NCBI RefSeq assembly: GCF_016863315.1 | Contig: NZ_BOOQ01000050.1 | Span: 1 to 64,000, forward strand | Direction of reading: 5' to 3' | Origin: Planotetraspora silvatica | GTDB taxonomy: Bacteria > Actinomycetota > Actinomycetes > Streptosporangiales > Streptosporangiaceae | Length of the DNA: 64,000 nucleotides | Shown here: piece after piece, positions 1 to 64,000 of the stretch | Numbering within the stretch: the stretch's first letter is position 1 | Layout of the letters: each line of letters begins with the position of its first letter | Program-made: the position numbers and the translations under genes | The notes under the pieces: generated by a model | Told to the model about the DNA's origin: nothing | What the model saw: the letters and a program-made list of their open reading frames with translations, nothing else | The model's database searches: none

Positions 1-33
1 TTGTGCCGTGTTGTTTCTGACACCGGAAACGCT

Positions 34-160
34 ACGTTGCTTTCCAAAGTCATGCAACATCGACGTTGCACAGATTCGACATTCATGCAGGTAGCTGCTG
101 GAAAACTGTTGCAACAGCCTTCGCGGTTAACGCAACATCGAGGATCATTGCGTTGCAACG
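34..160. repeat. Cluster of GTTGC/GCAAC sites, probable multi-site operator
   Basis: About 130 bp hold repeated GTTGC or GCAAC half-sites. TGCAAC-N6-GTTGCA lies at 53-70. CTGTTGCAACAG (106-117) and CGTTGCAACG (151-160) are perfect palindromes. GCAACATCGA occurs twice, at 54-63 and 132-141. Dense, mixed-spacing palindromes of this kind usually mark a regulator-binding region. The gene it controls would lie left of the window, since the nearest gene to the right is transcribed towards it and ends at 262. Confidence 0.5.
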
Positions 161-208
161 GATGCAGGTGAACGCTATGTTCGAGGCATCAGGAATGCAC
201 GGGCGCGG

Positions 209-240
209 CCTCGGGAGGGTGTTCCAGCACCCTCCCGGGG
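209..240 (-). terminator. Hairpin terminator after the SHOCT-like gene
   Basis: CGGGAGGGTG (212-221) and CACCCTCCCG (228-237) form a perfect 10-bp stem around a 6-nt loop, extendable by two C-G pairs and a wobble. It sits just downstream of the minus-strand gene ending at 262. There is no clear U tract, as is common for high-GC actinomycete terminators. Confidence 0.6.
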
Positions 241-261
241 GTCCGTCCAACTGGACGGCGC

Positions 262-684
262 CTACTCGCAGAAGACACGCACTCGGGCATCGGGCTGGTC
301 GACCTCCACGGTCATCTCGTCCAGGTGCTCCACGAGCGCCTCGAGCTGTTCGGGCTTGAGCTGCGTCAGGTCGAACGGCACGCCCGACTTGTTCAGTTCG
401 GCGGTGGCCTTGCCCAGTGCCGGCGGCGGGATCAGGGCCGCCAGCCGTACGCCGGCCCGCAGGAGCTGCAGCGGCACCCGCATGTTGACCCGCGTCGGCT
501 CGCCGTCCTCAAGGGCGTCCACCACCACCCGCAGGTACTTCGCCTTGCCCTTCGGCCGGGCGTCGGGACTCGACGCCGCCGGCGGCTGATCCCGCTCGAG
601 CGCGGCGATGAGCTGCTCCGCCTCCTCTGCGGTGATCTTGCCCTCGGCCAGCATGTCGAGGACGTCCTTGCGCTGTTCGTTCAT
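262..684 (-). CDS. SHOCT-like domain protein
   Basis: Product of 140 residues. The N-terminus reads as a short SHOCT-type helical hairpin (VLDMLAEGKITAEEAEQLI, about residues 8-26), a module usually appended to other domains for oligomerisation. The remainder (about 45-140) is a predicted beta-rich segment I cannot assign. I chose the ATG at 684 because GGAGAGG stands just upstream; a longer reading from 777 has no such site. It is third in an apparent operon with a DUF2089 protein and a small membrane protein, 11 nt after the membrane gene. Such trios probably form an envelope or stress regulatory unit, but the role is inference. Confidence 0.7.
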   Translation of the reverse strand: MNEQRKDVLDMLAEGKITAEEAEQLIAALERDQPPAASSPDARPKGKAKYLRVVVDALEDGEPTRVNMRVPLQLLRAGVRLAALIPPPALGKATAELNKSGVPFDLTQLKPEQLEALVEHLDEMTVEVDQPDARVRVFCE

Positions 685-695
685 CGGAACCTCTC

Positions 696-956
696 CTATC
701 TGATGGTTACGAGCACAGCCGTACGGCTCTGCTCGACGTCGACCCGGGTGCCGGGCAACGCGGAGACGATGCGCCAACCGGTGGCGAGTGCCCGCACCAC
801 GCTGACGCCGTACACGAGACAGGCCACGGCCGCCGCCAGCACGGCCAGGACCACGATCGGCGAGAACACGAGCACGACGGGGAGTACCGGGACCCAGATC
901 CGGATGGGACGACCGTCCGGGCGCTCGACCCGTACGGTCACCAGCTGCGGCATCAT
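696..956 (-). CDS. Small membrane protein of the DUF2089 operon
   Basis: Product of 86 residues. About residues 22-52 are strongly hydrophobic and can span the membrane once or as a tight hairpin. The flanks (residues 1-20 and 57-86) are short and soluble. The start overlaps the stop of the DUF2089 gene (ATGA at 953-956), so translation is probably coupled. No catalytic motif is visible and I do not recognise a named family. Context suggests a membrane partner of the two neighbouring regulatory proteins. Confidence 0.6.
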   Translation of the reverse strand: MMPQLVTVRVERPDGRPIRIWVPVLPVVLVFSPIVVLAVLAAAVACLVYGVSVVRALATGWRIVSALPGTRVDVEQSRTAVLVTIR

Positions 957-1330
957 GTCCGACCGTCCAATTCGGACAATGCCTGCTGTGCGGTGATCTC
1001 GCCGCGGCGCAACCGATCGATGATGTCGGTCCGCGACGGCGCCGGATCGGTCTCGACGAAGTCGAGCATCTGCGTGATCCGGTTCAGCCGCGATTTGATC
1101 GTCGGGTAGCTCACTCCGAAGATCCGCTCCATCTCCTTGATGGAACCGTGGCAGCGCACGAACGCCGTGACGAAGACCTGGTCCTCGACGTTGAGCTGAG
1201 CCAGTTGCGGCAGCTCGAACTCGCCCTCGATCGCGACGCCGCCATCTGCCAGGCGCACCCGCTCGACGACGAACGGCCGGCCCCGGGTCAGGTTCGTGAG
1301 TTCCTGCCAGTCCATCGCCTGATCTGTCAT
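953..1330 (-). CDS. DUF2089 family protein, probable DNA-binding regulator
   Basis: Product of 125 residues. The central part (about residues 45-90) has the DUF2089 pattern, with CHGSIKEMERIFGVSYPTIK resembling a helix-turn-helix in which the last helix would read DNA. The C-terminus (IIDRLRRGEITAQQALSELD) is a short helical hairpin like the SHOCT-type start of the third operon gene. I chose the ATG at 1330 over an upstream reading that runs through repetitive GC-rich sequence. It heads an operon with a membrane protein and a SHOCT-like protein. An inverted repeat at 1358-1378 just upstream could be its own operator. Confidence 0.7.
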   Translation of the reverse strand: MTDQAMDWQELTNLTRGRPFVVERVRLADGGVAIEGEFELPQLAQLNVEDQVFVTAFVRCHGSIKEMERIFGVSYPTIKSRLNRITQMLDFVETDPAPSRTDIIDRLRRGEITAQQALSELDGRT

Positions 1331-1357
1331 ATATAAAGTTCTACCGCGCGGCGGAGC

Positions 1358-1378
1358 ATCAACTTTCAAGATGTTGAT
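1358..1378 (-). promoter_or_regulatory. Inverted repeat upstream of the DUF2089 gene
   Basis: ATCAAC (1358-1363) and GTTGAT (1373-1378) are perfect inverted arms separated by 9 nt. The site lies 28 bp upstream of the ATG at 1330, in a locally AT-rich stretch. Position and symmetry suit an operator for the DUF2089 operon; no experiment supports this. Confidence 0.4.
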
Positions 1379-1792
1379 CTTAATTTTCTTAAACCAGCGC
1401 TTCCCTGGGCTCCTCGCTGGTCCGCCCGCCCCGCCCTGCCACCCGCCCCGCCCTGCCACCCGTCACGGCCCGCCGCCGAACCGGTCGACCGAGTGCGGCT
1501 CGACCCGCGGCATCCCATGCGGAGTTGGGAGGGGTCGTTACCCCGCGATGACACGGTGCCTGGCCGGGGTCGATAGCCTCGAAAGTGAGTCCGTAGGCAT
1601 GCCCATCCCATCCATGCCGGGCACGTCGAGGGGCTGGTGAACGCGTTCGGTCCGGTCGCCTCGCTGTATCGGGCCGGTCCGCACACGGCATCCGGGAGTT
1701 CTGCGACCTCAAGACCGTGTGGGTGGGCTGATCGGTTGCCGGCACCATCCGGCACACCCCGCCAGGCGGGCAAGCTGAGAAGGGATCCCGTG
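1379..1792. other. Intergenic stretch with a short tandem repeat and possible gene debris
   Basis: No intact gene is recognisable. A perfect 17-bp tandem duplication (unit CCGCCCCGCCCTGCCAC) occupies 1426-1459. On the plus strand, 1687-1731 reads GIREFCDLKTVWVG followed by a stop, which faintly resembles the C-terminal tail of aldehyde dehydrogenases. It directly precedes a truncated aldo/keto reductase, so the stretch may be debris from earlier deletions. Confidence 0.35.
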
Positions 1793-2472
1793 ATGACCGC
1801 CGACGCCTACGGCCCGATGGTCGCCGAGCCGCTGCTACGCCGCGCTCTCGCCCCGTACGACGAGAACATCGTCATCGCCACCAAGGCGGGGTTCACCCGG
1901 CAGGGCCCCGACAAGTGGACGCCTGTCGGCAGGCCGGCCTACTTGCGCCAGGAGTGCGAGATGAGCCTGCGCATCCTCGGAGTCGACCGGATCGCGCTGC
2001 TCCAGCTGCACCGCGTGGACCCCGACGTGCCCCTGGAAGACCAGGTCGGCGAGCTGAAAGCGCTGAAGGACGAAGGAAAGGTCGCGCACATCGGTCTGTC
2101 GGAGGTGACCGTCGACCAGATCGAGGAGGCCCGCGCCAGCGCCCCGATCGCCTCGGTGCAGAACCGGTACAACCTGGCTGACCGGGCGGCCGAGGACGTG
2201 CTCGACTACTGCGAAAGCCACCAGATCGCCTTCATCCCGTGGTTTCCGCTGGCCACCGGCGGCCTGGCGAAATCGGGCGGGCCCCTCGAGGCCATCGCGT
2301 CCCGGCTGTCGCCACGCCGTCGCAGCTCGCTCTCGCGTGGCTGCTCCGCCGCTCACCGGTTCTGCTGCCCATCCCGGGCACCTCGTCGGTGGAGCATCTC
2401 GAGCAGAACGTGGCCGCCGCGGGCGTCCAGCTGACCGATGACGACGTCGCCGAGCTGACCGCGGCCGTCTGA
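1793..2472 (+). pseudogene. Aldo/keto reductase, N-terminally truncated and frameshifted
   Basis: The translation from 1793 enters an aldo/keto reductase at the cofactor and active-site segment (ADAYGP, Tyr of the catalytic tetrad). It continues through IVIATKAG (Lys) and LLQLHR (His) to about 2305. The rest of the protein ([20 protein letters not shown], then [14 protein letters not shown] to the stop at 2472) is in the next frame, so at least one base is missing near 2305-2320. About 55 residues of the normal N-terminus, including the first barrel strands, have no counterpart upstream. Intact enzymes of this NADPH-dependent family have about 280-300 residues. Two independent lesions argue for a dead gene rather than one sequencing error. 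Confidence 0.8.
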
Positions 2473-2520
2473 TCCCAGTCGCGGTCGCGGTGACTGTGCT
2501 GGTGGGCATGGGGGCGGGGG

Positions 2521-3144
2521 TCATGAATCGGGTTGCGCCGAGCTCTCGTCGTCTTCAATCGCCACACGCGGCTCCTCGCCGAGAATCTCTCTGATGTTGT
2601 CGGCGAGCTCTTCGAAGATCTCCGTACTTCCGACCGCCTTCAACGGAAGCCCAGCGGCCTTGGCCCTTCGCTCTGCTTCCGCCCCCGCTTGGGGGTCGTC
2701 CAAGGACGAGGCGGGGAACCGGACCTTGAGTAGCGAGGCGAACCGTACGGGAAGAACCGGCAGGATGGCCTGGATCCTCTGGACAGCGACTCTCTGCTGG
2801 GGCATGTGCGCCAGTGCCGAGTATTCGCTCCAGGCGTCCCCTGCCCGCTGAAGCTGCTCGATCAAGAAGTCTCGGCGGTCACGTTCACGCTGCTGGTCGA
2901 GCTGTCTCGCAAGGAGCGCGCCGGCGGCGTTGCGCTCATCGGTGAGGCGCCGGTCCGCGTCCGCGCGGTCTTCCTGCCGCTGCCGCTCGCCCTCTGTGCG
3001 GTCGCGATTCGCGGTTCTGATCGTGACGATGAGCGCGGCGACGGCGACGAAGGCCGCGACCAGGGAGCCCCAGCCTTGGAGTTGCTCGCTGACACCAGAC
3101 CAGTCGATGCTCGATGTGCCGGTGAGCATGGGGATGAGGGTCAT
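2521..3144 (-). CDS. Membrane-anchored coiled-coil protein of unknown function
   Basis: Product of 207 residues. A single membrane segment (LVAAFVAVAALIVTI, about residues 28-43) follows a short outer N-terminus. A highly charged, Arg/Glu/Asp-rich stretch (about 44-95) is predicted to be a long helix or coiled coil. A mixed C-terminal domain and an acidic tail follow. GAGGAG stands just before the ATG at 3144. I do not recognise a named family. The architecture (one membrane helix, then cytosolic coiled coil) resembles the first part of the peptidoglycan-binding protein at 4214-5368, but the sequences are not obviously related. Confidence 0.6.
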   Translation of the reverse strand: MTLIPMLTGTSSIDWSGVSEQLQGWGSLVAAFVAVAALIVTIRTANRDRTEGERQRQEDRADADRRLTDERNAAGALLARQLDQQRERDRRDFLIEQLQRAGDAWSEYSALAHMPQQRVAVQRIQAILPVLPVRFASLLKVRFPASSLDDPQAGAEAERRAKAAGLPLKAVGSTEIFEELADNIREILGEEPRVAIEDDESSAQPDS

Positions 3145-3284
3145 TCAGGTGTCTCCTCGAGCGCGGCCCAGTAGGAGGCCCAGGCCGGCTGTGTGGGTTG
3201 CAGCGGCCGCGGCAGGCCCGTCAGGTTAGTCTCACGTCTCCCGTCTCTGGGGGGAAGCTCGACCGGCTCTAGAAGCGCCGACGG

Positions 3285-3971
3285 TCAGGCGGCGCTGCGG
3301 GGCGGGGTGGCGGTGCCGTACAGGCGCTTGGCGTAGGAGGCGTAGACCCGGGGGCCGACGAACGGCATCGTCAGACGTGCCATGAACGGCGCGAAGCGGA
3401 GGACCTCCTTGATGACCTCGGGGTCGCCCTCGTACATCGCCATGCCGAAAGCCAGCGGCAGCTTCTTCTTCGGCACGTCGTTCATCGCCTGGGTGCCGAG
3501 TTCCTGCCATTCCGCGGCGGTGATGTACTTCTCTGCCAGCGGCAGGATGTGCCGCTCCTCCAGCGCGGTGTGCTCCACGAGCACCGAGTTGAGCCGTTCG
3601 AGGGCGTCGGCGAGCGCGTCACGGTGGGCGACGTCCGCGTCCGCGCGCCACGGGCCGAGTTCCTTCCGGATCTCCTGGTACGCCGCGTCGATGGTCTCGT
3701 GGTGCCCCTCCATGAGGTGCACGACGGTGGCGACCTCGTCGGATCCACGATCCAGGAGTTTCGGCCACAGCAGCGCGTCCTCGGCCGCGTGATGGCCGTG
3801 GAGGACGCCGGCGATGAGCGCGATGTGGTCGGCGACCAGTTCGGCCCGGCTCACGTCACCTCCGTCGACCGCGCGGACCACGCCGGCAGCTAGACCGAAC
3901 TCCCTGCGCATCAGAATGTGCGCCATGTACATGTCCCGGATGTCGGCCATGGGCCCTTGCTCGATCGCCAT
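3285..3971 (-). CDS. Hemerythrin-like (HHE) domain protein
   Basis: Product of 228 residues. The first 145 residues form a hemerythrin-like four-helix bundle with the expected His/Glu ligands: H19, H49, HGHHAAED (about 58-65), EGHHET (about 88-93) and VEHTALEERH further on. Proteins of this family bind a di-iron centre and take part in oxygen, NO or redox sensing. The C-terminal 80 residues are unassigned and fairly hydrophobic. I chose the ATG at 3971, preceded by GGGGA; the 250-residue reading from 4037 lacks a ribosome site. It appears monocistronic, in a region with a marked drop in G+C upstream (about 4040-4200). Confidence 0.8.
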   Translation of the reverse strand: MAIEQGPMADIRDMYMAHILMRREFGLAAGVVRAVDGGDVSRAELVADHIALIAGVLHGHHAAEDALLWPKLLDRGSDEVATVVHLMEGHHETIDAAYQEIRKELGPWRADADVAHRDALADALERLNSVLVEHTALEERHILPLAEKYITAAEWQELGTQAMNDVPKKKLPLAFGMAMYEGDPEVIKEVLRFAPFMARLTMPFVGPRVYASYAKRLYGTATPPRSAA

Positions 3972-4213
3972 CTTCGTTCCCCGATGATCGCCGGAGCCGT
4001 ACAGGTCACTGCGATGTACGGCGCCTTTGCTGAACAAACAAGGGTGAAGAATGACAGGGTGACAATATCGGCGTCAAATGAGAGTCCATGCTGGTCAGGC
4101 GCATTGTTTCGATTATGTGAAATCTTTTCGGCGGATGTGATGTCGGCCACTCCGTGTCGAATTCTCGATGTCGACGCCGTGAATGTTCTCTGTATGCAAG
4201 GCGAAATCACCGG

Positions 4214-5368
4214 TCAATCGGGTGCGGCAGGATCATTTGAGCGGCCTTCGGGTGCGTACCAGGGTTTGGCGCCATCGGATACGAATCGCAGGCCCACCCC
4301 GGCTTCCAGAGTGATGTCCCCGGCGCCCAGGTCGGCAGCCCAGGTATGGGGCTCAACCACTCCGCGCTCCGACAGGCCATGCCAGCGCTGGAAGGCCTGG
4401 ACCGCCACCCTCGTGGACGGGCCGAACACCCCATCGATCCGCCCCGGAGTCGTGATCCATCGCCCGGCGGCGTACTCGGTGAGTGCCGCCTGCAGGCGCA
4501 CGACGATCTCGCCCCCTGTGCCTTCCGACAACACCGGCATGGCCCCGCCCGTAGGCAGTTCGGCCCACGTGTCCGGCCCGCAGACGCCATCGGGCGCGAG
4601 ACCGTGGGCGCCCTGGAACGCACGCAACGCCTGTTCGGTGTCGCGGCCGAACAGGCCGTCAATGTGCTGGGGCACGTGACCCGCGCGACGCAGGGCCCGC
4701 TGCAGATGGCGGACCGCCGGCCCTTGGTCACCGAATCGCAATACGGGTTGCGCCGCGGCCGGGGAAGCCACCCTCGGCGCGGACTGGCCGAGTTTCCCTT
4801 GCTGGAGCAGATGAAGCATGCGCAGGTTGAGTACGTACACCTCGGTGCTCAGACGATCCAGTCGGTGGCCCAGTGGCGGCACTTCGAGATCGTCTACCGG
4901 TACGGTTCCCACGTCACCTACGAACTGATCGAGTCCCCGTCCGACGGCCGCGTAGTGGTCGTACAGCTCTTCCAGTTGCTCACGTAAGTCACCGCCGAAG
5001 TACGCCTCGATCAATGCCATTCCGCGATTGAGGTTGTCGTTCCAGTCGAGCAGCACCTCTCGGTAGCCGTCGAGAGCGGCGGCTAGACCATCGTGGTCGC
5101 TCCCTTTGACACGACGCCTGGCCGCCCAATGGACCAGTCGCATGCGGTAGAGCCGCTTGTCGAGCAGGGTGCTGATCTCTTCGAAGATCTTGATGGCCTG
5201 CTGGCGTTCCTGTTCTTGAAGCTCGACCACCCGCTGATGCTCGCGCTCCTCGCGCTCGACCTCATGCTGATGCGCCCACGTCCTTCTCTGGAAAAGGTAG
5301 GTCAGCACGCCACCGGCCACGCTGGTGAGGAAGAATCCCAGCCCGAGCAGAATGCGCTGGTCCGCCAT
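4214..5368 (-). CDS. Membrane-anchored protein with two peptidoglycan-binding domains
   Basis: Product of 384 residues. Residues 5-25 are a membrane helix, followed by a charged coiled coil rich in Glu, Gln and Arg (about 30-65) and a helical domain (about 70-190). Two PG_binding_1 repeats follow: one has LQRALRRAGH and IDGLFGRDTEQALRAFQ (about 218-275), the other LQAALTEY and IDGVFGPSTRVAVQAFQ (about 293-345), each ending in the usual DTW or HTW. The layout suggests a wall-facing anchor that ties an envelope complex to peptidoglycan. No catalytic domain is present. GGGGGAG precedes the ATG at 5368. Confidence 0.8.
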   Translation of the reverse strand: MADQRILLGLGFFLTSVAGGVLTYLFQRRTWAHQHEVEREEREHQRVVELQEQERQQAIKIFEEISTLLDKRLYRMRLVHWAARRRVKGSDHDGLAAALDGYREVLLDWNDNLNRGMALIEAYFGGDLREQLEELYDHYAAVGRGLDQFVGDVGTVPVDDLEVPPLGHRLDRLSTEVYVLNLRMLHLLQQGKLGQSAPRVASPAAAQPVLRFGDQGPAVRHLQRALRRAGHVPQHIDGLFGRDTEQALRAFQGAHGLAPDGVCGPDTWAELPTGGAMPVLSEGTGGEIVVRLQAALTEYAAGRWITTPGRIDGVFGPSTRVAVQAFQRWHGLSERGVVEPHTWAADLGAGDITLEAGVGLRFVSDGAKPWYAPEGRSNDPAAPD

Positions 5369-5644
5369 TCATCTCCCCCGGGGCTCGCGCCGCTCCCAAG
5401 AATGCTCCGTGATCGAGTCGCGATCAACAGGACGGGCTCCGCCCCCCCAGGCCCTTCACAGTGGCTCCGTTCGCCGCCCGCACGCCGACCCCGTCCGCGA
5501 GCGCCCTGATCGACAAGCTCGTGGCCGAGGCCGGCCAGGTGAACCGCCGGTTCAGGCCCGGTTCGTGAGGACGGGACCGCGTGATCGCGCACCCGTGCGC
5601 GGTGTCGGTCACGGTGCGGCCCGGTGGGTCATGCGGTGACCGTG

Positions 5645-6169
5645 TCAACCGGAGATCTGGACAGGCTGTGCGACCGGCTGTGCGCCGGCGGTCTCGCCGC
5701 CTCCCCTATCGGCCACCTGGGCGACCAGGAGAGCGAAAAAGGCCAGCGTCGCCATCGCCGTCCGGGCCGTGTGCAGCGTCCACCAGCGCAGGCGGACATC
5801 CGACCAGTCGGCCGGCAACTCGTCGACGTTCCAGGAGTTCGCAAGCTGATTGAGGGGATCCAATTTGGTCAAGGTGAGCACGATCGTGGCCACCAGTAGC
5901 AGCGAGGCGGCGATGGTGAGCCAGAAGACGAGCCAGCCACGCTGGTAGGACACGACAGCCGTCGTCACGAGCAGCGCGAGGCAGGTGAGCAGTAACACCG
6001 GCATCGCACGGCCGTAATCCACATTGAGCGCCTGCCAGTACCGCACGTACGCGGGTCCGGGCAACGAGCGCAGCGATGGAGCCAGCACGGTGAAGACGAG
6101 GCCTCCGGCGAAGAGGCCGAGCAGTAACGTCGCCCCCGTTCGAGCGACCTCCAACAACACGAGACGCAT
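5645..6169 (-). CDS. DUF1772 (anthrone oxygenase-like) membrane protein
   Basis: Product of 174 residues with four hydrophobic segments (roughly residues 5-30, 55-75, 80-105 and 135-155). The pattern fits the DUF1772 / anthrone-oxygenase superfamily: an early Gly-rich helix, then LRWWTLHTARTAMA near the last helix. Some members are cofactor-free oxygenases, most are uncharacterised. GGGGTGGAG lies directly before the ATG at 6169, which is why I prefer it to the upstream ATG at 6208. It is transcribed away from a TetR regulator across an 88-bp gap containing a palindrome, so regulation by that TetR is likely. Confidence 0.7.
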   Translation of the reverse strand: MRLVLLEVARTGATLLLGLFAGGLVFTVLAPSLRSLPGPAYVRYWQALNVDYGRAMPVLLLTCLALLVTTAVVSYQRGWLVFWLTIAASLLLVATIVLTLTKLDPLNQLANSWNVDELPADWSDVRLRWWTLHTARTAMATLAFFALLVAQVADRGGGETAGAQPVAQPVQISG

Positions 6170-6217
6170 GCTCCACCCCCGGCGAACCAAGTGATTGACT
6201 AGATGCACAAAATTTCA

Positions 6218-6232
6218 TTTGAATCGATTAAA
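6218..6232. promoter_or_regulatory. Candidate TetR operator
   Basis: The imperfect palindrome TTTGAATCGATTAAA is centred on ATCGAT, in the AT-rich gap between the DUF1772 gene and the TetR gene. Divergent placement next to a TetR gene is the usual arrangement for an autoregulated operator. Confidence 0.45.
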
Positions 6233-6257
6233 GTCAATATGACGGCGGTGATCATCC

Positions 6258-6923
6258 ATGGAGCAGAAGCCCAAGCGGCGATATGTCAGTGAGTTACGAC
6301 GGGAGAACGCGGAGGCGACCCGGCTGCGGATCGCCGAGGCGGCCCGGGCGCTCATGCTGGAACACGGCTATGCCGCCACGACGATGGCCGACGTCGCGCG
6401 GGCCGCGGGCGTCGTCGTGCAGACCCTGTATACGTCCTGCCCCGGCGGCAAGCCGAGCTTGGCGAAGCTCGTCTGGGACGTGACCTTGGCCGGTGACGCG
6501 CAGGCCATCCCGCAGAGCGCACGGCCACAGGTACAGACGATCATCGCCGAGCCCGACCCCATGCGGAAGCTGGCCGCCTTCGCGGAGATGGCGTTGGCGA
6601 TTCATCAACGTGTCGGTCCGGTGCATCGCGTGCTGCGCGCCGCCGCAGCGACCGATGCCGGCTTGGCCCGCCTGTTGTCCGACACGGAACAGCAGCGATT
6701 GACAGGCAGCCGCGGACCTGCCGAACACCTTGCGGCCGTGGACGCACTGCGCACCGGACTGAGCGTCGAGCGAGCCGCCGATCAGATCTACGCCCTGACC
6801 TCGATCGAGTTGTTCGAGCGTCTGATCGAGGTCTGCGGCTGGACCGTGCGCGACTGCCAGGACTGGCTGGCCCGGACTCTGAGCGAGACCCTGCTCGGAC
6901 CGACCGGCCATGGACGCCGCTGA
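6258..6923 (+). CDS. TetR/AcrR family regulator
   Basis: Product of 221 residues. The N-terminal DNA-binding domain is clear: RIAEAARALMLEHGYAATTM (about residues 25-44) leads into the helix-turn-helix ADVARAAGVVVQTLYTSCPG (45-64), with the conserved tyrosine. The C-terminal ligand domain is typical in length. It is transcribed divergently from the DUF1772 gene with a palindrome between, so it probably represses that gene and itself. The ATG at 6258 has no strong ribosome site; the alternatives upstream are out of frame. Confidence 0.85.
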   Translation: MEQKPKRRYVSELRRENAEATRLRIAEAARALMLEHGYAATTMADVARAAGVVVQTLYTSCPGGKPSLAKLVWDVTLAGDAQAIPQSARPQVQTIIAEPDPMRKLAAFAEMALAIHQRVGPVHRVLRAAAATDAGLARLLSDTEQQRLTGSRGPAEHLAAVDALRTGLSVERAADQIYALTSIELFERLIEVCGWTVRDCQDWLARTLSETLLGPTGHGRR

Positions 6924-7041
6924 GCATGAGGAAACGAGCGCTGCAGCCGGTGATCCCCCTCCGCGGCCGCGGCCACCGCATCTCGCCCGCGCGAACCGCG
7001 TCGATCCCTGATCGGATGGCGAGCGCCACCCGTCGTCACCG

Positions 7042-7926
7042 TTATATCGAGATGGGGCCGAGGTCGGCTGCGGTTTCGGCCAGCGCGCGAATGGCGGGGT
7101 TGTCGGCGGTGGAGCGCCACGTCAGGGCCCATTGGACGGTAGGGGCGTCATGGATGGGCAGAAAGACGATGCCGGGGGGCTTGTTGTAGCGGGCGGCGAT
7201 CTCGCCGAGCGGGTGGACGCAGTGTCCCGCGGCGACCAGGGAGAGGATTTCGTGGAAGGTCCGTGCGGTGGGCCCGCGTGGGATCCGGCGGCCGAGTGGT
7301 GTGCGTGTGGGGACCATGGACGCGACCCAGTACTCGGGGGCTTGGGGGCCGAGGTCGACGACGTGGTTGTCGGCGAGGTCTTCCAGGGACGCGGTGCCGC
7401 GATCGGCGAGCGGGTGGTCTGCCGACACGGCCAGTACGCGGCCTCCGGTGAGCACAATGGGGCCGACCGTGAGGTCGGGTTCGGCAACGGGCAGCCACAG
7501 CACGTTCACGTCATGGTCTCCGGTGCGCAGGGCGGTGAACGGGTCGCTGCCGCTGATTTCGCCGAACTGGACGTCGCTGCCGGGGTAGCGGGTGCGGAAC
7601 GCGTCGAGGAGAGGGCGTAGTTCGTGTCCGGCATGGCCGAAGACGCCCAGCCGTAGGGTCTGGCCCGTGCCGGCTGCTTGGGCGCGGGCGAGTCCTGCCT
7701 GGAGGAGGTCGAGGGCCTGCTGGAGGTCTTCGCGGAGGCGTCGGCCGACAGGGGTCAGGGTTACGCGTCGGCTGGTGCGATCGAACAGGGCCACGCCCAG
7801 GAGTCGTTCCTGTTTGCTGATGGCTTGGCTGACGCGGGCCTGGGACACGCGAAGCCGTTCGGCGGTGCGGCCGAAGTGCAGTTCCTCGGCCAATGTCAGG
7901 AAGATCTCGATGTCGCGTATCTCCAC
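7042..7926 (-). CDS. LysR family regulator
   Basis: Product of 294 residues from the GTG at 7926. The winged helix-turn-helix is canonical (IEIFLTLAEELHFGRTAERL, then VSQARVSQAISKQERLLG, about residues 5-45), followed by FDRTSRRVTLTPVG. The rest is the two-lobed effector domain, with sites such as LRLGVFGHAG. AGGGG lies just before the GTG, and a consensus -10 box is 14 bp upstream; longer readings from 7941 or 8001 run through the promoter. It is divergent from a SnoaL-like/YceI gene pair, its likely targets. Confidence 0.85.
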   Translation of the reverse strand: MEIRDIEIFLTLAEELHFGRTAERLRVSQARVSQAISKQERLLGVALFDRTSRRVTLTPVGRRLREDLQQALDLLQAGLARAQAAGTGQTLRLGVFGHAGHELRPLLDAFRTRYPGSDVQFGEISGSDPFTALRTGDHDVNVLWLPVAEPDLTVGPIVLTGGRVLAVSADHPLADRGTASLEDLADNHVVDLGPQAPEYWVASMVPTRTPLGRRIPRGPTARTFHEILSLVAAGHCVHPLGEIAARYNKPPGIVFLPIHDAPTVQWALTWRSTADNPAIRALAETAADLGPISI

Positions 7927-7939
7927 AAATAACCCCTGC

Positions 7940-7945
7940 ATTATA
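7940..7945 (-). promoter_or_regulatory. Consensus -10 box of the LysR gene
   Basis: TATAAT on the minus strand, 13 nt before the GTG start at 7926. The predicted transcript would begin around 7933 and have a leader of only a few nucleotides. A full consensus -10 is unusual here and helps to fix the start codon. Confidence 0.55.
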
Positions 7946-8061
7946 GATCGCCCCACGAAGCTTACATTGTTCCGCCCCTGACCTGCCTGGATGCTGGACA
8001 CGTCACCCTTCGAACAGGCGGCACACGCCTGATCGGCACATCGATAAGGCGGGGGAAATCA

Positions 8062-8523
8062 ATGCGGGACATGCAGGCCATCGCCGATCGCTTCGAGATC
8101 GAGGCACTGCGCGGAGAGCTCACCGACGCGGCGATGATGCGCGATTACGACCGGGTCGTATCGCTGTTCACGCCCGAGGGCGCAATCCGGTGGCCGCACA
8201 TCGACAAGGAGTTCGTCGGCCGCGAGGAGATCCGCGCGGGGATCGAGTGGGGGCAGGGGCTGTGGGAGTTCTTCGTGCAGCATGTCCACCCCGGCATCAT
8301 CCAGTTGGACGGCGACATCGCGGCCGGCCGTGCATACATCCAGGAGTTCGGGCGGATGCGTGACGGCAGCTCGCACTTGAACTACGCGGTGTACCACGAC
8401 CGCTACCAGCGCACCCCCGGCGGCTGGAAGTTCAGCGAACGCGTCTACGAGGTCAGATACCTCGACGCCACCCCGCTGGCGGGCTCGCCGCCCCACACGG
8501 CGCCAGAGCCCCATCGGAGCTGA
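8062..8523 (+). CDS. SnoaL-like / NTF2-fold protein
   Basis: Product of 153 residues with the cone-shaped NTF2 pattern: an N-terminal helix pair (IEALRGELTDAAMMRDYDRV), the LFTPEGAIRWP strand, a VGREEIRAGI helix and a C-terminal sheet ending KFSERVYEVRYL. This fold serves as hydroxylase, cyclase or dehydratase in SnoaL-like proteins, so the reaction cannot be read from sequence alone. GGGGG precedes the ATG. It lies 36 bp before a YceI gene, probably in one operon, facing the LysR gene. Confidence 0.75.
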   Translation: MRDMQAIADRFEIEALRGELTDAAMMRDYDRVVSLFTPEGAIRWPHIDKEFVGREEIRAGIEWGQGLWEFFVQHVHPGIIQLDGDIAAGRAYIQEFGRMRDGSSHLNYAVYHDRYQRTPGGWKFSERVYEVRYLDATPLAGSPPHTAPEPHRS

Positions 8524-8559
8524 ACGATTCCTCCCGCCCTTTCCCTAGGAGCGACCTGC

Positions 8560-9102
8560 ATGACAACCACGCCCATGCGCGGCGAGCTGACCGGCGACTA
8601 CGTCCTCGACATCGCCCGCACCCGGATCGGCTTCGCCGCCCGGCACACGATCGGCCCCAAGGTGCACGGACATTTCGAGGAGTTCGAGGGCAGCGCGCAC
8701 CTGGACGGCGACGACCCGTCCCAATCGAGCGTCAAGCTCACGATCCGGGCCGGCAGCTTCCAAACCCACAACCGGCAACGCGACAACCTGCTGCGCGGCA
8801 GGTTCCTGAAGACCGCCGACCACCCGACCATCACCTTCACCTCGACCGGGGCACAGCAGGTCGACGAGACCACCTTCAAGCTCACCGGTGACCTGACCAT
8901 CCGCGGCGTGACCAAGCCGATCACCGTGGCCTTTGAGCAGACCGGTGCCGAGCACGACCCGCGCGGCGACGTCCGGATTCGATTCAAGGGCGGCGCCACG
9001 ATCAACCGCAAGGACTGGGGCGTGAACTGGACCGCCGCCGCGGGCCTGGTCGGCAAGAAGGTGGCGCTGGAGATCGACGTCGCCGCGATCCGGCAGACCT
9101 GA
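8560..9102 (+). CDS. YceI family lipid-binding protein
   Basis: Product of 180 residues without a signal peptide. It shows the YceI lipocalin-like features: GDYVLDIARTRIGFAARHT at the start, the GHFEEFEG loop, RDNLLRGRFLKTADHPTITF in the middle, and LTGDLTIRGVTKPITV. The family binds isoprenoids or other amphiphiles in a beta-barrel. AGGAG precedes the ATG at 8560. It follows the SnoaL-like gene and is probably co-regulated by the divergent LysR protein. Confidence 0.85.
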   Translation: MTTTPMRGELTGDYVLDIARTRIGFAARHTIGPKVHGHFEEFEGSAHLDGDDPSQSSVKLTIRAGSFQTHNRQRDNLLRGRFLKTADHPTITFTSTGAQQVDETTFKLTGDLTIRGVTKPITVAFEQTGAEHDPRGDVRIRFKGGATINRKDWGVNWTAAAGLVGKKVALEIDVAAIRQT

Positions 9103-9126
9103 CAAGGCCGACCCCCCTCGACGCAA

Positions 9127-9243
9127 GTGGCCGACGCTGTACGGCTCGTCCGGGAGCACACCGACCGGCTGGATGTGCTGATCAACAACGCCGACGGGCC
9201 GACCGGGACCTTCATCGATCGTCTTGGCCCCGTCGCGTGGTGA
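9127..9243 (+). pseudogene. Remnant of a short-chain dehydrogenase
   Basis: A 39-codon reading from about 9127 contains VADAVRLVREHTDRLDVLIN followed by NADGP, the region before and including the NNAG motif of classical SDR enzymes. It runs into a stop at 9241. No Rossmann start (TGxxxGIG) is found upstream and no YxxxK region downstream, so only a central fragment of about 40 of 250 residues survives. It sits between the YceI gene and the methyltransferase gene, which ends at 9261 on the other strand. Confidence 0.7.
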
Positions 9244-9260
9244 CCCGGCACGGCCGCATG

Positions 9261-10301
9261 TCAGACCGCTTCCAGCTCGATCATCTTGAAGCTGAGACTC
9301 GTCGGGCTGACCGAGACTCGGCGCCATCCCGAGGCGGCGAACAACGCATCGAATTCGGACAGTTCACGCTCTTGTCCCGGCGACATGGCCAGCATGTGCA
9401 TGTCGGCGAGCGGTTCGACACCCGGGGCTCCGATCTCACCGATCACGTTCTCCACGACCACGGCACGGGCCCCCGGGCGGGCGGAGGCACGGCAGTTGCG
9501 CAGGATCCGCACGCACTGCTCGTCCGACCAGTCGTGCAACACCGCCTTCAGCAGGTACAGGTCGGCTGCCGGAACGGTCTGGAAGAAGTCACCGGCGACG
9601 GCCTCGAAACGGTCCGCCACACCATCCTTCTCGGCCTCTTGCCGGGCCGAGGCCGCATTGACCGGCAGGTCGAGGTTCAGGCCGCGCAGCGCCGGGTTCT
9701 TCTGAAGGAGGGCGCGTACGAGTGCTCCGGTGGCGCCGCCGACGTCCACCGCGACCGAGACGTTCGTGGTGTCGACCGTCGCGGCCACCAGCCGGTTCAG
9801 CTGGTCGGTGACGCCCGCCAGCGCGGTCGAGAACAGCGCGGCCTCCTCGGGCCGTCCGGCCAGGTAGGAGAAGAAATCGGAGCCCAGCACCGCCTCGATC
9901 TGAGTACCGCCCTTGCGGACGGCCTCAGGCAACCGCTCCCAGGGCCGCCAGTGGGACGGGCCGGCCCAGACCAAGGCCAGTTCCCGCAGCGTGTTCGGCA
10001 CTCCCGACCGGAGCAGCTCGCTCATCGGCGTCCCGGAGAACCGGCGATCGCCCTCGTAGGCCACCAGGCCGAGCGACGCACACGCTCGCAGGAGCCGGTA
10101 TGTGGTCCGCGGGTCGCTGGACTCGCGCTCTGCGATCTCTTCCGGGGTCAGTGACTCCGTGGCGAGATGATCAGGTAGGGAAAGGTCGACCGCCGTGCGG
10201 ACGATCTGGGTCACCCAGAAGCCACTGATCATCTGCATGAGAGTGCCGACGACGGCCGGGGTGTCGGTTTCGCTCGCCGAAGAGCTCACGGTCTCGGGCA
10301 T
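9261..10301 (-). CDS. SAM-dependent O-methyltransferase (Methyltransf_2 type)
   Basis: Product of 346 residues from the ATG at 10301. Residues 15-100 are the dimerisation winged helix of plant- and polyketide-type O-methyltransferases. The SAM site is VAVDVGGATGALV (about 184-196), and LKAVLHDWSDE carries the catalytic His (about 256). The family methylates phenolic hydroxyls in aromatic polyketides and similar compounds. The reading frame continues open and protein-like for another 81 codons upstream, so the start is uncertain. It follows the oxidoreductase gene (10548-11486) on the same strand and may be co-transcribed. Confidence 0.85.
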   Translation of the reverse strand: MPETVSSSASETDTPAVVGTLMQMISGFWVTQIVRTAVDLSLPDHLATESLTPEEIAERESSDPRTTYRLLRACASLGLVAYEGDRRFSGTPMSELLRSGVPNTLRELALVWAGPSHWRPWERLPEAVRKGGTQIEAVLGSDFFSYLAGRPEEAALFSTALAGVTDQLNRLVAATVDTTNVSVAVDVGGATGALVRALLQKNPALRGLNLDLPVNAASARQEAEKDGVADRFEAVAGDFFQTVPAADLYLLKAVLHDWSDEQCVRILRNCRASARPGARAVVVENVIGEIGAPGVEPLADMHMLAMSPGQERELSEFDALFAASGWRRVSVSPTSLSFKMIELEAV

Positions 10302-10544
10302 AGGTTGATCACGCACCTTCGTTGTGGGGATTCGCGCGCACCGCGCACGTATGAATCCGGCGATGCTCCGCCGGATCAGCTTCTTCGCCTCGTCTTCGGT
10401 GACGGTCGCGCCGAGCGCGCCGAACTCGTGGAGATCACCGAAGACCTCGATGCGGATCGACTGGTCAATTCCGCCGATCGAGACCGGCGTGTATCCGCCG
10501 GGCACATCGGACGACCGCGGCAGCCTTACCGGCGATTCGCACAC
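10302..10544 (-). other. Protein-like open frame fused upstream of the methyltransferase
   Basis: The methyltransferase frame stays open from 10301 to 10544. The translation has ordinary protein composition, for example SIRIEVFGDLHEFGALGATV and TEDEAKKLIRRSIAGF. It is not part of the methyltransferase fold. Either it is the tail of a small decayed gene that became fused in frame, or it is a true N-terminal extension. I do not recognise the family. Confidence 0.4.
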
Positions 10545-10547
10545 TGA

Positions 10548-11486
10548 TCACGAGTGCTGCGCTTCTTGTTCGTCCGCGACCTGAATGATCGTCTTACCGG
10601 GCGTGCGGCGATGGCGGGCGAACGCGGAGGCCGTCTCGGAAAGCGGTCGAACGGCGCCGACGATGGGGTTGAGCCGTCCGGCCCGGACGCGCTGGGCGAG
10701 GTCGGTCAGCCGGGCGCGGTCGGGTTCGACGACGAAGAAGACGGCTCGCCCGTCCTTGGGCTGCGTGGCAGGCGGCATGGCGATGGTGACGAGGGTGCCG
10801 CCCGGGCGCACCAGTTCGGTCGATCGCTCGAGGATGTCGCCGCCGATGACGTCGAACACCACGTCCACCTCGCCGACGTACTGCAAGCCGTCGGCGTCCA
10901 GGTCGAGGAAGGTCTGCGCGCCGAGGCCGAGCGCGACATCACGGTCGTCGGCTCGTCCGGTGCCGATCACGCGGGCGCCCACCTCTCGCGCGAGTTGGAC
11001 GGCGATCGAGCCGACGCCGCCCGCGGCGCCGTGAATGAGGACGGTCTGGCCGGTCGTGAGGCGGGCGTGGTCGAACAGTCCCTGCCATGCGGTCAGTCCG
11101 GAAATGGGCAGCGCGGCGGCCACGGTGTGGTCGATGTCGGCCGCGAGGGGGGCGAGGTTGCGAGCCTCCACCGCGGTGTATTCGGCCAGGGATCCGTTGC
11201 GGGTCCAGTCGGTCAGTCCGAACACCCGCTGGCCAACGGTGAGGCCGGTGGTTCCGTAGCCGAGCTCGACCACGGCTCCGGACAGCTCGTGTCCAGGGAT
11301 GCTGGGTGTCCGGTCGCGGCCGGCACGATCGGACCACGTTCCCGGCCAGTCGAGCTCTCCGGGGGTGAAACCCGCGGCGTGTACGCGCACGATGACGTCG
11401 TTTTCCGCCGCGTGGGGGTAAGGCATGTCGGTCAGGGTGAGGCCGCCGACACCCGCGCCACGGTCTCGCACGGTGATCGCTCGCAT
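10548..11486 (-). CDS. Zinc-free NADPH:quinone-type oxidoreductase (MDR family)
   Basis: Product of 312 residues. It has the GroES-like N-terminal domain (VRVHAAGFTPGELDWPGTW) and a Rossmann domain with the NADPH-binding sequence VLIHGAAGGVGSIAVQLARE (about residues 150-169). The zinc-binding cysteines of true alcohol dehydrogenases are absent. Such enzymes reduce quinones or alpha,beta-unsaturated carbonyls. It faces a GlxA-type regulator (11873) across 386 bp. A second, separate pair of the same kind lies at 15023-17051. Confidence 0.85.
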   Translation of the reverse strand: MRAITVRDRGAGVGGLTLTDMPYPHAAENDVIVRVHAAGFTPGELDWPGTWSDRAGRDRTPSIPGHELSGAVVELGYGTTGLTVGQRVFGLTDWTRNGSLAEYTAVEARNLAPLAADIDHTVAAALPISGLTAWQGLFDHARLTTGQTVLIHGAAGGVGSIAVQLAREVGARVIGTGRADDRDVALGLGAQTFLDLDADGLQYVGEVDVVFDVIGGDILERSTELVRPGGTLVTIAMPPATQPKDGRAVFFVVEPDRARLTDLAQRVRAGRLNPIVGAVRPLSETASAFARHRRTPGKTIIQVADEQEAQHS

Positions 11487-11872
11487 GCTCGACTCCTTTC
11501 AAGAACGTTCGTCGGTATGAGGCGGTTGCGGGGGCTCAGCACGGGTCCGCCCGTCAGGAACTCCAACCCCGCGATGACCTCTGGCATGACCTCTGACCTT
11601 CCGGGAGGTATGTCGGGCTGTGGACCGTCTGTCCGACTTCCATACTCCCCACCGATCGGCGTACGGCGCTGCCTTCGTCTGGCCAGGAATCACCTATATC
11701 CGGACAGGGCGAAATCGCGCGCACGGCCCGCCCACGAGGCTCCCCCGTGATCTCCGGTAACGGTGTGCTACCAATGAACGGTGTCCATGCCTCCTGCGCC
11801 GCCGACCAGACGGCGGTCGACGCCGCCGGGGCCGGCCGGTCACCGGGCGGATCCGGCTCCGGAGGGACCGGC
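11487..11872. other. Intergenic region between oxidoreductase and GlxA-type regulator
   Basis: It contains the divergent promoters of the flanking genes. I see no gene and no clean long palindrome. The GlxA-type frame is open from 11747, but that upstream part is Gly/Ser/Ala-rich and lacks a ribosome site. Confidence 0.4.
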
Positions 11873-12850
11873 GTGGTGAACGCCGCCCCCCATGGCGTCG
11901 CGATCCTCGTCTACGACGGAGTGACGTTGCTGGACGTCGCCGGTCCCGCGGAGGTGTTCAAGGAGGCGAACCGGTTCGGTGCCGACTACCGGATCGTGCT
12001 GCTGTCACCGACCGGCGCGGACATCACGTCGAATCTCGGGGTCCGGATCGCGGTCGACGGCGCCGTCTCCTCGCAGCCGGCTTTCGACACGTTACTGGTG
12101 GCCGGATCCGACCTCTATCCCCGAGCCCGTGTCCCCGGCGACCTGGCGGAGGCCGCGCGGATACCGGCGGCTGTGGCCGGCCGGGTCGCGTCGATCTGCA
12201 CCGGGGCGTTCGTCCTCGCCGCCGCCGGCCTCCTCGACGGCAAGCGCGCGACCACGCACTGGAAGGTCACGCACGAGCTCGCCGCCCGGTGTCCGACATG
12301 CCGCGTCGAGCCCGACGCGATCTACGTTCGCGATGGCACCACGTACACGTCGGCGGGGGTGACGGCCGGCATCGATCTGGCGCTCGCTCTCGCCGAAGAG
12401 GACCACGGGCCCGACCTGGCGCGCGACGTCGCCCGCGCCTTGGTGGTTTACATGCAGCGTGCGGGCGGCCAGTCCCAGTTCTCGGCACCGCTGCAAGGAC
12501 CGCCGCCCCGCTCGCCGGCTCTCCGCAAAATCACCGACTTGGTGACGGCGAACCCCCGCGGGGATCACTCGCTCGGCGAACTCGCGAAACACCTCAACGT
12601 GAGCACCCGGCACATCACCCGGCTTTTCCACGACGAGCTGTCCACGACGCCGGCCCGCTACGTGGAAAACATCCGCTTCGACATGGCCAGGGCGCTGCTC
12701 GACCAAGGACACACCGCGACGCAGGCCGCGACCCTCGCCGGGTTCCCCAGTTACGAAAGCCTGCGACGGGTTTTCGCCAGAAAGCTGTCGATCAGCCCCG
12801 CCGCCTACCAACGCCGGTTCAGCACGGCCCGCCGCGCCAACGCGGGTTAG
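11873..12850 (+). CDS. GlxA-type regulator (DJ-1/PfpI domain plus AraC HTH)
   Basis: Product of 325 residues from the GTG at 11873, which has GGAGGG six bases upstream. Residues 8-175 are a DJ-1/PfpI domain with the nucleophile-elbow cysteine in SICTGAFVLAAAGLLDG (Cys about 109). Residues 220-315 carry the two AraC helix-turn-helices (LGELAKHLNVSTRHITRLF; AATLAGFPSYESLRRVF). In known members the DJ-1 domain is a sensor rather than an enzyme. It is divergent from the oxidoreductase at 10548-11486 and is probably its activator. Confidence 0.85.
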   Translation: MVNAAPHGVAILVYDGVTLLDVAGPAEVFKEANRFGADYRIVLLSPTGADITSNLGVRIAVDGAVSSQPAFDTLLVAGSDLYPRARVPGDLAEAARIPAAVAGRVASICTGAFVLAAAGLLDGKRATTHWKVTHELAARCPTCRVEPDAIYVRDGTTYTSAGVTAGIDLALALAEEDHGPDLARDVARALVVYMQRAGGQSQFSAPLQGPPPRSPALRKITDLVTANPRGDHSLGELAKHLNVSTRHITRLFHDELSTTPARYVENIRFDMARALLDQGHTATQAATLAGFPSYESLRRVFARKLSISPAAYQRRFSTARRANAG

Positions 12851-12903
12851 CCGCCGACCCTTCAGTGGAGACGCTTGACGAGCCGTAGGTGGCCGATGAA
12901 TCT

Positions 12904-14433
12904 TTACCGCGCGAGCAGCGGGAGCGCCGGGAAGGTGTGGTCCTCCCACAGCAGCCGCGAAGCCTCTTCCGGGTAGGCGGTGACCATCGACGGCGTGTCG
13001 AAGAGCTGTGCGAGGCGGTGGTCGGAGTCGTACGGAGGCCAGCCCGGGTCGCCGTGAGCGGCGAACGCCGTCCACGCCCTGCGGACCTGCGCGGACAGCT
13101 CCTCCGCCTCCGGGGAGGGCGGGTCGCCGATCAGCATGGCGGTCTGTCCGCTGCTCAGGTTGCCGAAGACGAGCGGCACGTCCAGGCCGTGGCAGGCGCC
13201 GAGGGCGCCGTCCAATCCCGGGGCGGACCAGGTCAGTTCGTAGAGGTGGGCCTGGCCGCCGCCGGCGATCTGCGCGTCGGCGAGGTGGAGGCTCGGCATG
13301 CGGAACAACCAGTCCGCGTTGACCAGCTCGTACAGCTCCTCATCGGCCGCGGCCGGGAATGCCTCCCGATACCGGCGTGCACCGTCCGGGCCCGGGGCGA
13401 GCACGTGCAGAGCGGTCTCGGTCTGCTCGGGCGTGACCTGGCCGAGCACGCCGTCGATCAGGCTGAACAACCGGTGCTCGTCGCGAGTGTGCCCGACGAG
13501 AAGTCCGACGTCCCGGGCTGCGCCCTCAGCCAGCGCCTGCCAAGGGGTCGTCGGCAGGACGTCACCATCGACGACCGGCGCGAACGGGATCGGCCGGTGT
13601 GCGATCTGCCCCCAGCGCTCCCGCCACTGGACCATCTTGGCGAAGATCGCGTCGCCGGCGGTGGGCAGCCGGGCCGGGGCCACCGCCGACAGGCCGGACA
13701 CCGTGGGCCGTACCCCCAGCTCGGCGGCGCAGGCGGCGGCGATGTCGGCGGCCAGCTCGGAGGAGAAGAACGTCCCCGGCACGCTCTGCGCGACCGCCCG
13801 GCGGAAGAGCCCGGCGGCGCGCGGCATGGCGAGCAGCGCGGCGACCGATCCGCCGCCCGCCGACTGCCCGAAGACCGTGACCCGGTCCGGATCGCCGCCG
13901 AACATCCGGATGTTGTCCCGCACCCACTGCAAGGCCGCGACCTGGTCGAGCAGTCCCCTGTTGGCCGGGGCTCCGCCGATCTGCGCGAAACCCTCAATAC
14001 CGAGACGGTAGTTGAGGGTCACGACCACGGCTCCGCTTCCGGCCAGGTGCCCGGCGTCGTATTCCGGGAGGCTGGAGTCGCCCATGGCGTAACCGCCGCC
14101 GGGGATCCACACCATCACCGGGAGCGCTGCCGGTGGATCCGGTTCCGGTGTCCAGACGTTGATCGTCAACCAGTCGTCGCCGGCGGTGTCCTGCGACATC
14201 CCGAGCACGCTGGACTGCGGGGGCGGCGGGCCGTACGCGACCGCCGGGCGCACACCGTCCCAGCTGCGCACCGGCTGCGGCGCGGCGAAACGGAGGGCGC
14301 CGACCGGCGGCTCGGCGAACGGGATGCCGCGGAAGACCGCCAGCCCCGCCTCCCGGCCGCCGCGGAGGACGCCGGCCGCCGTGCGGACTTCCGGCTCGGA
14401 CTCGGACGGCTTGCTGGATCCGGTGACGGCCAC
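12904..14433 (-). CDS. Type B carboxylesterase
   Basis: Product of 509 residues from the GTG at 14433 (GGAGAGG upstream). It has the full alpha/beta-hydrolase carboxylesterase signature: FRGIPFAEPPVGALRF near the start, the oxyanion hole PGGGY (about 111-115), the nucleophile FGQSAGGGS (Ser about 191), the acid in GHTRDEH (Glu about 319) and His in ACHGLD (about 415). There is no convincing signal peptide, so it is probably cytosolic. The family hydrolyses carboxylic esters of broad type; the substrate is not predictable. It converges with the GlxA-type gene. Confidence 0.85.
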   Translation of the reverse strand: MAVTGSSKPSESEPEVRTAAGVLRGGREAGLAVFRGIPFAEPPVGALRFAAPQPVRSWDGVRPAVAYGPPPPQSSVLGMSQDTAGDDWLTINVWTPEPDPPAALPVMVWIPGGGYAMGDSSLPEYDAGHLAGSGAVVVTLNYRLGIEGFAQIGGAPANRGLLDQVAALQWVRDNIRMFGGDPDRVTVFGQSAGGGSVAALLAMPRAAGLFRRAVAQSVPGTFFSSELAADIAAACAAELGVRPTVSGLSAVAPARLPTAGDAIFAKMVQWRERWGQIAHRPIPFAPVVDGDVLPTTPWQALAEGAARDVGLLVGHTRDEHRLFSLIDGVLGQVTPEQTETALHVLAPGPDGARRYREAFPAAADEELYELVNADWLFRMPSLHLADAQIAGGGQAHLYELTWSAPGLDGALGACHGLDVPLVFGNLSSGQTAMLIGDPPSPEAEELSAQVRRAWTAFAAHGDPGWPPYDSDHRLAQLFDTPSMVTAYPEEASRLLWEDHTFPALPLLAR

Positions 14434-14606
14434 GTTGCGGGTTCCTCTCCGTTCCTGCTTCGAGCATCCCAATCCGCGCCATCAGCGGGCAAACCATTTA
14501 GGGGGCAGCCCACATGAGCCTGTAACCCGCGCTGAGTTGATCTTGAATGCTTTCCGCAGACGATCCCCGACCCCTGCTGGACATCGGCGCCAGCCGTCCC
14601 TTCTTG

Positions 14607-14954
14607 TCAGGCGGCGGCAGACGGATACCGCGATGCCGCAAGGTCTTCGGCCAGGTCCTCCAACTTGAGGTCGGCGTTCAGCGCGGTGACCACTTCCTGC
14701 GTCAGCGGACGAAGGGCATAGACGTGCCGCACCGCATCGAGATCCACGGGGACGTCGTAGTAGTCCTCAGCGAACCGCTGGAACACCTCCGGCGACGGAT
14801 CGACGAGCAGTGCGAACAGGTGCGTCGATCCATCGGGGTCGCTCTCGCCGTCCGGGTACTCGATCTCGCCTACCCGCCAACGATCCTCGCCGGCCTCACG
14901 CCACAAACAGGCGGTCACGACCGGGAATCGCAGGCAGCAGACGGGCCACATCAT
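14607..14954 (-). CDS. Uncharacterised protein, possibly N-terminally shortened
   Basis: Product of 115 residues. The body (about 25-110) has typical coding quality: DGSTHLFALLVDPSPEVFQR, then DYYDVPVDLDAVRHVYALRP. It resembles small actinobacterial hypothetical proteins in which a longer N-terminal part precedes this segment. A second frame just upstream starts MTAHDVARLLPAIPG at about 14963 and stops after 22 codons. That suggests a deletion or frameshift separated the original N-terminus from the rest. Function unknown. Confidence 0.5.
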   Translation of the reverse strand: MMWPVCCLRFPVVTACLWREAGEDRWRVGEIEYPDGESDPDGSTHLFALLVDPSPEVFQRFAEDYYDVPVDLDAVRHVYALRPLTQEVVTALNADLKLEDLAEDLAASRYPSAAA

Positions 14955-15022
14955 GAGCAGTCATGACGCCATCCAATCGGACGCCGACGACATCCTCACG
15001 ATGCTCATCCACACCATCACTG

Positions 15023-15961
15023 TCAGTCGGCGACTGTGAGGACGATCTTCCCGCTTGTACGGCCGGCCTCACCGATCTCGTGGGCCTTGGCGGCCTGATC
15101 CAGCGGGAGGACCGTGTGAATCTCGGGTGTCAGCCGACCGGAGTCCACGAGCGCGGCGATCTCCCGCATCCCTGACTGGTCAGCCTCGACGATCATGAAG
15201 GCTGAGCGGAATCCGAGGGCGCGCGCCTGAGCCGACAGTCGTGCCTCGGCCGGAGACGCGAGCGAGACGACGATGCCTCCCTCGCGCAGGGTACGCAGCG
15301 AACGCGGGCCGTACTCGCCGCCGATGGTGTCGACCACGATGTCGATGTCGCCGACCGCCGAGGCGAAGTCGGTGCGGGTGTAGTCGATGACCTCGTCGGC
15401 GCCGAGGCGCCGTACGAAGTCGTGCTTGGAGCCACTGGCGGTGCCGATGACATGAGCGCCGAGCGCCTTGGCGATCTGTACCGTGACATGGCCGACTCCG
15501 CCCGCCGCGGCATGGACCAGCACTCGGTGGCCGGGGCGCACGTGGGCGGTATCGACCAGCGCCTGCCATCCGGTGAGCGCGACCAACGGCAGCGCGGCGG
15601 CCTGAACGTGGGACAGTGAGGCCGGCTTGCGGACCAGATGCCGCGACGGGGAGACCACGTATTCGGCATAGGTGCCGGCGGGCCGTGGCTGCAACGGCAT
15701 GCCGAACACCTCCTCGCCGGGCTCGAACAACGTCACGCCCAGCCCTACCTGCTCGACCACGCCGGAGACATCCCACCCCAGCCGAATCGGCCCGGCATCC
15801 CCCGCCAGCCCACCGGTGGCCCTGTGCCAGAAGTCGGTCGGGTTGACCGACGTCGCATGAACCCGGACGAGCACCTCGCCGGGGCCCGGCTCCGGACGTT
15901 CCACCTCGACGATCTTCAACACTTCCGGACCGCCGAACGAGTCCTGACCGATCGCGCGCAT
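15023..15961 (-). CDS. Zinc-free NADPH-dependent oxidoreductase (MDR family)
   Basis: Product of 312 residues from the ATG at 15961; AGAGG lies 9 nt upstream, and an ATG two codons earlier is also possible. It has the GroES-like domain (VRVHATSVNPTDFWHRATGG) and the NADPH site VLVHAAAGGVGHVTVQIAKA (about residues 145-164). The zinc ligands are absent. It is the second such enzyme in the window and again faces a GlxA-type regulator, here across only 121 bp with a clear inverted repeat. A role in reducing quinones or reactive enals is likely. Confidence 0.85.
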   Translation of the reverse strand: MRAIGQDSFGGPEVLKIVEVERPEPGPGEVLVRVHATSVNPTDFWHRATGGLAGDAGPIRLGWDVSGVVEQVGLGVTLFEPGEEVFGMPLQPRPAGTYAEYVVSPSRHLVRKPASLSHVQAAALPLVALTGWQALVDTAHVRPGHRVLVHAAAGGVGHVTVQIAKALGAHVIGTASGSKHDFVRRLGADEVIDYTRTDFASAVGDIDIVVDTIGGEYGPRSLRTLREGGIVVSLASPAEARLSAQARALGFRSAFMIVEADQSGMREIAALVDSGRLTPEIHTVLPLDQAAKAHEIGEAGRTSGKIVLTVAD

Positions 15962-16046
15962 GCTCATGTTCCTCTGCTCTCGAGGGCCTCCCCCTCGTGG
16001 GCTGCCCGCGTACGGCCAGGCTGCCAGCGCCGAGGCATCCCCGACG

Positions 16047-16083
16047 ATTGGCCAGACTGCCAATATTTGCAAGAATCTGGCCA
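16047..16083. promoter_or_regulatory. Operator candidate between oxidoreductase and GlxA-type regulator
   Basis: Two overlapping perfect inverted repeats lie here: ATTGGC-N6-GCCAAT (16047-16064) and TGGCCAGA (16049-16056) with TCTGGCCA (16076-16083). The second arm reaches the start codon of the regulator gene. This suggests the regulator binds here, controlling the divergent oxidoreductase and limiting its own expression. Confidence 0.55.
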
Positions 16084-17051
16084 TGCATCGCGTCGTCGTC
16101 CTGGCGCTCGACGGGGTCTACCCCTTCGAGCTGAGCATTCCCGTACGGATCTTCGGCACCGCTGCCGGCCCCGATCAGGCGCCGCTGTACGAAGTGCTCA
16201 CCTGCAGCGTCGACGGCGGGCCGGTCAGGACCGGTGCCGACTTCAGCGTCATGGTGGAGAACGACAGCGAGATCATCGCGACGGCGGACACGCTGGTGGT
16301 CCCCCCGTTCTCCTGTGGCCCGCAGGAGGACGGAGTCTGGCTTCCCGATGAGGTCGCCGGGATATTCGACCGTCTCCGGCCCGGCGCTCGCATCGTGTCG
16401 ATCTGCACCGCCTCCTACGTCCTGGCGGCCGCCGGCCTGCTCGACGGGCGACCGGCGACGACGCACTGGAACGAAGCGGAGCGTTTCCAGCGGATGTTCC
16501 CCAACGTCAAGGTCAACCCTGACGTGCTGTTCGTGGATGACGGTGAGGTGCTCACCGCGGCCGGCGTCGCGTCCGGAGTCGACCTGTGCCTGTATCTGGT
16601 GCGTCGCGACCACGGCAGCGAGGTGGCCAACCGTGTCGCCCGGCTCTGCGTCGTCCCGCCCTGGCGGGACGGCGGCCAAGCGCAGTTCATCGAGCGTCCG
16701 GTGCCCGAGCCCTCAGCGGCCACCACCTCCGAGACCCGCGCCTGGGCGCTGGAGCGACTCCATCGGCCCATCGCGCTGACCGAGATGGCCGGGCGCGCGA
16801 GGATGAGTGTCCGCACCTTCACCCGGCGCTTCCGCGACGAGGTCGGGACGACTCCCGGCAAATGGCTGATCCAGCAGCGCGTCGAGCGCGCACGTCACCT
16901 GCTCGAAACCACGGACCTCCCCGTGGACCGCGTCGCCGAGGAGGCCGGCTTCGGGACCGGCGCGTCCATGCGCAAGCACCTGACCACCATGATCGGCGTG
17001 TCCCCCACGGCTTATCGGCACACGTTCCGCGCCGACGCCTCCCTCCGCTGA
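16083..17051 (+). CDS. GlxA-type regulator (DJ-1/PfpI domain plus AraC HTH)
   Basis: Product of 322 residues. A DJ-1/PfpI domain (residues 1-180) includes SICTASYVLAAAGLLDG (Cys about 108) and the following ATTHWNEAE. An AraC-type C-terminus has both helix-turn-helices (LTEMAGRARMSVRTFTRRF; VAEEAGFGTGASMRKHL). I start it at the ATG at 16083, where the DJ-1 fold begins (MHRVVVLALDGV); the longer open frame covers the promoter. It faces the oxidoreductase at 15023-15961. The pair resembles the 10548-12850 pair in order and length, but the proteins are clearly diverged. Confidence 0.85.
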   Translation: MHRVVVLALDGVYPFELSIPVRIFGTAAGPDQAPLYEVLTCSVDGGPVRTGADFSVMVENDSEIIATADTLVVPPFSCGPQEDGVWLPDEVAGIFDRLRPGARIVSICTASYVLAAAGLLDGRPATTHWNEAERFQRMFPNVKVNPDVLFVDDGEVLTAAGVASGVDLCLYLVRRDHGSEVANRVARLCVVPPWRDGGQAQFIERPVPEPSAATTSETRAWALERLHRPIALTEMAGRARMSVRTFTRRFRDEVGTTPGKWLIQQRVERARHLLETTDLPVDRVAEEAGFGTGASMRKHLTTMIGVSPTAYRHTFRADASLR

Positions 17052-17282
17052 CCGAACACGCACTCGGCGGTGCCGGAGCCCTGAGACCGCTGCTTCCCGC
17101 GTACGCCGGACCTTCTTGATCACGCAGAGTCGGCCGCCACACCCGGCGCGAGTCCGCGAGATCAAGCCTCACCCGGCGTTCAGGCCCAGGTCATCCGGGG
17201 GCCATCGCCTGCGTGAAGGGTGGAACGCGTCCGCCTCTCTCTCCGAGGCAGGACGTCCCTACCCAACAGACGGAGAAAGTAC

Positions 17283-19640
17283 ATGCGCATCCGCGCACTG
17301 TTCGCTACCGCCGCCGCGGGCGCGCTCGTCCTCATAGGCGCCACGAGCCCCGCTCTCGCAACCTCCGGTGCGGCAGGCAACGCTCAGACCGAGAAGGCCG
17401 CGGTCGTCACGACAACCAACACCGGTTCGCCTCGCGAGCTCATCGGCGCGCTGCACGAGCACAGCGGCTACTCCGACGGATGGCCCGGCTCCCGACCCGC
17501 CGACTACTTCGCGTCTGGGCGTGACAAGCACGACCTGAACTTCGTCGGTTCGAGCGAGCACACCTCGAACGTCAACTCCCCGCTCGTCTTCAACGAGGAG
17601 TGCCTGGACCCGCGGGTCGCGCCGAGCTGCCAGAACGCCGATCCCGTCAACCCGCTCGACGCGCTGCGCAAGTGGGACGCGACGCTCGAGCAGGCCAAGG
17701 CCGCGACCGACCCCGCGAAGGACTTCGTCGGCTTCCGCGGCTTCGAGTGGACCTCGGACCGCATGGGCCACATCAACGTCTACTTCTCGAGCAAGAACTC
17801 GATGCCCGAGATCGACGGCGGCACCATCGCGATGGATCGCTTCTACGACTGGCTGACGACCACCGGCAAGGACGGCCTGGCGGTGTTCAACCACCCCGGC
17901 GACAAGACGCTGTGCGGCCCGCTGAAGTGTGACGTCCGCAGCGACCTCGGCTTCGGTTGGGAGGACTTCAAGTACTTCCCGAAGGCCGACGACCAGATGG
18001 TCGGCATCGAGGTCTTCAACGGCGGCAGCGACTTCGGCTCGGCGCCCGGGCACAACGCCCCGCCCGAGGGCTGGTACGCCCACGCGCTCGACAAGGGCTG
18101 GCACGTCGGCGCGATCGGCGCCGAGGACAAGGGGCACGACCGCACGGACGACTGGGGCGGCTCGCAGTACGCCAAGACCGTCGTCGTGGCCAAGGCCAAC
18201 ACCGAGAAGGACATCAAGAGCGCGATGGCCGACCGCCGCTTCTACGCGGTGCTCGACAACGCGCTGCGACTGGACTTCACGGTCGACGGGCACGGCATGG
18301 GCGAGCGGATCCACACCAACGGCAAGCGCCCGCTGGCCATCGACGCGCACGTCCGCGGCTCGAGCACGCCGCTGCAGCTGGAGCTTGTCAGCAACGGCGG
18401 CCAGGTGGTCGCCAGCGCGACCGGCGACCAGCTCAACGCCTCGCTGAAGGCGGCCGACGACACCTGGTACTTCCTCCGGGTCCGCCGCGACGGGCGTCCG
18501 GTCGCGTACTCCAGCCCGATCTGGGTCGACGACCACAAGCAGGCGGGCGCACCGAACGCGCCCAAGGGCGATCTGAACACCAAGGACGGCCGTTGGCTGG
18601 CGGGCGACCTGAACGTCCACAGCTGCTTCTCCAGCGACGTCTACTGCGCCGGGACCGACGAGGCGAGCGAGGCCGACCCGTTCCTGGCGGGCGTCGACGT
18701 CCGCTCGCGCTTCGCTGAGGCGGACAGCCGCGGGCTCGACTACCTCGCGGTCACCGACGACAACGACGTCCGCTCGGCGAACTCGCGGGACTCCGGCAGC
18801 CACGGCGTGCTCGCGATCCCCGGCTACGAGGACCGCGTCAACGGGTCTGCCCACGTGCTCGGCATGGACCGGCTGCTCAACAACGGCGACGGTTCCGCCG
18901 CCGCGATCAACGGGCTCGCGAACGAAGTGCGCGCGAAGGGCGGCGTCTTCCAGATCGACCACCCCGGCTCCAAGATCACCAAGTCGTTCACCGGCTGCAA
19001 CGCTTCGACGCTCACCTGGGGCTACGGGTTCGACGTGCGGCCGGACACGATCGAGGTCTGGAACCCGAGCTCGAGCATCCGCACCGCCGAGGACTACCTC
19101 GACTGCTGGCTGCAGCGCGGCGAACGCGTCGCGCTGACCGGCGGCAGCGACGCCAAGACGCAGTACGGGCAACCGCAGGGCGCCGGCTATCCCACCACCT
19201 GGGTGCTCGCGCGTAACCACTCGGCGGGTGCCGTGCTCGAGGCGCTGCGCGCCGGCCGTACCAGCGTGTCCGCGCTGCCGCCGTCCGTCGGCGGGCGTCC
19301 GCTCGTGATCGAGGCTCAGCGCGGCACGAGCTTCGTGCCCGTCATCGGCGACGACGTCCGCCCGGGCGAGAAGCTGCGTGTGCGCTCGCTCGACTCGCTC
19401 ACCGACGGCTCGCTGCGCGTCATCGCCAACGGCCAGAAGGTGCTCGACCAGCACCTCACGCGCGACGGGTCGATCGAGTTCACCGCCCCGGCCACGCCGG
19501 GCTGGGTGCGTGCCGAGCTGCGCCTCGGCAACGACCTGCTCGAGCAGACCCCGCTGTGCGGAGCGATCAACGTCGGCGTGAACCTGTGTCCGTACGACGC
19601 CGCGATGGTCGCCATGACCTCGCCCGTCTACGTGCGCTGA
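17283..19640 (+). CDS. Secreted protein with two tandem PHP/CehA-type domains
   Basis: Product of 785 residues with a signal peptide (residues 1-27, ending PALA). Residues 52-330 form a PHP / CehA-McbA-type metal-dependent hydrolase domain: ALHEHSGYSDG (H58, H60), SSEHTS (E92, H93), FNHPGD (H204) and AIGAEDKGHD (about 278-287). A beta-domain follows (about 335-415). A second PHP-like domain (about 440-690) has GDLNVHSCFSSD, AVTDDND, QIDHPGS and GGSDAK; in it the first HxH His is replaced by Asn (N444-V-H446). A further beta-domain ends the protein. Single-domain relatives cleave phosphoesters or carbamates. GGAGAAAG precedes the ATG at 17283. Confidence 0.8.
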   Translation: MRIRALFATAAAGALVLIGATSPALATSGAAGNAQTEKAAVVTTTNTGSPRELIGALHEHSGYSDGWPGSRPADYFASGRDKHDLNFVGSSEHTSNVNSPLVFNEECLDPRVAPSCQNADPVNPLDALRKWDATLEQAKAATDPAKDFVGFRGFEWTSDRMGHINVYFSSKNSMPEIDGGTIAMDRFYDWLTTTGKDGLAVFNHPGDKTLCGPLKCDVRSDLGFGWEDFKYFPKADDQMVGIEVFNGGSDFGSAPGHNAPPEGWYAHALDKGWHVGAIGAEDKGHDRTDDWGGSQYAKTVVVAKANTEKDIKSAMADRRFYAVLDNALRLDFTVDGHGMGERIHTNGKRPLAIDAHVRGSSTPLQLELVSNGGQVVASATGDQLNASLKAADDTWYFLRVRRDGRPVAYSSPIWVDDHKQAGAPNAPKGDLNTKDGRWLAGDLNVHSCFSSDVYCAGTDEASEADPFLAGVDVRSRFAEADSRGLDYLAVTDDNDVRSANSRDSGSHGVLAIPGYEDRVNGSAHVLGMDRLLNNGDGSAAAINGLANEVRAKGGVFQIDHPGSKITKSFTGCNASTLTWGYGFDVRPDTIEVWNPSSSIRTAEDYLDCWLQRGERVALTGGSDAKTQYGQPQGAGYPTTWVLARNHSAGAVLEALRAGRTSVSALPPSVGGRPLVIEAQRGTSFVPVIGDDVRPGEKLRVRSLDSLTDGSLRVIANGQKVLDQHLTRDGSIEFTAPATPGWVRAELRLGNDLLEQTPLCGAINVGVNLCPYDAAMVAMTSPVYVR

Positions 19641-19663
19641 TTCCGTCGATCTCGGTCACGATG

Positions 19664-19692
19664 AAGGCTCCGGTCCGATGGACCGGGGCCTT
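19664..19692 (+). terminator. Hairpin terminator after the PHP/CehA gene
   Basis: AAGGCTCCGGTCC and GGACCGGGGCCTT form a 13-bp stem (one G-T wobble) with the 3-nt loop GAT, 23 bp after the stop codon. No U tract follows. Confidence 0.8.
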
Positions 19693-19977
19693 CGTCCCAC
19701 GTGGGAGGTCCCGCGAGCGCTCCAGTGCGGCCACAGGAGTTTCTAAGGTGCCTGTCCCTGACAGAGGGTGCTGCGCCCCGCCTGAGATCGGGCGAGGACT
19801 GCGTGTCATGCCGTCAACTGAGTCAATTGGCTTAGTCATCCCGATTACGGACGTTCTCCAGATTAGTCATCCGTCTCTATCAGGGGCCCCCTTGGGCACA
19901 TAGGTTCGAGCCCGTTGGTGATCTTAGCGGGGCCCCGGCTCCCTCCGGCCGGGCCCGGATGCGAAGGAGAAGCACAG
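19693..19977. other. Intergenic stretch before the DUF2690 gene
   Basis: I see no gene. G+C is locally lower (about 19800-19880), which probably marks the promoter of the next gene. The sequence GGTTCGAGCCC near 19903 resembles a tRNA T-loop, but no cloverleaf can be drawn around it. Confidence 0.35.
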
Positions 19978-20421
19978 GTGAAGACCCGAGTAATCGCCGC
20001 CGCCGCGGCAGCGGCCGCCGCCTCGGTCGTCGTTCTGACGGCTCTGCCCGCGAGTGCGTCCTCGCTCGATGGCAAGGACCCCTACAGCACCGGATGTAAC
20101 AGCAGCGCGTACTCCGTCAGGAGCGCATCCATCAAGAACCAGATCGGCGACTCGCTGGGCTCCGTCTACCTCTACTGGTCGCCCACCTGCAAGACCAACT
20201 GGACGGAGGTCAGGGTTTCCACCTCCGGCCACGGCTCGGTCAACGTCTACACCGACGACGGAAGGTCGGCACTGTTCAGCTACAGCGCCGGCAACGGCGG
20301 TCACCACTGGGGCAACATGCTGTACGCCCCTGGCGTCTGCGCCTGGGGTACCGGCACGGTGGTCGCCGGCACCGGCACCGTCAACCACGGCAGCGGCACG
20401 ACGGCTGACGCCTGCGGCTGA
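19978..20421 (+). CDS. Secreted DUF2690 protein
   Basis: Product of 147 residues from the GTG at 19978; GAAGGAG lies 9 nt upstream. A signal peptide with a long poly-Ala core (residues 1-26, cut near ASAS) is followed by a DUF2690-like domain: DGKDPYSTGCNSSAYSV and LYWSPTCKTNWTEVRV, with the usual spaced cysteines. These are small extracellular beta-proteins of actinomycetes whose role is unknown. It appears monocistronic. Confidence 0.75.
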   Translation: MKTRVIAAAAAAAAASVVVLTALPASASSLDGKDPYSTGCNSSAYSVRSASIKNQIGDSLGSVYLYWSPTCKTNWTEVRVSTSGHGSVNVYTDDGRSALFSYSAGNGGHHWGNMLYAPGVCAWGTGTVVAGTGTVNHGSGTTADACG

Positions 20422-20700
20422 CCGCCCAGCGCCCCGGCTTCCGGTACGCGGACGGACATCGCTACAGCCGCCTAACGGTCCCGCCGGCCGAGGGCGCAAA
20501 GGCTGGAACACCGCGTTGGGCGGCTGTGGCGTGGCCCCGCCGCTGGGACACCTACGAGCTGGGTGAACCTTGGGGAACTCCATTCGGGGGCGGCCCTACC
20601 ACGGACGTAAGGTAGCCCAGGATGTAGCGCTTCGGCCCTGCACGCGGCCCCGCCGACGACGTATGAGCGGGCGGCGACACCCGGACCACCGTCCGAGCCT

Positions 20701-21465
20701 TCAGACCAGACCGTATCCCCCGTCGATGTAGAGGACCTGCCCGGTGACGTACCCGGACTCCTCGGCGGCGAAGAAGGCGACGGCGTTGGCGATGTCGGCG
20801 GGGACGCCGCCACGGCGGACCGGAGCGGCGGCGGCGACCGTACGGCGCATGTCGTCGATCGTGGTGCCGATGCGCATGGCAGTGGCGGCGGTCATGGTGG
20901 TTTCGATGAAGCCCGGGGCGATGGCGTTGGCAGTGATGCCGAAGGGGCCCAGCTCGATGGCCAGCGTCTTGGTGAACCCTTGCACGCCGGCCTTGGCGGC
21001 GGCGTAGTTGGCCTGGCCGCGGTTGCCGAGAGCGGACGCCGACGACATGCACACGATCCGGCCGTATTTCGCCTCCACCATGTGCCGTTGCGCGAGTTGG
21101 CTGGCGATGAAGGCACCGCGCAGGTGCACGTCCATCACGGTCGACCAGTCGTCGTCGGTCATCCTGAAGAGCAGGTTGTCGCGGATGACACCGGCGTTGT
21201 TGACGAGGATGTGCAGCCCGCCGAACACATCCACGGTTCCGTCGATCGCGGCCCGCATGTCCTGGCGGCTGCTGACGTCGGCGGAGAAGGCCGCCGCCGC
21301 GCCTCCGGAGGCTGCGATCTCCGCGGCGACGGCCTTCGCGTTGTCGCCGTCGCGATCGATCACGGCGACGCTCGCACCGAGCGCCGCGAGATGGCGGGAG
21401 ACCTCGGCGCCGATCCCCTGGCCGCCGCCGGTCACGACGGCGACCTTCTGAGCGAAGTCGGGCAT
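20701..21465 (-). CDS. SDR dehydrogenase, FabG-like (3-hydroxyacyl-CoA dehydrogenase candidate)
   Basis: Product of 254 residues. A classical SDR with the NAD(P) site TGGGQGIG (about 12-19), NNAG (about 90), the catalytic SSASALGNRGQANYAAAKAG (Ser and YxxxK) and the C-terminal YIDGGYGLV. AGGAAAAG precedes the ATG at 21465. It is last in an operon after a thiolase and an acyl-CoA ligase. In that context it most likely oxidises the 3-hydroxyacyl-CoA formed by the MaoC hydratase encoded across the divergent promoter, completing a beta-oxidation set. Confidence 0.85.
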   Translation of the reverse strand: MPDFAQKVAVVTGGGQGIGAEVSRHLAALGASVAVIDRDGDNAKAVAAEIAASGGAAAAFSADVSSRQDMRAAIDGTVDVFGGLHILVNNAGVIRDNLLFRMTDDDWSTVMDVHLRGAFIASQLAQRHMVEAKYGRIVCMSSASALGNRGQANYAAAKAGVQGFTKTLAIELGPFGITANAIAPGFIETTMTAATAMRIGTTIDDMRRTVAAAAPVRRGGVPADIANAVAFFAAEESGYVTGQVLYIDGGYGLV

Positions 21466-21503
21466 GAAGCTTTTCCTTCCTAGGAAGAGAGAATGAGCAG
21501 GGC

Positions 21504-23051
21504 TCAGCCTGCGACGGTGTCCCGGTATCGGTCGCGGAGCAGGCGCTTGTAGAGCTTGCCGGTGGGGAGCCGGGGCAGGTCGTCGACGAAGTCCACCGAC
21601 CGGGGACATTTGTAGTGAGCGATCCGGTCCCGGCAGTAAGCGATGAGCTCGGCGGCGAGGCCGGGGCCGGCCGCCGCGGAATCGACGAGCTGGACCACGG
21701 CCTTGACCTCCTCGCCGAGGTCGGGATTGGGAACGCCGATGACGGCGACGTCCGCCACCGCCGGGTGGGCCGCGAGGAGGTTCTCGGTCTCTTGAGGGTA
21801 GATGTTGACCCCTCCAGAGATGATCATGTGGCTCTTGCGGTCGGTCAGGTAGAGGTAGCCGCCGGTGTCGAGGTGCCCGATGTCGCCGATCGTGGAGGCG
21901 ACGCCGCGGTCGTCCGCGATCCGGTTCTCCGCGGTCTTGGCCGGGTCGTCGAAGTACACGAAATTGGTCGCGCCACGGAACCACACGGTTCCGTCCACGC
22001 CAGGCGGAACGGGACGGTTGTCGTCGTCGAGGATCTCAACATCACCGATGATCGCCTTGCCGACCGTTCCGGGATGCGCCAGCCACTGCTCCGAGTCGCA
22101 CCACGTGAAGCCGTTTCCTTCGGTGGCACCGTAATACTCGAGAACGATCGGGCCGAGCCACTCGATCATCGCCTGCTTGACCGGGACGGGGCACGGTGCG
22201 GCTCCGTGCACGATCCGCTCCAGCGACGACAGGTCGTAGCGGTCACGCACCTCCCGGGGCAACCGCAACAGTCGGATGAACATGGTCGGCACCATCTGGC
22301 AGTGCGTGATGCGGTGTCTCTCGACCAGCGCGCACCACTGCTCGGCGTCGAACCGCTCCATGACGATGACCGTGCTCCCCAGGCGCAGCGCGCCCGAGAC
22401 ACTCCCCTGCGGCGCGGAATGGTACAGCGGTGCCGGGTTCAGGTACGTCATGCCTTCGCGGAAGCCCAGGAGGTCGCGGACCCAGTCGAGGACCTCGTCG
22501 GCGTCACCCGGCCGCAGATCCTGGAGCGGCCGGCAGATTCCCTTCGGGCGTCCGGTGGTCCCGGAGGAGTAGAGCATGACGTTGCCCCGCTGCTCGTCGG
22601 CCACGGGCACCCCCGGGTGACGCTCGACTGCGGCCGTGAAGGACTCCCACCGCTCATCCGGTTCTTCGAGCCCGACCATGAGGAACCGTTCCACCGCCGG
22701 GCAGCTTTCCGCCGCCTTCGTGGCGACGTCACGAAGCGTCACGGTGCTGACGAATACCCGCGCTCTGCAGTTGCCGACGATGTAGGCCACCTCGTCGCCC
22801 GTGAGGTGCGTGTTGATCAGCGTGTAGTACAACCCGGTGCGCTCAGCCGCGGACTCGACCACGAGTAGTTCGAGGCGGTTCTCCGCCATCACCGCGATGT
22901 GGTCGCCGCGCCGCAGGCCCTGGTTCCGCAGCAGGTGGCCCACCTGGTTGGCCGCGTACTCGAGCTGCGCGAACGTGAGGGACCGGCCCGAGTCCGCCAT
23001 GACGATCGCAGGCTTGTCCGGGTGGGTGACGGCGTGACTGCCCGGGTACAT
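21504..23051 (-). CDS. Acyl-CoA ligase (FadD/AMP-binding family)
   Basis: Product of 515 residues. It carries all core ANL motifs: the P-loop MLYSSGTTGRPKGI (about 157-170), YYGATEGNGF, the hinge region YLTDRKSHMIISGGVNIYPQ, and near the end LPTGKLYKRLLR with the adenylation Lys. It activates a carboxylic acid to its CoA thioester with ATP. GAGGAG precedes the ATG at 23051. It lies 39 bp after the thiolase gene and 38 bp before the FabG-like gene, all on the minus strand, and should feed the neighbouring acyl-CoA dehydrogenases. Confidence 0.9.
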   Translation of the reverse strand: MYPGSHAVTHPDKPAIVMADSGRSLTFAQLEYAANQVGHLLRNQGLRRGDHIAVMAENRLELLVVESAAERTGLYYTLINTHLTGDEVAYIVGNCRARVFVSTVTLRDVATKAAESCPAVERFLMVGLEEPDERWESFTAAVERHPGVPVADEQRGNVMLYSSGTTGRPKGICRPLQDLRPGDADEVLDWVRDLLGFREGMTYLNPAPLYHSAPQGSVSGALRLGSTVIVMERFDAEQWCALVERHRITHCQMVPTMFIRLLRLPREVRDRYDLSSLERIVHGAAPCPVPVKQAMIEWLGPIVLEYYGATEGNGFTWCDSEQWLAHPGTVGKAIIGDVEILDDDNRPVPPGVDGTVWFRGATNFVYFDDPAKTAENRIADDRGVASTIGDIGHLDTGGYLYLTDRKSHMIISGGVNIYPQETENLLAAHPAVADVAVIGVPNPDLGEEVKAVVQLVDSAAAGPGLAAELIAYCRDRIAHYKCPRSVDFVDDLPRLPTGKLYKRLLRDRYRDTVAG

Positions 23052-23090
23052 CCGGTGCTCCTCGCAATGAGTGGGGACGTGAGGATGCGT

Positions 23091-24290
23091 TCAGGCGACG
23101 TCGAACAGCCCGGCGGCGCCCATGCCTCCGCCGATGCACATCGTGATCACCACGTGGCGGGCTCCACGCCGGCGGCCTTCCAGCAGCGCGTGGCCGACGA
23201 GCCGGGCGCCCGTCATGCCGTAGGGGTGGCCGATCGAGATGCCGCCACCGTTCACGTTGAACTTGTCCGGGTCGATGCCGAGTTCGTCGCGGCAGTACAC
23301 GGCCTGGGACGCGAACGCCTCGTTGAGCTCCCACAGGTCGATGTCGTCGATTCCCAGCCCGTGTGCCTTGAGCAGCTTGGGGATGGCGAAGACGGGCCCG
23401 ATGCCCATCTCGTCCGGCGCGCACCCCGCCACTGCGATTCCGCGGTAGACCCCGAGCGGTTCCAGCCCGCGCCGCTCGGCCTCCCGGCGTTCCATGAGGA
23501 CGGACGCGGAGGCGCCGTCGGACAGCTGCGAGGAGTTTCCCGCGGTGACGCTGGCTCGTGCCGTCACCTGCCCGTCGGGCAGGACGGTACGCAGGCCCGC
23601 CAGCGCTTCCATCGTCGTGGCCGGGCGGTTGCCTTCGTCCCTGCTCAGGGTGACGACCTCATAGCGGATCTCGCCGCTTTCGGCGTCCACGATCTTCTTC
23701 CGGCTCGGCAGCGGGACGATCTCGTCGTCGAACCGGCCCGCCTCCTGGGCCGCCGCCGTCCGCTGCTGGGAGCTGAGCGCGAACGCGTCCTGCCGCTCGC
23801 GGCTCACGCCGTAGCGCTCGGCGACGATCTCCGCCGTCTGCAGCATCGGCATGTACAGGCTCGGCATGTGCTCGACGAGCCACGGGTCGGTCGCCCGGTA
23901 GCCGTTGAGGTGCTCGTTCTCCACGACCGAGACCGACTCGACGCCGCCCCCGACGGTGATCTGCATGTCGTCGGCAAGGATCTGCTTGGCGGCGACGGCG
24001 ATCGCCATCAGGCCTGACGAGCACTGCCGGTCGATCGTCATCCCGGCCACGGACTCGGGCAGCCCGGCGCGCAGCAGGCCCTGCCGCGCCACATTCGCGC
24101 CAGACGATCCCTGCTGCACCGCGCAGCCGAGGATCACGTCGTCGACCTCGGCACCGTCGATCCCGGCCCGCCGTACGGCGGCGGCGATGGCGTGCCCGGC
24201 GAGTTCCTGGGCCTGGGTGTCGTTGAACGCGCCCCGCCTCGCCCTGCCGATCGGCGTTCGTGCGGTGGAGACGATGACGGCTTCTCGCAT
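23091..24290 (-). CDS. Acetyl-CoA acetyltransferase (thiolase)
   Basis: Product of 399 residues, full length for the family. It has the acyl-accepting Cys in [10 protein letters not shown] (about residue 90), [22 protein letters not shown] (His) and [10 protein letters not shown] (second Cys). It catalyses thiolytic cleavage of 3-oxoacyl-CoA in a degradative setting. It is first in the operon with the ligase and FabG-like genes. Its promoter overlaps a perfect 18-bp palindrome at 24384-24401, shared with the divergent MaoC/ACAD operon. Confidence 0.9.
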
Positions 24291-24368
24291 GCTGGGCTCC
24301 CAACGGCCGCGTCGCGAAGGCGCGGGTATCGGCGATGCGTGGAATGTCGGATCCGGCTACGCGAGTCG

Positions 24369-24401
24369 ACAGTAGCTAAAGATGAACTTGAGCTCAAGTT
24401 C
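24369..24401 (-). promoter_or_regulatory. Thiolase-operon promoter with palindromic operator
   Basis: GAACTTGAGCTCAAGTTC (24384-24401) is a perfect 18-bp palindrome. On the minus strand it contains a -35-like TTGAGC (24392-24397), followed after 17 bp by TACTGT (24369-24374). A repressor bound here would block the thiolase operon and probably the divergent MaoC operon. The right half and its flank match the site at 35931-35959 closely. Confidence 0.6.
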
Positions 24402-24466
24402 TGATAGGAAGTGGAGCAACGACCACGGCCCCACGCCGGCGTGGGGCCGAGAGACAGGGGCTTTCG

Positions 24467-24940
24467 ATGGATGCTCCCGTGCGTCCGCGCACACTCGCCG
24501 ACCTTCAGCACCTGATCGGAAACCAGCTCGGGCCGACCTCGTGGACCGACGTCACGCAGAAGGCGATCGACACCTTCGCCGAGGTCACCGGCGACTCCCA
24601 GTGGATCCACGTGGACCCAGCGCGTGCGGCGTCCGGGCCGTTCGGGACGACCGTCGCGCACGGGCTCTACACCTTGTCGCTCCTGCCGATGTTCTCGGCG
24701 CGGCTCATGCGCTTCGACGGATTCGCCCACAGCCTGAACTACGGCTACGACCGGATCCGCTTCCCCGCCCCGGTCCCCGTCGGCTCCCGGCTGCGGATGA
24801 CCCTCACGGTCGCCGCCGCCGAACGGGCGGCACGCGGGGGGATCCAGATCCGTACGAGCCAGACGGTGGAATGCGACACCGCCGACAAGCCCGTACTCGT
24901 CGCCGAAAGCATCGCCCTGGTATTCGAAGCGAGCGCATGA
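24467..24940 (+). CDS. MaoC-type (R)-enoyl-CoA hydratase
   Basis: Product of 157 residues with a hot-dog fold. The hydratase-2 motif is intact: DSQWIHVDPARAASGPFGTT followed by VAHGL (about residues 43-67), containing the catalytic Asp and His. It hydrates trans-2-enoyl-CoA to (R)-3-hydroxyacyl-CoA. It opens a three-gene operon with two acyl-CoA dehydrogenases (30 bp to the next gene), divergent from the thiolase operon. Confidence 0.85.
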   Translation: MDAPVRPRTLADLQHLIGNQLGPTSWTDVTQKAIDTFAEVTGDSQWIHVDPARAASGPFGTTVAHGLYTLSLLPMFSARLMRFDGFAHSLNYGYDRIRFPAPVPVGSRLRMTLTVAAAERAARGGIQIRTSQTVECDTADKPVLVAESIALVFEASA

Positions 24941-24970
24941 GCTCCCGACCAACGATCCAGCGAGGTACGG

Positions 24971-26161
24971 ATGACTGACGACGAGGCGATCGCGACGGAC
25001 CTGACCCTCCGCGTGAAACGGCTGCTCGATGACGTCGACCTGGCCGGCGTAAGCCGCGAGGACTTCCTCGGTGCCCGGTTCGACGCGGGCCTGGCATGGG
25101 TGCACTTCCCGCCGGGCTCCGGCGGTCTGGGGTTGCCCGCCAGGTTCCAGGAGTTCGTCGACTCCCGGCTGCGGGCCGCCGGAGCGCCGGAGCACCTGCC
25201 CGGCCGCAACGGCATCGGCCGTGGGATGGCCGCCCCCACCATCGCGGCCTTCGGCACCGAGGAGCAGAAGGCGCGCCTGCTGCGTCCCCTGTGGACCGGC
25301 GAACACGAGTACTGCCAGCTGTTCAGCGAGCCCGGCGCCGGGTCCGACCTGGCGGCGGTCGGCGCCCGCGCGGTGCGCGACGGCGACACCTGGGTGGTCA
25401 ACGGCCAGAAGGTCTGGACGTCGAGTGCGCACACCGCCCAGCGCGCGATCCTGGTCGCGCGGACCGACGCCGACGTCCCGAAACACCGCGGCCTGACGTA
25501 CTTCGTCTGCGACATGGCCGATCCCGGCGTCGAGGTCCGGCCGCTGCGTCAGATCACGGGTGAGGCCGAGTTCAACGAGGTGTTCCTGACCGACGTCCGG
25601 ATCCCCGACGCCGACCGCCTCGGCGAGGTCGGCGAAGGATGGCGGGTCGCCACACTCACCCTGAACAACGAACGGGTGGCCATCGGCGGCGGCGTCCCCC
25701 GCGAACAGGGCATGATCGGCAAGGCGGCCCAGGCGTGGCGCGAGCGGCCGGAGTCGCGCAACCCCGCGATGCACGACGAGCTGATGCGCCACTGGGTCGA
25801 GGCCGAGGTCGCCCGCCTGTCAGCCGCTCGCATGCGGCAGCGTCTCGCGGCCGGCCAGCCCGGCCCCGAGGGTTCGGCGATGAAGCTGACCTTCGCCCGT
25901 CTCGCTCAGGCGATCTCCGGTTTCGAGCTTGAGCTCCTCGGCGAGGACGGCCTGCGCTACGACGACTGGACAGCGCGCCGGCCCGAGAGCGTGGAGTACA
26001 CAGGACGCGGAGCGGGCTACCGCTACCTGCGGGCGAAGGGCAATTCGATCGAGGGCGGGACATCGGAGATCCTCCGCAACGTCATCGCCGAGCGTGTGCT
26101 CGGCCTGCCCGCGGAACACCGGACCGACAAGGACATCCCGTGGAAGGACGTGCCCCGATGA
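24971..26161 (+). CDS. Acyl-CoA dehydrogenase, first of a tandem pair
   Basis: Product of 396 residues. FAD- and substrate-site motifs are visible: CQLFSEPGAGSDLA (about 115-128), VWTSSAHTAQRAI, and C-terminal SIEGGTSEILRNVIAERVLG. GAGGTACGG precedes the ATG. It overlaps the next dehydrogenase gene by 4 bp (ATGA). In actinobacteria, adjacent and overlapping ACAD genes often encode the two different subunits of an alpha2beta2 enzyme acting on bulky acyl-CoAs, as with steroid side chains. A heteromer with the next product is therefore likely but inferred. Confidence 0.85.
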   Translation: MTDDEAIATDLTLRVKRLLDDVDLAGVSREDFLGARFDAGLAWVHFPPGSGGLGLPARFQEFVDSRLRAAGAPEHLPGRNGIGRGMAAPTIAAFGTEEQKARLLRPLWTGEHEYCQLFSEPGAGSDLAAVGARAVRDGDTWVVNGQKVWTSSAHTAQRAILVARTDADVPKHRGLTYFVCDMADPGVEVRPLRQITGEAEFNEVFLTDVRIPDADRLGEVGEGWRVATLTLNNERVAIGGGVPREQGMIGKAAQAWRERPESRNPAMHDELMRHWVEAEVARLSAARMRQRLAAGQPGPEGSAMKLTFARLAQAISGFELELLGEDGLRYDDWTARRPESVEYTGRGAGYRYLRAKGNSIEGGTSEILRNVIAERVLGLPAEHRTDKDIPWKDVPR

Positions 26162-27258
26162 CCGACGCCGACCTGCTGTACGGCGACGTCGAAGAAGAGC
26201 TTCGCGCGAGCGTACGCCGGCTGCTCGCACAGCGTGTCTCCACATCGGCGGTGGCCGCGGCCTACGACGAGCCCGCCGACTTCTCCGCCCTGTGGCAGGG
26301 CCTGGCCCGCGACCTCGGCGTCGCCGCCCTGCTGATCCCCGAAGAGCTCGGCGGCGCGGGCGCCACCGCCCGCGAGGCCGCCGTGGTCGCCGAGGAGATC
26401 GGCCGTACGGTGGCACCCGTCCCCTTCCTCACCAGCTCTGTGATCGCCACGGTCGCCCTGCTCGAGAGCGGAGATCACGAGACACTCGCCGCCCTGGCCG
26501 GCGGCGAGGCGACCGCGGCGCTCGCGCTGGGGCTGGGCGCGGCCGCGCCGCCCGTGTCGGCCACGGTGAAGGCGACGCCGACCGGCCTGTCCGGCCACGT
26601 CGCGAACGTCGCCGATGCGGGCACCGCGACCGTCCTGGTCGTGCCCGCGGAGGGCGCCGACGGGATCGAGCTGCACACGGTCAGCGTGCCCGGGCCCGGG
26701 ACGACCGTGACGCCGGTCCCCTCGCTCGACATGACCAGGCCCGTCTCAGACGTCGTGTTCGACGACGCACCCTCGCGCAGGGTCGACCGAGGGGACCCGC
26801 GAGGCGCGATCGGCGAGGCCCTGCGGGCGGGCGCCGTGATCCTCGCTTCCGAGCAGTTCGGCGTCGCGAGCTGGTGTTTCGAGACGACGCTCGACTACGT
26901 CAAGCAGCGCTACCAGTTCGGCCGCGCGATCGGGTCGTTCCAGGCGGTCAAACACCGGCTAGCCGACCTGTGGGTGGAGGTGGGGCAGGCCGGCGCCGCG
27001 GCGCGCTACGCCGCCGACACCCACGCCCGCCGGGATCCCGACGTCGCGGTCGCGGCGGCCGTCGCGAAGTCCTACTGCGGCACCGTGGCCGTGCACGCCG
27101 CCGAGGAATGCGTGCAGCTGCACGGTGGCATCGGGATGACCTGGGAACACCCCGCACACCTCTACCTCAAACGCGCCAAAGCCGACCAGCTCGCGCTCGG
27201 CACGCCGTACGAGGTGCGGGGCGCGCTGGCCGCCCTGGTCGGGCTGCCGCGCACGTGA
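26158..27258 (+). CDS. Acyl-CoA dehydrogenase, second of a tandem pair
   Basis: Product of 366 residues from the ATG at 26158, overlapping the preceding stop. The N-terminal helical part (about 10-110) is recognisable, the middle is divergent and shorter than usual, and the C-terminal domain has LDYVKQRYQFGRAIGSFQAV and LHGGIGMTWEHPAHLYLKRA. The C-terminal pattern is that of an ACAD, but the usual middle-domain FAD motif (MTEP-like) is not evident. That supports a role as the partner subunit of the first dehydrogenase. A strong terminator follows. Confidence 0.8.
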   Translation: MTDADLLYGDVEEELRASVRRLLAQRVSTSAVAAAYDEPADFSALWQGLARDLGVAALLIPEELGGAGATAREAAVVAEEIGRTVAPVPFLTSSVIATVALLESGDHETLAALAGGEATAALALGLGAAAPPVSATVKATPTGLSGHVANVADAGTATVLVVPAEGADGIELHTVSVPGPGTTVTPVPSLDMTRPVSDVVFDDAPSRRVDRGDPRGAIGEALRAGAVILASEQFGVASWCFETTLDYVKQRYQFGRAIGSFQAVKHRLADLWVEVGQAGAAARYAADTHARRDPDVAVAAAVAKSYCGTVAVHAAEECVQLHGGIGMTWEHPAHLYLKRAKADQLALGTPYEVRGALAALVGLPRT

Positions 27259-27264
27259 GCGGCC

Positions 27265-27295
27265 GAAGCCGGCCACGTGTCGCGTGGCCGGCTTC
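27265..27295. terminator. Bidirectional terminator between convergent operons
   Basis: GAAGCCGGCCACG and CGTGGCCGGCTTC form a perfect 13-bp stem with a 5-nt loop. It separates the ACAD pair (plus) from the enoyl-CoA hydratase gene (minus), whose stop codon overlaps the right arm. Confidence 0.85.
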
Positions 27296-28112
27296 AGCGC
27301 CCCTGGAAGACCGGGGTCTGCTTGGCGGCGAAGGCCGCGACCGCGGCGGCATGGTCGTCCGTCTCCGCACATCGCACGATCTCGTTCACCTCGAGATCCA
27401 TGCAGGTCAGCAGGTCTCCGCCGACCGCGCGCAGCACGTTGCCCTTGATGGCCGACAGCGCGACCGCCGGCCCTGCCGCGAGCGTGCGGCCCCAGTCGAG
27501 CGCCGCCTTCAGCGCCTCGCCTGGCGGCACGACCCGGTTGACCAGCCCGGCCTCCGATGCCTGCGCCGCCGTCATCCGTGGTGAGAACAGCAGCAGCTCC
27601 AGCGCCTTCGCGGTGCCGAGCATCCTCGTCAGGAACCACGTCGCGCCGTAGTCGCCGCTCAGCCCGACGCGGGCGAACGCCGTCACGAAGACGGCGGCCT
27701 CCGAGGCGATCCGCAGATCGCATGCCAGCGCGAGGCCGAGCCCGGCTCCCGCCGCCGCACCGTCCACGCACGCGATCGTCGGTTTCGCCATCGCGTGCAA
27801 CCGGCCGGCGGTCGCGCGCTGCAGCCTCCGCTGATGCTCGATCTTCTCCTGCGGGGGCGGCCCGCCCGCGCCCTCCTCGGCGAACGCCTTGACGTCACCG
27901 CCCGCGCAGAACGCGCCGCCGGCGCCGGTGAGGACGACGCAGCGCACCTCACGATCGGTTTCGCACGCCGCCAGCGCCGCGGCCAGCGCTTCCAGCATGG
28001 AGTCGCTCAGGGCGTTACGGCGTTCCGGCCGGTTCAAGGTCAGGGTCGCGACACCCTGGTCGATCTCGGCGAGCAGCTCGCCGGTGCCTGTCTCAAGGAC
28101 GCGATGCGCCAT
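27294..28112 (-). CDS. Enoyl-CoA hydratase/isomerase family protein
   Basis: Product of 272 residues of the crotonase fold. The oxyanion-hole segments are present: VVLTGAGGAFCAGGDVKAF (about 57-75) and ACVDGAAAGAGLGLALACDL. At the second catalytic Glu position there is GLSGDYGATWFLTRMLG, the PaaG-like pattern with Asp, so isomerase or hydratase activity on an unusual acyl-CoA is possible. It is the last gene of the LivKGFHM-TetR operon, whose upstream neighbour ends 1 bp before its start. Confidence 0.85.
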   Translation of the reverse strand: MAHRVLETGTGELLAEIDQGVATLTLNRPERRNALSDSMLEALAAALAACETDREVRCVVLTGAGGAFCAGGDVKAFAEEGAGGPPPQEKIEHQRRLQRATAGRLHAMAKPTIACVDGAAAGAGLGLALACDLRIASEAAVFVTAFARVGLSGDYGATWFLTRMLGTAKALELLLFSPRMTAAQASEAGLVNRVVPPGEALKAALDWGRTLAAGPAVALSAIKGNVLRAVGGDLLTCMDLEVNEIVRCAETDDHAAAVAAFAAKQTPVFQGR

Positions 28113-28113
28113 T

Positions 28114-28770
28114 TCACTCCTTCGCAGCGGGTGAGCCGTCGACGGCTTCAGGCGGGATGGTGAGCCCGAGAGCGGCGCCCCACAGCATGGACAGCGTGCG
28201 CACCGACTGGTCGAAGTCCACCGGTTTCGTCACCGCCGGGTTCCCGACGAACAGCGAGTACGCGGTCCTGCTCACCATCGAGGTGAGCGCGATCGCCGTC
28301 GAGTAAGGGTCGAGCCCCTCGGGCAGGACGCCGAGGCGTCCGACGGCGAGGATGTGCGCCTCGGTCCGGGCAAGGTAGGCCTTCGACCGTTCGGTGAGCA
28401 TCTCCTGCACGCCGGGGTCGAACGTCGCCACCTGTTCGATCACCCCCATCAGCGCGGCGTTCTCGCGGTATCTGACCAGGTACCTCCTGGTGGAGCGGAC
28501 GATTCCGCGTGCGACCTGATCGGTGTCGCGGTATTCGATCTCGCGTGTCGTCGGGGCCGTCTTCGACAGCACGCTCGAGGCGACGACGCGGAACAGCTCC
28601 TCCTTCGTCGCGAAATGCGTATAGAAGGTGCCGTGCGCGACCCGGGCCTCGCTCGCGATGTCGGTGATCCGCGCGTTCAGGAACCCGTCCCGTTCGAACA
28701 CGCGGCGCCCGGCCTCGACGAGCGCGTCGTAGGTGCGCTGGCCTCGTGGCGTCCGCCGTACCGTCGTCAC
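28114..28770 (-). CDS. TetR family regulator in the import operon
   Basis: Product of 218 residues from a GTG that overlaps the permease stop (GTGA). The DNA-binding domain is clear: RRVFERDGFLNARITDIASE followed by ARVAHGTFYTHFATKEELF (about 22-61). Its recognition region resembles that of the second TetR (35049-35810), which suggests paralogues reading related operators. It is co-transcribed with the LivKGFHM transporter and an enoyl-CoA hydratase. An acyl-CoA intermediate is the likely ligand, by analogy with other TetR regulators of acyl-CoA catabolism. Confidence 0.85.
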   Translation of the reverse strand: MTTVRRTPRGQRTYDALVEAGRRVFERDGFLNARITDIASEARVAHGTFYTHFATKEELFRVVASSVLSKTAPTTREIEYRDTDQVARGIVRSTRRYLVRYRENAALMGVIEQVATFDPGVQEMLTERSKAYLARTEAHILAVGRLGVLPEGLDPYSTAIALTSMVSRTAYSLFVGNPAVTKPVDFDQSVRTLSMLWGAALGLTIPPEAVDGSPAAKE

Positions 28771-29885
28771 CGCGTCGGCTCCGCGGAGGCGGGCACCCGG
28801 ACGGCCGCCGCGAACTCGCCGTCCGCGGCGGCGTCACCCGGCGGGCCGCTTCCGCCGCGGCGCACGGCACGGATCGCCTTTTCGACGACCCCGGCCAGAC
28901 CACCGGGCAGGAAGAGCACGAAGAGGATGAAGACGACGCCGAGCAGCAGCTGCGGCTGTGCCAGCGGAATGCGGATGGCGTCCGGCAGTGCGGCGACGCC
29001 CGCGGACGAGGTGATGGCGGGCAACCGTTGCTGAAGCAACGTGTACACGACCGCCCCGAGCAGAGCGCCCCACACGCGGCCGCGGCCGCCGAGAATCAGC
29101 ATGATCACCAGTCCGATGGAGAAGCTCAGTGACGTTTCCCCGGGGTCGGCCGCGCCGAGCAGGATGGCGTACACGACCCCGGCCACACCGGCGAGCGTCG
29201 AGGCGATGAGGGCGACCACCAGCTTGTACGTGTACGTGGTGAACCCCATCACTTCGGCGCGCAGCTCATTCTCCCGGATCGCGCGCCACACATGCCCGAT
29301 CCGCGTCGTCGTCAGCCATCGGGCGAGCACGAACGTGAGCACCAGGAGCCCGAGCGCCAGCCAGTAGACGTGCTTGGTGTTCACGATGCCGACCAGGCCT
29401 GCGGGGAGCTTTTCGAACGGGATGGTCACCCCGTCGACGCCGCCGCTGCCCAGATAGTTCTGGCCGATGGCGATGGCCATCAGCTGCGCGGCCGCGAGCG
29501 TCACCATGGAGTAGGCGATCAGGCTGGCGCGTAGCGCGACCGCGTTCACGATCACAGCCGCCACGACGGTGATCCCGACGGCCACCGCCGCCGCCGTCCA
29601 GAACCCCGCGGAGGTGAAGGCCAGCAGCATCACGAAACCGTAGGACCCCAGGGCGAAGAACATGCCGTGGCCGAAGGAGACCAGGCCGGTGTAGCCCATC
29701 AGCAGGTCGTAGGTGATCGCGAGCGCGGCGATCACATATGCGGTCCCGAGAACCTGCAGGCTGCCGATGCTGCCGACCGTGTCGGGCAGAACGCCCAGGC
29801 CCGGCACCGCCAGGTACGGCGCGCAGGCCAGCAGGGCCACACCGCCCGCCAGCACGAGCGGGATCACAAGCTTTCTCACCGTCAC
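28767..29885 (-). CDS. Branched-chain-type ABC importer permease (LivM family)
   Basis: Product of 372 residues with about ten membrane segments and the LivM-type cytoplasmic loop TRIGHVWRAIRENELRAEVM (about 200-219). It ends in a soluble tail of about 45 residues. With LivH (29893) it forms the channel of a HAAT-type ABC importer. It starts with GTG at 29885, 7 bp after the LivH gene. The surrounding CoA-catabolism genes suggest a hydrophobic or aromatic acid as substrate rather than an amino acid. Confidence 0.85.
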   Translation of the reverse strand: MTVRKLVIPLVLAGGVALLACAPYLAVPGLGVLPDTVGSIGSLQVLGTAYVIAALAITYDLLMGYTGLVSFGHGMFFALGSYGFVMLLAFTSAGFWTAAAVAVGITVVAAVIVNAVALRASLIAYSMVTLAAAQLMAIAIGQNYLGSGGVDGVTIPFEKLPAGLVGIVNTKHVYWLALGLLVLTFVLARWLTTTRIGHVWRAIRENELRAEVMGFTTYTYKLVVALIASTLAGVAGVVYAILLGAADPGETSLSFSIGLVIMLILGGRGRVWGALLGAVVYTLLQQRLPAITSSAGVAALPDAIRIPLAQPQLLLGVVFILFVLFLPGGLAGVVEKAIRAVRRGGSGPPGDAAADGEFAAAVRVPASAEPTR

Positions 29886-29892
29886 ACCCCGT

Positions 29893-30795
29893 TCAAATTA
29901 GCCGGATCTTCTTCCCGCCGACGCCCTCGGGCCGCAGGAGCAGCATCGCGCCCATGAGGATGAAGGAGAGGATCTCGCCCAGGCCCGGATTGACGTAGAA
30001 GTTCGCGAACTGCTGCAGCAGCCCCACGGCCAGCGCCGCGATCGCCGCCCCGCGCAGCGAGCCGAGGCCGCCGACCACGAGCACGATGAAGGCGTACAGG
30101 AGGTACGTGTCGCCGATCGTGGTGTTGACGGCGTTCGCGTACAGAGCCGCGAGCACACCCCCCAGTCCGGCCACCGCCCCGCCGACCGTGAAGATCAGCG
30201 TGAACGAGCGCCGGACGTCGATGCCGAGCGCGCGCACCATCTCGCGGTTCTCGACGCCCGCGCGCACCACCAGCCCGTGCCGGGTGTGCTTCAGGAACGC
30301 CTCCAGCGCGATCAGCAGCAGGACCGCGACGCCGATGAGCACGAAGTCGCCGCGCGCGATGTGCGCACCGAAGATGTCGGTGGTCGTCCTGGTGAACCAC
30401 GGCGGGGTCGGCACCGCCCGGCTGTCCGGCCCCCAGATCCCGTTCAGCAGCGCGACCAGTGAGAACCCGAGCCCCGCCGTGACGAGCAACTGGTCGAGGT
30501 GGTCTCGCTGGTAGAGCGCGCGGAGCAGGACCCGCTCGGTGAGAAAGGCCAGCGCTCCGCCGACCACGACCCCGACGAGCAGCGCGAGCAGGAGGGTCCC
30601 GATCGACGGCCCCGCGGCGAGGCTCGAATGCCGGAGGATGAACCAGCCCGCGTACGCGCATGCCGTCAGGTAGGCACCGTGCGCGAAGGTCAGCACCCGC
30701 ATCAGCCCGAAGATCAGTGCGAGGCCGGACCCGAGCAGGAAGTAGACCGCGCCGACGGACAGGCCAGTGAAGATCATCAGGATCACGTTGCTCAT
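29893..30795 (-). CDS. Branched-chain-type ABC importer permease (LivH family)
   Basis: Product of 300 residues with eight or more membrane segments and the LivH motif MVRALGIDVRRSFTLIFTVG (about 180-199), which contacts the ATPase. AYLTACAYAGWF near the start is also typical. It overlaps the LivF stop by 4 bp (ATGA), fixing the start. It pairs with the LivM-type permease. Confidence 0.9.
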   Translation of the reverse strand: MSNVILMIFTGLSVGAVYFLLGSGLALIFGLMRVLTFAHGAYLTACAYAGWFILRHSSLAAGPSIGTLLLALLVGVVVGGALAFLTERVLLRALYQRDHLDQLLVTAGLGFSLVALLNGIWGPDSRAVPTPPWFTRTTTDIFGAHIARGDFVLIGVAVLLLIALEAFLKHTRHGLVVRAGVENREMVRALGIDVRRSFTLIFTVGGAVAGLGGVLAALYANAVNTTIGDTYLLYAFIVLVVGGLGSLRGAAIAALAVGLLQQFANFYVNPGLGEILSFILMGAMLLLRPEGVGGKKIRLI

Positions 30796-31523
30796 GAGCC
30801 GGCCCCCGATACGGCGGATTCGACGCTGAGGTAGGCGCGTACGGTCTCGTCGTCCTCGGCCAACCGCGTGGCGGGGCCGTTGAGGACGATCGTGCCGTCG
30901 ACCATCACGGCGATATGGTCGGCCAGCCGGCGCGCGACCGCGAGGTTCTGCTCCACCATCAGCACCGTGGTCTGCCCCGCCGTGCGCTCCAGCACTTCGA
31001 CGACCTCACGCACCACCACCGGGGCGAGCCCCTTGGTCGGCTCGTCGATCAGCAGCAGGTCGTTGTCGTTCAGCAGGCCTCGGGCGAGCGACAACATCTG
31101 CTGCTGGCCGCCCGACAACGTGCCCGCCAGGTGTTTCGCGCGGTTCTTCAGCTCGGGGAAGAGTTCGTACACCAGGTCGTAGCGGGGACGCCCGCCCCGC
31201 CGTTCCGCGAGGCGGAGGTTCTCCCCCACGGTGAGGCCGTGGAACACGTCGCGGTCCTCGGGGACGTAGCCGATCCCCCGCCGCACGATGTCGTGCGTCT
31301 CCTCCCGGCCGATCTCGGATCCGGCGAACACGATGTGGCCGGTGCGGCGGACGAGCCCGAGGACCGCCCGCATCGTGGTGGTCTTGCCGACCCCGTTGCG
31401 GCCGAGCAGCACCGTCACCCGGTGCCGCGGCACCGTCAGGGAGACCCCTTGCAGGATGTGGGATTCGCCGAGGTAGGCGTGGACGTCGTCCAGTTCGAGC
31501 AGGGGATCGTGGTCCGGGTTCAC
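30792..31523 (-). CDS. ABC importer ATPase (LivF family)
   Basis: Product of 243 residues. Walker A is GRNGVGKTTT (about 41-50), the signature is LSGGQQQML, Walker B is LLLIDEPTKGL, and the H-loop follows in VLMVEQNLAVA. LivF-type length and TKGLAP are typical. It starts at a GTG overlapping the LivG stop. With the LivG-type ATPase it energises import by the LivHM channel. Confidence 0.9.
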   Translation of the reverse strand: MNPDHDPLLELDDVHAYLGESHILQGVSLTVPRHRVTVLLGRNGVGKTTTMRAVLGLVRRTGHIVFAGSEIGREETHDIVRRGIGYVPEDRDVFHGLTVGENLRLAERRGGRPRYDLVYELFPELKNRAKHLAGTLSGGQQQMLSLARGLLNDNDLLLIDEPTKGLAPVVVREVVEVLERTAGQTTVLMVEQNLAVARRLADHIAVMVDGTIVLNGPATRLAEDDETVRAYLSVESAVSGAGS

Positions 31524-32284
31524 AGCGGCTCCCCCAAGTAGGCGTCGCGGACCGTGGCGTCGGCGACGACGTTCTCCGGCGTGTCGAAGGCGAGCAGGGC
31601 GCCGTGGTGCATCACGGCGACCCGGTGCGCGAGCTCCAGAACGACGTCGATGTGGTGCTCGACCATCACAACGGTGGCGTCGGTGTCGCGCTGCACGTCG
31701 CGGATCAGCTCCATCAGCGACGGCAGGTCCTCGCTGTTCACCCCGGCCATCGGCTCGTCGAGCAACACGATCGTCGAACCGCTCGCGAGCATGATCGCCA
31801 GCTCCAGCTTCCGCCGGTCTCCGTGCGAGAGCGACCCGGCCGGCCTGTTCCGGGCTCCGTCCAGACCCACCCGCGCGAGGTGTTCGCGAATCGGGGCGAG
31901 CGCGGCGGCCGACCGGCCCGGCGCGCGCCAGAGTCCGCCGAACCGCTGGCCCTTCGCCTGAGCGGCCAGCCGTACGTTCTCCAGGACTGTGAGGCCGAGG
32001 AAGAGGTAGGAGGTCTGGAAAGTACGGCCGAGCCCGCGCCGGGCCCGGCGCGCGGGACTCGCCGTCGTCACATCCCGGCCGTGCAACGCGACCCGCCCCT
32101 GTGTGGGACGCATGGTCCCGCTGACGACGTTCAGAAGGCTGGTCTTGCCGGCCCCGTTGGGCCCGATCACCGCGACGAGCTCACCGGTGGCGACGCCGAG
32201 CGTGACGTCGCGCAGGATCTGAGCCCCGTCGATGACGAGGCTCAGATCCTCGACCGCGAGGGCCGCCGACTCCGTGTCGGTCAC
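31520..32284 (-). CDS. ABC importer ATPase (LivG family)
   Basis: Product of 254 residues. Walker A is GPNGAGKTSL (about 41-50), the signature is LSHGDRRKLE, Walker B is IVLLDEPMAGV, and VVMVEHHIDVVL carries the H-loop His. MAGVN and the longer helical region are LivG-type. It starts at a GTG one base after the LivK stop codon. It is the ATPase partner of the LivF-type protein. Confidence 0.9.
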   Translation of the reverse strand: MTDTESAALAVEDLSLVIDGAQILRDVTLGVATGELVAVIGPNGAGKTSLLNVVSGTMRPTQGRVALHGRDVTTASPARRARRGLGRTFQTSYLFLGLTVLENVRLAAQAKGQRFGGLWRAPGRSAAALAPIREHLARVGLDGARNRPAGSLSHGDRRKLELAIMLASGSTIVLLDEPMAGVNSEDLPSLMELIRDVQRDTDATVVMVEHHIDVVLELAHRVAVMHHGALLAFDTPENVVADATVRDAYLGEPL

Positions 32285-32285
32285 G

Positions 32286-33503
32286 TCACTGCCTCTTGAT
32301 GGGGTCGGTGACGGGGGTCTCCATCTCCTTGGCCGGGTAGGCCTTCACGAGCACCGGGGTCCACGAGCCGTCCGCACCCTGGGTGAGCCGCACGGCGAAC
32401 TGCGGGGTCAGCTCGGCGTGATCGGCGGCGCGCATGGTGACCTCGCCCTGGGGGCTCGTCCACGTGTAGTCGTCCAGCGACGAGGCCATCTTCTTCACGT
32501 CGGTGCCGCCTGCCTGGACCGCATGGACGATCATCGCCGCCGCGTTCCAGCCCGTCGGGTCGTCGTACTCCATCTGGTGCTTGTGCTGCGCCGACCAGGA
32601 GATGAGGAACTTCTCCTGGTCGTTGCCCGAGAAGCCCGGGTAGTAGTACAGGCTGAACAGCGCGTTCTCCACGCCCTTCGGGCCGAGAGCCTGGCCGATC
32701 GCGGCGTAGGTCTCCCGCGTGATCAGGTAGCCGACGAACTGGCTGGTGTCGAAGACCCCCTGGGCGCGCAGCGCGGCGAAGAGCTGATCGGTGCCCGCGC
32801 CGACCCACGAACTGTAGATGTAGTCGGGGTTCTCGGCCTTGATCTGGGCCGCCACCGCGGTGAAGTTCGTCGTGGTCGTCGGCAGCAGGTGCTCGGTGGA
32901 CTTGATGCCCAGCGGATCTATCTGGGCCTTCAGCGACGTGTAGGTGTCCTGCCCGTACGCGTAGTCCTGCCCGACGTAGGCGAGCCTTTTCGACGACAGA
33001 TCGCCTTCGCCGAGCAGCTTCGGGAAGATCTTCGAGCCGTTCTTGTTCGCGTTGCCGAACACCAGCGGGCTCATGCCGGTGAGCTGATAGCTCGCCGAGC
33101 CTCCGGGCAGATAGATGACGTTGTTCTGCACCGCCTGCTGGGCGACCGGGATGGCGATCGAGGAATCCGTGATGCCGGTGAGGAACGTGGCCCCCGACGC
33201 GATCATGCTCTTGGCCTTGGCGATGCCCACCGCCGGCTTCCCCGTGTCGTCGGCGTAGGTGACTTCGATCTTGCGTCCGTTGACCGTGTTCGTGCCCTTG
33301 GTGAGGTAGTTGAGCCCGGCTTCGAGCCCGTTGCGGAAGTCGGCCGCCTGCACGGCGTACGTGCCGGTGATCGACGAGATGACGCCGACCTTGACGCTGT
33401 CGGAGCCTCCCTGTGCGGAACCCGAGGTCGAACATGCCGCCATGGCGAGCCCCAACGGGACCATGAGCAGCGCCGCGCGAAGACGTGCGCCGGTGACGCG
33501 CAT
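32286..33503 (-). CDS. Lipoprotein substrate-binding subunit (LivK family)
   Basis: Product of 405 residues from the ATG at 33503 (AGGAG five bases upstream). A lipoprotein signal ends LAMAAC, so the protein should be membrane-anchored outside the cell. The mature part is a periplasmic-binding-protein type 1 fold of the HAAT family (VKVGVISSITGTYAVQAADF at its start; PVAQQAVQNNVIYLPGGS later). It determines the substrate of the LivGFHM importer; HAAT members bind amino acids, amides, aromatic acids or fatty-acid-like ligands. It is first in the seven-gene operon. Confidence 0.85.
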   Translation of the reverse strand: MRVTGARLRAALLMVPLGLAMAACSTSGSAQGGSDSVKVGVISSITGTYAVQAADFRNGLEAGLNYLTKGTNTVNGRKIEVTYADDTGKPAVGIAKAKSMIASGATFLTGITDSSIAIPVAQQAVQNNVIYLPGGSASYQLTGMSPLVFGNANKNGSKIFPKLLGEGDLSSKRLAYVGQDYAYGQDTYTSLKAQIDPLGIKSTEHLLPTTTTNFTAVAAQIKAENPDYIYSSWVGAGTDQLFAALRAQGVFDTSQFVGYLITRETYAAIGQALGPKGVENALFSLYYYPGFSGNDQEKFLISWSAQHKHQMEYDDPTGWNAAAMIVHAVQAGGTDVKKMASSLDDYTWTSPQGEVTMRAADHAELTPQFAVRLTQGADGSWTPVLVKAYPAKEMETPVTDPIKRQ

Positions 33504-33600
33504 AGACACTCCTGAGTTTCTGGTGACCAGCCGTCCAACTCCGCCGCGACGCGGTGCAGACGGAAATGCGGGGACAGACCGGGACTGTGAGGCGCGTCTC

Positions 33601-33629
33601 TGTCTATTTGACTATGAGGTCGGTGTCAA
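33601..33629 (-). promoter_or_regulatory. LivK-operon promoter with operator core in the spacer
   Basis: On the minus strand TTGACA (33624-33629) and TAGACA (33601-33606) are exactly 17 bp apart. The spacer contains CCGACCTCA, the core shared with the sites at 33734 and 35931. The transcript would start near 33594, about 90 nt before the LivK start. Confidence 0.65.
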
Positions 33630-33733
33630 GTTACAAATCCTTAACGCAGGCAGCCCATCCTGCTGCGCATGCCGTATCACCTGTGCAGTCGGCATTTCCG
33701 CCGCTCATTACACATCCGCCCGGCTCGGGATAC

Positions 33734-33762
33734 TTGACGCCGACCTCAATCTCAGCTTGAGT
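33734..33762 (+). promoter_or_regulatory. Second operator-like site, facing the SGNH lipase gene
   Basis: TTGACGCCGACCTCAAT begins here on the plus strand and mirrors the LivK promoter site (TTGACACCGACCTCAT) in the same gap. CTCAA and CTTGAG form an additional imperfect inverted repeat. The -10 position is poor, so it may be an auxiliary operator rather than a promoter. The next plus-strand gene starts at 33915. Confidence 0.5.
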
Positions 33763-33914
33763 GTGACCCACGCAACACTCACGCCCTCATCCCCAGCTCA
33801 GCGAGCCCTTGGCGAGCCGATTCCGGCTGGGCCGGGCCCCTGCGGGCCACGCATTCGGCCATGCGCACACCGCGAATCCCGATCGTCACAAGCGAGACCG
33901 TTTGGGAGACGGCA

Positions 33915-34820
33915 ATGAAGACAACGATCATCCCCCTCCACCCGCGGGCGAGCGCCTGGCGCCGCCTGGCGGCCGTCGTCTTCGGTGTGGCTCTGGGCGC
34001 CGCGCTGATCACGGCTCCCGCCGGGGCCGCGTCCACAAGCACGCCGAGCGCCCTGTACGTCGCGCTCGGCGACTCCTACACCTCGGGTTACGGCCTGCCG
34101 ACACAACTGACCAGCCCGGCGATCATCGCGGGCTGCGGCCAGTCATCGAGCAACTACCCGAAACTCGTGGCGGCGCACTACGGCATCGCGGTCGACGATC
34201 GCAGCTGCGCCGGTGCCACCACGGCGGCGTTCACCAACTGGCAGGGCGCGAACCCGCCCCAGACCAGCGCCCTCGGCCCGAACACCGTGCTGGTCACCAT
34301 CGGCATGGGCGGCAACGACGTCGGCTCCTCGACCATCACCACGTCGTGCCTGCAGGCCGGCGCGGCCAACCACAGCTGCCAGACACCCCAGCTGAACAAC
34401 CTGATCAACACCAGCCTGGCCAATCTGGCCGCCCACCTCCCCGGCGACATCGCGCACATCAAGTCGCTCGCCCCCAACGCGACCATCGTCTACGTCAGCT
34501 ATCTGACCGGCCTGCCCAGCCAGTCCACGTGGACCGCGACGGGATGCTCGTCCAACCTGCCGTACTACTCCGGCGACATCACCTGGTTGAACAACTTCGG
34601 CCAGCGACTCAACAACACCCTCAGGACGGCCGCGCAGTCTCAGGGCGCGATCTTCGTCGACGCGCTGAACATGAGCGCGGGCCACGATCCCTGCCGGCCC
34701 GTCGGAACCCGCTGGAACGAGGGAATCCATCCCGCCGCACCGGCGACCGCGACCTTCCACCCGAACCTCGCGGGCCACTCCGCGTACGCCTCGATGATCA
34801 TCAGCGCTCTCGGCGGCTGA
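33915..34820 (+). CDS. Secreted SGNH/GDSL lipase-esterase
   Basis: Product of 301 residues from the ATG at 33915 (GGGAG upstream). The signal peptide spans residues 1-38 and ends AGAA. SGNH blocks are intact: block I VALGDSYTSGYG (nucleophile Ser), block III IGMGGNDVG and block V HPNLAGHSAY (catalytic His, about residue 289). Several cysteines suggest disulphides. The fold resembles Streptomyces secreted lipases of the SCO7513 type. Its promoter region contains a copy of the catabolic operator, so it could release an acid that the neighbouring importer takes up. Confidence 0.85.
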   Translation: MKTTIIPLHPRASAWRRLAAVVFGVALGAALITAPAGAASTSTPSALYVALGDSYTSGYGLPTQLTSPAIIAGCGQSSSNYPKLVAAHYGIAVDDRSCAGATTAAFTNWQGANPPQTSALGPNTVLVTIGMGGNDVGSSTITTSCLQAGAANHSCQTPQLNNLINTSLANLAAHLPGDIAHIKSLAPNATIVYVSYLTGLPSQSTWTATGCSSNLPYYSGDITWLNNFGQRLNNTLRTAAQSQGAIFVDALNMSAGHDPCRPVGTRWNEGIHPAAPATATFHPNLAGHSAYASMIISALGG

Positions 34821-34829
34821 CGTCCCGTC

Positions 34830-34859
34830 GGGTCCGGCCCACGGTCGGCGGCCGGACCC
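34830..34859 (+). terminator. Hairpin terminator after the SGNH lipase gene
   Basis: GGGTCCGGCC and GGCCGGACCC form a perfect 10-bp stem with a 10-nt loop, 9 bp after the stop. A pyrimidine-rich stretch follows. Confidence 0.75.
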
Positions 34860-34863
34860 GGCT

Positions 34864-34911
34864 TTCTGTCCGTGCTTCTGCCCGTGCTTCAGTCCGTGCT
34901 TCAGTCCTGCC
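34864..34911. repeat. 12-bp direct repeat, three to four copies
   Basis: Units TTCTGTCCGTGC, TTCTGCCCGTGC and TTCAGTCCGTGC follow head to tail, with a partial fourth copy. It lies directly after the lipase terminator and encodes nothing recognisable. Replication slippage explains it. Confidence 0.7.
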
Positions 34912-35048
34912 AGTCCGAACGCTTCTGTCCGACGCTCCTGTCCGACCTCGGCGATGCCGCACCGGCTGCAGGCCGGCGCAGCATCTCGGCCTCTCGGCCC
35001 AGGCCGGCCTCCCGGGTGCGACTCTTTTCGTGGCGCGAGATCCCCGGT

Positions 35049-35810
35049 TCAGCCGGGGGTGCGCTTGGAGCGGCCGCTTCGCGGCGTACCCCGGGCGGGC
35101 TTCGCCGCAGGTCCCGCGGCGGACTCCTCCGCCTCTTCGCCGGTCTTGATCTTCAATGCGTTCACCCAGAGTCGCGTGAGCATCGAGACGAGCTCCTCGA
35201 ACGGGATGTCGTCACCGAGGACGTAGGTGCCGTAGGCCATCCGGCCCACCATCGCGTCGACGGCCTTGGCCGCGAGCAGCGGGTCGAGATCGGGGTCGGC
35301 CAGGCCGCGTTCCTGCAGTTCCCTGATGCTGCGGGCGTTGCGCCGAGCGAAGGCCTCTCCGCGTTTGCGGCGCAGCTCGCGCAGGTTCTCGTCGCACGTG
35401 GCCGCCTGCTCAAGCGCGCGCATGAGCCGGGCGTTGCGGCGATACCACGTCAGGTAGGCGCGGTTCCCTGCCTCGATCTCCGCGATCGGGCCGCTGCCGT
35501 GGGTCGCCGCGCGGACGTGCGGGTGCAGCGCGGAGTCCTGGACCTGCTCGAGGACCGCCGCGAAGATCTCCTCCTTGCTGGTGAAGTACACGTAGAAGGA
35601 GCCGACCGAGACGTTGGCCTCGCTGCTGATGTCACTCAGACGGGCGTCGAGGTACCCGTCGTGCTCGAAGACGCGACGGGCCGCCGCTATGAGCCGCTCT
35701 CGTGTCCGCTGACCCCGTGCGGTGGCGGGCAGCGTTCGCTGCCCCGCGATGTCGGGCTCGGCGACTTCGGGCGGGGAATCTGTTGAGGTTGCACGGGATC
35801 GCGAAGGCAT
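35049..35810 (-). CDS. TetR family regulator next to the kinase/ACAD operon
   Basis: Product of 253 residues. A basic, disordered N-terminus (about 1-30) precedes a clear TetR domain: RRVFEHDGYLDARLSDISSE followed by ANVSVGSFYVYFTSKEEIF (about 45-84). A Lys/Arg/Ala-rich tail of 30 residues ends the protein, which may add nonspecific DNA contact. It is divergent from the 36020-41396 operon, with the operator-like promoter at 35931-35959 between them. It is the best candidate for the repressor of that site and perhaps of the whole regulon. Confidence 0.85.
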   Translation of the reverse strand: MPSRSRATSTDSPPEVAEPDIAGQRTLPATARGQRTRERLIAAARRVFEHDGYLDARLSDISSEANVSVGSFYVYFTSKEEIFAAVLEQVQDSALHPHVRAATHGSGPIAEIEAGNRAYLTWYRRNARLMRALEQAATCDENLRELRRKRGEAFARRNARSIRELQERGLADPDLDPLLAAKAVDAMVGRMAYGTYVLGDDIPFEELVSMLTRLWVNALKIKTGEEAEESAAGPAAKPARGTPRSGRSKRTPG

Positions 35811-35869
35811 GTCATCGACAGCCTAGCTGAGGATCGCGTCAGTGCGAACAAGGCCGCTCCACAAGCCAC

Positions 35870-35899
35870 GAACCACGCTTTACCAGCTCGGCGTGGTTC
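35870..35899. repeat. Perfect 9-bp inverted repeat upstream of the TetR gene
   Basis: GAACCACGC (35870-35878) and GCGTGGTTC (35891-35899) are perfect arms 12 nt apart, 60-90 bp upstream of the TetR start. It may be an operator of the TetR gene or an attenuator. It does not resemble the GACCTCA-type sites. Confidence 0.45.
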
Positions 35900-35930
35900 C
35901 GGATGGCCGGAAATCGAGCCACAGGCAAAG

Positions 35931-35959
35931 TTGACGTTGACCTCAATTTCAGATAGAAC
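35931..35959 (+). promoter_or_regulatory. Promoter of the kinase/ACAD operon with operator in the spacer
   Basis: TTGACG (35931-35936) and TAGAAC (35954-35959) are exactly 17 bp apart. The spacer begins TTGACCTCAA (35937-35946), a near-palindrome related to the perfect palindrome at 24384 and to the LivK promoter site. A transcript would start near 35966, 54 nt before the GTG at 36020. Confidence 0.65.
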
Positions 35960-36019
35960 CACGGGGTCGGCGCCCGATCCAGCGGCGGTCTCGACCCACA
36001 GTGAAAGGTTGGTGGTGAC

Positions 36020-36820
36020 GTGCCGTACACGGAGATCGATCGGCAGCGCGACGACATGGGTGTCGTGACGATCACGATGAACCGCCCGCACAAGCTCAAC
36101 GCGTACACCACGACGATGTGCGAAGAGTTGTCCGCCGCCATCGACGACTTCGCCCGCACCGACGCCGACCGCGTCCTGGTCCTGACCGGCGCCGGGCGCG
36201 GGTTCTGCTCAGGCGGCGACCTCTCCGGTCACTTCGAGGCGCTGAAGGCCACGACACGTCAGCTCGGGCACGCCGCCGTGATGCGGGAGGGAATGCACCC
36301 GGTCTCCCGCCGTCTGTTCGCCCTGGACAAGCCCACGATCGCGATGGTCAACGGCCCGGCCATCGCCGGCGGCCTCACTCTCGCGCTGCTGTGCGACATC
36401 CGCGTCGCCGCCGACACCGCCGTCCTCGGCGACACCAGCGGCGCGGCCGGAGCGCTCCCGGACGAGGGAGGCGCGTGGCTGTTCCCCCGCGCCATGGGCT
36501 ACGACCAGGCGTTCAAGATGGTCGCCCTCAGCGAGAAGTACGACGCCGCCACGGCTCTGCGCCTCGGCCTGGTCACCGAGGTCGTCCCCGCCGCCGAGTT
36601 GCGTGAGCACACGATGGGCCTCGCGCGCGACCTCGCGTCGCGGGCCGCCGTCACCCTCCGCATCGCCAAACGGATCATGCGGCGAGGCCTCGAGTCCACG
36701 TTCGAGGCGTCGCTCGGCGACGCCGAGATGGCGGTCGTGATGAACAACGACACCGAGGACGCACGCGAAGGCGTCGCCGCCTTCCTCGAGCGCCGCAAGC
36801 CCACCTTCGAAGGCGCGTGA
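36020..36820 (+). CDS. Enoyl-CoA hydratase/isomerase family protein
   Basis: Product of 266 residues of the crotonase fold, starting at GTG 36020. VLTGAGRGFCSGGDLSGHF (about 55-73) forms the first oxyanion-hole segment, and LPDEGGAWLFPRAMG has the acidic residue of the PaaG-like active site. It is first in a six-gene operon whose other members are SDRs, a kinase and an ACAD. It probably handles the enoyl-CoA formed after the kinase/ACAD step; isomerisation instead of hydration is possible. Confidence 0.85.
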   Translation: MPYTEIDRQRDDMGVVTITMNRPHKLNAYTTTMCEELSAAIDDFARTDADRVLVLTGAGRGFCSGGDLSGHFEALKATTRQLGHAAVMREGMHPVSRRLFALDKPTIAMVNGPAIAGGLTLALLCDIRVAADTAVLGDTSGAAGALPDEGGAWLFPRAMGYDQAFKMVALSEKYDAATALRLGLVTEVVPAAELREHTMGLARDLASRAAVTLRIAKRIMRRGLESTFEASLGDAEMAVVMNNDTEDAREGVAAFLERRKPTFEGA

Positions 36821-36826
36821 AACGGC

Positions 36827-37624
36827 ATGACCGAAACCCCCCGCACGGTTCCCGGCCGTTCGGCCCCGCTGGCCGGCCGTACCGCGCTGGTCACCGGCGG
36901 ATCCCGCGGCATCGGCCTGGGCATCTCCCGCCTGTTCGCCGAACTCGGGGCCAACGTGCTCATCGTCTCCCGCCGCGAACCCTCCCTCCTCGAGGCGGTC
37001 CGCTCCATCACGGAGACCGGTGTGGACCCCGGCGCCGTGCTCCATCGCGTCGGCAAGGCGGACTCGGAGGACGACGCGCACGCGAGCGTGGCGCTCGCGG
37101 TCGAACGGTTCGGCGGCCTCGACATCCTGGTCAACAACGCCGCGACGAACCCCTATTTCGGTCCCCTCGTCGGGATCAGCCGCAGCCAGGCCGACAAGAC
37201 CGTCGCGGTCAACCTCTGGGGACCGCTCATGTGGGTCCAGGCCGCCTGGGAGCAGCACATGCGCGAGCACGGCGGCGCGGTGCTCAACATCTCCTCCACC
37301 AGCGGGATCGACGTGGACGTCGACCTCGGCTGGTACGGCGTCACCAAGGCCGGGCTGATCCACCTCACCAGGCTTCTCGCGATGGAACTGGCTCCGGCGG
37401 TCCGCGTCAACGCCATCTGCCCTGGCCTGGTCAAGACCGACATGTCCCGCGCGTTGTGGGAGAACGGCGAAGACGGGGTCGCCGCGACGATGCCGCTGGC
37501 CCGGCTCGGAAGTCCCCGGGACATCGCCGAGGCCGCGGCCTACCTCTGCTCTGACGCCGCCTCCTGGGTGACCGGGCAGACGCTGGCGGTCGACGGCGGT
37601 TATCTCGTACGGCCGTCGGCATGA
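36827..37624 (+). CDS. SDR family oxidoreductase
   Basis: Product of 265 residues. TGGSRGIGLGIS (about 24-35), NNAATNPYFG, the catalytic SSTSG and WYGVTKAG (YxxxK), and VDGGYLV at the end are all present. It starts 6 bp after the hydratase gene and its stop overlaps the start of the kinase gene (ATGA). It is likely NAD(P)-dependent and acts on a hydroxyacyl or ketoacyl intermediate of the same pathway. Its closest role model is the SDR found beside APH-type kinases and ACADs in ACAD10/11-like clusters. Confidence 0.85.
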   Translation: MTETPRTVPGRSAPLAGRTALVTGGSRGIGLGISRLFAELGANVLIVSRREPSLLEAVRSITETGVDPGAVLHRVGKADSEDDAHASVALAVERFGGLDILVNNAATNPYFGPLVGISRSQADKTVAVNLWGPLMWVQAAWEQHMREHGGAVLNISSTSGIDVDVDLGWYGVTKAGLIHLTRLLAMELAPAVRVNAICPGLVKTDMSRALWENGEDGVAATMPLARLGSPRDIAEAAAYLCSDAASWVTGQTLAVDGGYLVRPSA

Positions 37625-38640
37625 CCGAGCTCCCGGGTCTCGACCTCAGGAGGTTGGAGGTCTGGCTGGACCGGAATCGGCCGGGCCTGCGCCAGGGCGA
37701 GCTCAGCGGGCGGCTGCTGACCGGCGGGAAGTCCAACCTCACCTACCGGCTCACCGACGGCGTCCACGCATGGGCGCTGCGCCGCCCGCCGCTCGGCCAC
37801 GTTCTGCCGACCGCCCACGACATGGCCCGGGAATTCCGCGTGATCAGCGCCCTGCGCGGGACGGGCATCCCGGTCGCCGGCGCCGTCGTGCTCGGTGAGG
37901 ACCCCGAGGTCGCGACAGCGCCGTTCTACCTGATGGACTTCGTCGACGGCCGCGTCCTGAGCTCCGCCGACGACACCCTCGCGCTGTCCCCGCAGGAAGC
38001 CGTCAGGACCGGTGAGCTGCTGGTCGACACCCTCGCCGCCCTTCACGTGCTCGACCCCGAGTCGGTCGGCCTGGCGGATTTCGGTCGCCCGGCAGGGTTC
38101 CTCGAACGGCAACTGAAGCGCTGGCACCAGCAGTGGCGCTCTTCCGAGACGCGCCCGCTCGACCTGCTTCAGGCCACAGTGGACAGGCTCTCCACGGCGG
38201 TCCCCGACGGAGCGCGACCGGCGATCGTGCACGGCGACTTCCGGTTGGCGAACACGATCTTCACGTCGGCCCTCGACCGGATCGCCGCCGTCATCGACTG
38301 GGAGATGGCCACGGTCGGCGATCCGCTCACGGACCTGGGCGTGCTCATGGTCTACCAATCGCTCGCCGCGGACGGCGATTTCGGCCTCGCCCCGCTGCGG
38401 CCCGTTGCAGGCCACCTCACCGCCGCTCAAATGGCCGAACGCTACCGGACACGGTCGTCCCGTGACCTCGGGCGGCTGAACTGGTACATCGGGTTCGGTT
38501 TCTTCAAGTTGGCAGTCATCTCCGAGACCATCCGCCATCGCCATCTCGCCGGCAAGACGGTGGGAGCGGGCTTCGATCGCCCCGGCGACGACGTCCCCGC
38601 GATGCTCGAGGCGGCCCTGCAAGCCCTCTCCGACGATTAG
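37621..38640 (+). CDS. APH-type phosphotransferase, ACAD10/11-associated
   Basis: Product of 339 residues with a kinase fold of the aminoglycoside phosphotransferase superfamily. It has LTGGKSNLTYRL (glycine-rich loop, about 35-46), ALRRPP (ATP-binding Lys position replaced by Arg), the catalytic loop IVHGDFRLANTIF (about 202-214) and the Mg-binding IDWEMATVGDP. This subfamily is the one fused to or adjacent to ACAD10/ACAD11-type dehydrogenases. It phosphorylates the 4-hydroxyl of 4-hydroxyacyl-CoAs in the lva (levulinate) pathway and in mammals. The ACAD gene follows 9 bp downstream, which supports that reaction rather than drug resistance. Confidence 0.85.
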   Translation: MTELPGLDLRRLEVWLDRNRPGLRQGELSGRLLTGGKSNLTYRLTDGVHAWALRRPPLGHVLPTAHDMAREFRVISALRGTGIPVAGAVVLGEDPEVATAPFYLMDFVDGRVLSSADDTLALSPQEAVRTGELLVDTLAALHVLDPESVGLADFGRPAGFLERQLKRWHQQWRSSETRPLDLLQATVDRLSTAVPDGARPAIVHGDFRLANTIFTSALDRIAAVIDWEMATVGDPLTDLGVLMVYQSLAADGDFGLAPLRPVAGHLTAAQMAERYRTRSSRDLGRLNWYIGFGFFKLAVISETIRHRHLAGKTVGAGFDRPGDDVPAMLEAALQALSDD

Positions 38641-38649
38641 GGAGACATC

Positions 38650-39876
38650 ATGGACTTCGCGCACAGTGAGCGATCTCTTCAACTGCAGGAGGACCTGCGG
38701 CGATTTCTCGACGAACACGTTTACCCCGCCGAGCCGGTCTACGAGGAGCAGGCGGCCGCCAACCGCGCGGCCGGCACCACCTTCCGCACTCCCGCCGTGC
38801 TCGCCGGACTCAAGGTGGAAGCGCGCAAACGCGGGCTGTGGAACCTGTTCCTGCCCGACGAGCGGCACGGCGCCGGGTTGAGCGTCCTCGACTACGCACC
38901 CGTCGCCGAACTCAGCGGCCGGTCGCACCTGATCGCGCCCGAGGTCATGAACTGCGCGGCACCCGACACCGGCAACATGGAACTGCTCGCCATGTTCGCC
39001 ACCGAGGCTCAGTCCGCGCAGTGGCTGACCCCACTACTCGAGGGCGAGATCCGCTCCTGCTTCTCGATGACAGAACCGGCCGTGGCCTCCTCCGACGCCG
39101 CCAACATCGCCACCACCATCACGCTCGACGGCGACGAATACGTCGTCAACGGCCGCAAGTGGTGGTCGACCGGAGCGCTTCGCGAGGAGTGCAAGGTCGC
39201 CATCGTGATGGGCGTCAGCGACCCGGACGCCGCCAAGTACTCGCGCCACTCGATGATCCTGGTGCCCCTGGACACCCCCGGGGTCACAGTCGAGCGCTCC
39301 ACCAGCGTCTTCGGCTACGACGACGGCCCCCACGGCGGGCACGGCATCATCGACTACGACAACGTCCGGGTGCCGCGCGAGAACCTGCTCGGTCCCCAGG
39401 GCGGCGGCTTCATGATGGCGCAGGCCCGCCTCGGACCCGGCCGGATCCACCACTGCATGAGGTCCCTCGGAATGGCGGAGCGAGCGCTCGAACTGATGTG
39501 TGACCGCGCCGCCTCACGGACGGCCTTCGGCCGGCCGATCGCCTCTCATGGCGTCGTCCAGGAGTGGATCGCCGAGTCACGGCTGGCCATCGACCAAGCC
39601 CGGCTGATGGTTCTCAAGGCCGCGTGGCTCATCGACACCGTCGGCGCCGGCGAGGCCCGCACCGAGATCTCAGCGATCAAGGTGGCCGCGCCTCGCGCGG
39701 CGAGCTACGTGCTCGACCGCGCCATCCAGGTGCACGGCGGCGCGGGCGTCTCCGCGGAGACCCCGCTCGCCGGAGCATGGGCCCAGCTCAGGACACTGCA
39801 TCTGGCCGACGGGCCGGACGAGGTGCACCTCAGGTCGATCGCCCGTCAGGAACTGCGCCGAAGGGGCGCCGCGTGA
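38650..39876 (+). CDS. ACAD10/11-like acyl-CoA dehydrogenase
   Basis: Product of 408 residues. The ACAD10/11 subgroup pattern is visible: NCAAPDTGNMELLAMF (about 99-114), SCFSMTEPAVASSDAANIAT (about 137-156) and GRKWWSTGA. The C-terminal domain has ASRTAFGRPIASHGVVQEWI and IQVHGGAGVS. In characterised members the enzyme acts after the kinase: it eliminates phosphate from 4-phosphoacyl-CoA and helps rearrange it to a 3-hydroxyacyl-CoA. AGGGAG precedes the ATG. Its stop overlaps the next SDR start. Confidence 0.85.
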   Translation: MDFAHSERSLQLQEDLRRFLDEHVYPAEPVYEEQAAANRAAGTTFRTPAVLAGLKVEARKRGLWNLFLPDERHGAGLSVLDYAPVAELSGRSHLIAPEVMNCAAPDTGNMELLAMFATEAQSAQWLTPLLEGEIRSCFSMTEPAVASSDAANIATTITLDGDEYVVNGRKWWSTGALREECKVAIVMGVSDPDAAKYSRHSMILVPLDTPGVTVERSTSVFGYDDGPHGGHGIIDYDNVRVPRENLLGPQGGGFMMAQARLGPGRIHHCMRSLGMAERALELMCDRAASRTAFGRPIASHGVVQEWIAESRLAIDQARLMVLKAAWLIDTVGAGEARTEISAIKVAAPRAASYVLDRAIQVHGGAGVSAETPLAGAWAQLRTLHLADGPDEVHLRSIARQELRRRGAA

Positions 39877-40655
39877 CCCCGGCGGGTGCGATCATCGTCG
39901 TCACCGGCGGCGGCAGCGGCATCGGCGCCGCCCTCGCGGCCCGCTTCGCCGCCGAGGGCGCCGAAGCGGTGATCGTCGCCGACATCGACGCCGGAGCCGC
40001 CCGGTCGGTCGCCGGACGGATCGGGGCCCTCCCCGAACCCCTCGACGTCGCCGACCCCGCCGCCGTGACAGACCTGGTCGAGCGGACGGTGACGCGGTTC
40101 GGACGCGTCGACCTGTTCTGCGCCAACGCCGGAATCTCCACCGAGGTCGGCCTCGACGCACCCGACGAGACGTGGAGACGGGCATTCGACGTCAACGTCA
40201 TGGCCCACGTGTACGCGGCACGAGCCGTCGTGCCGCACATGCTCGCTCGTGGCCGCGGCCACTTCCTGGCCACGGCCTCGGCGGCCGGGCTGCTCACGGC
40301 TCCCGCCGACGCGCCCTACTCGGTGACCAAGCACGCCGCCGTCGGATTCGCCGAGTGGCTCGCGATCGCCTACGGCGACCGTGGCATCGACGTCAGCGTG
40401 CTGTGCCCGATGGGCGTGGCCACCCCCATGCTGATGAGACCTCTGGAGGCGGGCGTCGCCTCCGCCAGGGCCGTTGCGGCGTCCGGGGAGATTCTCAGCC
40501 CGGAGTCCGTCGCCGATGCCGTGATCAAGGGTCTCGCCGCCGGCGACTTCCTCATCCTCCCGCACCCGGAGGTCGGCACGTTCTGGGCGAAGAAGGCCGC
40601 ACGCCCGGACCGCTGGCTGACGGCCATGCGCGGGCTCGGCGGCGAGCCCTCCTGA
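39873..40655 (+). CDS. SDR family oxidoreductase
   Basis: Product of 260 residues from the GTG at 39873, overlapping the ACAD stop (GTGA). TGGGSGIGAALA (about 11-22), CANAGIS, and ASAAG with PYSVTKHA (YxxxK) are intact. The C-terminus (LPHPEVGTFWAKKAARPDRW) is of the type found in SDRs near fatty-acid and steroid catabolic genes. It is probably co-transcribed with the kinase and ACAD. The substrate is not predictable from sequence. Confidence 0.8.
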   Translation: MTPAGAIIVVTGGGSGIGAALAARFAAEGAEAVIVADIDAGAARSVAGRIGALPEPLDVADPAAVTDLVERTVTRFGRVDLFCANAGISTEVGLDAPDETWRRAFDVNVMAHVYAARAVVPHMLARGRGHFLATASAAGLLTAPADAPYSVTKHAAVGFAEWLAIAYGDRGIDVSVLCPMGVATPMLMRPLEAGVASARAVAASGEILSPESVADAVIKGLAAGDFLILPHPEVGTFWAKKAARPDRWLTAMRGLGGEPS

Positions 40656-40682
40656 CGAATCGGACATCAAGGAGCACACATC

Positions 40683-41396
40683 ATGGGCAAACTCGATGGC
40701 AGGGTCGCCGTCGTCACCGGAGGTTCTTCCGGCATCGGCGCGGGCGCCGCCCGCCACCTGCGAGACGAGGGAGCCCAGGTGTGCATCACCGACGTCAACG
40801 CCCCTGACGACGGTGGCGGCCTGATGTTCCTCGATCACGACGTGTCCTCGGCTGACGCGTGGCGGCGGGTGCACGACCGGGTCGTGGCCGAGTTCGGCAG
40901 AGTAGACGTCCTGGTGAACAACGCGGGGATCTTCCTGCCCGGCATGATCGCCGACATCTCGCTAGAGGTGTGGAATCGGACCCTCGCCGTCAACCAGACC
41001 GGAATCCTGCTCGGTATGCAGACGTTCGCGGACGTTCTGGAGGAGTCCGGCCGCGGTTCCATCGTCAACATGTCGTCGTACGCGGGAATGCAAGGGCATG
41101 GAACCTCCGTCGGCTACCAGGCGGCGAAGTGGGCCGTCCGCGGCATGACCCGCTTCGCCGCACGTGAGTTCGCCCCTCGCGGGATCCGCGTCAACGCCGT
41201 CGTGCCGGGATTCGTCGACACGCCCATGATGGCGGCCGGAGGGAAAGAGCTTCGGGACACCGTCGTGCGCCGCACTCCGCTCGGCCGCCTGGGCGACGTC
41301 ACCGACATCGCGTATGCGATCAGCTATCTGTCCGGTGACGAGAGCGCCTTCGTCACCGGAACCGAGATCGTCGTGGACGGCGGGATGCTCGCGTAG
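40683..41396 (+). CDS. SDR family oxidoreductase, steroid-dehydrogenase-like
   Basis: Product of 237 residues. TGGSSGIGAGAA (about 13-24), NNAGIF, SSYAG with GYQAAKWA (YxxxK) and the C-terminal VVDGGMLA mark a classical SDR. The pattern resembles 3-alpha/20-beta-hydroxysteroid dehydrogenases. AAGGAG precedes the ATG at 40683. It is last in the operon and is followed by a strong terminator. Confidence 0.8.
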   Translation: MGKLDGRVAVVTGGSSGIGAGAARHLRDEGAQVCITDVNAPDDGGGLMFLDHDVSSADAWRRVHDRVVAEFGRVDVLVNNAGIFLPGMIADISLEVWNRTLAVNQTGILLGMQTFADVLEESGRGSIVNMSSYAGMQGHGTSVGYQAAKWAVRGMTRFAAREFAPRGIRVNAVVPGFVDTPMMAAGGKELRDTVVRRTPLGRLGDVTDIAYAISYLSGDESAFVTGTEIVVDGGMLA

Positions 41397-41453
41397 GGGC
41401 TCGATCGACCGCGGTCATGCGGCTCATCCGGTTTCCCCGGACGGCAAATGGCC

Positions 41454-41488
41454 GACGAGCCCGCGGGCAGGTTGCCTGCGGGCTCGTC
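41454..41488. terminator. Bidirectional terminator after the kinase/ACAD operon
   Basis: GACGAGCCCGC and GCGGGCTCGTC are perfect 11-bp arms; the stem extends through a G-T pair and three more pairs to a 5-nt loop. It separates the operon from the convergent RTX protein gene ending at 41502. Confidence 0.8.
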
Positions 41489-41501
41489 CCACGTCAGGGG
41501 A

Positions 41502-43358
41502 TCAGGAGATGTTCGAGGTGCTTGCGCAGTCGGCGAAGGTGTTGGTTCCAGTGCCGCCTGCACAGGAGTCCGACGGGCCGAAGCCGCCGTTGAGGTAGTC
41601 GTTCCCGGCCATCCCGACAAGGGTGTCCTTGCCGTCGCCCCCCCACAGTTCGTCGTTTCCGTCCATGGCGAGAAGCAGGTCGTCACCGGCCATGCTGACC
41701 AGTTTCTCGCCGTTTTCACGGCCGCTCAGCGTGTCGTCGTAGGCCGTGCCGTAGATCCATTCGAAGTCGTTGAAGACTCGATCACCCTCGCCCGGCATGC
41801 CGTTCGGGGTCACCCGGCTGAGGCTCACATCGACCCCGGCGGTCGCGTCAAGGTACAGCAGCGCATCGGTGCCGACGCCCCCGTTCATGCTGTCGGCACC
41901 CACGCTCCCCAGGACCACGTCGTTGCCCTCGTTGCCCTCGATCCGATCATCACCCGCGCCGCCGTAGAGGGCGTCGTCGCCGGGACCACCGTCGATGACG
42001 TCGTCACCACCCAGCCCGCAGATCACGTCGTTCCCGCCGGCGCCGTAAACGGTGTCCGGCCCAGGAGACCCGTACAGGACGTCGTCGAACGGCGAACCGT
42101 AGAGCGGCTCGGAACCGGAACTGGAGCCGGTGACGAAATCACCCGCACAGTCCTGCGCCTGGTCACGCAGAACGACGCCCCAGCGGTTCGCTTCGGTCTC
42201 ACCGTTCGTCAGCAGGTAACGGCCATCGCGGGACAGCACCGAGCCTGTGACGGGCGCCGTAACCGATGACGCCCGGCCGTCCATACCGGTCAGCACGCGA
42301 CGCGCACCTGTCGCCAGGTTCCAGAAGACCAGAACCGGACTGGGGCTGCCGCCCCATTGCGAGTAGAGCACGTAGCGGCCGTTCGCGCTGATGGTGGCAC
42401 CGGTGGCGGCGCCGGTGTCGGGTAAGCCCGCGCCGGCTCCCCGGGTGACCGTCCCGCTCACCAGATCCAGAACGTAGACATCCGGGAAGGTGTCGGTGTC
42501 CTCGGGGATCAGGGCATCCTGGGTGACGAGCGTCATCTTGCCGCTGTTGCTGATGCCGCCGATCGGGTTCTGTTCCCAGCCGAACAGGCTGGCCACTCGG
42601 GTATACGTTCCGGTCACCTGATCGTGGACCGACACCCAACTCTTCGAACCGTCCAGCCAGGTGAACACGATGAACCGGCCCCCGGGGCTGACCGCCGAGC
42701 CGTAGGCGACCGACGGGGCGCCGTTCACGGGGGCAAGAGGATCTTTCAGCAACCGGGTGACCCCCGTCACCAGATCGCGTACGTACCAGTTCAGGGTCCC
42801 CGCTCCCGGAACCTGAGGGAGCCGCGACTTGAATACGACCGTGCGCCCCCCGTCGAAGGACAATTCGCCTATCCAGCTTTGCTTCTGGCCGTCCGGCACA
42901 TCCAGCCGGGTTTCAACGCCCGTGGTCAGGTCCCTCACGTACAGCTGGGAGCAACTGCCGCCGCATTCGGTGAGGTAGACCGCCCTGCTGCCATCTTCGT
43001 TCAGGTAAGCGCGGCTTGTGGGGAGGGAGATGGACTGCCCGGTTCTCCGGTTCAGAACGACGCTGTGCGTCTCATTCGGTTGGTAGGACGTGGAAGCGTA
43101 AACGATCGTGTTGCCATCGGCGCTGATGGCGGATGCGACGAAGTCGCCTGTGTACGGCGCGGAGTCGCCGTAGGTCCCGGAAAAACCTGCCACCGTCGCC
43201 GCCGGAAGCGGCGGACTCGGCACAGTCGCCGTGCTGAAACCGCCGGCGGCGTCCGCATGGGCCGGGGACAGCGGGGACACCAATGTGGTGGACAGTGCGG
43301 CGGCCAGGACGACCAGCGGCAGTAAGGCCCTGCCCTTATGGACGAAGACACGCCTCAT
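41502..43358 (-). CDS. Secreted beta-propeller plus RTX calcium-binding protein
   Basis: Product of 618 residues from the ATG at 43358 (GAGGAG upstream). A signal peptide covers residues 1-36 (ending AHA). Residues about 45-400 contain repeated WD40/TolB-like propeller blades (ISADGNTIVYAS, VSPGGRFIVFTW, ISANGRYVLYSQ, LSRDGRYLLTNG). From about 421 to 605 there are RTX nonapeptide-type repeats such as YGAGGNDVICGLGGDDVIDG and YGGAGDDRIEGNEGND, which bind calcium in a parallel beta-roll. Such repeats are commonest in Gram-negative type I-secreted proteins; here an ordinary Sec signal is present. Function unknown, probably extracellular binding or structural. Confidence 0.85.
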   Translation of the reverse strand: MRRVFVHKGRALLPLVVLAAALSTTLVSPLSPAHADAAGGFSTATVPSPPLPAATVAGFSGTYGDSAPYTGDFVASAISADGNTIVYASTSYQPNETHSVVLNRRTGQSISLPTSRAYLNEDGSRAVYLTECGGSCSQLYVRDLTTGVETRLDVPDGQKQSWIGELSFDGGRTVVFKSRLPQVPGAGTLNWYVRDLVTGVTRLLKDPLAPVNGAPSVAYGSAVSPGGRFIVFTWLDGSKSWVSVHDQVTGTYTRVASLFGWEQNPIGGISNSGKMTLVTQDALIPEDTDTFPDVYVLDLVSGTVTRGAGAGLPDTGAATGATISANGRYVLYSQWGGSPSPVLVFWNLATGARRVLTGMDGRASSVTAPVTGSVLSRDGRYLLTNGETEANRWGVVLRDQAQDCAGDFVTGSSSGSEPLYGSPFDDVLYGSPGPDTVYGAGGNDVICGLGGDDVIDGGPGDDALYGGAGDDRIEGNEGNDVVLGSVGADSMNGGVGTDALLYLDATAGVDVSLSRVTPNGMPGEGDRVFNDFEWIYGTAYDDTLSGRENGEKLVSMAGDDLLLAMDGNDELWGGDGKDTLVGMAGNDYLNGGFGPSDSCAGGTGTNTFADCASTSNIS

Positions 43359-44062
43359 ATGAACTCCTCGTACGTGATTGGACGTCGGAAACGGGCGGAT
43401 GGATTCTCCCGCGGGCTCTCTCCATGGCCGGGCCGTGCATTCGTTGCACCGGGCACCCTGTCGGCCTGGCGACGGTCCGGTCATTTGTGCGGCCCGACGT
43501 GACAGGGCACTGGTATGTCCAAGGGACGCGCACGAACGCGAATTGACAGGCCCAAGCGTGTGCGGATCACATTGCCGAGTAACGAACCCGGTATGAATGC
43601 GAGGCCACGGATGAGCCATATCAAAGCCCAAACCTGAATCCTTCGTGAATTCGGCCATATGGGCGCTTGACCAACGCGCAGTTTCTAAATTTCATCCGAA
43701 AAATCTATGCGTGGCCATTCTGGAAGTTCGACGACGACGTCGGGCTGTCAGGGTCCCGGCTCCGCCGACAATGGCGACGGTCGCGCCCGCCGGCTCCGGA
43801 TGTCAGCGCAGCTCGGCCGACACATGCGTCGATCGGGACATCGGCAACGCGCTGATCGTGCGCCGAGCCGTTCACACCGGGACAGACCCTGACCCTGGTG
43901 CCCTCCATCACCTGACCGGCGCCTCCAGCACCGGGCTCGCAGCCACCCGGTTGCGGGGGCCGGTCATGTTCGGCGAATGTGGTCGAGCACGACCGGCCAC
44001 AGCGGCTCGATCGGTAGAGTTGGGTCGCCTCATGCGCCCCACCCGAAAGGCCAAGATCACCC
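43359..44062. other. Intergenic region between the RTX gene and dnaE
   Basis: Over 700 bp hold no recognisable gene. Short open frames on both strands have poor codon quality and no ribosome sites. An AT-rich patch (about 43600-43720) may hold the RTX-gene promoter, and 44000-44062 must hold signals for dnaE. I see no hairpin or known RNA motif. Confidence 0.4.
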
Positions 44063-47000
44063 GTGGCTGATTCGTTCGTACATCTGCATGTTCACACTGA
44101 GTACTCGATGCTGGATGGCGCGGCGAAGATCGGCAAATTGGCTACGCGAGCAGCTGAACTGGGGATGCCGGCGATCGCGATGAGCGACCACGGCAACCTG
44201 TTCGGCGCCTACGAGTTCCAGCAGAAGATGACCGCTGCCGGGGTGAAGCCGATCATCGGGATCGAAGGCTACGTCAGCCCCGAATCCCGCTTCTACAAGC
44301 ACGCGGTGTTCTGGGGGGAACCCCATCAGCGCAAGTCCGACGAGCGGACCGGGCTGGGCGGCGACGTGTCGGCCAGCGGCACCTACCTGCACAAGACGAT
44401 GTGGGCGGTCAACGCCCAAGGGCTGCGCAACCTGTTCCGGATCTCTTCGCTGGCCTCGCTCGAGGGCCACATGAAGAAGTATCCGCGCATGGACGACGAA
44501 CTTTTCGAGCAGTACCACGAAGGGATCGTCGCCACCACCGGCTGCCCCTCCGGTGCGGTCCAGACAAGGCTCCGGCTCGGCCAGTACGACAAGGCTCTGG
44601 AGCATGCCGCCAAGTACCAGGAGATCTTCGGGCGCGACAATTACTTCCTGGAGATCATGGATCACGGCGGGATCCCGATCGAGACGGGGGTCCGCAGCGA
44701 CCTTCTGCGCATCGGTGAGACGCTGGGCATACCGCCATTGGTCACCAACGACTCCCACTACGTCACCGAAGACCAGTCCACCGCCCACGACGCGTTGCTC
44801 TGCGTCGGCACCAACTCCCAGATCAACGACCCGAGCCGGTTCCGGTTCTCCGGCAACGGCTACTACGTGCGCTCCGCCGAGGAGATGTGGGCGCTCGACC
44901 CGAACTCCGAAACGTGGGCACAGGGCTGCAAGAACACCCTGCTGATCGCTGAGCGTGTCGAGTCCTACGACGAGGTGTTCGCCCACCGTGACCTCGCCGC
45001 CAAGTTCCCGGTCCCCGAAGGGGAGACCGAGATGAGCTGGCTTCGCAAGGAGGCACAGCGTGGCGCGGTCCGCCGTTACGGCGACCCGGTGCCGGCGGAA
45101 GTGCTGGAACGGATCGAGTACGAGCTCGGCGTCATCGAGAACATGGGGTTCCCCGGCTACTTCCTCGTCGTCGCCGACATCTGCAAATACGCGCGCGACA
45201 ACGGAATCTGGATCGGCCCGGGCCGAGGATCGGCCACGGGCTCCATGGTGGCCTACGTCACCGGCATCACCGAACTCGACCCCATCGAGCATTCCCTGCT
45301 GTTCGAGCGGTTCCTGAATCCCGAGCGCATCTCCATGCCCGACGTCGACCTCGACTTCGACGAGCGTCGTCGCGGCGACATGATCCGCTACGTCACCGAA
45401 CGGTACGGCGAGGACAACGTCTCGCTGATCATCACCTACATGACGATCAAGTCGAAGGCGGCGGTCAAGGACGCCGCTCGCGTCCTCGGCTACCCCTTCA
45501 TGGTCGGCGAAAAGATCACCAAGGCGTTCCCTCCCGCCGTCATGGGCAAGGAGATCCCGCTCACCGGCATCTTCGACGACAAACACCCTCGCTACCCCGA
45601 GGCGACCGAGCTCCGGAAGCTGTACGAGGACGACCAGGACGTCAAGCAGGTCATCGACACCGCTCTCGGCCTGGAAGGACTGACCCGCGGCACCGGCGTG
45701 CACGCCGCGGGCGTCATCTTGTCCTCCCAGCCTCTGATCGACGTGATGCCGATCTTCATGCGGGCCGACGACGGCGCCCGCATCACCGGCTTCGACGGGC
45801 CCAGCAGCGAGAACATGGGCGCGCTGAAGATGGACTTCCTCGGCCTGCGCAACCTGACCGTCATCGGCGACGCCGTCCACAACGTGAAGGCCAACCGCGG
45901 CATCGACCTGGACATGCTCTCCCTGTCGCTGGACGACAAGAACACCTACGAGTTGCTGGCACGCGGTGACACGCTCGGGGTGTTTCAGCTCGACAGCTCG
46001 ATGATGCGCGACCTCACCAAGCTGATCGCCCCAGCCCGGTTCGAGGACATCTCATCGGTCCTGGCGCTGGGCCGCCCCGGTCCCATGGGAGCCAACGCCC
46101 ACACCAACTACGCGCTTCGCAAGGCCGGGCAACAGGAGATCAAGCCGATCCACCCCTCGCTCACGGAGGCACTCGAGCCGATCCTCGGCACGACCTACCA
46201 CCTGGTGGTCTACCAAGAGCAGGTCATGGCCATCGCCCAGCAACTGGCCGGGTACACCCTCGGCGGCGCCGACATCCTGCGCAGAGCGATGGGCAAGAAG
46301 AAGAAGGAGGAGATGGACAAGCAATGGGCCACCTTCTCCTCCGGAATGGTCGGCAAGGGATACACCGAAGAAGCCGCCAAAGCCGTCTGGGACGTCCTGG
46401 AACCGTTCAGCTCCTACGGATTCAACAAGTCCCACACCGCCGGTTACGGGCTCGTCTCCTACTGGACCGCCTACCTCAAGGCCAACTACCAGGCCGAGTA
46501 CATGGCCGCCCTGCTCACCTCGGTCGGCACCAACAAGGATCGGATGGCGCTCTACCTCGCTGAATGCCGTCGCATGAAACTGAAAGTCCTGCCGCCGGAC
46601 GTCAACGAATCCGGCCTGCGTTTCAGCGCTGTCGGTGAGGACGTGCGGTTCGGGCTCGGCGCCGTCCAGAACGTCGGCGAGAACGCCATCAACGGCATCA
46701 TCTCCGCCCGAACCGCAAAGGGCGCCTTCACCGATTTCAATGATTTCCTGACGAAGGTCCCCCAGGTCGTCTGCAACAAACGCACCATCGAATCGCTGAT
46801 CAAAGCCGGTGCGTTCGACGAACTCGGCCACTCCCGAATGGGTCTGGTTCAGATCCATGACCAGGCGGTGGACTCGGTCATCGACGTCAAACGGAAAGAG
46901 GCCCTCGGCCAGGACTCGCTGTTCGGCGCCTTCGATGACGACGGCGGTGAAAACGGCAGCGTCTTTCACGTCATGATTCCCGATGGCGAGTGGGACAAGA

Positions 47001-47650
47001 AGACCAAGCTGGCCTTCGAGCGGGAGATGCTCGGCCTCTACGTATCCGATCACCCGCTCAATGGAGCGGAACGCGTTCTGGAGCGCAATCGCGATCTGAC
47101 CATCGCCCAGATCCTCGACGGTCAGGCGGGCTTCGGCAACGTGCGCATCGCCGGCATCATTTCCGGCGTCGACAAGAAGGTCACCAAGAAGGGCGACGTG
47201 TGGGCGATCCTCAAGATCGAAGACCACGACGCGTCCATCGAGGTGCCCTGCTTCCCCCAGACCTACCAGTTGTACGGGACCAACCTCGCGCCCGACCTGG
47301 TCGTCTCCGTTACGGGCCGGATCCGCTCACGCGGCGACGGTGAGGAGGCGACGGTGTCGTTCAACGCCATGGACATCTCGTTCCTGGACATCTCCGGAAT
47401 CCAGGCGGACGGGCGTGAACCTGTGGTCATCGCTCTTCGCGAGGAACGCGTGACCGAAGATCTTGTCAGTGAACTCAAAAGGATCTTGACGGTACATCCC
47501 GGTGATACGCCGGTCCGTATCCGTGTGGAACGCCTCAACCGCAGGATCAGCCTCGTCGAACTCCCCGACTATGCGGTCAACATCAGCAACGGAGCATTCG
47601 CGGGGGACATCAAAGTCCTTCTCGGCGCAGGCGCGCTGGTCGGACCATGA
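44063..47650 (+). CDS. dnaE: DNA polymerase III alpha subunit
   Basis: Product of 1195 residues, full length for actinobacterial DnaE1, the replicative polymerase. The N-terminal PHP domain begins VHLHVHTEYSMLDGAAKI. GRGSATGSMVAYVTGI (about 389) and the catalytic aspartates in MPDVDLDFDERRRGDMIRYV (about 425) form the palm. Finger and HhH regions follow (SSYGFNKSHTAGYGLVSYWT), and a C-terminal OB-fold lies near residues 1025-1110 (FGNVRIAGIISGVDKKVTKK). No intein or interruption is present. It starts at GTG 44063; no strong ribosome site is visible, so a leaderless or weakly initiated transcript is possible. Confidence 0.97.
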   Translation: MADSFVHLHVHTEYSMLDGAAKIGKLATRAAELGMPAIAMSDHGNLFGAYEFQQKMTAAGVKPIIGIEGYVSPESRFYKHAVFWGEPHQRKSDERTGLGGDVSASGTYLHKTMWAVNAQGLRNLFRISSLASLEGHMKKYPRMDDELFEQYHEGIVATTGCPSGAVQTRLRLGQYDKALEHAAKYQEIFGRDNYFLEIMDHGGIPIETGVRSDLLRIGETLGIPPLVTNDSHYVTEDQSTAHDALLCVGTNSQINDPSRFRFSGNGYYVRSAEEMWALDPNSETWAQGCKNTLLIAERVESYDEVFAHRDLAAKFPVPEGETEMSWLRKEAQRGAVRRYGDPVPAEVLERIEYELGVIENMGFPGYFLVVADICKYARDNGIWIGPGRGSATGSMVAYVTGITELDPIEHSLLFERFLNPERISMPDVDLDFDERRRGDMIRYVTERYGEDNVSLIITYMTIKSKAAVKDAARVLGYPFMVGEKITKAFPPAVMGKEIPLTGIFDDKHPRYPEATELRKLYEDDQDVKQVIDTALGLEGLTRGTGVHAAGVILSSQPLIDVMPIFMRADDGARITGFDGPSSENMGALKMDFLGLRNLTVIGDAVHNVKANRGIDLDMLSLSLDDKNTYELLARGDTLGVFQLDSSMMRDLTKLIAPARFEDISSVLALGRPGPMGANAHTNYALRKAGQQEIKPIHPSLTEALEPILGTTYHLVVYQEQVMAIAQQLAGYTLGGADILRRAMGKKKKEEMDKQWATFSSGMVGKGYTEEAAKAVWDVLEPFSSYGFNKSHTAGYGLVSYWTAYLKANYQAEYMAALLTSVGTNKDRMALYLAECRRMKLKVLPPDVNESGLRFSAVGEDVRFGLGAVQNVGENAINGIISARTAKGAFTDFNDFLTKVPQVVCNKRTIESLIKAGAFDELGHSRMGLVQIHDQAVDSVIDVKRKEALGQDSLFGAFDDDGGENGSVFHVMIPDGEWDKKTKLAFEREMLGLYVSDHPLNGAERVLERNRDLTIAQILDGQAGFGNVRIAGIISGVDKKVTKKGDVWAILKIEDHDASIEVPCFPQTYQLYGTNLAPDLVVSVTGRIRSRGDGEEATVSFNAMDISFLDISGIQADGREPVVIALREERVTEDLVSELKRILTVHPGDTPVRIRVERLNRRISLVELPDYAVNISNGAFAGDIKVLLGAGALVGP

Positions 47651-47722
47651 CAGGGCGATACGACCTCGCACTCAAAGGCGCGGAGCCGAACTGTCACGCA
47701 GGATGAGGCACACCGGGCGGTG

Positions 47723-47741
47723 ACCGGCTGGTCGAGCCGGT
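47723..47741. terminator. Small hairpin between dnaE and the broken metallopeptidase gene
   Basis: ACCGGCT and AGCCGGT form a 7-bp stem with a 5-nt loop between convergent genes. Short, but well placed to terminate dnaE transcription. Confidence 0.45.
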
Positions 47742-47760
47742 ACGTCTCCGACGTCGCCGT

Positions 47761-48491
47761 TCAGGTGACAGCTCGCTTCGCGGCCGTCCATGTGTTGCAC
47801 GCACCCGGCTCGCCGGAACGGTAACCCTTCTCCAACCAACGCAACTGGGTGGACAACTTGCCATGGATCGTGACCCATGCCGATCCGAGTACACGGCCCA
47901 CGTACAGCGACCGATACCGCTGCCACGACGGCGTATCGCTCCGCATGCCGCTGATGGCCACTCCGGCGAAGCACGAGGCCTGGAGTGCCGCCTGCCTGCT
48001 CACAAGGTCCTTGTCCCGCTGCGTGGCGAATTGGTGGCGCCGCAGTAATAGCCGTCGGCACCTCTCGGAGGCACCGCCCCACACTCGGGATCATTCATCT
48101 GGCGCTGGATGAACTTCCGTTCGGGTGGCGTATAGGCGATTCTCGTGGCTTTGAATTCGCGGCTCCAGAGGTCGTCCAGGCAGGTGGAGACCGACGCCAT
48201 GTACTTCTGCATCGCCGGCCGACTGCCCGGTGTGATCGCCGGGAGCCTGCAGTCGGCCTTGGCCCGCGGGGCCGCGTAGAGCGGGCTCTTGGTCGCGGCG
48301 GGGGGACCTGTGAGCAGCGTGACGAGGTCCGGTTCCGCTGCGGCCTCCGGCGACGGCGATGAGGTCGCTGTCGACGCGGAAGGCCGCGAGGCGGAGTGGG
48401 ACGCACGGTCGGCGGGTCCCGACGCGGTGCTGGGAGAGCAGGCCGTCAGCAGGGCACAGCTCACGAGTACAAGCGGGGAGAGGCGGAGCAT
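47761..48491 (-). pseudogene. Neutral zinc metallopeptidase-like lipoprotein, internally deleted and frameshifted
   Basis: From the ATG at 48491 the translation has a lipoprotein signal (CALLTAC), then a conserved N-terminal part ending YTPPERKFIQRQMNDPECGA and GYYCGA. That frame stops at 48000. The family's C-terminal part continues in another frame from about 48045 (SRQAALQASCFAGVAISGM, later STQLRWLEKGYRSGEPGACN) to a stop at 47761. The segment between them, which in the YpfJ-like family carries the HExxH zinc site, is absent. The lesion is therefore a deletion of some 40-50 codons plus a frame change. Confidence 0.7.
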
Positions 48492-48648
48492 ATGGCGCAA
48501 TTTACTGTGTACGCACTCAAACCAGTGCGATCAGGACCTCGCGTGATCAACGGGATGATCCATCGCACTCACCACGCCCCACGGCGCCGGCCCCCGCTCA
48601 ACCATGCGCTCCGCCTTCCCGTCGCCATGCCGCGGCGGCATCCCCGGC

Positions 48649-49449
48649 TCAGGCCCTCGCGCCGCCGTCGACTCGCAGGACGGTACCGGTCACGTAGGAG
48701 GAGCGGTCACTGAGGAGCCAGGCGGCGGCCTGGGCGATTTCGTCGGGGTCGGCCGCGCGGCGCAGCGGGGTGTGCTCATTGAGCCGCTCGACGAGACCGG
48801 GCGAATCCGCCTCCCACGCACGGATCATCTCGGTCAGCGTGGTGCCGGGGGCGATCGCGTTGACGCGGATGCCTTCCGGGCCGTAGGTGATGGCAGCCGA
48901 CTCGGTGAGGCTGTTGACCGCCCGCTTCATCGCACCGTAGGCGGGCAGCTCGGGATTGCCCATCAGGCTGCCGACGCTGGAGTTGTTGACGATGGCCCCC
49001 GTGCCGACGGTGGCCCGGATGGCGGCGACCTCGGCGACCATGGCCAGCCACGGGCCCCGGAGGTTCACGGCGTAGACGTGGTCGAAGTCGGCCTCCCGCA
49101 CCTGGTCCATCGGGCCGGGCGGCACGATCGTCGCGCCGTTGTTGAAGGCGACGTCGAGCCGGCCGTACAGGTCCACGGCCCGGTCGACGGCGGCGCGCAC
49201 GCTGGTCGCGTCGGCGAGATCGCACACTGCGTAGTCCGCGATGCCGCCCGCTGCCCGGACCTCTGCAGTGACCGCCTTCAGCTGGGCCTCCGTGCGGGCC
49301 GCGAGCAGCACCCGGGCGCCCTCCCGGGCGAACAGCCGGGCCGCGGCGGCGCCGATGCCGCGCCCGGCACCGGTGACGAAGGCGACCTTGCCGGCCAGCA
49401 GGCCCAGGGCGGCGGGGGTGGATGTTTCGGTGGTGGGTGTGTTGTCCAT
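48649..49449 (-). CDS. SDR family oxidoreductase
   Basis: Product of 266 residues from the ATG at 49449. TGAGRGIGAAAARL (about 25-38), FNNGAT in place of the usual NNAG, SSVGS with AYGAMKRA (YxxxK) and a C-terminal VDGGARA are present. The Ala-to-Gly change in the NNAG motif is tolerated in some members. It is divergent from the XRE-family regulator at 49539 with a palindrome between, so that regulator probably controls it. The substrate is unknown. Confidence 0.8.
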   Translation of the reverse strand: MDNTPTTETSTPAALGLLAGKVAFVTGAGRGIGAAAARLFAREGARVLLAARTEAQLKAVTAEVRAAGGIADYAVCDLADATSVRAAVDRAVDLYGRLDVAFNNGATIVPPGPMDQVREADFDHVYAVNLRGPWLAMVAEVAAIRATVGTGAIVNNSSVGSLMGNPELPAYGAMKRAVNSLTESAAITYGPEGIRVNAIAPGTTLTEMIRAWEADSPGLVERLNEHTPLRRAADPDEIAQAAAWLLSDRSSYVTGTVLRVDGGARA

Positions 49450-49480
49450 GGCAGCGAGCCTGCCGACAGTCCGCGGAGCG

Positions 49481-49507
49481 GATCCAGGCACCGGTGGTAC
49501 CTGGATC
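49481..49507. promoter_or_regulatory. Palindromic operator candidate between SDR and XRE genes
   Basis: GATCCAGG (49481-49488) and CCTGGATC (49500-49507) are perfect arms 11 nt apart, with the smaller palindrome CACCGGTG inside. The site lies 32 bp from both start codons. Confidence 0.6.
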
Positions 49508-49538
49508 GGCTCGGCGGCCACCTGCGCATACTGGGGGT

Positions 49539-50390
49539 GTGGACAGACGAGAATTGGCGGCCTTCCTGCGCAGCAGGCGCGAGCGGATCACCCCCGCCGA
49601 CGTGGGGCTGCCTTCCGGTCCGCGCCGCCGCACCCCGGGGCTGCGCCGCGAGGAGGCGGCGCAGCTGGCGTTCATCTCGACCGAGTACTACACGCGGCTG
49701 GAGCAGGCCCGCGGCCCGCGCCCGTCGCGGGAGGTGCTGGCCGGGCTGGCCCGGGCCCTGCGCCTGTCGGACGCCGAGCGCGACCACCTCCACCACCTCG
49801 CCGGAGCACCGCCGGGTCCCCCGCCCGGGCCCTCGCGCGAGGTACGGCAGAGCATCCTTGACCTGCTGTACCGGTTGCCGCAGGCCGCCGCGATCGTGAC
49901 GTCCGCGACGCACGAGGTGATCGCCTGGAATGATCTGGCGGCCGCCCTCATGGAGGACTTCTCCGCCCTGTCGCGGCGCGACCGCAATCTTGTGCGCCGT
50001 GTCTTCCTCGGCCCGCACCCGCAGGGGCGGCGGTTGTACGGGGTGTCGGACGCGGACGGTTTCGCCCGCAGCGCGGCCCAGGACCTACACGCCGCCGCCG
50101 CCCGTTACCCCGACGATCCCGAGGTGGCCGAGCTGGTGAGTGAACTCCTCGCCGGCAGCGAGGAGTTCGCCCGCCTGTGGGCCTCCCACGACGTGAGCGC
50201 CGAACTCACCCTGTGCAAGACCTTCCAGCATCCCCTGGTCGGCCCGGTCACCGTCAACTGCGACGTCCTCGACATCACCGACCGGGACCAGCGGGTCGTG
50301 ATCTACACCGCCGCGCCCGGCTCACCGTCCGAGGAGGCGCTGCGGCTGCTGTCGGTCGTCGGCACGCAGCGCATGGACGTGCCCGGCTGA
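49539..50390 (+). CDS. XRE-family regulator with MmyB-like ligand domain
   Basis: Product of 283 residues from the GTG at 49539. The N-terminus is a helix-turn-helix of the XRE type (LAAFLRSRRERITPADVGLP; TPGLRREEAAQLAFISTEYY, about residues 5-60). The remainder is the MmyB-like PAS-type domain (VTSATHEVIAWNDLAAALME), which in MmyB-like proteins is thought to bind fatty-acid-like ligands. It is divergent from an SDR gene across 89 bp with a palindrome; this SDR/MmyB pairing is widespread in actinomycetes. Confidence 0.85.
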   Translation: MDRRELAAFLRSRRERITPADVGLPSGPRRRTPGLRREEAAQLAFISTEYYTRLEQARGPRPSREVLAGLARALRLSDAERDHLHHLAGAPPGPPPGPSREVRQSILDLLYRLPQAAAIVTSATHEVIAWNDLAAALMEDFSALSRRDRNLVRRVFLGPHPQGRRLYGVSDADGFARSAAQDLHAAAARYPDDPEVAELVSELLAGSEEFARLWASHDVSAELTLCKTFQHPLVGPVTVNCDVLDITDRDQRVVIYTAAPGSPSEEALRLLSVVGTQRMDVPG

Positions 50391-50404
50391 GCGACAGGGC
50401 TCGC

Positions 50405-50989
50405 TCATGGCACCTGCCGCCGCGGTTTCCGGTCGGCGGCGATGACCGACATGACGTGCGCGTCGACCCACTCGCCATCCATCAGCAGCGCCTGTCGACG
50501 GGTGCCCTCGTGCCGGAACCCGGCCTTCTCATACACACGTCGCGCACGAGGGTTGAAGTCGAACACCTCGAGCTCGACCCGGTTGAGCCCGACCACCTCG
50601 AAGGCGTAGTCGAGGACCAGGCGGGTGGCCTCGGTCCCATAGCCCCTTCCTCGGGCGGCAAGCCAGATCCGGTAGTTGCACCACCGGTTCGCCGAGTCGA
50701 GATCGTTGAGGACCGCCTCGCCGATGATCCGGCAGGTGCTGCGCTCGAGCACCACCCACACCATCCGGTCGCGCGCTGTGGACCAGGCCTGGTAGATCCG
50801 CTCGAGCTCGTCGGCTTCGTAGGCGGGGGCGGGTGCGGTTCTGCTGTTGACACTGCCGGTGAGGACCGCCACTTCGGGGTCGTCCAACTCCACGTTGAGA
50901 ATGAGTGCGTCGCCGGCGCGTACCGGGCGGAGGTCGACGAGGTCTCCGTGGAGCGTCGGCTTGTGGGAGAAGTCGAGCTGGTCCGTCAC
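50405..50989 (-). CDS. GNAT family acetyltransferase (RimJ/RimL-like)
   Basis: Product of 194 residues from the GTG at 50989, overlapping the stop of the preceding gene (GTGA). The acetyl-CoA site is in WLAARGRGYGTEATRLVLDY (about 118-137), followed by GLNRVELEVFDFNPRARRVY and EKAGF. The pattern is that of RimJ/RimL-type N-acetyltransferases; the substrate could be a small molecule or a protein N-terminus. It is last of a gene run that includes a PEP-mutase-like enzyme and an SDR. Confidence 0.85.
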   Translation of the reverse strand: MTDQLDFSHKPTLHGDLVDLRPVRAGDALILNVELDDPEVAVLTGSVNSRTAPAPAYEADELERIYQAWSTARDRMVWVVLERSTCRIIGEAVLNDLDSANRWCNYRIWLAARGRGYGTEATRLVLDYAFEVVGLNRVELEVFDFNPRARRVYEKAGFRHEGTRRQALLMDGEWVDAHVMSVIAADRKPRRQVP

Positions 50990-51747
50990 TTCCGTGCCTC
51001 GAAGAGAGACTGGAGATCGGTGTGCAGGTGGTCGAGTGCGCTGCGGTACAGCTGGGGCCCCACGGAGACCCGGGCCACACCGATTGCGCGGAGCTCGTCC
51101 AGCGACCCGCCTTTCAGCGGAAGACCAGCGTTCACCGGCGCGCCGACCTCGGCGACGACGGCCCGGAGGTCGTCCGGCCCGGCTCCGGGAGGGAACACAC
51201 AATCGGCGCCGGCCGACCAGTACGCCTCAGCCCTGCTGATCGCATCGGCACGCTTCTGCTCCTCGGCCAGAGGCGAGGTGGGGAAGAAAGAGTCGATCCG
51301 GGCATTGATGACCAGCGGCACCCCGATACGGTCGGCGGCTGCGCGCATCCGCGCGATGTAGGTGGCGCGGACATCGACGTCGATCAGGCCGCCGTTGGCG
51401 TGATCACTGTCCTCGATGTTGCAGCCGACGGCTCCGATCCCATTCAGCAGTTCGACCAGCTCCTCCGGCGCCATCCGGTAGCCGGCCTCGGCATCGACGG
51501 TGACCGGCACGTCGACAGAGGCTGCGATGCGTCGGGCGACGAACATCATCTCCTTGCTCGGGGCGCCCTCACCGTCGTCGTAGCCCAGAGCGGCGGCGAT
51601 CGCGTTGCTCGCGGTCGCGACCACCGGGAAGCCCGCGTCGACGACGGCGCGGGCGCTGCCCACGTCCCAGGCATTGGGCAGCACCAGCGGAGCGCCCGGG
51701 ATGTGCAGGGAACGAAGCAGCTTGGCCTTGTCGGCCTGATCAGACAT
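50986..51747 (-). CDS. Isocitrate lyase/PEP mutase superfamily enzyme
   Basis: Product of 253 residues from the ATG at 51747 (GAGG just upstream). It shows the TIM-barrel features: LVLPNAWDVGSARAVVDAG, VVATASNAIAAALGYDDGEG, VTVDAEAGY (metal-binding Asp/Glu) and NIEDSD. The catalytic KKCGH motif of isocitrate lyase is absent, as in most of this subfamily (oxaloacetate/2-methylisocitrate lyase-like). It probably cleaves or forms a C-C bond next to a carboxylate. It starts 7 bp after the SDR gene. Confidence 0.85.
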   Translation of the reverse strand: MSDQADKAKLLRSLHIPGAPLVLPNAWDVGSARAVVDAGFPVVATASNAIAAALGYDDGEGAPSKEMMFVARRIAASVDVPVTVDAEAGYRMAPEELVELLNGIGAVGCNIEDSDHANGGLIDVDVRATYIARMRAAADRIGVPLVINARIDSFFPTSPLAEEQKRADAISRAEAYWSAGADCVFPPGAGPDDLRAVVAEVGAPVNAGLPLKGGSLDELRAIGVARVSVGPQLYRSALDHLHTDLQSLFEARK

Positions 51748-51754
51748 GGCGGCC

Positions 51755-52567
51755 TCAGTCGACAAGTGCGCCGGCGGACAGATTGGCGATTGTCCCGGTC
51801 ATGGCTCCAGCTCGATCCGAAGCCAGGAACGCGGCCGTCTCTGCGATTTCAGAGAGCGTAGGCAGCCTCTTGAGAAGCGTCCCCTGGACCATCCCCCCGC
51901 CTTCGAGCATTTCCTGGACCGACTGCCCGGCCGCTGCCGCGGTTTGCTTGAAGAGGTCCGTGGTGTAGGAGCCCGCCGCCGGCGCGTCGACGACGGCGTG
52001 TGGACGGATGCAGATCACCCGGATGTTGCCGGGTGCCAGCTCCGCGGCCAGAACCCGCGAGAAGGCCTCCTTGCCGGCCGCGCTCACGCTGTGCCCCAAG
52101 ATGCCGCCCACAGCCAGTTTGGAACCCGGCTCGGACAAAGTCAGGATGACGCCAGGACGCTCGCGACCCATGTGCCGTGCCACAGCCTTGCTGGTGATGA
52201 ACAACGTCCGCAGAAAGCCATCAATCGGCCGCATGAACTCCTCCAGCGAGAGGTCCGCCAGCAAAGTCCCCTGGTCGTGCATGACACTCACGGCGTTGAG
52301 GGCGATGTCGATGCCGCCGGTCTTCGCCGCGATCGCATCGGCGTGCTCTTCGACCGCCTGTTGATCGAGAACGTCAACCTGTGCGGTCTCGACCGTTCCG
52401 CCCGTGGCGGCGATATCACGCGCCACGGCGTCGAGCTTCGCCTGCGTCCGCCCGGCGATGAAGACCCTCGCACCTTCCCGGGCGAATACCCGTGCGATTG
52501 CGCCGCCGATCGCGCCCCCGCCTCCATAGATCACAGCGTTCTTGTCGCCAAGCAGCAACCCGCTCAT
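51755..52567 (-). CDS. SDR-like protein lacking the catalytic tyrosine
   Basis: Product of 270 residues from the ATG at 52567 (GGAGGA upstream). The Rossmann start is GGGGAIGGAIARVFAREGA, but the motif after it is LNAVSV rather than NNAG. At the active site the sequence is GHSVSAAGKEAF: the Lys is kept, but the Tyr four residues before it is Ser. The rest of the fold, with NIRVICIRPHAV, is SDR-like. It may be an atypical reductase or a non-catalytic binding protein. It is followed by the PEP-mutase-like gene after 7 bp. Confidence 0.75.
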   Translation of the reverse strand: MSGLLLGDKNAVIYGGGGAIGGAIARVFAREGARVFIAGRTQAKLDAVARDIAATGGTVETAQVDVLDQQAVEEHADAIAAKTGGIDIALNAVSVMHDQGTLLADLSLEEFMRPIDGFLRTLFITSKAVARHMGRERPGVILTLSEPGSKLAVGGILGHSVSAAGKEAFSRVLAAELAPGNIRVICIRPHAVVDAPAAGSYTTDLFKQTAAAAGQSVQEMLEGGGMVQGTLLKRLPTLSEIAETAAFLASDRAGAMTGTIANLSAGALVD

Positions 52568-52623
52568 ATGTGTCCTCCAAAGGTGATTGATTCGTCCGAA
52601 TGATTCGTCGTCGACGGCGACGC

Positions 52624-53076
52624 TCATCGCGCCACCACGGAAGTGGCGTAGCCCTGCAGTCGGGGCAGGAACATGTCCCAGCCGCGTTCGTGGTCGTGGA
52701 AGGCATCCTCGAGCACAGCGGCTTCCCAGCCCTTCTCTCGCCAGCCGCTCTCAGTCAGGCGCACAATCGTGCCGTCACCGCAGGGCTCGAGCTCGAAGGT
52801 GACCAGGAGAGAGTTGTCTGCACCGGGCAGCCGACCATCGGGAGCGATCCAGCGGAACGCGAACCTGCGGGGCGGATCCACGTCGACCACCGTGATCGGT
52901 TCGACCCCCGCGTGGTCGCCCCACACCAGTTCGCCGACCGCGCCTGGCGCGGGCTCAAACGACGCGTCGTCGGACCACCACATCTTGATGTGCTCAGGAC
53001 GACTCACCACATCGAACACGATCTCCGGTGCCGCGTCGACGCGGATCTCGCGCTCCAACTTTCCGAACTCCACCAC
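52624..53076 (-). CDS. SRPBCC (AHSA1-type) domain protein
   Basis: Product of about 150 residues. It has the START/SRPBCC helix-grip pattern: EREIRVDAAPEIVFDVVSRP (about 6-25), EHIKMWW, ARGWDMFL-like ERGWDMFLPRLQGY at the end. The family binds hydrophobic ligands; the AHSA1 branch is often linked to ArsR regulators, but no ArsR gene is nearby. GGGGGG stands just before two adjacent GTG codons (53076 and 53073), so I prefer a GTG start to the ATG at 53097. It is 57 bp upstream of the SDR-like gene. Confidence 0.75.
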   Translation of the reverse strand: MVEFGKLEREIRVDAAPEIVFDVVSRPEHIKMWWSDDASFEPAPGAVGELVWGDHAGVEPITVVDVDPPRRFAFRWIAPDGRLPGADNSLLVTFELEPCGDGTIVRLTESGWREKGWEAAVLEDAFHDHERGWDMFLPRLQGYATSVVAR

Positions 53077-53342
53077 AGCCCCCCAATAAGCAACCATCGG
53101 TTGCGTGTGACTCTAACGGTCACACCGGCGACCCGCAACCTCATGTTGCGTAATGACCGTGAGTCGACCCGAGGGGACGCTTGACCAGGCGACGGCGGCC
53201 TTGGGTGCGGGAGTGACGGCCGTGCCGAGGTACGGATCGCTCATGCACGACTGCGTTGGAGCAAGTCATCCATCGATGGCACTCGGACGGCGATCCATCA
53301 CGCGGTCTCGCCGTAGCGTGGGGCCTAGCGTGTGTCGTCCGT

Positions 53343-53384
53343 CGTGGTCGGGCAGCTTTCTCATTCGTCGCGTGCCCGACCACG
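53343..53384 (-). terminator. Hairpin after the alpha/beta hydrolase pair
   Basis: CGTGGTCGGGCA and TGCCCGACCACG form a perfect 12-bp stem with an 18-nt loop, 11 bp beyond the stop of the minus-strand hydrolase gene. The 240 bp to the left contain no recognisable gene. Confidence 0.7.
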
Positions 53385-53395
53385 CCCGGCTTCGG

Positions 53396-53860
53396 TCAGT
53401 CGTGTACGTGGCCGACGGCGTCGAAGACGGCGGCGGCCACCGCCTCGGGCTGAGACGCCCCGACGGCGTGGGAGGCACCCGCGAGCTCACGAGTTCCCCG
53501 CGAGCCGGCGCGTTCGGCCATGAACCTCAGCGCCGCGGCCGGAATGTTGAGATCGCGATCACCATGAACGAACCACGACGGCTTGGCACGCCAACCCGGC
53601 TCGCCCACCGTCAGCCCATCAGTCAGCGCCCGCTCGGTCACGCCCCCATAGGAATGGCCGACCAGAACAACTGGCCGGCCCAGCCCGGCGATCACGTCAC
53701 GCACGTAGGCCGCGTCACCCTCCACACTCCGCAACGGGTTCGCCACCGCGACCGCCGACAGCCCACGGCCGTGCAAACGCTGGATGACACGATTCCAACT
53801 CGCCGACTCAGCGAACGCACCATGGACCAGGACGACAACGGGCTGTTCGGTAATGGTCAT
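53396..53860 (-). pseudogene. Alpha/beta hydrolase missing its central segment
   Basis: The frame is open for 154 codons. It starts as a complete alpha/beta hydrolase (VVVLVHGAFAESASWNRVIQ; VVLVGHSYGG, nucleophile Ser). Immediately after the elbow it continues VTERALTDGL and runs to the end with GDRDLNIPAAALRF and the catalytic-His region ASHAVGAS. Relatives have about 230 residues, with some 75-80 more between the elbow and TERALTDG. The missing block includes the lid and core helices. An in-frame deletion is the simplest explanation; the product may be stable but is probably inactive. It overlaps the preceding gene by ATGA. Confidence 0.7.
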
Positions 53861-54819
53861 GAATTCACCTTTCCAGAGGTCAGAGCAGTCTTAAGTACCT
53901 CGATGGCCTGCGCGATCGCGGCGCCTGCCGCCGCGGTCGAGCGGACGGGATTGAGCATCATGAAGTCATGCAGCGTGCCGTTGTAGTGGACGCTGATGGT
54001 AGGCACCCCCGCCGCGATCAGCTTGCGGGCGTAAGCCTCACCCTCGTCGCGCAACACGTCGTTCTCGTCCACAACGACGAACGCCGGCGGCAGGTCTTCG
54101 AGATCGGCAAGGGTGGCGCGTAGCGGTGAGGCGGTGATCTCGGCACGCTGGGCGGGGTCAATGGTGTAGGCGTCCCAGAACCAGGCCATGGCGTTTGCGG
54201 TCAGGTAGGGGCCGTCGGCGAACTCGCGGTAGCTGTCGGTGTTCTGTGCGGCGTCGGTGACCGGGTAGTACAGCGACTAATGCACGAAGGTCACGTCGCC
54301 TCGCCGCTTGGCCAGGATGGTCAGCGCGGCGGTCATGTTGCCGCCGACCGAGTCGCCGGCCACCGCCAGCCGGGAGGCGTCCAGCCCTTCCTTCGCGCCG
54401 TGCCGCGTGATCCATTGCGCGGTGGCGTACGCCTGCTCGATCGCCACCGGGTAACGGGCCTCGGGCGAACGGTCATACTCCACGAACACCACTGCGGCCT
54501 GGGCGCCGACGGCCAGCTCGCGCACCAGCCGGTCGTGCGTGCCGGCGTTCCCCAGCACCCATCCGCCCCCATGGACGTAAAGGACGACGGGCAGCGTCCC
54601 GGCCGCTCCGGCGGGCTTGACGATGCGCACCCGCACGTCGCCGACCTCGGCCGCAACCGTGATCCACTTCTCCGCGACGTCGAGCTTGTCGATCGGTGCG
54701 GCCTGCAGGTCGTCCAGGACCTTGCGGGCGCCGTCGGTGCCAAGCTCGTACAGGAAGGGCGGCTTCGACGTCGCCTTCGCCAGCTCCTGGGCGGACGGCT
54801 CAAGGATGTGTCTGCTCAT
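53857..54819 (-). pseudogene. HSL-type alpha/beta hydrolase with an in-frame amber codon
   Basis: From the ATG at 54819 (GAGAAGG upstream) the frame encodes a hormone-sensitive-lipase-type esterase: YVHGGGWVLGN (oxyanion HGGG, about 85-95), VFVEYDRSPEARYPVAIEQA and the nucleophile AGDSVGGNMT (about 160-169). At 54277-54279 a TAG interrupts it, exactly where related proteins have a residue before SLYYPVTD. The same frame then continues intact to 53857 with the acid (VVVDENDVLRDEG) and His (TLHDFM) of the triad. A single CAG-to-TAG change explains it. Unless suppressed, the product lacks two triad residues. Confidence 0.8.
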
Positions 54820-54992
54820 GATGTGCCTTCTCTGCTCGTGATTCTTGATGGTCGGCCAGTGCGCCCCGGCCCGGTACTGCTCGCGCGAGTCGAGCTCCCG
54901 GCGGATCCCGCGTTCACGCCGTGGGGGAACACCGCCGGACACGACGTACGGGCGTTCCGGAGCACGACGATCCGCCACCGGTCGCCGACGCT

Positions 54993-56063
54993 CTACCGGC
55001 GCAGGTCGGGGGCGACGTATTCGAAGGTCGGCCCGGCCGCGGTGCCGTCCTCGTCCGGCATCCGCATCAGGGCCTGGGCTTGGGCCTTGAGCGCGTACAT
55101 GGTGCCGGTGGCGACGGCGAGCAGCTTCGGGCTGCCGTTGAACGCCTGTTCCAGCAGGTGAAGGAGGCCGCAGTAAGTGTGGTTGAACTCTTCCTGAGCC
55201 GTGCGGATCGCACTGCCCACGGCATGATCGGCCAGCCTCGGGTTGCGTCTCATCGGACGGACGCCGGCGAGATCCACGCAGATCGCCTCGCCGGTGGGGC
55301 CGGACTGAGGCGTGTCGCCGCGCCGGTACCGCCGGCCCACCTTGAGCTCCTGGAACCGGTAGAAGTGCCCCACCTCATCCCGATCAGGATGGAAGACGTC
55401 CTGGTCGCCGTCCCAGACCTCGCCGCGGGCCGTACCCTCGCCCTGCTCGACGATCTCCTCCAACGCCGCCAGCGCCGACGCCAGATCCGTGACCGCGATC
55501 AACCGCCCCGCGGTGTGCCGGAAGTGACCGGCGTCCACCTGGCGAACCGGATCACCGCTGAAGACCTCCCGCTCCCCGAGCCGGTCGCACAGATGGCGTA
55601 ATCCCTGTTCGATCGCGTCGTAGAACTGCCCGATCGTCTCGTAGTCCTCGCCCTCCGCCGCAGCACCAGGCGGCGCCGGCCGCTCGATCCGCAAGAACAT
55701 CTCCAGCGCTTCCCCGCCGAAGGGAAGCAGCGACAACTCCAAAGACCGATCGCCATGCGGCAGCCGCCGCGGATGCGACGGCAACATCCCCGGCATGTCC
55801 AGCCGCGGGCGGCCCCCGACGGCGTTCAACAGGTTCGCCGCCAACGTCAGATGCAACATCTCCTCGACGAAGACGCCGCCCACCACATCCACGGCTTCCG
55901 GATTCCGCTCCGGGTCCAGCGAATACAACGCACATAAGTAAGGCGGCAACGTCGCATGTTCCAACTCGATCGCCCACTGCAGATGCTCACGAAGGCCGTC
56001 GAGCGTGTCGATCCGCACCGACGAACCCGGAACGGCCGACCCTTGCTGCTCTATGTGATTCAT
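54993..56063 (-). CDS. VioB-type ferritin-like protein
   Basis: Product of 356 residues from the ATG at 56063 (GGAGGA upstream). It fits the ferritin-like domain seen in VioB/RebD (iminophenyl-pyruvate dimer synthase): HLQWAIELEHATLPPYLCAL (E33, H36), VFVEEMLHLTLAANLLNAVG (E67, E68, H71) and DEVGHFYRFQEL. These residues suit a metal site. VioB/RebD make an indole dimer with haem, but most short relatives like this one are uncharacterised. A small, very acidic protein is encoded 80 bp upstream on the same strand, and both may form one unit. Confidence 0.8.
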   Translation of the reverse strand: MNHIEQQGSAVPGSSVRIDTLDGLREHLQWAIELEHATLPPYLCALYSLDPERNPEAVDVVGGVFVEEMLHLTLAANLLNAVGGRPRLDMPGMLPSHPRRLPHGDRSLELSLLPFGGEALEMFLRIERPAPPGAAAEGEDYETIGQFYDAIEQGLRHLCDRLGEREVFSGDPVRQVDAGHFRHTAGRLIAVTDLASALAALEEIVEQGEGTARGEVWDGDQDVFHPDRDEVGHFYRFQELKVGRRYRRGDTPQSGPTGEAICVDLAGVRPMRRNPRLADHAVGSAIRTAQEEFNHTYCGLLHLLEQAFNGSPKLLAVATGTMYALKAQAQALMRMPDEDGTAAGPTFEYVAPDLRR

Positions 56064-56143
56064 ATGGTGTCTTTCCTCCGGTGTCTTGCCTCGGCTGTCT
56101 GAAGGGGTGGATTTCACCGGCGCCGGGCGGGTGCCGGGGCTCG

Positions 56144-56374
56144 TCACACGCGCGGATCATCTGGCCGGTGGTCGCCCTCCAGCGCCTCGACGGCGCCGAG
56201 TAGGCCACGCAGGCCGACCTCCTCGCGCTCGACGTCCGTCGGATCGAACTGCCAGTCGGTGACAGGCAGGTTCATGACCTCCTCCGCACGGCTCGACTCG
56301 ACCAGGGTCACCTCCTCTTCGACCTCGATCTCGAGCTCGTACAGAAATCCGTCTTCGCCGCTCGTGGCGTTCAT
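56144..56374 (-). CDS. Small, highly acidic protein upstream of the ferritin-like gene
   Basis: Product of 76 residues starting at the ATG at 56374, with GGAGG five bases upstream. About one third of residues are Asp or Glu, there is no Lys and no Cys; stretches such as LYELEIEVEEEVTLVESSRA dominate. I do not recognise the family. The strong ribosome site and placement before the ferritin-like gene suggest a real gene. It could be an accessory metal chaperone, or a precursor peptide modified by the enzyme; both are speculation. Confidence 0.6.
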   Translation of the reverse strand: MNATSGEDGFLYELEIEVEEEVTLVESSRAEEVMNLPVTDWQFDPTDVEREEVGLRGLLGAVEALEGDHRPDDPRV

Positions 56375-56462
56375 CGTTCCTCCATGCATGGCTGGGATGT
56401 GTGTTCGGGGGGCCGGCTGAAGGCGTGGATCGCCCGCAGGCAGATCTGCCCGGAGACGAACA

Positions 56463-56498
56463 GGCGGGCGAAGCGCCCGCCCTGGCGAGTCGCCAGGG
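56463..56498. terminator. Two tandem hairpins upstream of the acidic-protein gene
   Basis: GGCGGGCG-AAG-CGCCCGCC (56463-56481) is followed directly by CCCTGGCGA-G-TCGCCAGGG (56480-56498), a perfect 9-bp stem. They lie between the NmrA-like gene (ending 56663) and the next start (56374), both minus strand. They probably terminate the NmrA-like transcript; an attenuator for the downstream genes is also possible. Confidence 0.55.
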
Positions 56499-56662
56499 CG
56501 GAGGCGGGACCGGCCCGATGGCGGGCCGCGATGTAGTCCGAACAGCCGCGCGGCGGCCCCGCATGCGGTCGGCATCGGTTCCAGCAGGATCGGCCGGGCT
56601 CCTGTTGTCCGCCGGTCGCCTCTTGCGGTCATGCCGTGGGCATGGAGCCACCTGTCGCTGAT

Positions 56663-57418
56663 CTACTTTCCGGTGGCGGTCCGGTCGAGCCAGTCGCGGT
56701 ATCGGATCTGGCCGAGGGTGGCGCCGTCACCGGGCACCAGCGTGCGCTCGCCCGGCACGCTGCCGAAGTAGCGCGCCTGCGGGTCGGTGACCACCTCACG
56801 CGGGTCGCCCCAGGCGGCCAGGGCCGTACGGAAGAACTCGTCCATCCGGAACTGCTCGGGCCCGGCCACCTCCACCCTGCCGTTCAGCGGCGTCCCGACT
56901 GCGACCCGGCCGACCGCCTGAGCGACGTCCTCGCCCGCCATGGGCTGGAAGAGCACGGGCGCGATCCGCACCTTGTCGCCGTCCGTGGCCTCGTCCGCGA
57001 TGCCGCGGACGAACTCGAAGAACTGAGTCGCGTGCACGAGCGAGAACGGGATCGACGAATTCTCGATCAGCTTCTCCTGAACGATCTTCGCCGCGAAGTA
57101 GCCGTTCTCCGGCATCTTCTCCGTGCCCACAACCGACACCGCGACGTGGTGACCGACACCCGCCGCCGCCTCCGCCGCGAGCAGATTACGCGTGGAGGTC
57201 TCGAAGAACTGCAGCACCGCGGCCCGCTCGAACGACGGAGAGTTCGACACGTCGACCACCACCTGCGCGCCCGCCAGCACCTCGGCCAGCCCTTCGCCGG
57301 TGAGGGTGTTGACCCCGGTGCTCGGCGCCGCCGCCACCGCTTCGTGGCCGTGCTCCCCCAGCTTTGTCACGAGCTTCGACCCGATGAGGCCGGTCCCGCC
57401 AATTACCACGATCTTCAT
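56663..57418 (-). CDS. NAD(P)-binding NmrA-like atypical SDR
   Basis: Product of 251 residues from the ATG at 57418. The N-terminus IVVIGGTGLIGSKLVTKLGE is the GxxGxxG dinucleotide site of extended/atypical SDRs. HHVAVSVVGTEKMPENGYFA and AKIVQEKLIENSSIPFSLVH follow, as in NmrA/QOR2-like proteins. These act as NADPH sensors or reductases of small quinones. The family is often next to ECF sigma genes, and the relic of one lies 360 bp upstream (57779-57931). Confidence 0.85.
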   Translation of the reverse strand: MKIVVIGGTGLIGSKLVTKLGEHGHEAVAAAPSTGVNTLTGEGLAEVLAGAQVVVDVSNSPSFERAAVLQFFETSTRNLLAAEAAAGVGHHVAVSVVGTEKMPENGYFAAKIVQEKLIENSSIPFSLVHATQFFEFVRGIADEATDGDKVRIAPVLFQPMAGEDVAQAVGRVAVGTPLNGRVEVAGPEQFRMDEFFRTALAAWGDPREVVTDPQARYFGSVPGERTLVPGDGATLGQIRYRDWLDRTATGK

Positions 57419-57588
57419 GATGAGCCTTCTTGTCCGCCGGGGCACTTGATCGCCGCCGGTCGCCAGTTAAGACAGGACAACCCTCCGGCATGTGACAGCT
57501 CCAGCGAAAAATTCTGGAGCGCACGCCGCCCGGGTCGACTCGTGGCCGGTCCAGCCCCTGCTGGAAGGCGCTGCCAGCCGATGACGGG

Positions 57589-57714
57589 CAGGATTCCGCC
57601 CTCCCCCCGTAGCGCTTTGGAAGCAAGGGTGCCCGCCGCGTTCTCGGGTGCGATGAGACCCGACGGGTGGAACTGCACCAGCTCGGCGTCGCGGATGTGG
57701 CAGCCTGCGAGCAC
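57589..57714 (-). pseudogene. Remnant of a succinate dehydrogenase/fumarate reductase-type flavoprotein
   Basis: The minus-strand reading from about 57714 gives CHIRDAELVQFHPSGLIAPE and then AGTLASKALRGEGGIL. This is the highly conserved block around the substrate-binding His and catalytic Arg of the SdhA/FrdA/L-aspartate oxidase family. The frame then leaves the family, and nothing of the roughly 550-residue enzyme is recognisable on either side. It is a gene fragment. Confidence 0.6.
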
Positions 57715-57778
57715 GGCCAGCCGGGACGAGTCCCCCGTGTTCTCGTCCCGCCGAGAGGAGGTGCGCCGCCAAGTTGGC

Positions 57779-57931
57779 GGCGATCACGCCTACCATGCGA
57801 CCCGCGCCGACCTGCTGCGCCGGCTGGGCCGCAGTCAGAAGTCGCGCGCGGCGTACGGCAAAGCCATCGAGCTTGCAGGCAACACCGCCGAGACCGCCTA
57901 CCTGACACGCCGCCGCGACCAGCTGGGGTAG
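57779..57931 (+). pseudogene. 3' remnant of an ECF sigma factor (SigJ/DUF6596 type)
   Basis: The last 50 codons before the TAG at 57929 read GDHAYHATRADLLRRLGRSQ, then AAYGKAIELAGNTAETAYLT and RRRDQL. This is the TPR-like C-terminus of the long ECF sigma factors of the SigI/DUF6596 group. No sigma-2 or sigma-4 region is found upstream. These sigma genes often neighbour small enzyme genes such as NmrA-like proteins, so the fragment is likely a relic of a former regulator. Confidence 0.65.
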
Positions 57932-57997
57932 TGCCGGTCGCAGCCGGTTGCAGCCGCTTCGGCGTGGGCGAGGCCGACGCGGTACGGCCGGCTCGGC

Positions 57998-58513
57998 TCA
58001 GCGCTTCTTCTTCCCCGGGGCCTTGACGATCCGGGCACGGACCTGCGGGCGGGTGACGCTCCAGGCGACGCCCAGCAGCAGCAGTCCCTGCACGGCCTGC
58101 TCCACGCGGGCCCACATCGGGTACGGGCCGGGCAGCAGCACCAGGGCGGCGATGCCGATCGGACCGACCACCGACACCCACAGCATGCGCATCCACGCCG
58201 AGCGGGCGCCGTCACGCATCCTGGCAGCCCAGCGCAGCGACAGCAGCGCCAGCAGCAGCACGCCGGCCGCCCGGATCCACACCACGGGGTCGAGACCCTC
58301 GCGGAAGAGGAACGCCAGACCGAGAAAGCCCACGCTGAGGCCGACGTTGGCCCGGAGCAGCGTGAAGGTCCATCGCGTCGGGGCATCGACGGCGGCAGGG
58401 GCAGGAGTGGGAATCGGAACCGGGACAGGATTGGCGAAGACGTCGGACCCGGCGGCGGGACCAGCGGTGACGGAGGCGGGAACGGTAGCGGGGGCGGTGT
58501 GCTGAGCGGTCAT
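57998..58513 (-). CDS. Four-helix membrane protein of unknown function
   Basis: Product of 171 residues from the ATG at 58513. A Pro/Ala/Thr-rich N-terminus (about 1-45) precedes four hydrophobic segments (about 55-75, 80-95, 112-130 and 138-155). The C-terminus is basic (KAPGKKKR). No catalytic motif is visible. It is divergent from a two-component system (58680) and may be one of its targets. Confidence 0.6.
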   Translation of the reverse strand: MTAQHTAPATVPASVTAGPAAGSDVFANPVPVPIPTPAPAAVDAPTRWTFTLLRANVGLSVGFLGLAFLFREGLDPVVWIRAAGVLLLALLSLRWAARMRDGARSAWMRMLWVSVVGPIGIAALVLLPGPYPMWARVEQAVQGLLLLGVAWSVTRPQVRARIVKAPGKKKR

Positions 58514-58679
58514 CGTCCTGAACCTTTCGCAGTGTGTTGCGGTGATGTGGATGACGCTACGGATCAAGCACTGGCTGCCGGTATCCCGTTAGCCACCGTC
58601 CCGGGTGGGGCTGGACCCACTTGATCGCGGGGCCCAGGTGGGTACGCTCACCTCAGCGGGGGACGGCACACTTGGGGCT

Positions 58680-60014
58680 GTGGTGAACATCTGGGCGCCG
58701 GCCCGCGCGCACGGCGTGGCACTGACCCGCGGCCTGCTGCTCACCGGTCTGAAACCGGTGGCGACCGTGCTGGCCCTGCTCCCGGTTCTCGTCGTCGCCG
58801 ACGGCTACGCCGGCGTGGTGTCCCTGACGCTGCTGATGATGTTCGTCCTCGGCCGCCGACTCGCCGGGCTGAGTCGTAAGCTGGCCGGTCGCTGGGGCGG
58901 CGTCGAGATCCCGGCCCCCTACCTGCCCCGCCCGGCGCTCAAGCAGGCCGAGCACGGGTGGTACTGGACCGGGTACGACTACCATCGCTCGCGCTGGGCG
59001 GCCAAGGCCTCGCTCTACACGAACTGGTTCTTCCGCGACCCCGCGAGCTGGCGCGACATGCTCTGGCTGCTGGTCGATCCGGTGGTCGGCGGCGTGTTGG
59101 CGCTGGCGCCCGCCGCGCTGGTCGCCTACGGGCTGGCGAGCGCGGTGCTGGCGTGGCTCCCCTGGAATGGCGCCGACCTGCCGGAGTTGGCGAGATACGG
59201 CGTCATCCACGGCGGCTCCACCACCACGGCTCTGCTCGCCACGCTGGCCGGAGCGGCCATCCTGCTCCTCGGGGTCGCCGCGGCGCCCTCGGCCGTGCGC
59301 GCGCACGCGCGCTGGACCCGGGCGCTGCTGGCCCCCACCAGACAGGCGTGGCTCGCCCGCCGCGTCGAGCGCCTCACCGAGACCCGCACCGACGCGATCA
59401 ACGCGCAGGCCGCCGAGCTGCGCCGAATCGAGCGCGACCTGCACGACGGCGCCCAGGCCAGGCTGGTGGCGATCGGCATGACGCTCGGTGCGGCCGAGCA
59501 GTTGCTGCGGACCGACCCCCCAGCCGTCGCCCCGCTCCTCGCGGAGGCCCGCGAAAGCTCGGCCGCCGCGCTGCGTGAGCTGCGCGACCTGGTGCACGGA
59601 ATCTACCCGCCGGTACTGGCCGAACGCGGCCTCGGCGACGCGCTGCGCCTGATGGCCCTGGAGAACCCGCTGGACGTCACCGTCCAGGCCGATCTGTCCG
59701 GCAGACCGGAGCCGCCGCTCGAGTCCGCCGCCTATTTCGCGGTGTCCGAGGCGCTCACCAACGTAGTCCGGCACGCCTGCGCACGTCACGCGCAGGTGGA
59801 GATACGGCACGACGGCGAGTTGCTGCGCATCGTCGTGCGCGACGACGGCCAGGGCGGCGCCGACCCTTCGCGCGGCTCGGGCCTGCGGGGGCTGCAGCGC
59901 AGGCTCGGTGTCTTCGACGGTAACGTGATCGTGGACAGCCCCCGTGGTGGTCCGACCGAACTGACGATGGAGATCCCGTGCGCGTTGTCCTCGCCGAGGA
60001 CCTCTACCTCCTGA
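58680..60014 (+). CDS. Sensor histidine kinase with PF13796-type sensor
   Basis: Product of about 444 residues. The N-terminal half has membrane segments and the putative-sensor pattern (TNWFFRDPASWRDMLWLLVD). The HisKA_3 dimerisation helix has the phospho-acceptor in IERDLHDGAQARLVAIGM. The ATPase domain shows the N-box AVSEALTNVVRHA and the G-box RDDGQGGADPSRGSGLRGLQ. The GTG at 58680 or the adjacent one at 58683 is a likely start; 58605 lies in the promoter. It overlaps the response regulator gene by 37 bp. Confidence 0.85.
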   Translation: MVNIWAPARAHGVALTRGLLLTGLKPVATVLALLPVLVVADGYAGVVSLTLLMMFVLGRRLAGLSRKLAGRWGGVEIPAPYLPRPALKQAEHGWYWTGYDYHRSRWAAKASLYTNWFFRDPASWRDMLWLLVDPVVGGVLALAPAALVAYGLASAVLAWLPWNGADLPELARYGVIHGGSTTTALLATLAGAAILLLGVAAAPSAVRAHARWTRALLAPTRQAWLARRVERLTETRTDAINAQAAELRRIERDLHDGAQARLVAIGMTLGAAEQLLRTDPPAVAPLLAEARESSAAALRELRDLVHGIYPPVLAERGLGDALRLMALENPLDVTVQADLSGRPEPPLESAAYFAVSEALTNVVRHACARHAQVEIRHDGELLRIVVRDDGQGGADPSRGSGLRGLQRRLGVFDGNVIVDSPRGGPTELTMEIPCALSSPRTSTS

Positions 60015-60631
60015 GAGACGGGCTGTCCCGGCTCCTCCAGGCCCACGGTCTCGAGGTCGTCGCGGCCGTGGAGAGCGGCCCCGAACTCGCCGACGCCCTG
60101 GCCGAGCACCACCCCGACGTGGCCGTGGTCGACGTGCGGCTGCCGCCCACCTTCACCGACGAGGGCCTGCGAGTCGCGCTGGAGGCCCGCCGGGAGATGC
60201 CCGGCCTCCCCGTGCTGGTGCTCTCGCAGTACGTCCAGCAGCTCTACGCCCGCGAATTACTCGCCGACGGCACCGGCGGCGTCGGCTACCTGCTCAAAGA
60301 CCGTGTCTTCAACGCCGAGCAGTTCGTCGACGCGGTACGGCGGGTCGCCGCCGGGGGCACCGCCATGGACCCCGAGGTGATCTCGCAACTGCTGGCCGGC
60401 ACCGGGCGCGAGAGCACGCTGAGCCGCCTGAACCCGCGCGAGCTCGACGTGCTCGCCCTGATGGCCGAGGGCTATTCCAATGCCATCATCGCCCAGCGCC
60501 TCTTCCTCAGCGAGGGCTCGGTCAGCAAATACACCACCACGATCTTCGCCAAGCTCGACCTCGCGGCCTCGAACGACATCAACCGACGCGTGCTGGCCGT
60601 CCTCGCCTACCTCAACGGCATCGGACCCTGA
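59978..60631 (+). CDS. NarL/LuxR-type response regulator
   Basis: Product of 217 residues from the GTG at 59978. The receiver domain has AEDLYLLRDGL and the phospho-acceptor Asp in VAVVDVRLPP (about 48-51). The C-terminal GerE-type helix-turn-helix is ELDVLALMAEGYSNAIIAQR followed by LFLSEGSVSKYTTTIFAKL. It is the partner of the overlapping kinase. Targets probably include the divergent membrane protein. Confidence 0.9.
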   Translation: MRVVLAEDLYLLRDGLSRLLQAHGLEVVAAVESGPELADALAEHHPDVAVVDVRLPPTFTDEGLRVALEARREMPGLPVLVLSQYVQQLYARELLADGTGGVGYLLKDRVFNAEQFVDAVRRVAAGGTAMDPEVISQLLAGTGRESTLSRLNPRELDVLALMAEGYSNAIIAQRLFLSEGSVSKYTTTIFAKLDLAASNDINRRVLAVLAYLNGIGP

Positions 60632-60660
60632 CCCGCCGTCGAGCGCTGACACGTCAAGAG

Positions 60661-60696
60661 GTTCTCGAAGAAGATGTCGCAGAGGATGTCGAGAAC
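60661..60696. promoter_or_regulatory. Inverted repeat upstream of the VOC gene
   Basis: GTTCTCGA and TCGAGAAC are perfect 8-bp arms 20 nt apart, between the response regulator and the VOC gene. The wide spacing suits either a regulator-binding pair or a terminator; I cannot tell which. Confidence 0.35.
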
Positions 60697-60762
60697 GGCC
60701 TGGCAGCTCCGTCTCAGGGGTGGATGCGGCCACCGGGTCGCACCACACCAAGGAGACCCAGC

Positions 60763-61203
60763 GTGACGATCCAGCGGATGGACAACGTCCTCATCGTTGT
60801 CGACGACCTCGACCGTGTCATTTCGTTCTTCGTCGAACTCGGCATGGAGCTGGAGGGCAAGTCGCCGGTCGAGGGACGTTGGGTGGAGCGTGTCATCGGG
60901 ATCGACGACGTCCGGCAGGACATCGCAATGCTCCGGACCCCGGACGGCCACGGCCGAATCGAGCTGGCGATGTTCCACACGCCGAAGACGGTCAGCGCCG
61001 AGCCGAAGGACGCACCGGCGAACACGCTGGGCATTCGTCGCATCATGTTCGCCGTCGACGACATCGAGGACGTCGTTGCCCGCCTGCGCACCCACGGCGG
61101 CGAACTCGTCGGCGAACTGGCGCAGTACGAGGACAGCTATCGGCTCTGCTACGTCCGCGGCCCCGAGGGCATCATCGTCGGCCTGGCCGAACAGCTCAGC
61201 TGA
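60763..61203 (+). CDS. VOC (glyoxalase/bleomycin-resistance) family protein
   Basis: Product of 146 residues from the GTG at 60763 (AAGGAG upstream). Two beta-alpha-beta-beta-beta repeats of the vicinal-oxygen-chelate fold are seen: one begins MDNVLIVVDDLDRVISFFVE and contains ELAMF, the other begins IRRIMFAVDDIEDVVARL and ends CYVRGPEGIIVGLAEQL. The metal-site residues are partly conserved (E near ELAMF, E in PEGI). The reaction is unknown. Confidence 0.85.
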   Translation: MTIQRMDNVLIVVDDLDRVISFFVELGMELEGKSPVEGRWVERVIGIDDVRQDIAMLRTPDGHGRIELAMFHTPKTVSAEPKDAPANTLGIRRIMFAVDDIEDVVARLRTHGGELVGELAQYEDSYRLCYVRGPEGIIVGLAEQLS

Positions 61204-61228
61204 GGGCCGCGCGCAGCCCCGGGCCGGC

Positions 61229-61465
61229 TCAGGTGCCCGGGCGCCGGGGAGCTGTCGGGACGGGCGGGTGTACAACGGGCAGGCCCGAGGTGCGCCAGGA
61301 CTGGAATCCACCCGGGATCTCGCCGTCGGCGGCCCGCTGGAACTCCGGTCGCGTGTCGACGAGCAGAGCCCCCCGCCGTACCGCGTGATAGGCCTGAACG
61401 GCGGTCAAGCGCTGCAGCCCCCGCCGCGCCCGGGCGAGCACGTGATCTATTCCCCCCGACTCCAT
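61229..61465 (-). pseudogene. Rhodanese-like protein missing its active-site segment
   Basis: The 78-codon frame begins as a rhodanese domain (ARRGLQRLTAVQAYHAVRRG; ALLVDTRPEFQRAADGEIPG) and jumps directly to the C-terminal GGFQSWRTSGLPV. In intact relatives about 50-60 residues lie between GEIPG and GGFQ, including the Cys-containing active-site loop. Loss by an in-frame deletion, perhaps through the two similar IPGx/IGG sites, explains the junction. The product cannot be a sulphurtransferase. Confidence 0.65.
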
Positions 61466-61627
61466 TCGTCGATCATGACCCGAGATGGCCACGTCAAACG
61501 TCCCGGTGACGTTGACGGAGTACCGAAGGGGTCGCGTTTCGCAAGAGTCTCGCCGATGGGTAGACCGGCGGTGTGTCGCTTGAATTCGCTGTCCAGTGGC
61601 GGCTGACCCTGCTCTGGAGGACTGCGT

Positions 61628-62800
61628 TCAGGAGAAGAGATTCGGCCAGTTGCCGCCGCGAGCCCGTACGTCCGCGGCCACCTCCTTCACCGACCGACCG
61701 TCGGTGTCAACACGCAGATCACCTGTCCCGGCGCTGTCGAGCGCCCTGGCCTCGAACGCCGCTCGTTCGGCGATACGGTGCAGGGTGTCCGAGTTCAGCC
61801 CTTTCAGCCCATCACCCGGGAGGGCCGGCCCGCCTCCCCGGCCACGCTGCGCGACGCGCTCGGCCAGCGTTTCCGGCCCCGCATGCAAGCGGCACACGGT
61901 CAAGGCCGTTCCGGGCAGCAACTCGGCGTAGCCGCGGACGATGTCGTCGGAGCCGGCCTCCCCGGAGACGACCAGGCATTGGGCACCCGCCGCGCGGTGC
62001 CCTGCCCAGACGGCCGCAAGGTTGCGGGCCTTGAGGCGATGGCTGTCCACGTCGTCGTCCGCGACGGGACGCAGCGCACCGATCTGCTTCACATCGACAT
62101 AGGCGGCACGCACGCCGGTCCGGTAGACCTGCATGAAGATCTCGTAGCCGACCGTCGACTTCCCAACCGCCGTAGCACCGCACAGCCACAGCACGGGTAC
62201 CGGCACGGAAACGGGTGCGGCATCCACCGAGGTCGGGGGGTTCTCCCGGTCAACGACACGGTGGACCGTCGCGGCGGGGAGGATGCCCGGCCATCCCCCC
62301 ACACGCTCACAGACCAGCCGGGCAGTCTCGGACACCGCTAAGCCGCCCGTATCCACGCACACGTCGGCGTAGTCACTGCGTTCCAGCGTTTCCGCTTCAA
62401 CGACCGCCTCCTCTACCAGATCAGGACGCCATCCCCGCGCGAGGAACCGTTCCTTGAGTTCAGCACTGTCGACGCGCAGTCGGCACACGGTGAACGTGGC
62501 CTCAGGAAGAAGGGCGGTGTACTCACGAACCTCCTCGGGAGTGTCGACGAAGCCCGCGAGGACCAGACACTGCACCCCTTCCTGCAGGAAATTCGGCCAC
62601 ATCGCAGCCAGATTCCGCGCGCGGAGGCGATGCGTCACCCCCTCTGGCATGGGGTAGCACAGGCTGATCTGGTCAGCGTCGACAAACGCCGTCTTGACGC
62701 CGGCACGACTCAGCTGCGCGAACACCTCCCAGCCAACCGTGGACTTCCCGACACCCGTAGGCCCCGACAGCCAGAGCAGAGGCAGAGAAACGTTGCTCAT
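61628..62800 (-). CDS. Internally duplicated P-loop NTPase
   Basis: Product of 390 residues built from two similar halves. Walker A sequences are LSGPTGVGKST (about 11-21) and LCGATAVGKST (about 206-216). Further matched segments are HRLRARNLAAMWPN versus HRLKARNLAAVWAG and GVQCLVLAG versus GAQCLVVSG. The spacing is about 195 residues. Each half resembles small-molecule kinase or AAA_33-type P-loop proteins. Walker A is complete in both halves, so both may bind nucleotide. Substrate unknown. Confidence 0.75.
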   Translation of the reverse strand: MSNVSLPLLWLSGPTGVGKSTVGWEVFAQLSRAGVKTAFVDADQISLCYPMPEGVTHRLRARNLAAMWPNFLQEGVQCLVLAGFVDTPEEVREYTALLPEATFTVCRLRVDSAELKERFLARGWRPDLVEEAVVEAETLERSDYADVCVDTGGLAVSETARLVCERVGGWPGILPAATVHRVVDRENPPTSVDAAPVSVPVPVLWLCGATAVGKSTVGYEIFMQVYRTGVRAAYVDVKQIGALRPVADDDVDSHRLKARNLAAVWAGHRAAGAQCLVVSGEAGSDDIVRGYAELLPGTALTVCRLHAGPETLAERVAQRGRGGGPALPGDGLKGLNSDTLHRIAERAAFEARALDSAGTGDLRVDTDGRSVKEVAADVRARGGNWPNLFS

Positions 62801-62974
62801 CCGCGTGACGCTAGCGGGCCCCCGGTGGAACGAGCGAGTGCATTTCGCCGCCGTCAGGGGGTGGGTGAGGCTCCGAACAGGACAGACACGGGGGCTCCCC
62901 CCCTCAAAGGGCGACCGGTACGACGGTGACGGTGGCCGTGCATATAGACGAGCGCACCGTCGCGGCAGCGGGCG

Positions 62975-64000
62975 CTAATAATGCCGCAATCCAGACCACA
63001 GCGCCGACCAGGGCTTGGCCGTGCCGGAGCACAGTGCGATCTGAGCATTCTGCTCCTCGTTGTCCACGCCCTCCCCGTTGTCCACGCGGCCCACCTGCCG
63101 GCAGCCGGTGAAGAACTGCTCGCTGGCGTCGTCGCCCTGCAGGCCCACCACCAGCACCGGCCCGTCGGCCGCGTCAGAGGGTGGCCCCCAGTCGGCGTAG
63201 CTCATATGGCCGGAGTAGGGCATCGGCAGGTTGTACCGGGGGCCGTACCGGACCAACGCGCTCGCCTCGCCGTAGTTGGCGGTGAAGATCACGGCTCGGG
63301 AGCGCTGCTCGGCGGGGATGGCGGCCCACTGGGCCGCTACCGCAGAGGTGAGTTCGGGCCACCCGACCTGCTCACCCTGCTCCTTGTTGATCGCGTTCAC
63401 CACCGACAGCGCGTTCGGCGGCAGTACCGGAAGCGAGAACAGACCGCTCACCATGATTGTGACGGCACCGGCGGCGACAACCGTCCATACGCGTCGCCGG
63501 TCTCGCATCCATCTGGCCACCGGTTCACAGCCGGCCGCCAGCAACACCAAAAGGAGCGGAAGCGCGTAGTACGGCTTGCCGCCGGCCAGGAGCACCAAGG
63601 CACAGAGAAGCGGATAGGCCAGCGCCATCGCACGCGCCCATCGCAGTTCGGGATCGCGCCACAGACGCAGGAACCCCGCGATCCAGATCGGCACGAACAA
63701 TGGGGACAGGTACACGATCTGCATGGGGAGGAACAACAAGCGGTTCTCAAGCCCATCGTCGGCACTGATCCCACTTGCGACGGTGAACTCCGGCCACCCG
63801 TGCGCGGCCTGCCACCACAGGTTGGGCCCGGCCACTACGGCTGCGATGACCACCCCGACTCCCAGCCACCGGCTGCGCAGCACCTGGCGCGGTCCCAGTG
63901 CCAGCTGAGCCACGAGCAGGGCTGCCACCAGAATGCCGACCAGATACTTGTTCTCCAGGGCGAGGCCGACGGCCGCGCCCATCGCGACCCAGAGGCGACC
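62975..64000 (-). CDS. GT39-type membrane glycosyltransferase, 5' end outside window
   Basis: The frame is open from 62975 to the window edge (at least 341 residues), so the N-terminus is missing. Several hydrophobic segments (for example GILVAALLVAQLALG, VVIAAVVAGPNLWW, LLCALVLLAGGKPYYALPLL, LLVLLAAGC) precede a soluble C-terminal domain of about 140 residues. The sequence LENKYLVGILVAALL and GGKPYYALP fit the PMT/ArnT-like (GT39) family of polyprenyl-sugar-dependent mannosyl- or arabinosyltransferases. The catalytic Asp-Glu of this family lies in the missing part. Confidence 0.75.
   Translation of the reverse strand, partial: GRLWVAMGAAVGLALENKYLVGILVAALLVAQLALGPRQVLRSRWLGVGVVIAAVVAGPNLWWQAAHGWPEFTVASGISADDGLENRLLFLPMQIVYLSPLFVPIWIAGFLRLWRDPELRWARAMALAYPLLCALVLLAGGKPYYALPLLLVLLAAGCEPVARWMRDRRRVWTVVAAGAVTIMVSGLFSLPVLPPNALSVVNAINKEQGEQVGWPELTSAVAAQWAAIPAEQRSRAVIFTANYGEASALVRYGPRYNLPMPYSGHMSYADWGPPSDAADGPVLVVGLQGDDASEQFFTGCRQVGRVDNGEGVDNEEQNAQIALCSGTAKPWSALWSGLRHY

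Follow-up and report, generated by a model that had tools for sequence, protein, structure and literature searches.

What does a soil actinobacterium break down with an APH-fold kinase and an ACAD encoded side by side? This question was raised by a stretch of 64,000 nt from Planotetraspora silvatica (GCF_016863315.1, contig NZ_BOOQ01000050.1, positions 1–64,000, forward strand), hereafter called the window, in which the original prediction described at 36020–41396 a six-gene operon of an APH kinase, an ACAD, three SDRs, and a crotonase. All six genes were present and co-directional on the plus strand: the crotonase ECHb (36020..36820; Pfam ECH_1, 1e-56), SDR1 (36827..37624; adh_short_C2, 5.8e-59; 44% to SDRa of a Tsukamurella module described below), the kinase (37621..38640; APH, 1e-44), the ACAD (38650..39876; Acyl-CoA_dh_1, 3e-37), SDR2 (39873..40655; 49% to SDRb of the Tsukamurella module), and SDR3 (40683..41396; adh_short_C2, 2.4e-60). 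The ORF coordinates placed the kinase stop 9 bp from the ACAD start, as predicted, and there were 4-bp overlaps between SDR1 and the kinase and between the ACAD and SDR2. The SDR2 start at 39873 was a chosen one, the mechanical ORF starting at 39564. SDR2 was scanned against NCBIfam only, where it matched SDR models with a best score of 5.8e-46, under the cut-off of that model; codon-position G+C supported five of the six operon genes, SDR2 being absent from that list.

The ACAD had been predicted to belong to the ACAD10/11 subgroup and not to the ordinary dehydrogenases, and this was checked by tree and by residues. In a tree of 46 rows, a branch with 100/100 support united the ACAD with mouse and human ACAD11 in a clade of 35 rows, and the seven rows of other ACAD families fell outside. 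The identity was 54% to mouse ACAD11 (53–54% over the human and mouse proteins) compared with 34–36% for the nearest ACAD outside the clade in the same genome, and the best solved matches were 4hr3 (2e-137) and ACAD11 (9e-136), the best ordinary ACAD reaching 6e-43. Among the residues R260, R265, H268, R271, and D387 of the ACAD, R260, H268, R271, and D387 correspond to R626, H634, R637, and D753 in mouse numbering, and the general R631 (mouse numbering) was also present; the full diagnostic set was found in none of the seven other-family rows. These four mouse residues are singled out for ACAD10/11 in PMC12440821. The group is marked by a phosphate-binding Arg/His/Arg and an Asp base in place of Glu, and replacing these residues in ACAD10/11 is reported to have disrupted phosphate elimination. 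Because the ACAD lies in the ACAD10/11 clade and has both the Arg/His/Arg triad and the Asp, it withstood the test that the original prediction had set for itself. By its sequence, the ACAD is a member of the ACAD10/11-LvaC subfamily, and it likely eliminates phosphate from a 4-phosphoacyl-CoA. Conversion towards a 3-hydroxyacyl-CoA, the product originally proposed, needed correction: the ACAD step, as far as the available published text describes it, leads mainly to the 2-enoyl-CoA, which is in part hydrated to the 3-hydroxyacyl-CoA.

The best solved relatives of the kinase were 9o56 (7.5e-64), 3dxp (8.8e-53), and ACAD11 (2e-41), and it was 31% identical to the kinase domain of mouse ACAD11. 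Its D206, N211, and R163 match the catalytic Asp and Asn and the substrate-cavity Arg (D220, N225, and R176), and these were kept in 121/121 homologue rows, from which seven redundant loci (L001, L002, L011, L012, L015, L016, and L018) had been left out. The same residues occurred in the 77 of the 121 rows that were "solo", that is, had no ACAD match of >300 bits within 4.5 kb; in the 4-kb loci the view extends no more than about 1.5 kb to either side, some named loci end at contig ends, and near the "solo" rows L044, L047, L050, and L137 there is in fact a divergent ACAD that has every one of the diagnostic residues. Since many unpaired relatives share them, the residues were discarded as proof of function, and the kinase by itself is not diagnostic. 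Its role was assigned from the adjoining ACAD10/11-type partner, which makes it a likely 4-hydroxyacyl-CoA kinase. An antibiotic-resistance reading of the APH gene was rejected, the gene scoring 31.1 bits with the NCBIfam APH(3') model, whose cut-off is 205, and the best solved relatives including ACAD11.

The extent originally given to the system proved too small, the cluster beginning at about 20.7 kb and running to about 41.4 kb of the window. Beyond the six-gene operon come genes for a ligase, a thiolase, and a MaoC hydratase, the two genes of a further ACAD, those of an ABC importer and a GDSL hydrolase, and two TetR regulator genes; profile searches confirmed the importer, ligase, and beta-oxidation genes of the original prediction, as well as the GDSL hydrolase that answers to its nearby secreted esterase. 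Between 24.2 and 41.6 kb there were no sigma-70-like consensus promoters (0.7 expected) and one terminator-like site (4.8 expected).

At the left end, three minus-strand genes encode a FabG-like SDR, SDR0 (20701..21450, start approximate; adh_short_C2 in the ORF 20701–21984; 58% to FabG of the Tsukamurella module), a FadD4-like acyl-CoA ligase (21504..23051; AMP-binding, 1.2e-71; NCBIfam FadD4, 613.8 bits, not reaching the cut-off of 850), and a thiolase (23091..24290; Thiolase_N, 2.8e-64). They are followed on the plus strand by a MaoC-type enoyl-CoA hydratase (24467..24940; MaoC_dehydratas, 7.7e-23; 45% to the Tsukamurella module), ACADa (24971..26161), and ACADb (26140..27258), and on the minus strand by the enoyl-CoA hydratase/isomerase ECHa (27294..28112; ECH_1, 1.8e-55). 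The two-gene ACAD, at 25.0–27.3 kb, was absent from the original prediction. ACADa keeps the Glu of LNNERVA, which we take to be the catalytic residue. The adjacent ACADa and ACADb matched opposite subunits of solved two-subunit ACADs (4x28_A and 6wy9_A Tcur3483 for ACADa, 6wy8_A Tcur3481 for ACADb), with low scores of 123–128 and 87–108 bits; 4x28 is presumably FadE26/FadE27, and we assume a role in steroid metabolism for it and for 6wy8/6wy9. Both proteins scored far under the curated PimC and IpdE2 cut-offs (ACADb against IpdE2, 198.5 bits, cut-off 450). The pattern suggests that ACADa and ACADb likely form a heteromeric ACAD, which differs from the solved enzymes in these low scores and in that the actinobacterial ACADa often adjoins ACAD11.

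The importer operon, on the minus strand, encodes the regulator TetRa (28114..28770; TetR_N, 2.2e-12), LivM-type (28767..29885; BPD_transp_2, 8.4e-32) and LivH-type (29893..30795; BPD_transp_2, 6e-38) permeases, LivF-type (30792..31523; ABC_tran, 5.2e-28) and LivG-type (31520..32284; Walker A and signature motif seen by eye in the translation) ATPases, and a substrate-binding lipoprotein (32286..33509; Peripla_BP_6, 3.7e-48; lipobox by eye). The best solved relatives of the lipoprotein, 3n0x and 3nnd, bear only the label "possible substrate binding protein", and no ligand was deduced from them. The GDSL/SGNH hydrolase (33861..34820, plus strand; Lipase_GDSL_2, 3.4e-25) has a signal peptide by eye, which a start near 33915 suits better than 33861, and by the look of its N-terminus it is secreted. 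A second regulator, TetRb (35049..35810, minus strand; TetR_N, 1.4e-14), has homologues at 55–59% in three Nocardia clusters. Its top NCBIfam model was ScbR (63.8 bits, cut-off 150); a gamma-butyrolactone receptor was rejected and the match given no weight, since the four other cluster TetRs scanned scored alike (54–67 bits).

The promoters of the importer operon (33614..33629, minus strand), the hydrolase (33734..33749, plus strand), and the kinase operon (35931..35946, plus strand) share exact copies of the element TTGAC-N3-GACCTCA, which supports the dedicated uptake-to-breakdown route of the original prediction; TetRb is a candidate reader of the element. A weaker copy lies between the thiolase and MaoC (24381..24406, plus strand), before the MaoC-ACAD operon; aligned over 24 bases with the promoter of the kinase operon, it agreed at best at 19/24, a score reached in 0/300 shuffles, and P. 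kaengkrachanensis retains its palindrome. Genome-wide there were three exact matches, all inside the cluster, for an element derived from the same sites that it is said to mark. In P. kaengkrachanensis, three of four exact matches lay inside the cluster, these copies being orthologous and hence not independent, and three congeners without the cluster had none. When up to two mismatches were allowed, two of the five matches in the window fell outside the cluster. At 17 bits no site was found in the module loci L056, L058, and L133, and 9/40 control loci had one.

The cluster occurred in two of five genomes of the genus, the whole of it being kept in P. kaengkrachanensis at 85–98%, and a paralogous locus with the kinase and ACADa side by side was present in all five. 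The pair itself is not unique, as a second kinase-ACAD pair lies elsewhere in the genome (G000:C5). ACAD11-type genes (E of 1e-100 or better) were found in 117/197 genomes of the class; in the same 197, read by eye, ACAD11 directly adjoined ACADa in 12 of 55 ACADa-bearing genomes. Among 80 named kinase loci, homologues (minimum identity 45%, minimum coverage 70%) of SDRa, FabG, MaoC, QOR, and SDRb lay near 8, 7, 6, 5, and 5 of 17 ACAD11-paired kinases and near 0/58 unpaired ones, a count confounded by kinship, since many of the unpaired loci belong to other classes or phyla, whose proteins would less readily reach 45% identity to those of Tsukamurella. The reference for this comparison, plasmid 28 of Tsukamurella tyrosinosolvens, carries homologues of SDRa, SDRb, FabG, MaoC, KIN, ACAD11, ACADa, and ACADb in a contiguous module, whereas the P. 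silvatica version is split into several operons. On the plasmid, a contiguous KIN-ACAD11-ACADa-ACADb stands beside a PTE-family (phosphotriesterase) gene and a ligase. The HAD, QOR, and PTE genes of the module have no counterparts inside the P. silvatica cluster, which has the importer and GDSL hydrolase instead. The three PTE-family genes of the P. silvatica genome are on other contigs, and no kinase or ACAD11 match occurred in the 20 kb surrounding the closest of them.

From the gene families, the ACAD residues and clade, the conserved gene company, and the shared element, all directly observed, we infer every reaction, the step order, the regulator, and the substrate class. We consider it probable that the genes of about 20.7–41.4 kb make up a single inducible regulon that breaks down a 4-hydroxy carboxylic acid (alternatively a lactone or a 4-oxo acid) whose body is bulky or cyclic. 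Degradation of such a 4-hydroxy acid or lactone likely proceeds via a 4-phosphoacyl-CoA; the lactone idea leans on the PTE neighbor in one other organism. The secreted GDSL hydrolase would cleave an ester or lactone to liberate the acid, uptake would follow through the lipoprotein and the Liv-type ABC importer, and the FadD4-like ligase would form the CoA ester. An SDR may reduce a 4-oxo group and so set the 4-hydroxyl, which the APH kinase would phosphorylate with ATP; the ACAD10/11-type ACAD would then eliminate the phosphate while its FAD cycles internally, to give the 2-enoyl-CoA. MaoC or a crotonase, then an SDR, then the thiolase would complete that beta-oxidation turn, and ACADa/ACADb would oxidize the remaining bulky acyl-CoA over further turns. 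At TTGAC-N3-GACCTCA, TetRb (or else TetRa) probably acts as the repressor of three or four promoters.

The same kinase and ACAD logic operates in the Pseudomonas putida lva operon, which is likened here by its published description. It clusters separate genes for the kinase (LvaA) and the ACAD (LvaC) together with a ligase gene, and it handles levulinate according to the 2024 and 2025 papers that assign mammalian enzymes removing the hydroxyl of 4-hydroxy acids. The present cluster, which also has a ligase and SDRs, might serve a short-chain route for levulinate, 4-hydroxyvalerate, or gamma-valerolactone, its extra genes supporting ordinary beta-oxidation. We regard this as unlikely: in our judgement the importer with secreted hydrolase, the two-gene ACAD, the thiolase, and four SDRs exceed the needs of a C5 acid, and the importer, hydrolase, two-gene ACAD, and TetR regulators set the cluster apart from lva. 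An LvaB-like gene presumably sits between kinase and ACAD in lva, whereas here the two are only 9 bp apart, leaving no such gene in that gap.

The mammalian ACAD10/ACAD11 share with our proteins the ACAD identity, the diagnostic residues, and the related kinase domain, but are single chains, in contrast to two separate proteins in a cluster with an importer and regulators. Published work demonstrates the core chemistry on 4-hydroxy fatty acyl-CoAs and discusses lipid oxidation as one source of 4-hydroxy fatty acids for the mammalian enzymes, so that clean-up of such acids was weighed as well. An external growth substrate fits better, since the kinase-ACADa locus is already in all five genomes of the genus and the additional cluster, with its own importer and regulators, is in two; we consider clean-up unlikely, slightly more so than the short-chain route. 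A kinase with some other acyl-CoA or alcohol as its substrate, next to an ordinary ACAD and in a generic catabolic neighborhood, is favored by the kinase residues being common to many unpaired homologues, which do not fix its specificity, but it is very improbable for an ACAD of the ACAD10/11 clade with residues whose replacement in ACAD10/11 is reported to have disrupted phosphate elimination. Bulky 4-hydroxy acid catabolism remains our preferred reading. The earlier interpretation held in part: it was upheld for the ACAD class and the dedicated route and corrected on the ACAD product, the diagnostic value of the kinase, the uniqueness of the pair, and the two-gene ACAD.

The chemistry is already known from Pseudomonas and mammals; this regulon is a new version of it, and no actinobacterial cluster of this type was described among the literature matches listed. 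Tentatively, and with less confidence than in the regulon itself, we suggest that actinobacteria may possess a so far undescribed route for 4-hydroxy acids (gamma-lactones) of polycyclic or terpenoid type, equipped with a dedicated importer and an operator-linked regulon, in which the kinase and ACAD10/11 enzyme would remove a ring-neighboring hydroxyl and the heteromeric bulky-substrate ACAD would continue ring or side-chain beta-oxidation; KIN-ACAD11-ACADa-ACADb would be a mobile module of Streptosporangiaceae, Nocardia, Tsukamurella, and Cryobacterium. A regulated actinobacterial cluster coupling the known chemistry to a two-gene ACAD for bulky substrates would extend the spectrum of 4-hydroxy acids and lactones known to be usable by bacteria. 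It would also give a testable role to many genes whose sole annotation is "phosphotransferase family protein", and provide enzymes for work on bio-based chemicals and on natural products that contain lactones.

All six genes of the operon put forward in the original prediction (36020–41396) were genuine and lay in the stated order, namely ECHb, SDR1, the APH-type kinase, the ACAD, SDR2, and SDR3. The ACAD was most similar among solved structures to 4hr3 and to mouse and human ACAD11 (2e-137 to 1e-131), compared with 6e-43 for the best ordinary ACAD. A tree of 46 rows bore out its predicted membership of the ACAD10/11 subgroup: on a branch with 100/100 support, it grouped among 35 rows that included 4hr3 and the ACAD11 proteins of mouse and human. 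The two-gene ACAD (ACADa and ACADb) and L014 were on long branches, so that their placement was unsure. According to PMC12440821, the 4-phosphate is bound by R626, H634, and R637, the base is D753, and R631 is conserved across ACADs; nonconservative changes at the three phosphate-binding residues impaired the ACAD step most severely, the effect of R637K being only partial. At the R626, R631, H634, R637, and D753 places, the window ACAD had R260, R265, H268, R271, and D387. This five-residue set was complete in 38 of the 46 rows, with one more row truncated ahead of the last residue, and was lacking in the seven rows from other ACAD families.

The best solved relatives of the kinase were 9o56, 3dxp, and ACAD11, and it showed 31% identity with the mouse kinase domain. 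Because the kinase shared its catalytic Asp and Asn, as well as the Arg of the substrate cavity, with all 121 homologue rows, the assignment of the kinase rests on its ACAD partner and not on its residues. These rows comprised 32 paired kinases with an ACAD nearby (a match above 300 bits within 4.5 kb), 77 solo kinases, and 12 undecided. In the kinase tree pairing was clustered, with 10 label changes against a shuffled mean of 29.5, a difference inflated by near-copies. Many homologues (36–52% identical; parts of L019–L046 and L059–L130) kept the catalytic residues with no strong ACAD11 match nearby. Four metagenome bins (L096, L097, L099, and L104) are titled Bifidobacterium breve or Klebsiella pneumoniae; their kinases grouped with Acidimicrobiia or gammaproteobacterial bins, and the titles look wrong.

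The cluster extends beyond the six genes, with further genes from 20.7 kb on: genes for a FabG-like SDR, a ligase, a thiolase, a MaoC hydratase, and ACADa/ACADb at 20.7–27.3 kb, an importer with its binding protein, the regulator TetRa, and ECHa at 27.3–33.5 kb, and also a GDSL hydrolase and a second regulator, TetRb. The best solved matches were 4x28 chain A, which we take to be FadE26, and then Tcur3483 for ACADa, and Tcur3481 for ACADb. Since the two adjacent proteins matched opposite subunits of solved two-subunit ACADs, which act on steroid acyl-CoAs, their sequences suggest a heteromeric enzyme.

The window covers bases 1–64000 of contig C50 in an 8.66-Mb source genome. The closest named relative was Planotetraspora kaengkrachanensis NBRC 104272 (kinase 90% and ACADa 94% identical), in which all the added genes (20.7 kb through TetRb) were retained at 85–98% identity in unchanged order. 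The cluster was present in two of the five genomes of the genus, counting the source genome. In the window dnaE starts 2.7 kb beyond the cluster end; in P. kaengkrachanensis the cluster and dnaE (99% identical) were on separate contigs of a draft assembly, which suggests, without proving, another chromosomal site for the cluster. This DNA polymerase III alpha gene (44063–47650, + strand) has a second copy, 61% identical, on contig C2 of the same genome, and two of four congeners showed only the more distant (60%) type. Just beyond the kinase operon, at 41502–43658 on the − strand, is a gene whose product carries calcium-binding repeats and matches a TolB-like propeller; no counterpart was seen beside the P. 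kaengkrachanensis cluster (L051).

A second kinase-ACAD11 pair (49% and 61% identical) was found on contig C5 of the source genome at 63830–65965 (L010 7825–12288); ACADa and ACADb genes of its own come after it. A 52% paralogue of the calcium-repeat protein is located just ahead of this pair (L010 5574–7646). Each of the five genomes of the genus had a related locus with the kinase and ACADa approximately 1.3 kb apart; in the source genome, the one where this gap was checked, ACAD11 fills it.

On plasmid 28 of Tsukamurella tyrosinosolvens (L133; 55 kb, also carrying an MFS transporter), the genes ran SDR-SDR-QOR-HAD-FabG-MaoC-KIN-ACAD11-ACADa-ACADb-PTE-ligase, KIN being the kinase, and large portions of this module recurred in Cryobacterium, Micromonospora, and three Nocardia loci. 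Gene company was counted at 80 named loci, of which 17 had paired kinases, 58 had solo kinases, and 5 were of unknown status; a homologue had to be at least 45% identical with a coverage of at least 70%. Near the 17 paired kinases we found SDRa at 8, FabG at 7, MaoC at 6, QOR and SDRb at 5 each, and ACADa and ACADb at 2 each, against 0 of 58 solo kinases for every one of these families, a contrast that is partly kinship because many solo loci belong to other classes and phyla. A FabG homologue was also near one kinase of unknown status. Among 197 genomes of the class, an ACADa-type gene was present in 55 (E 1e-110 or better) and an ACAD11-type gene in 117 (E 1e-100 or better); comparison of the tables by eye placed the two directly adjoining in 12 (G000, the source genome, and G007, G060, G095, G096, G127, G144, G180, G181, G190, G200, and G217).

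The pattern TTGACRYYGACCTCA had three exact matches in the source genome, every one inside the cluster; they stand before the GDSL gene and before the importer and kinase operons. In P. kaengkrachanensis there were four, three of them at corresponding places and the fourth, at 17363–17377 of its contig C40, the only copy outside the cluster; the three congeners without the cluster had no exact match. As the pattern was derived from the very sites it marks, the evidence is its genome-wide rarity and not the match itself. With one mismatch, there were 10–17 matches per genome against 3–8 for reversed-pattern controls, and a 16-base form with up to two mismatches gave five matches in the window, two of them outside the cluster, against 0.11 expected. 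At the thiolase-MaoC promoter, a less well matched copy agreed at 19 of 24 bases (none of 300 shuffles as high, the largest 18), and ten other window stretches taken as intergenic gave best matches of 15–18. In three Nocardia loci with TetRb homologues, a matrix built from the sites picked out nine places at 17 bits (2, 4, and 3 per locus), at least seven of them lying between genes by coordinates (shuffles, at most one per locus). Counting against this, the module loci L056, L058, and L133 had no such place, and sites occurred in 9 of 40 control loci at 17 bits and 2 of 40 at 19 bits, these controls being nearly all unpaired (L125 is paired). We propose that the element is read by TetRb.

By PMC12440821 and PMC11342911, the kinase domains act on 4-hydroxyacyl-CoAs, whose 4-hydroxyl they phosphorylate, and not on the free acid, the ACAD eliminates the phosphate with participation of FAD and no external acceptor to give the 2-enoyl-CoA, partly hydrated further, and bacterial LvaA and LvaC orthologues can each substitute for the corresponding ACAD10 domain. 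Given this kinase specificity, the ligase should act ahead of the kinase, which would phosphorylate a 4-hydroxyacyl-CoA for phosphate elimination by the ACAD to a 2-enoyl-CoA. The other cluster genes would serve uptake, activation, hydration, oxidation, thiolysis, and further dehydrogenation, and a lactone or a 4-oxo acid would be an obvious precursor. The PTE-family protein of the Tsukamurella module had as its best solved match the phosphotriesterase homology protein 4if2. Relatives of such proteins are lactonases, and the position of this gene beside the module hints at lactones. In contig C19 of the source genome, PTE and ligase genes (each 67% identical) adjoin, with no kinase or ACAD11 match in the 20 kb examined. 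Both key enzyme families are already known, as is the chemistry, and a limited search found no published account of such an actinobacterial regulon among the literature matches listed.
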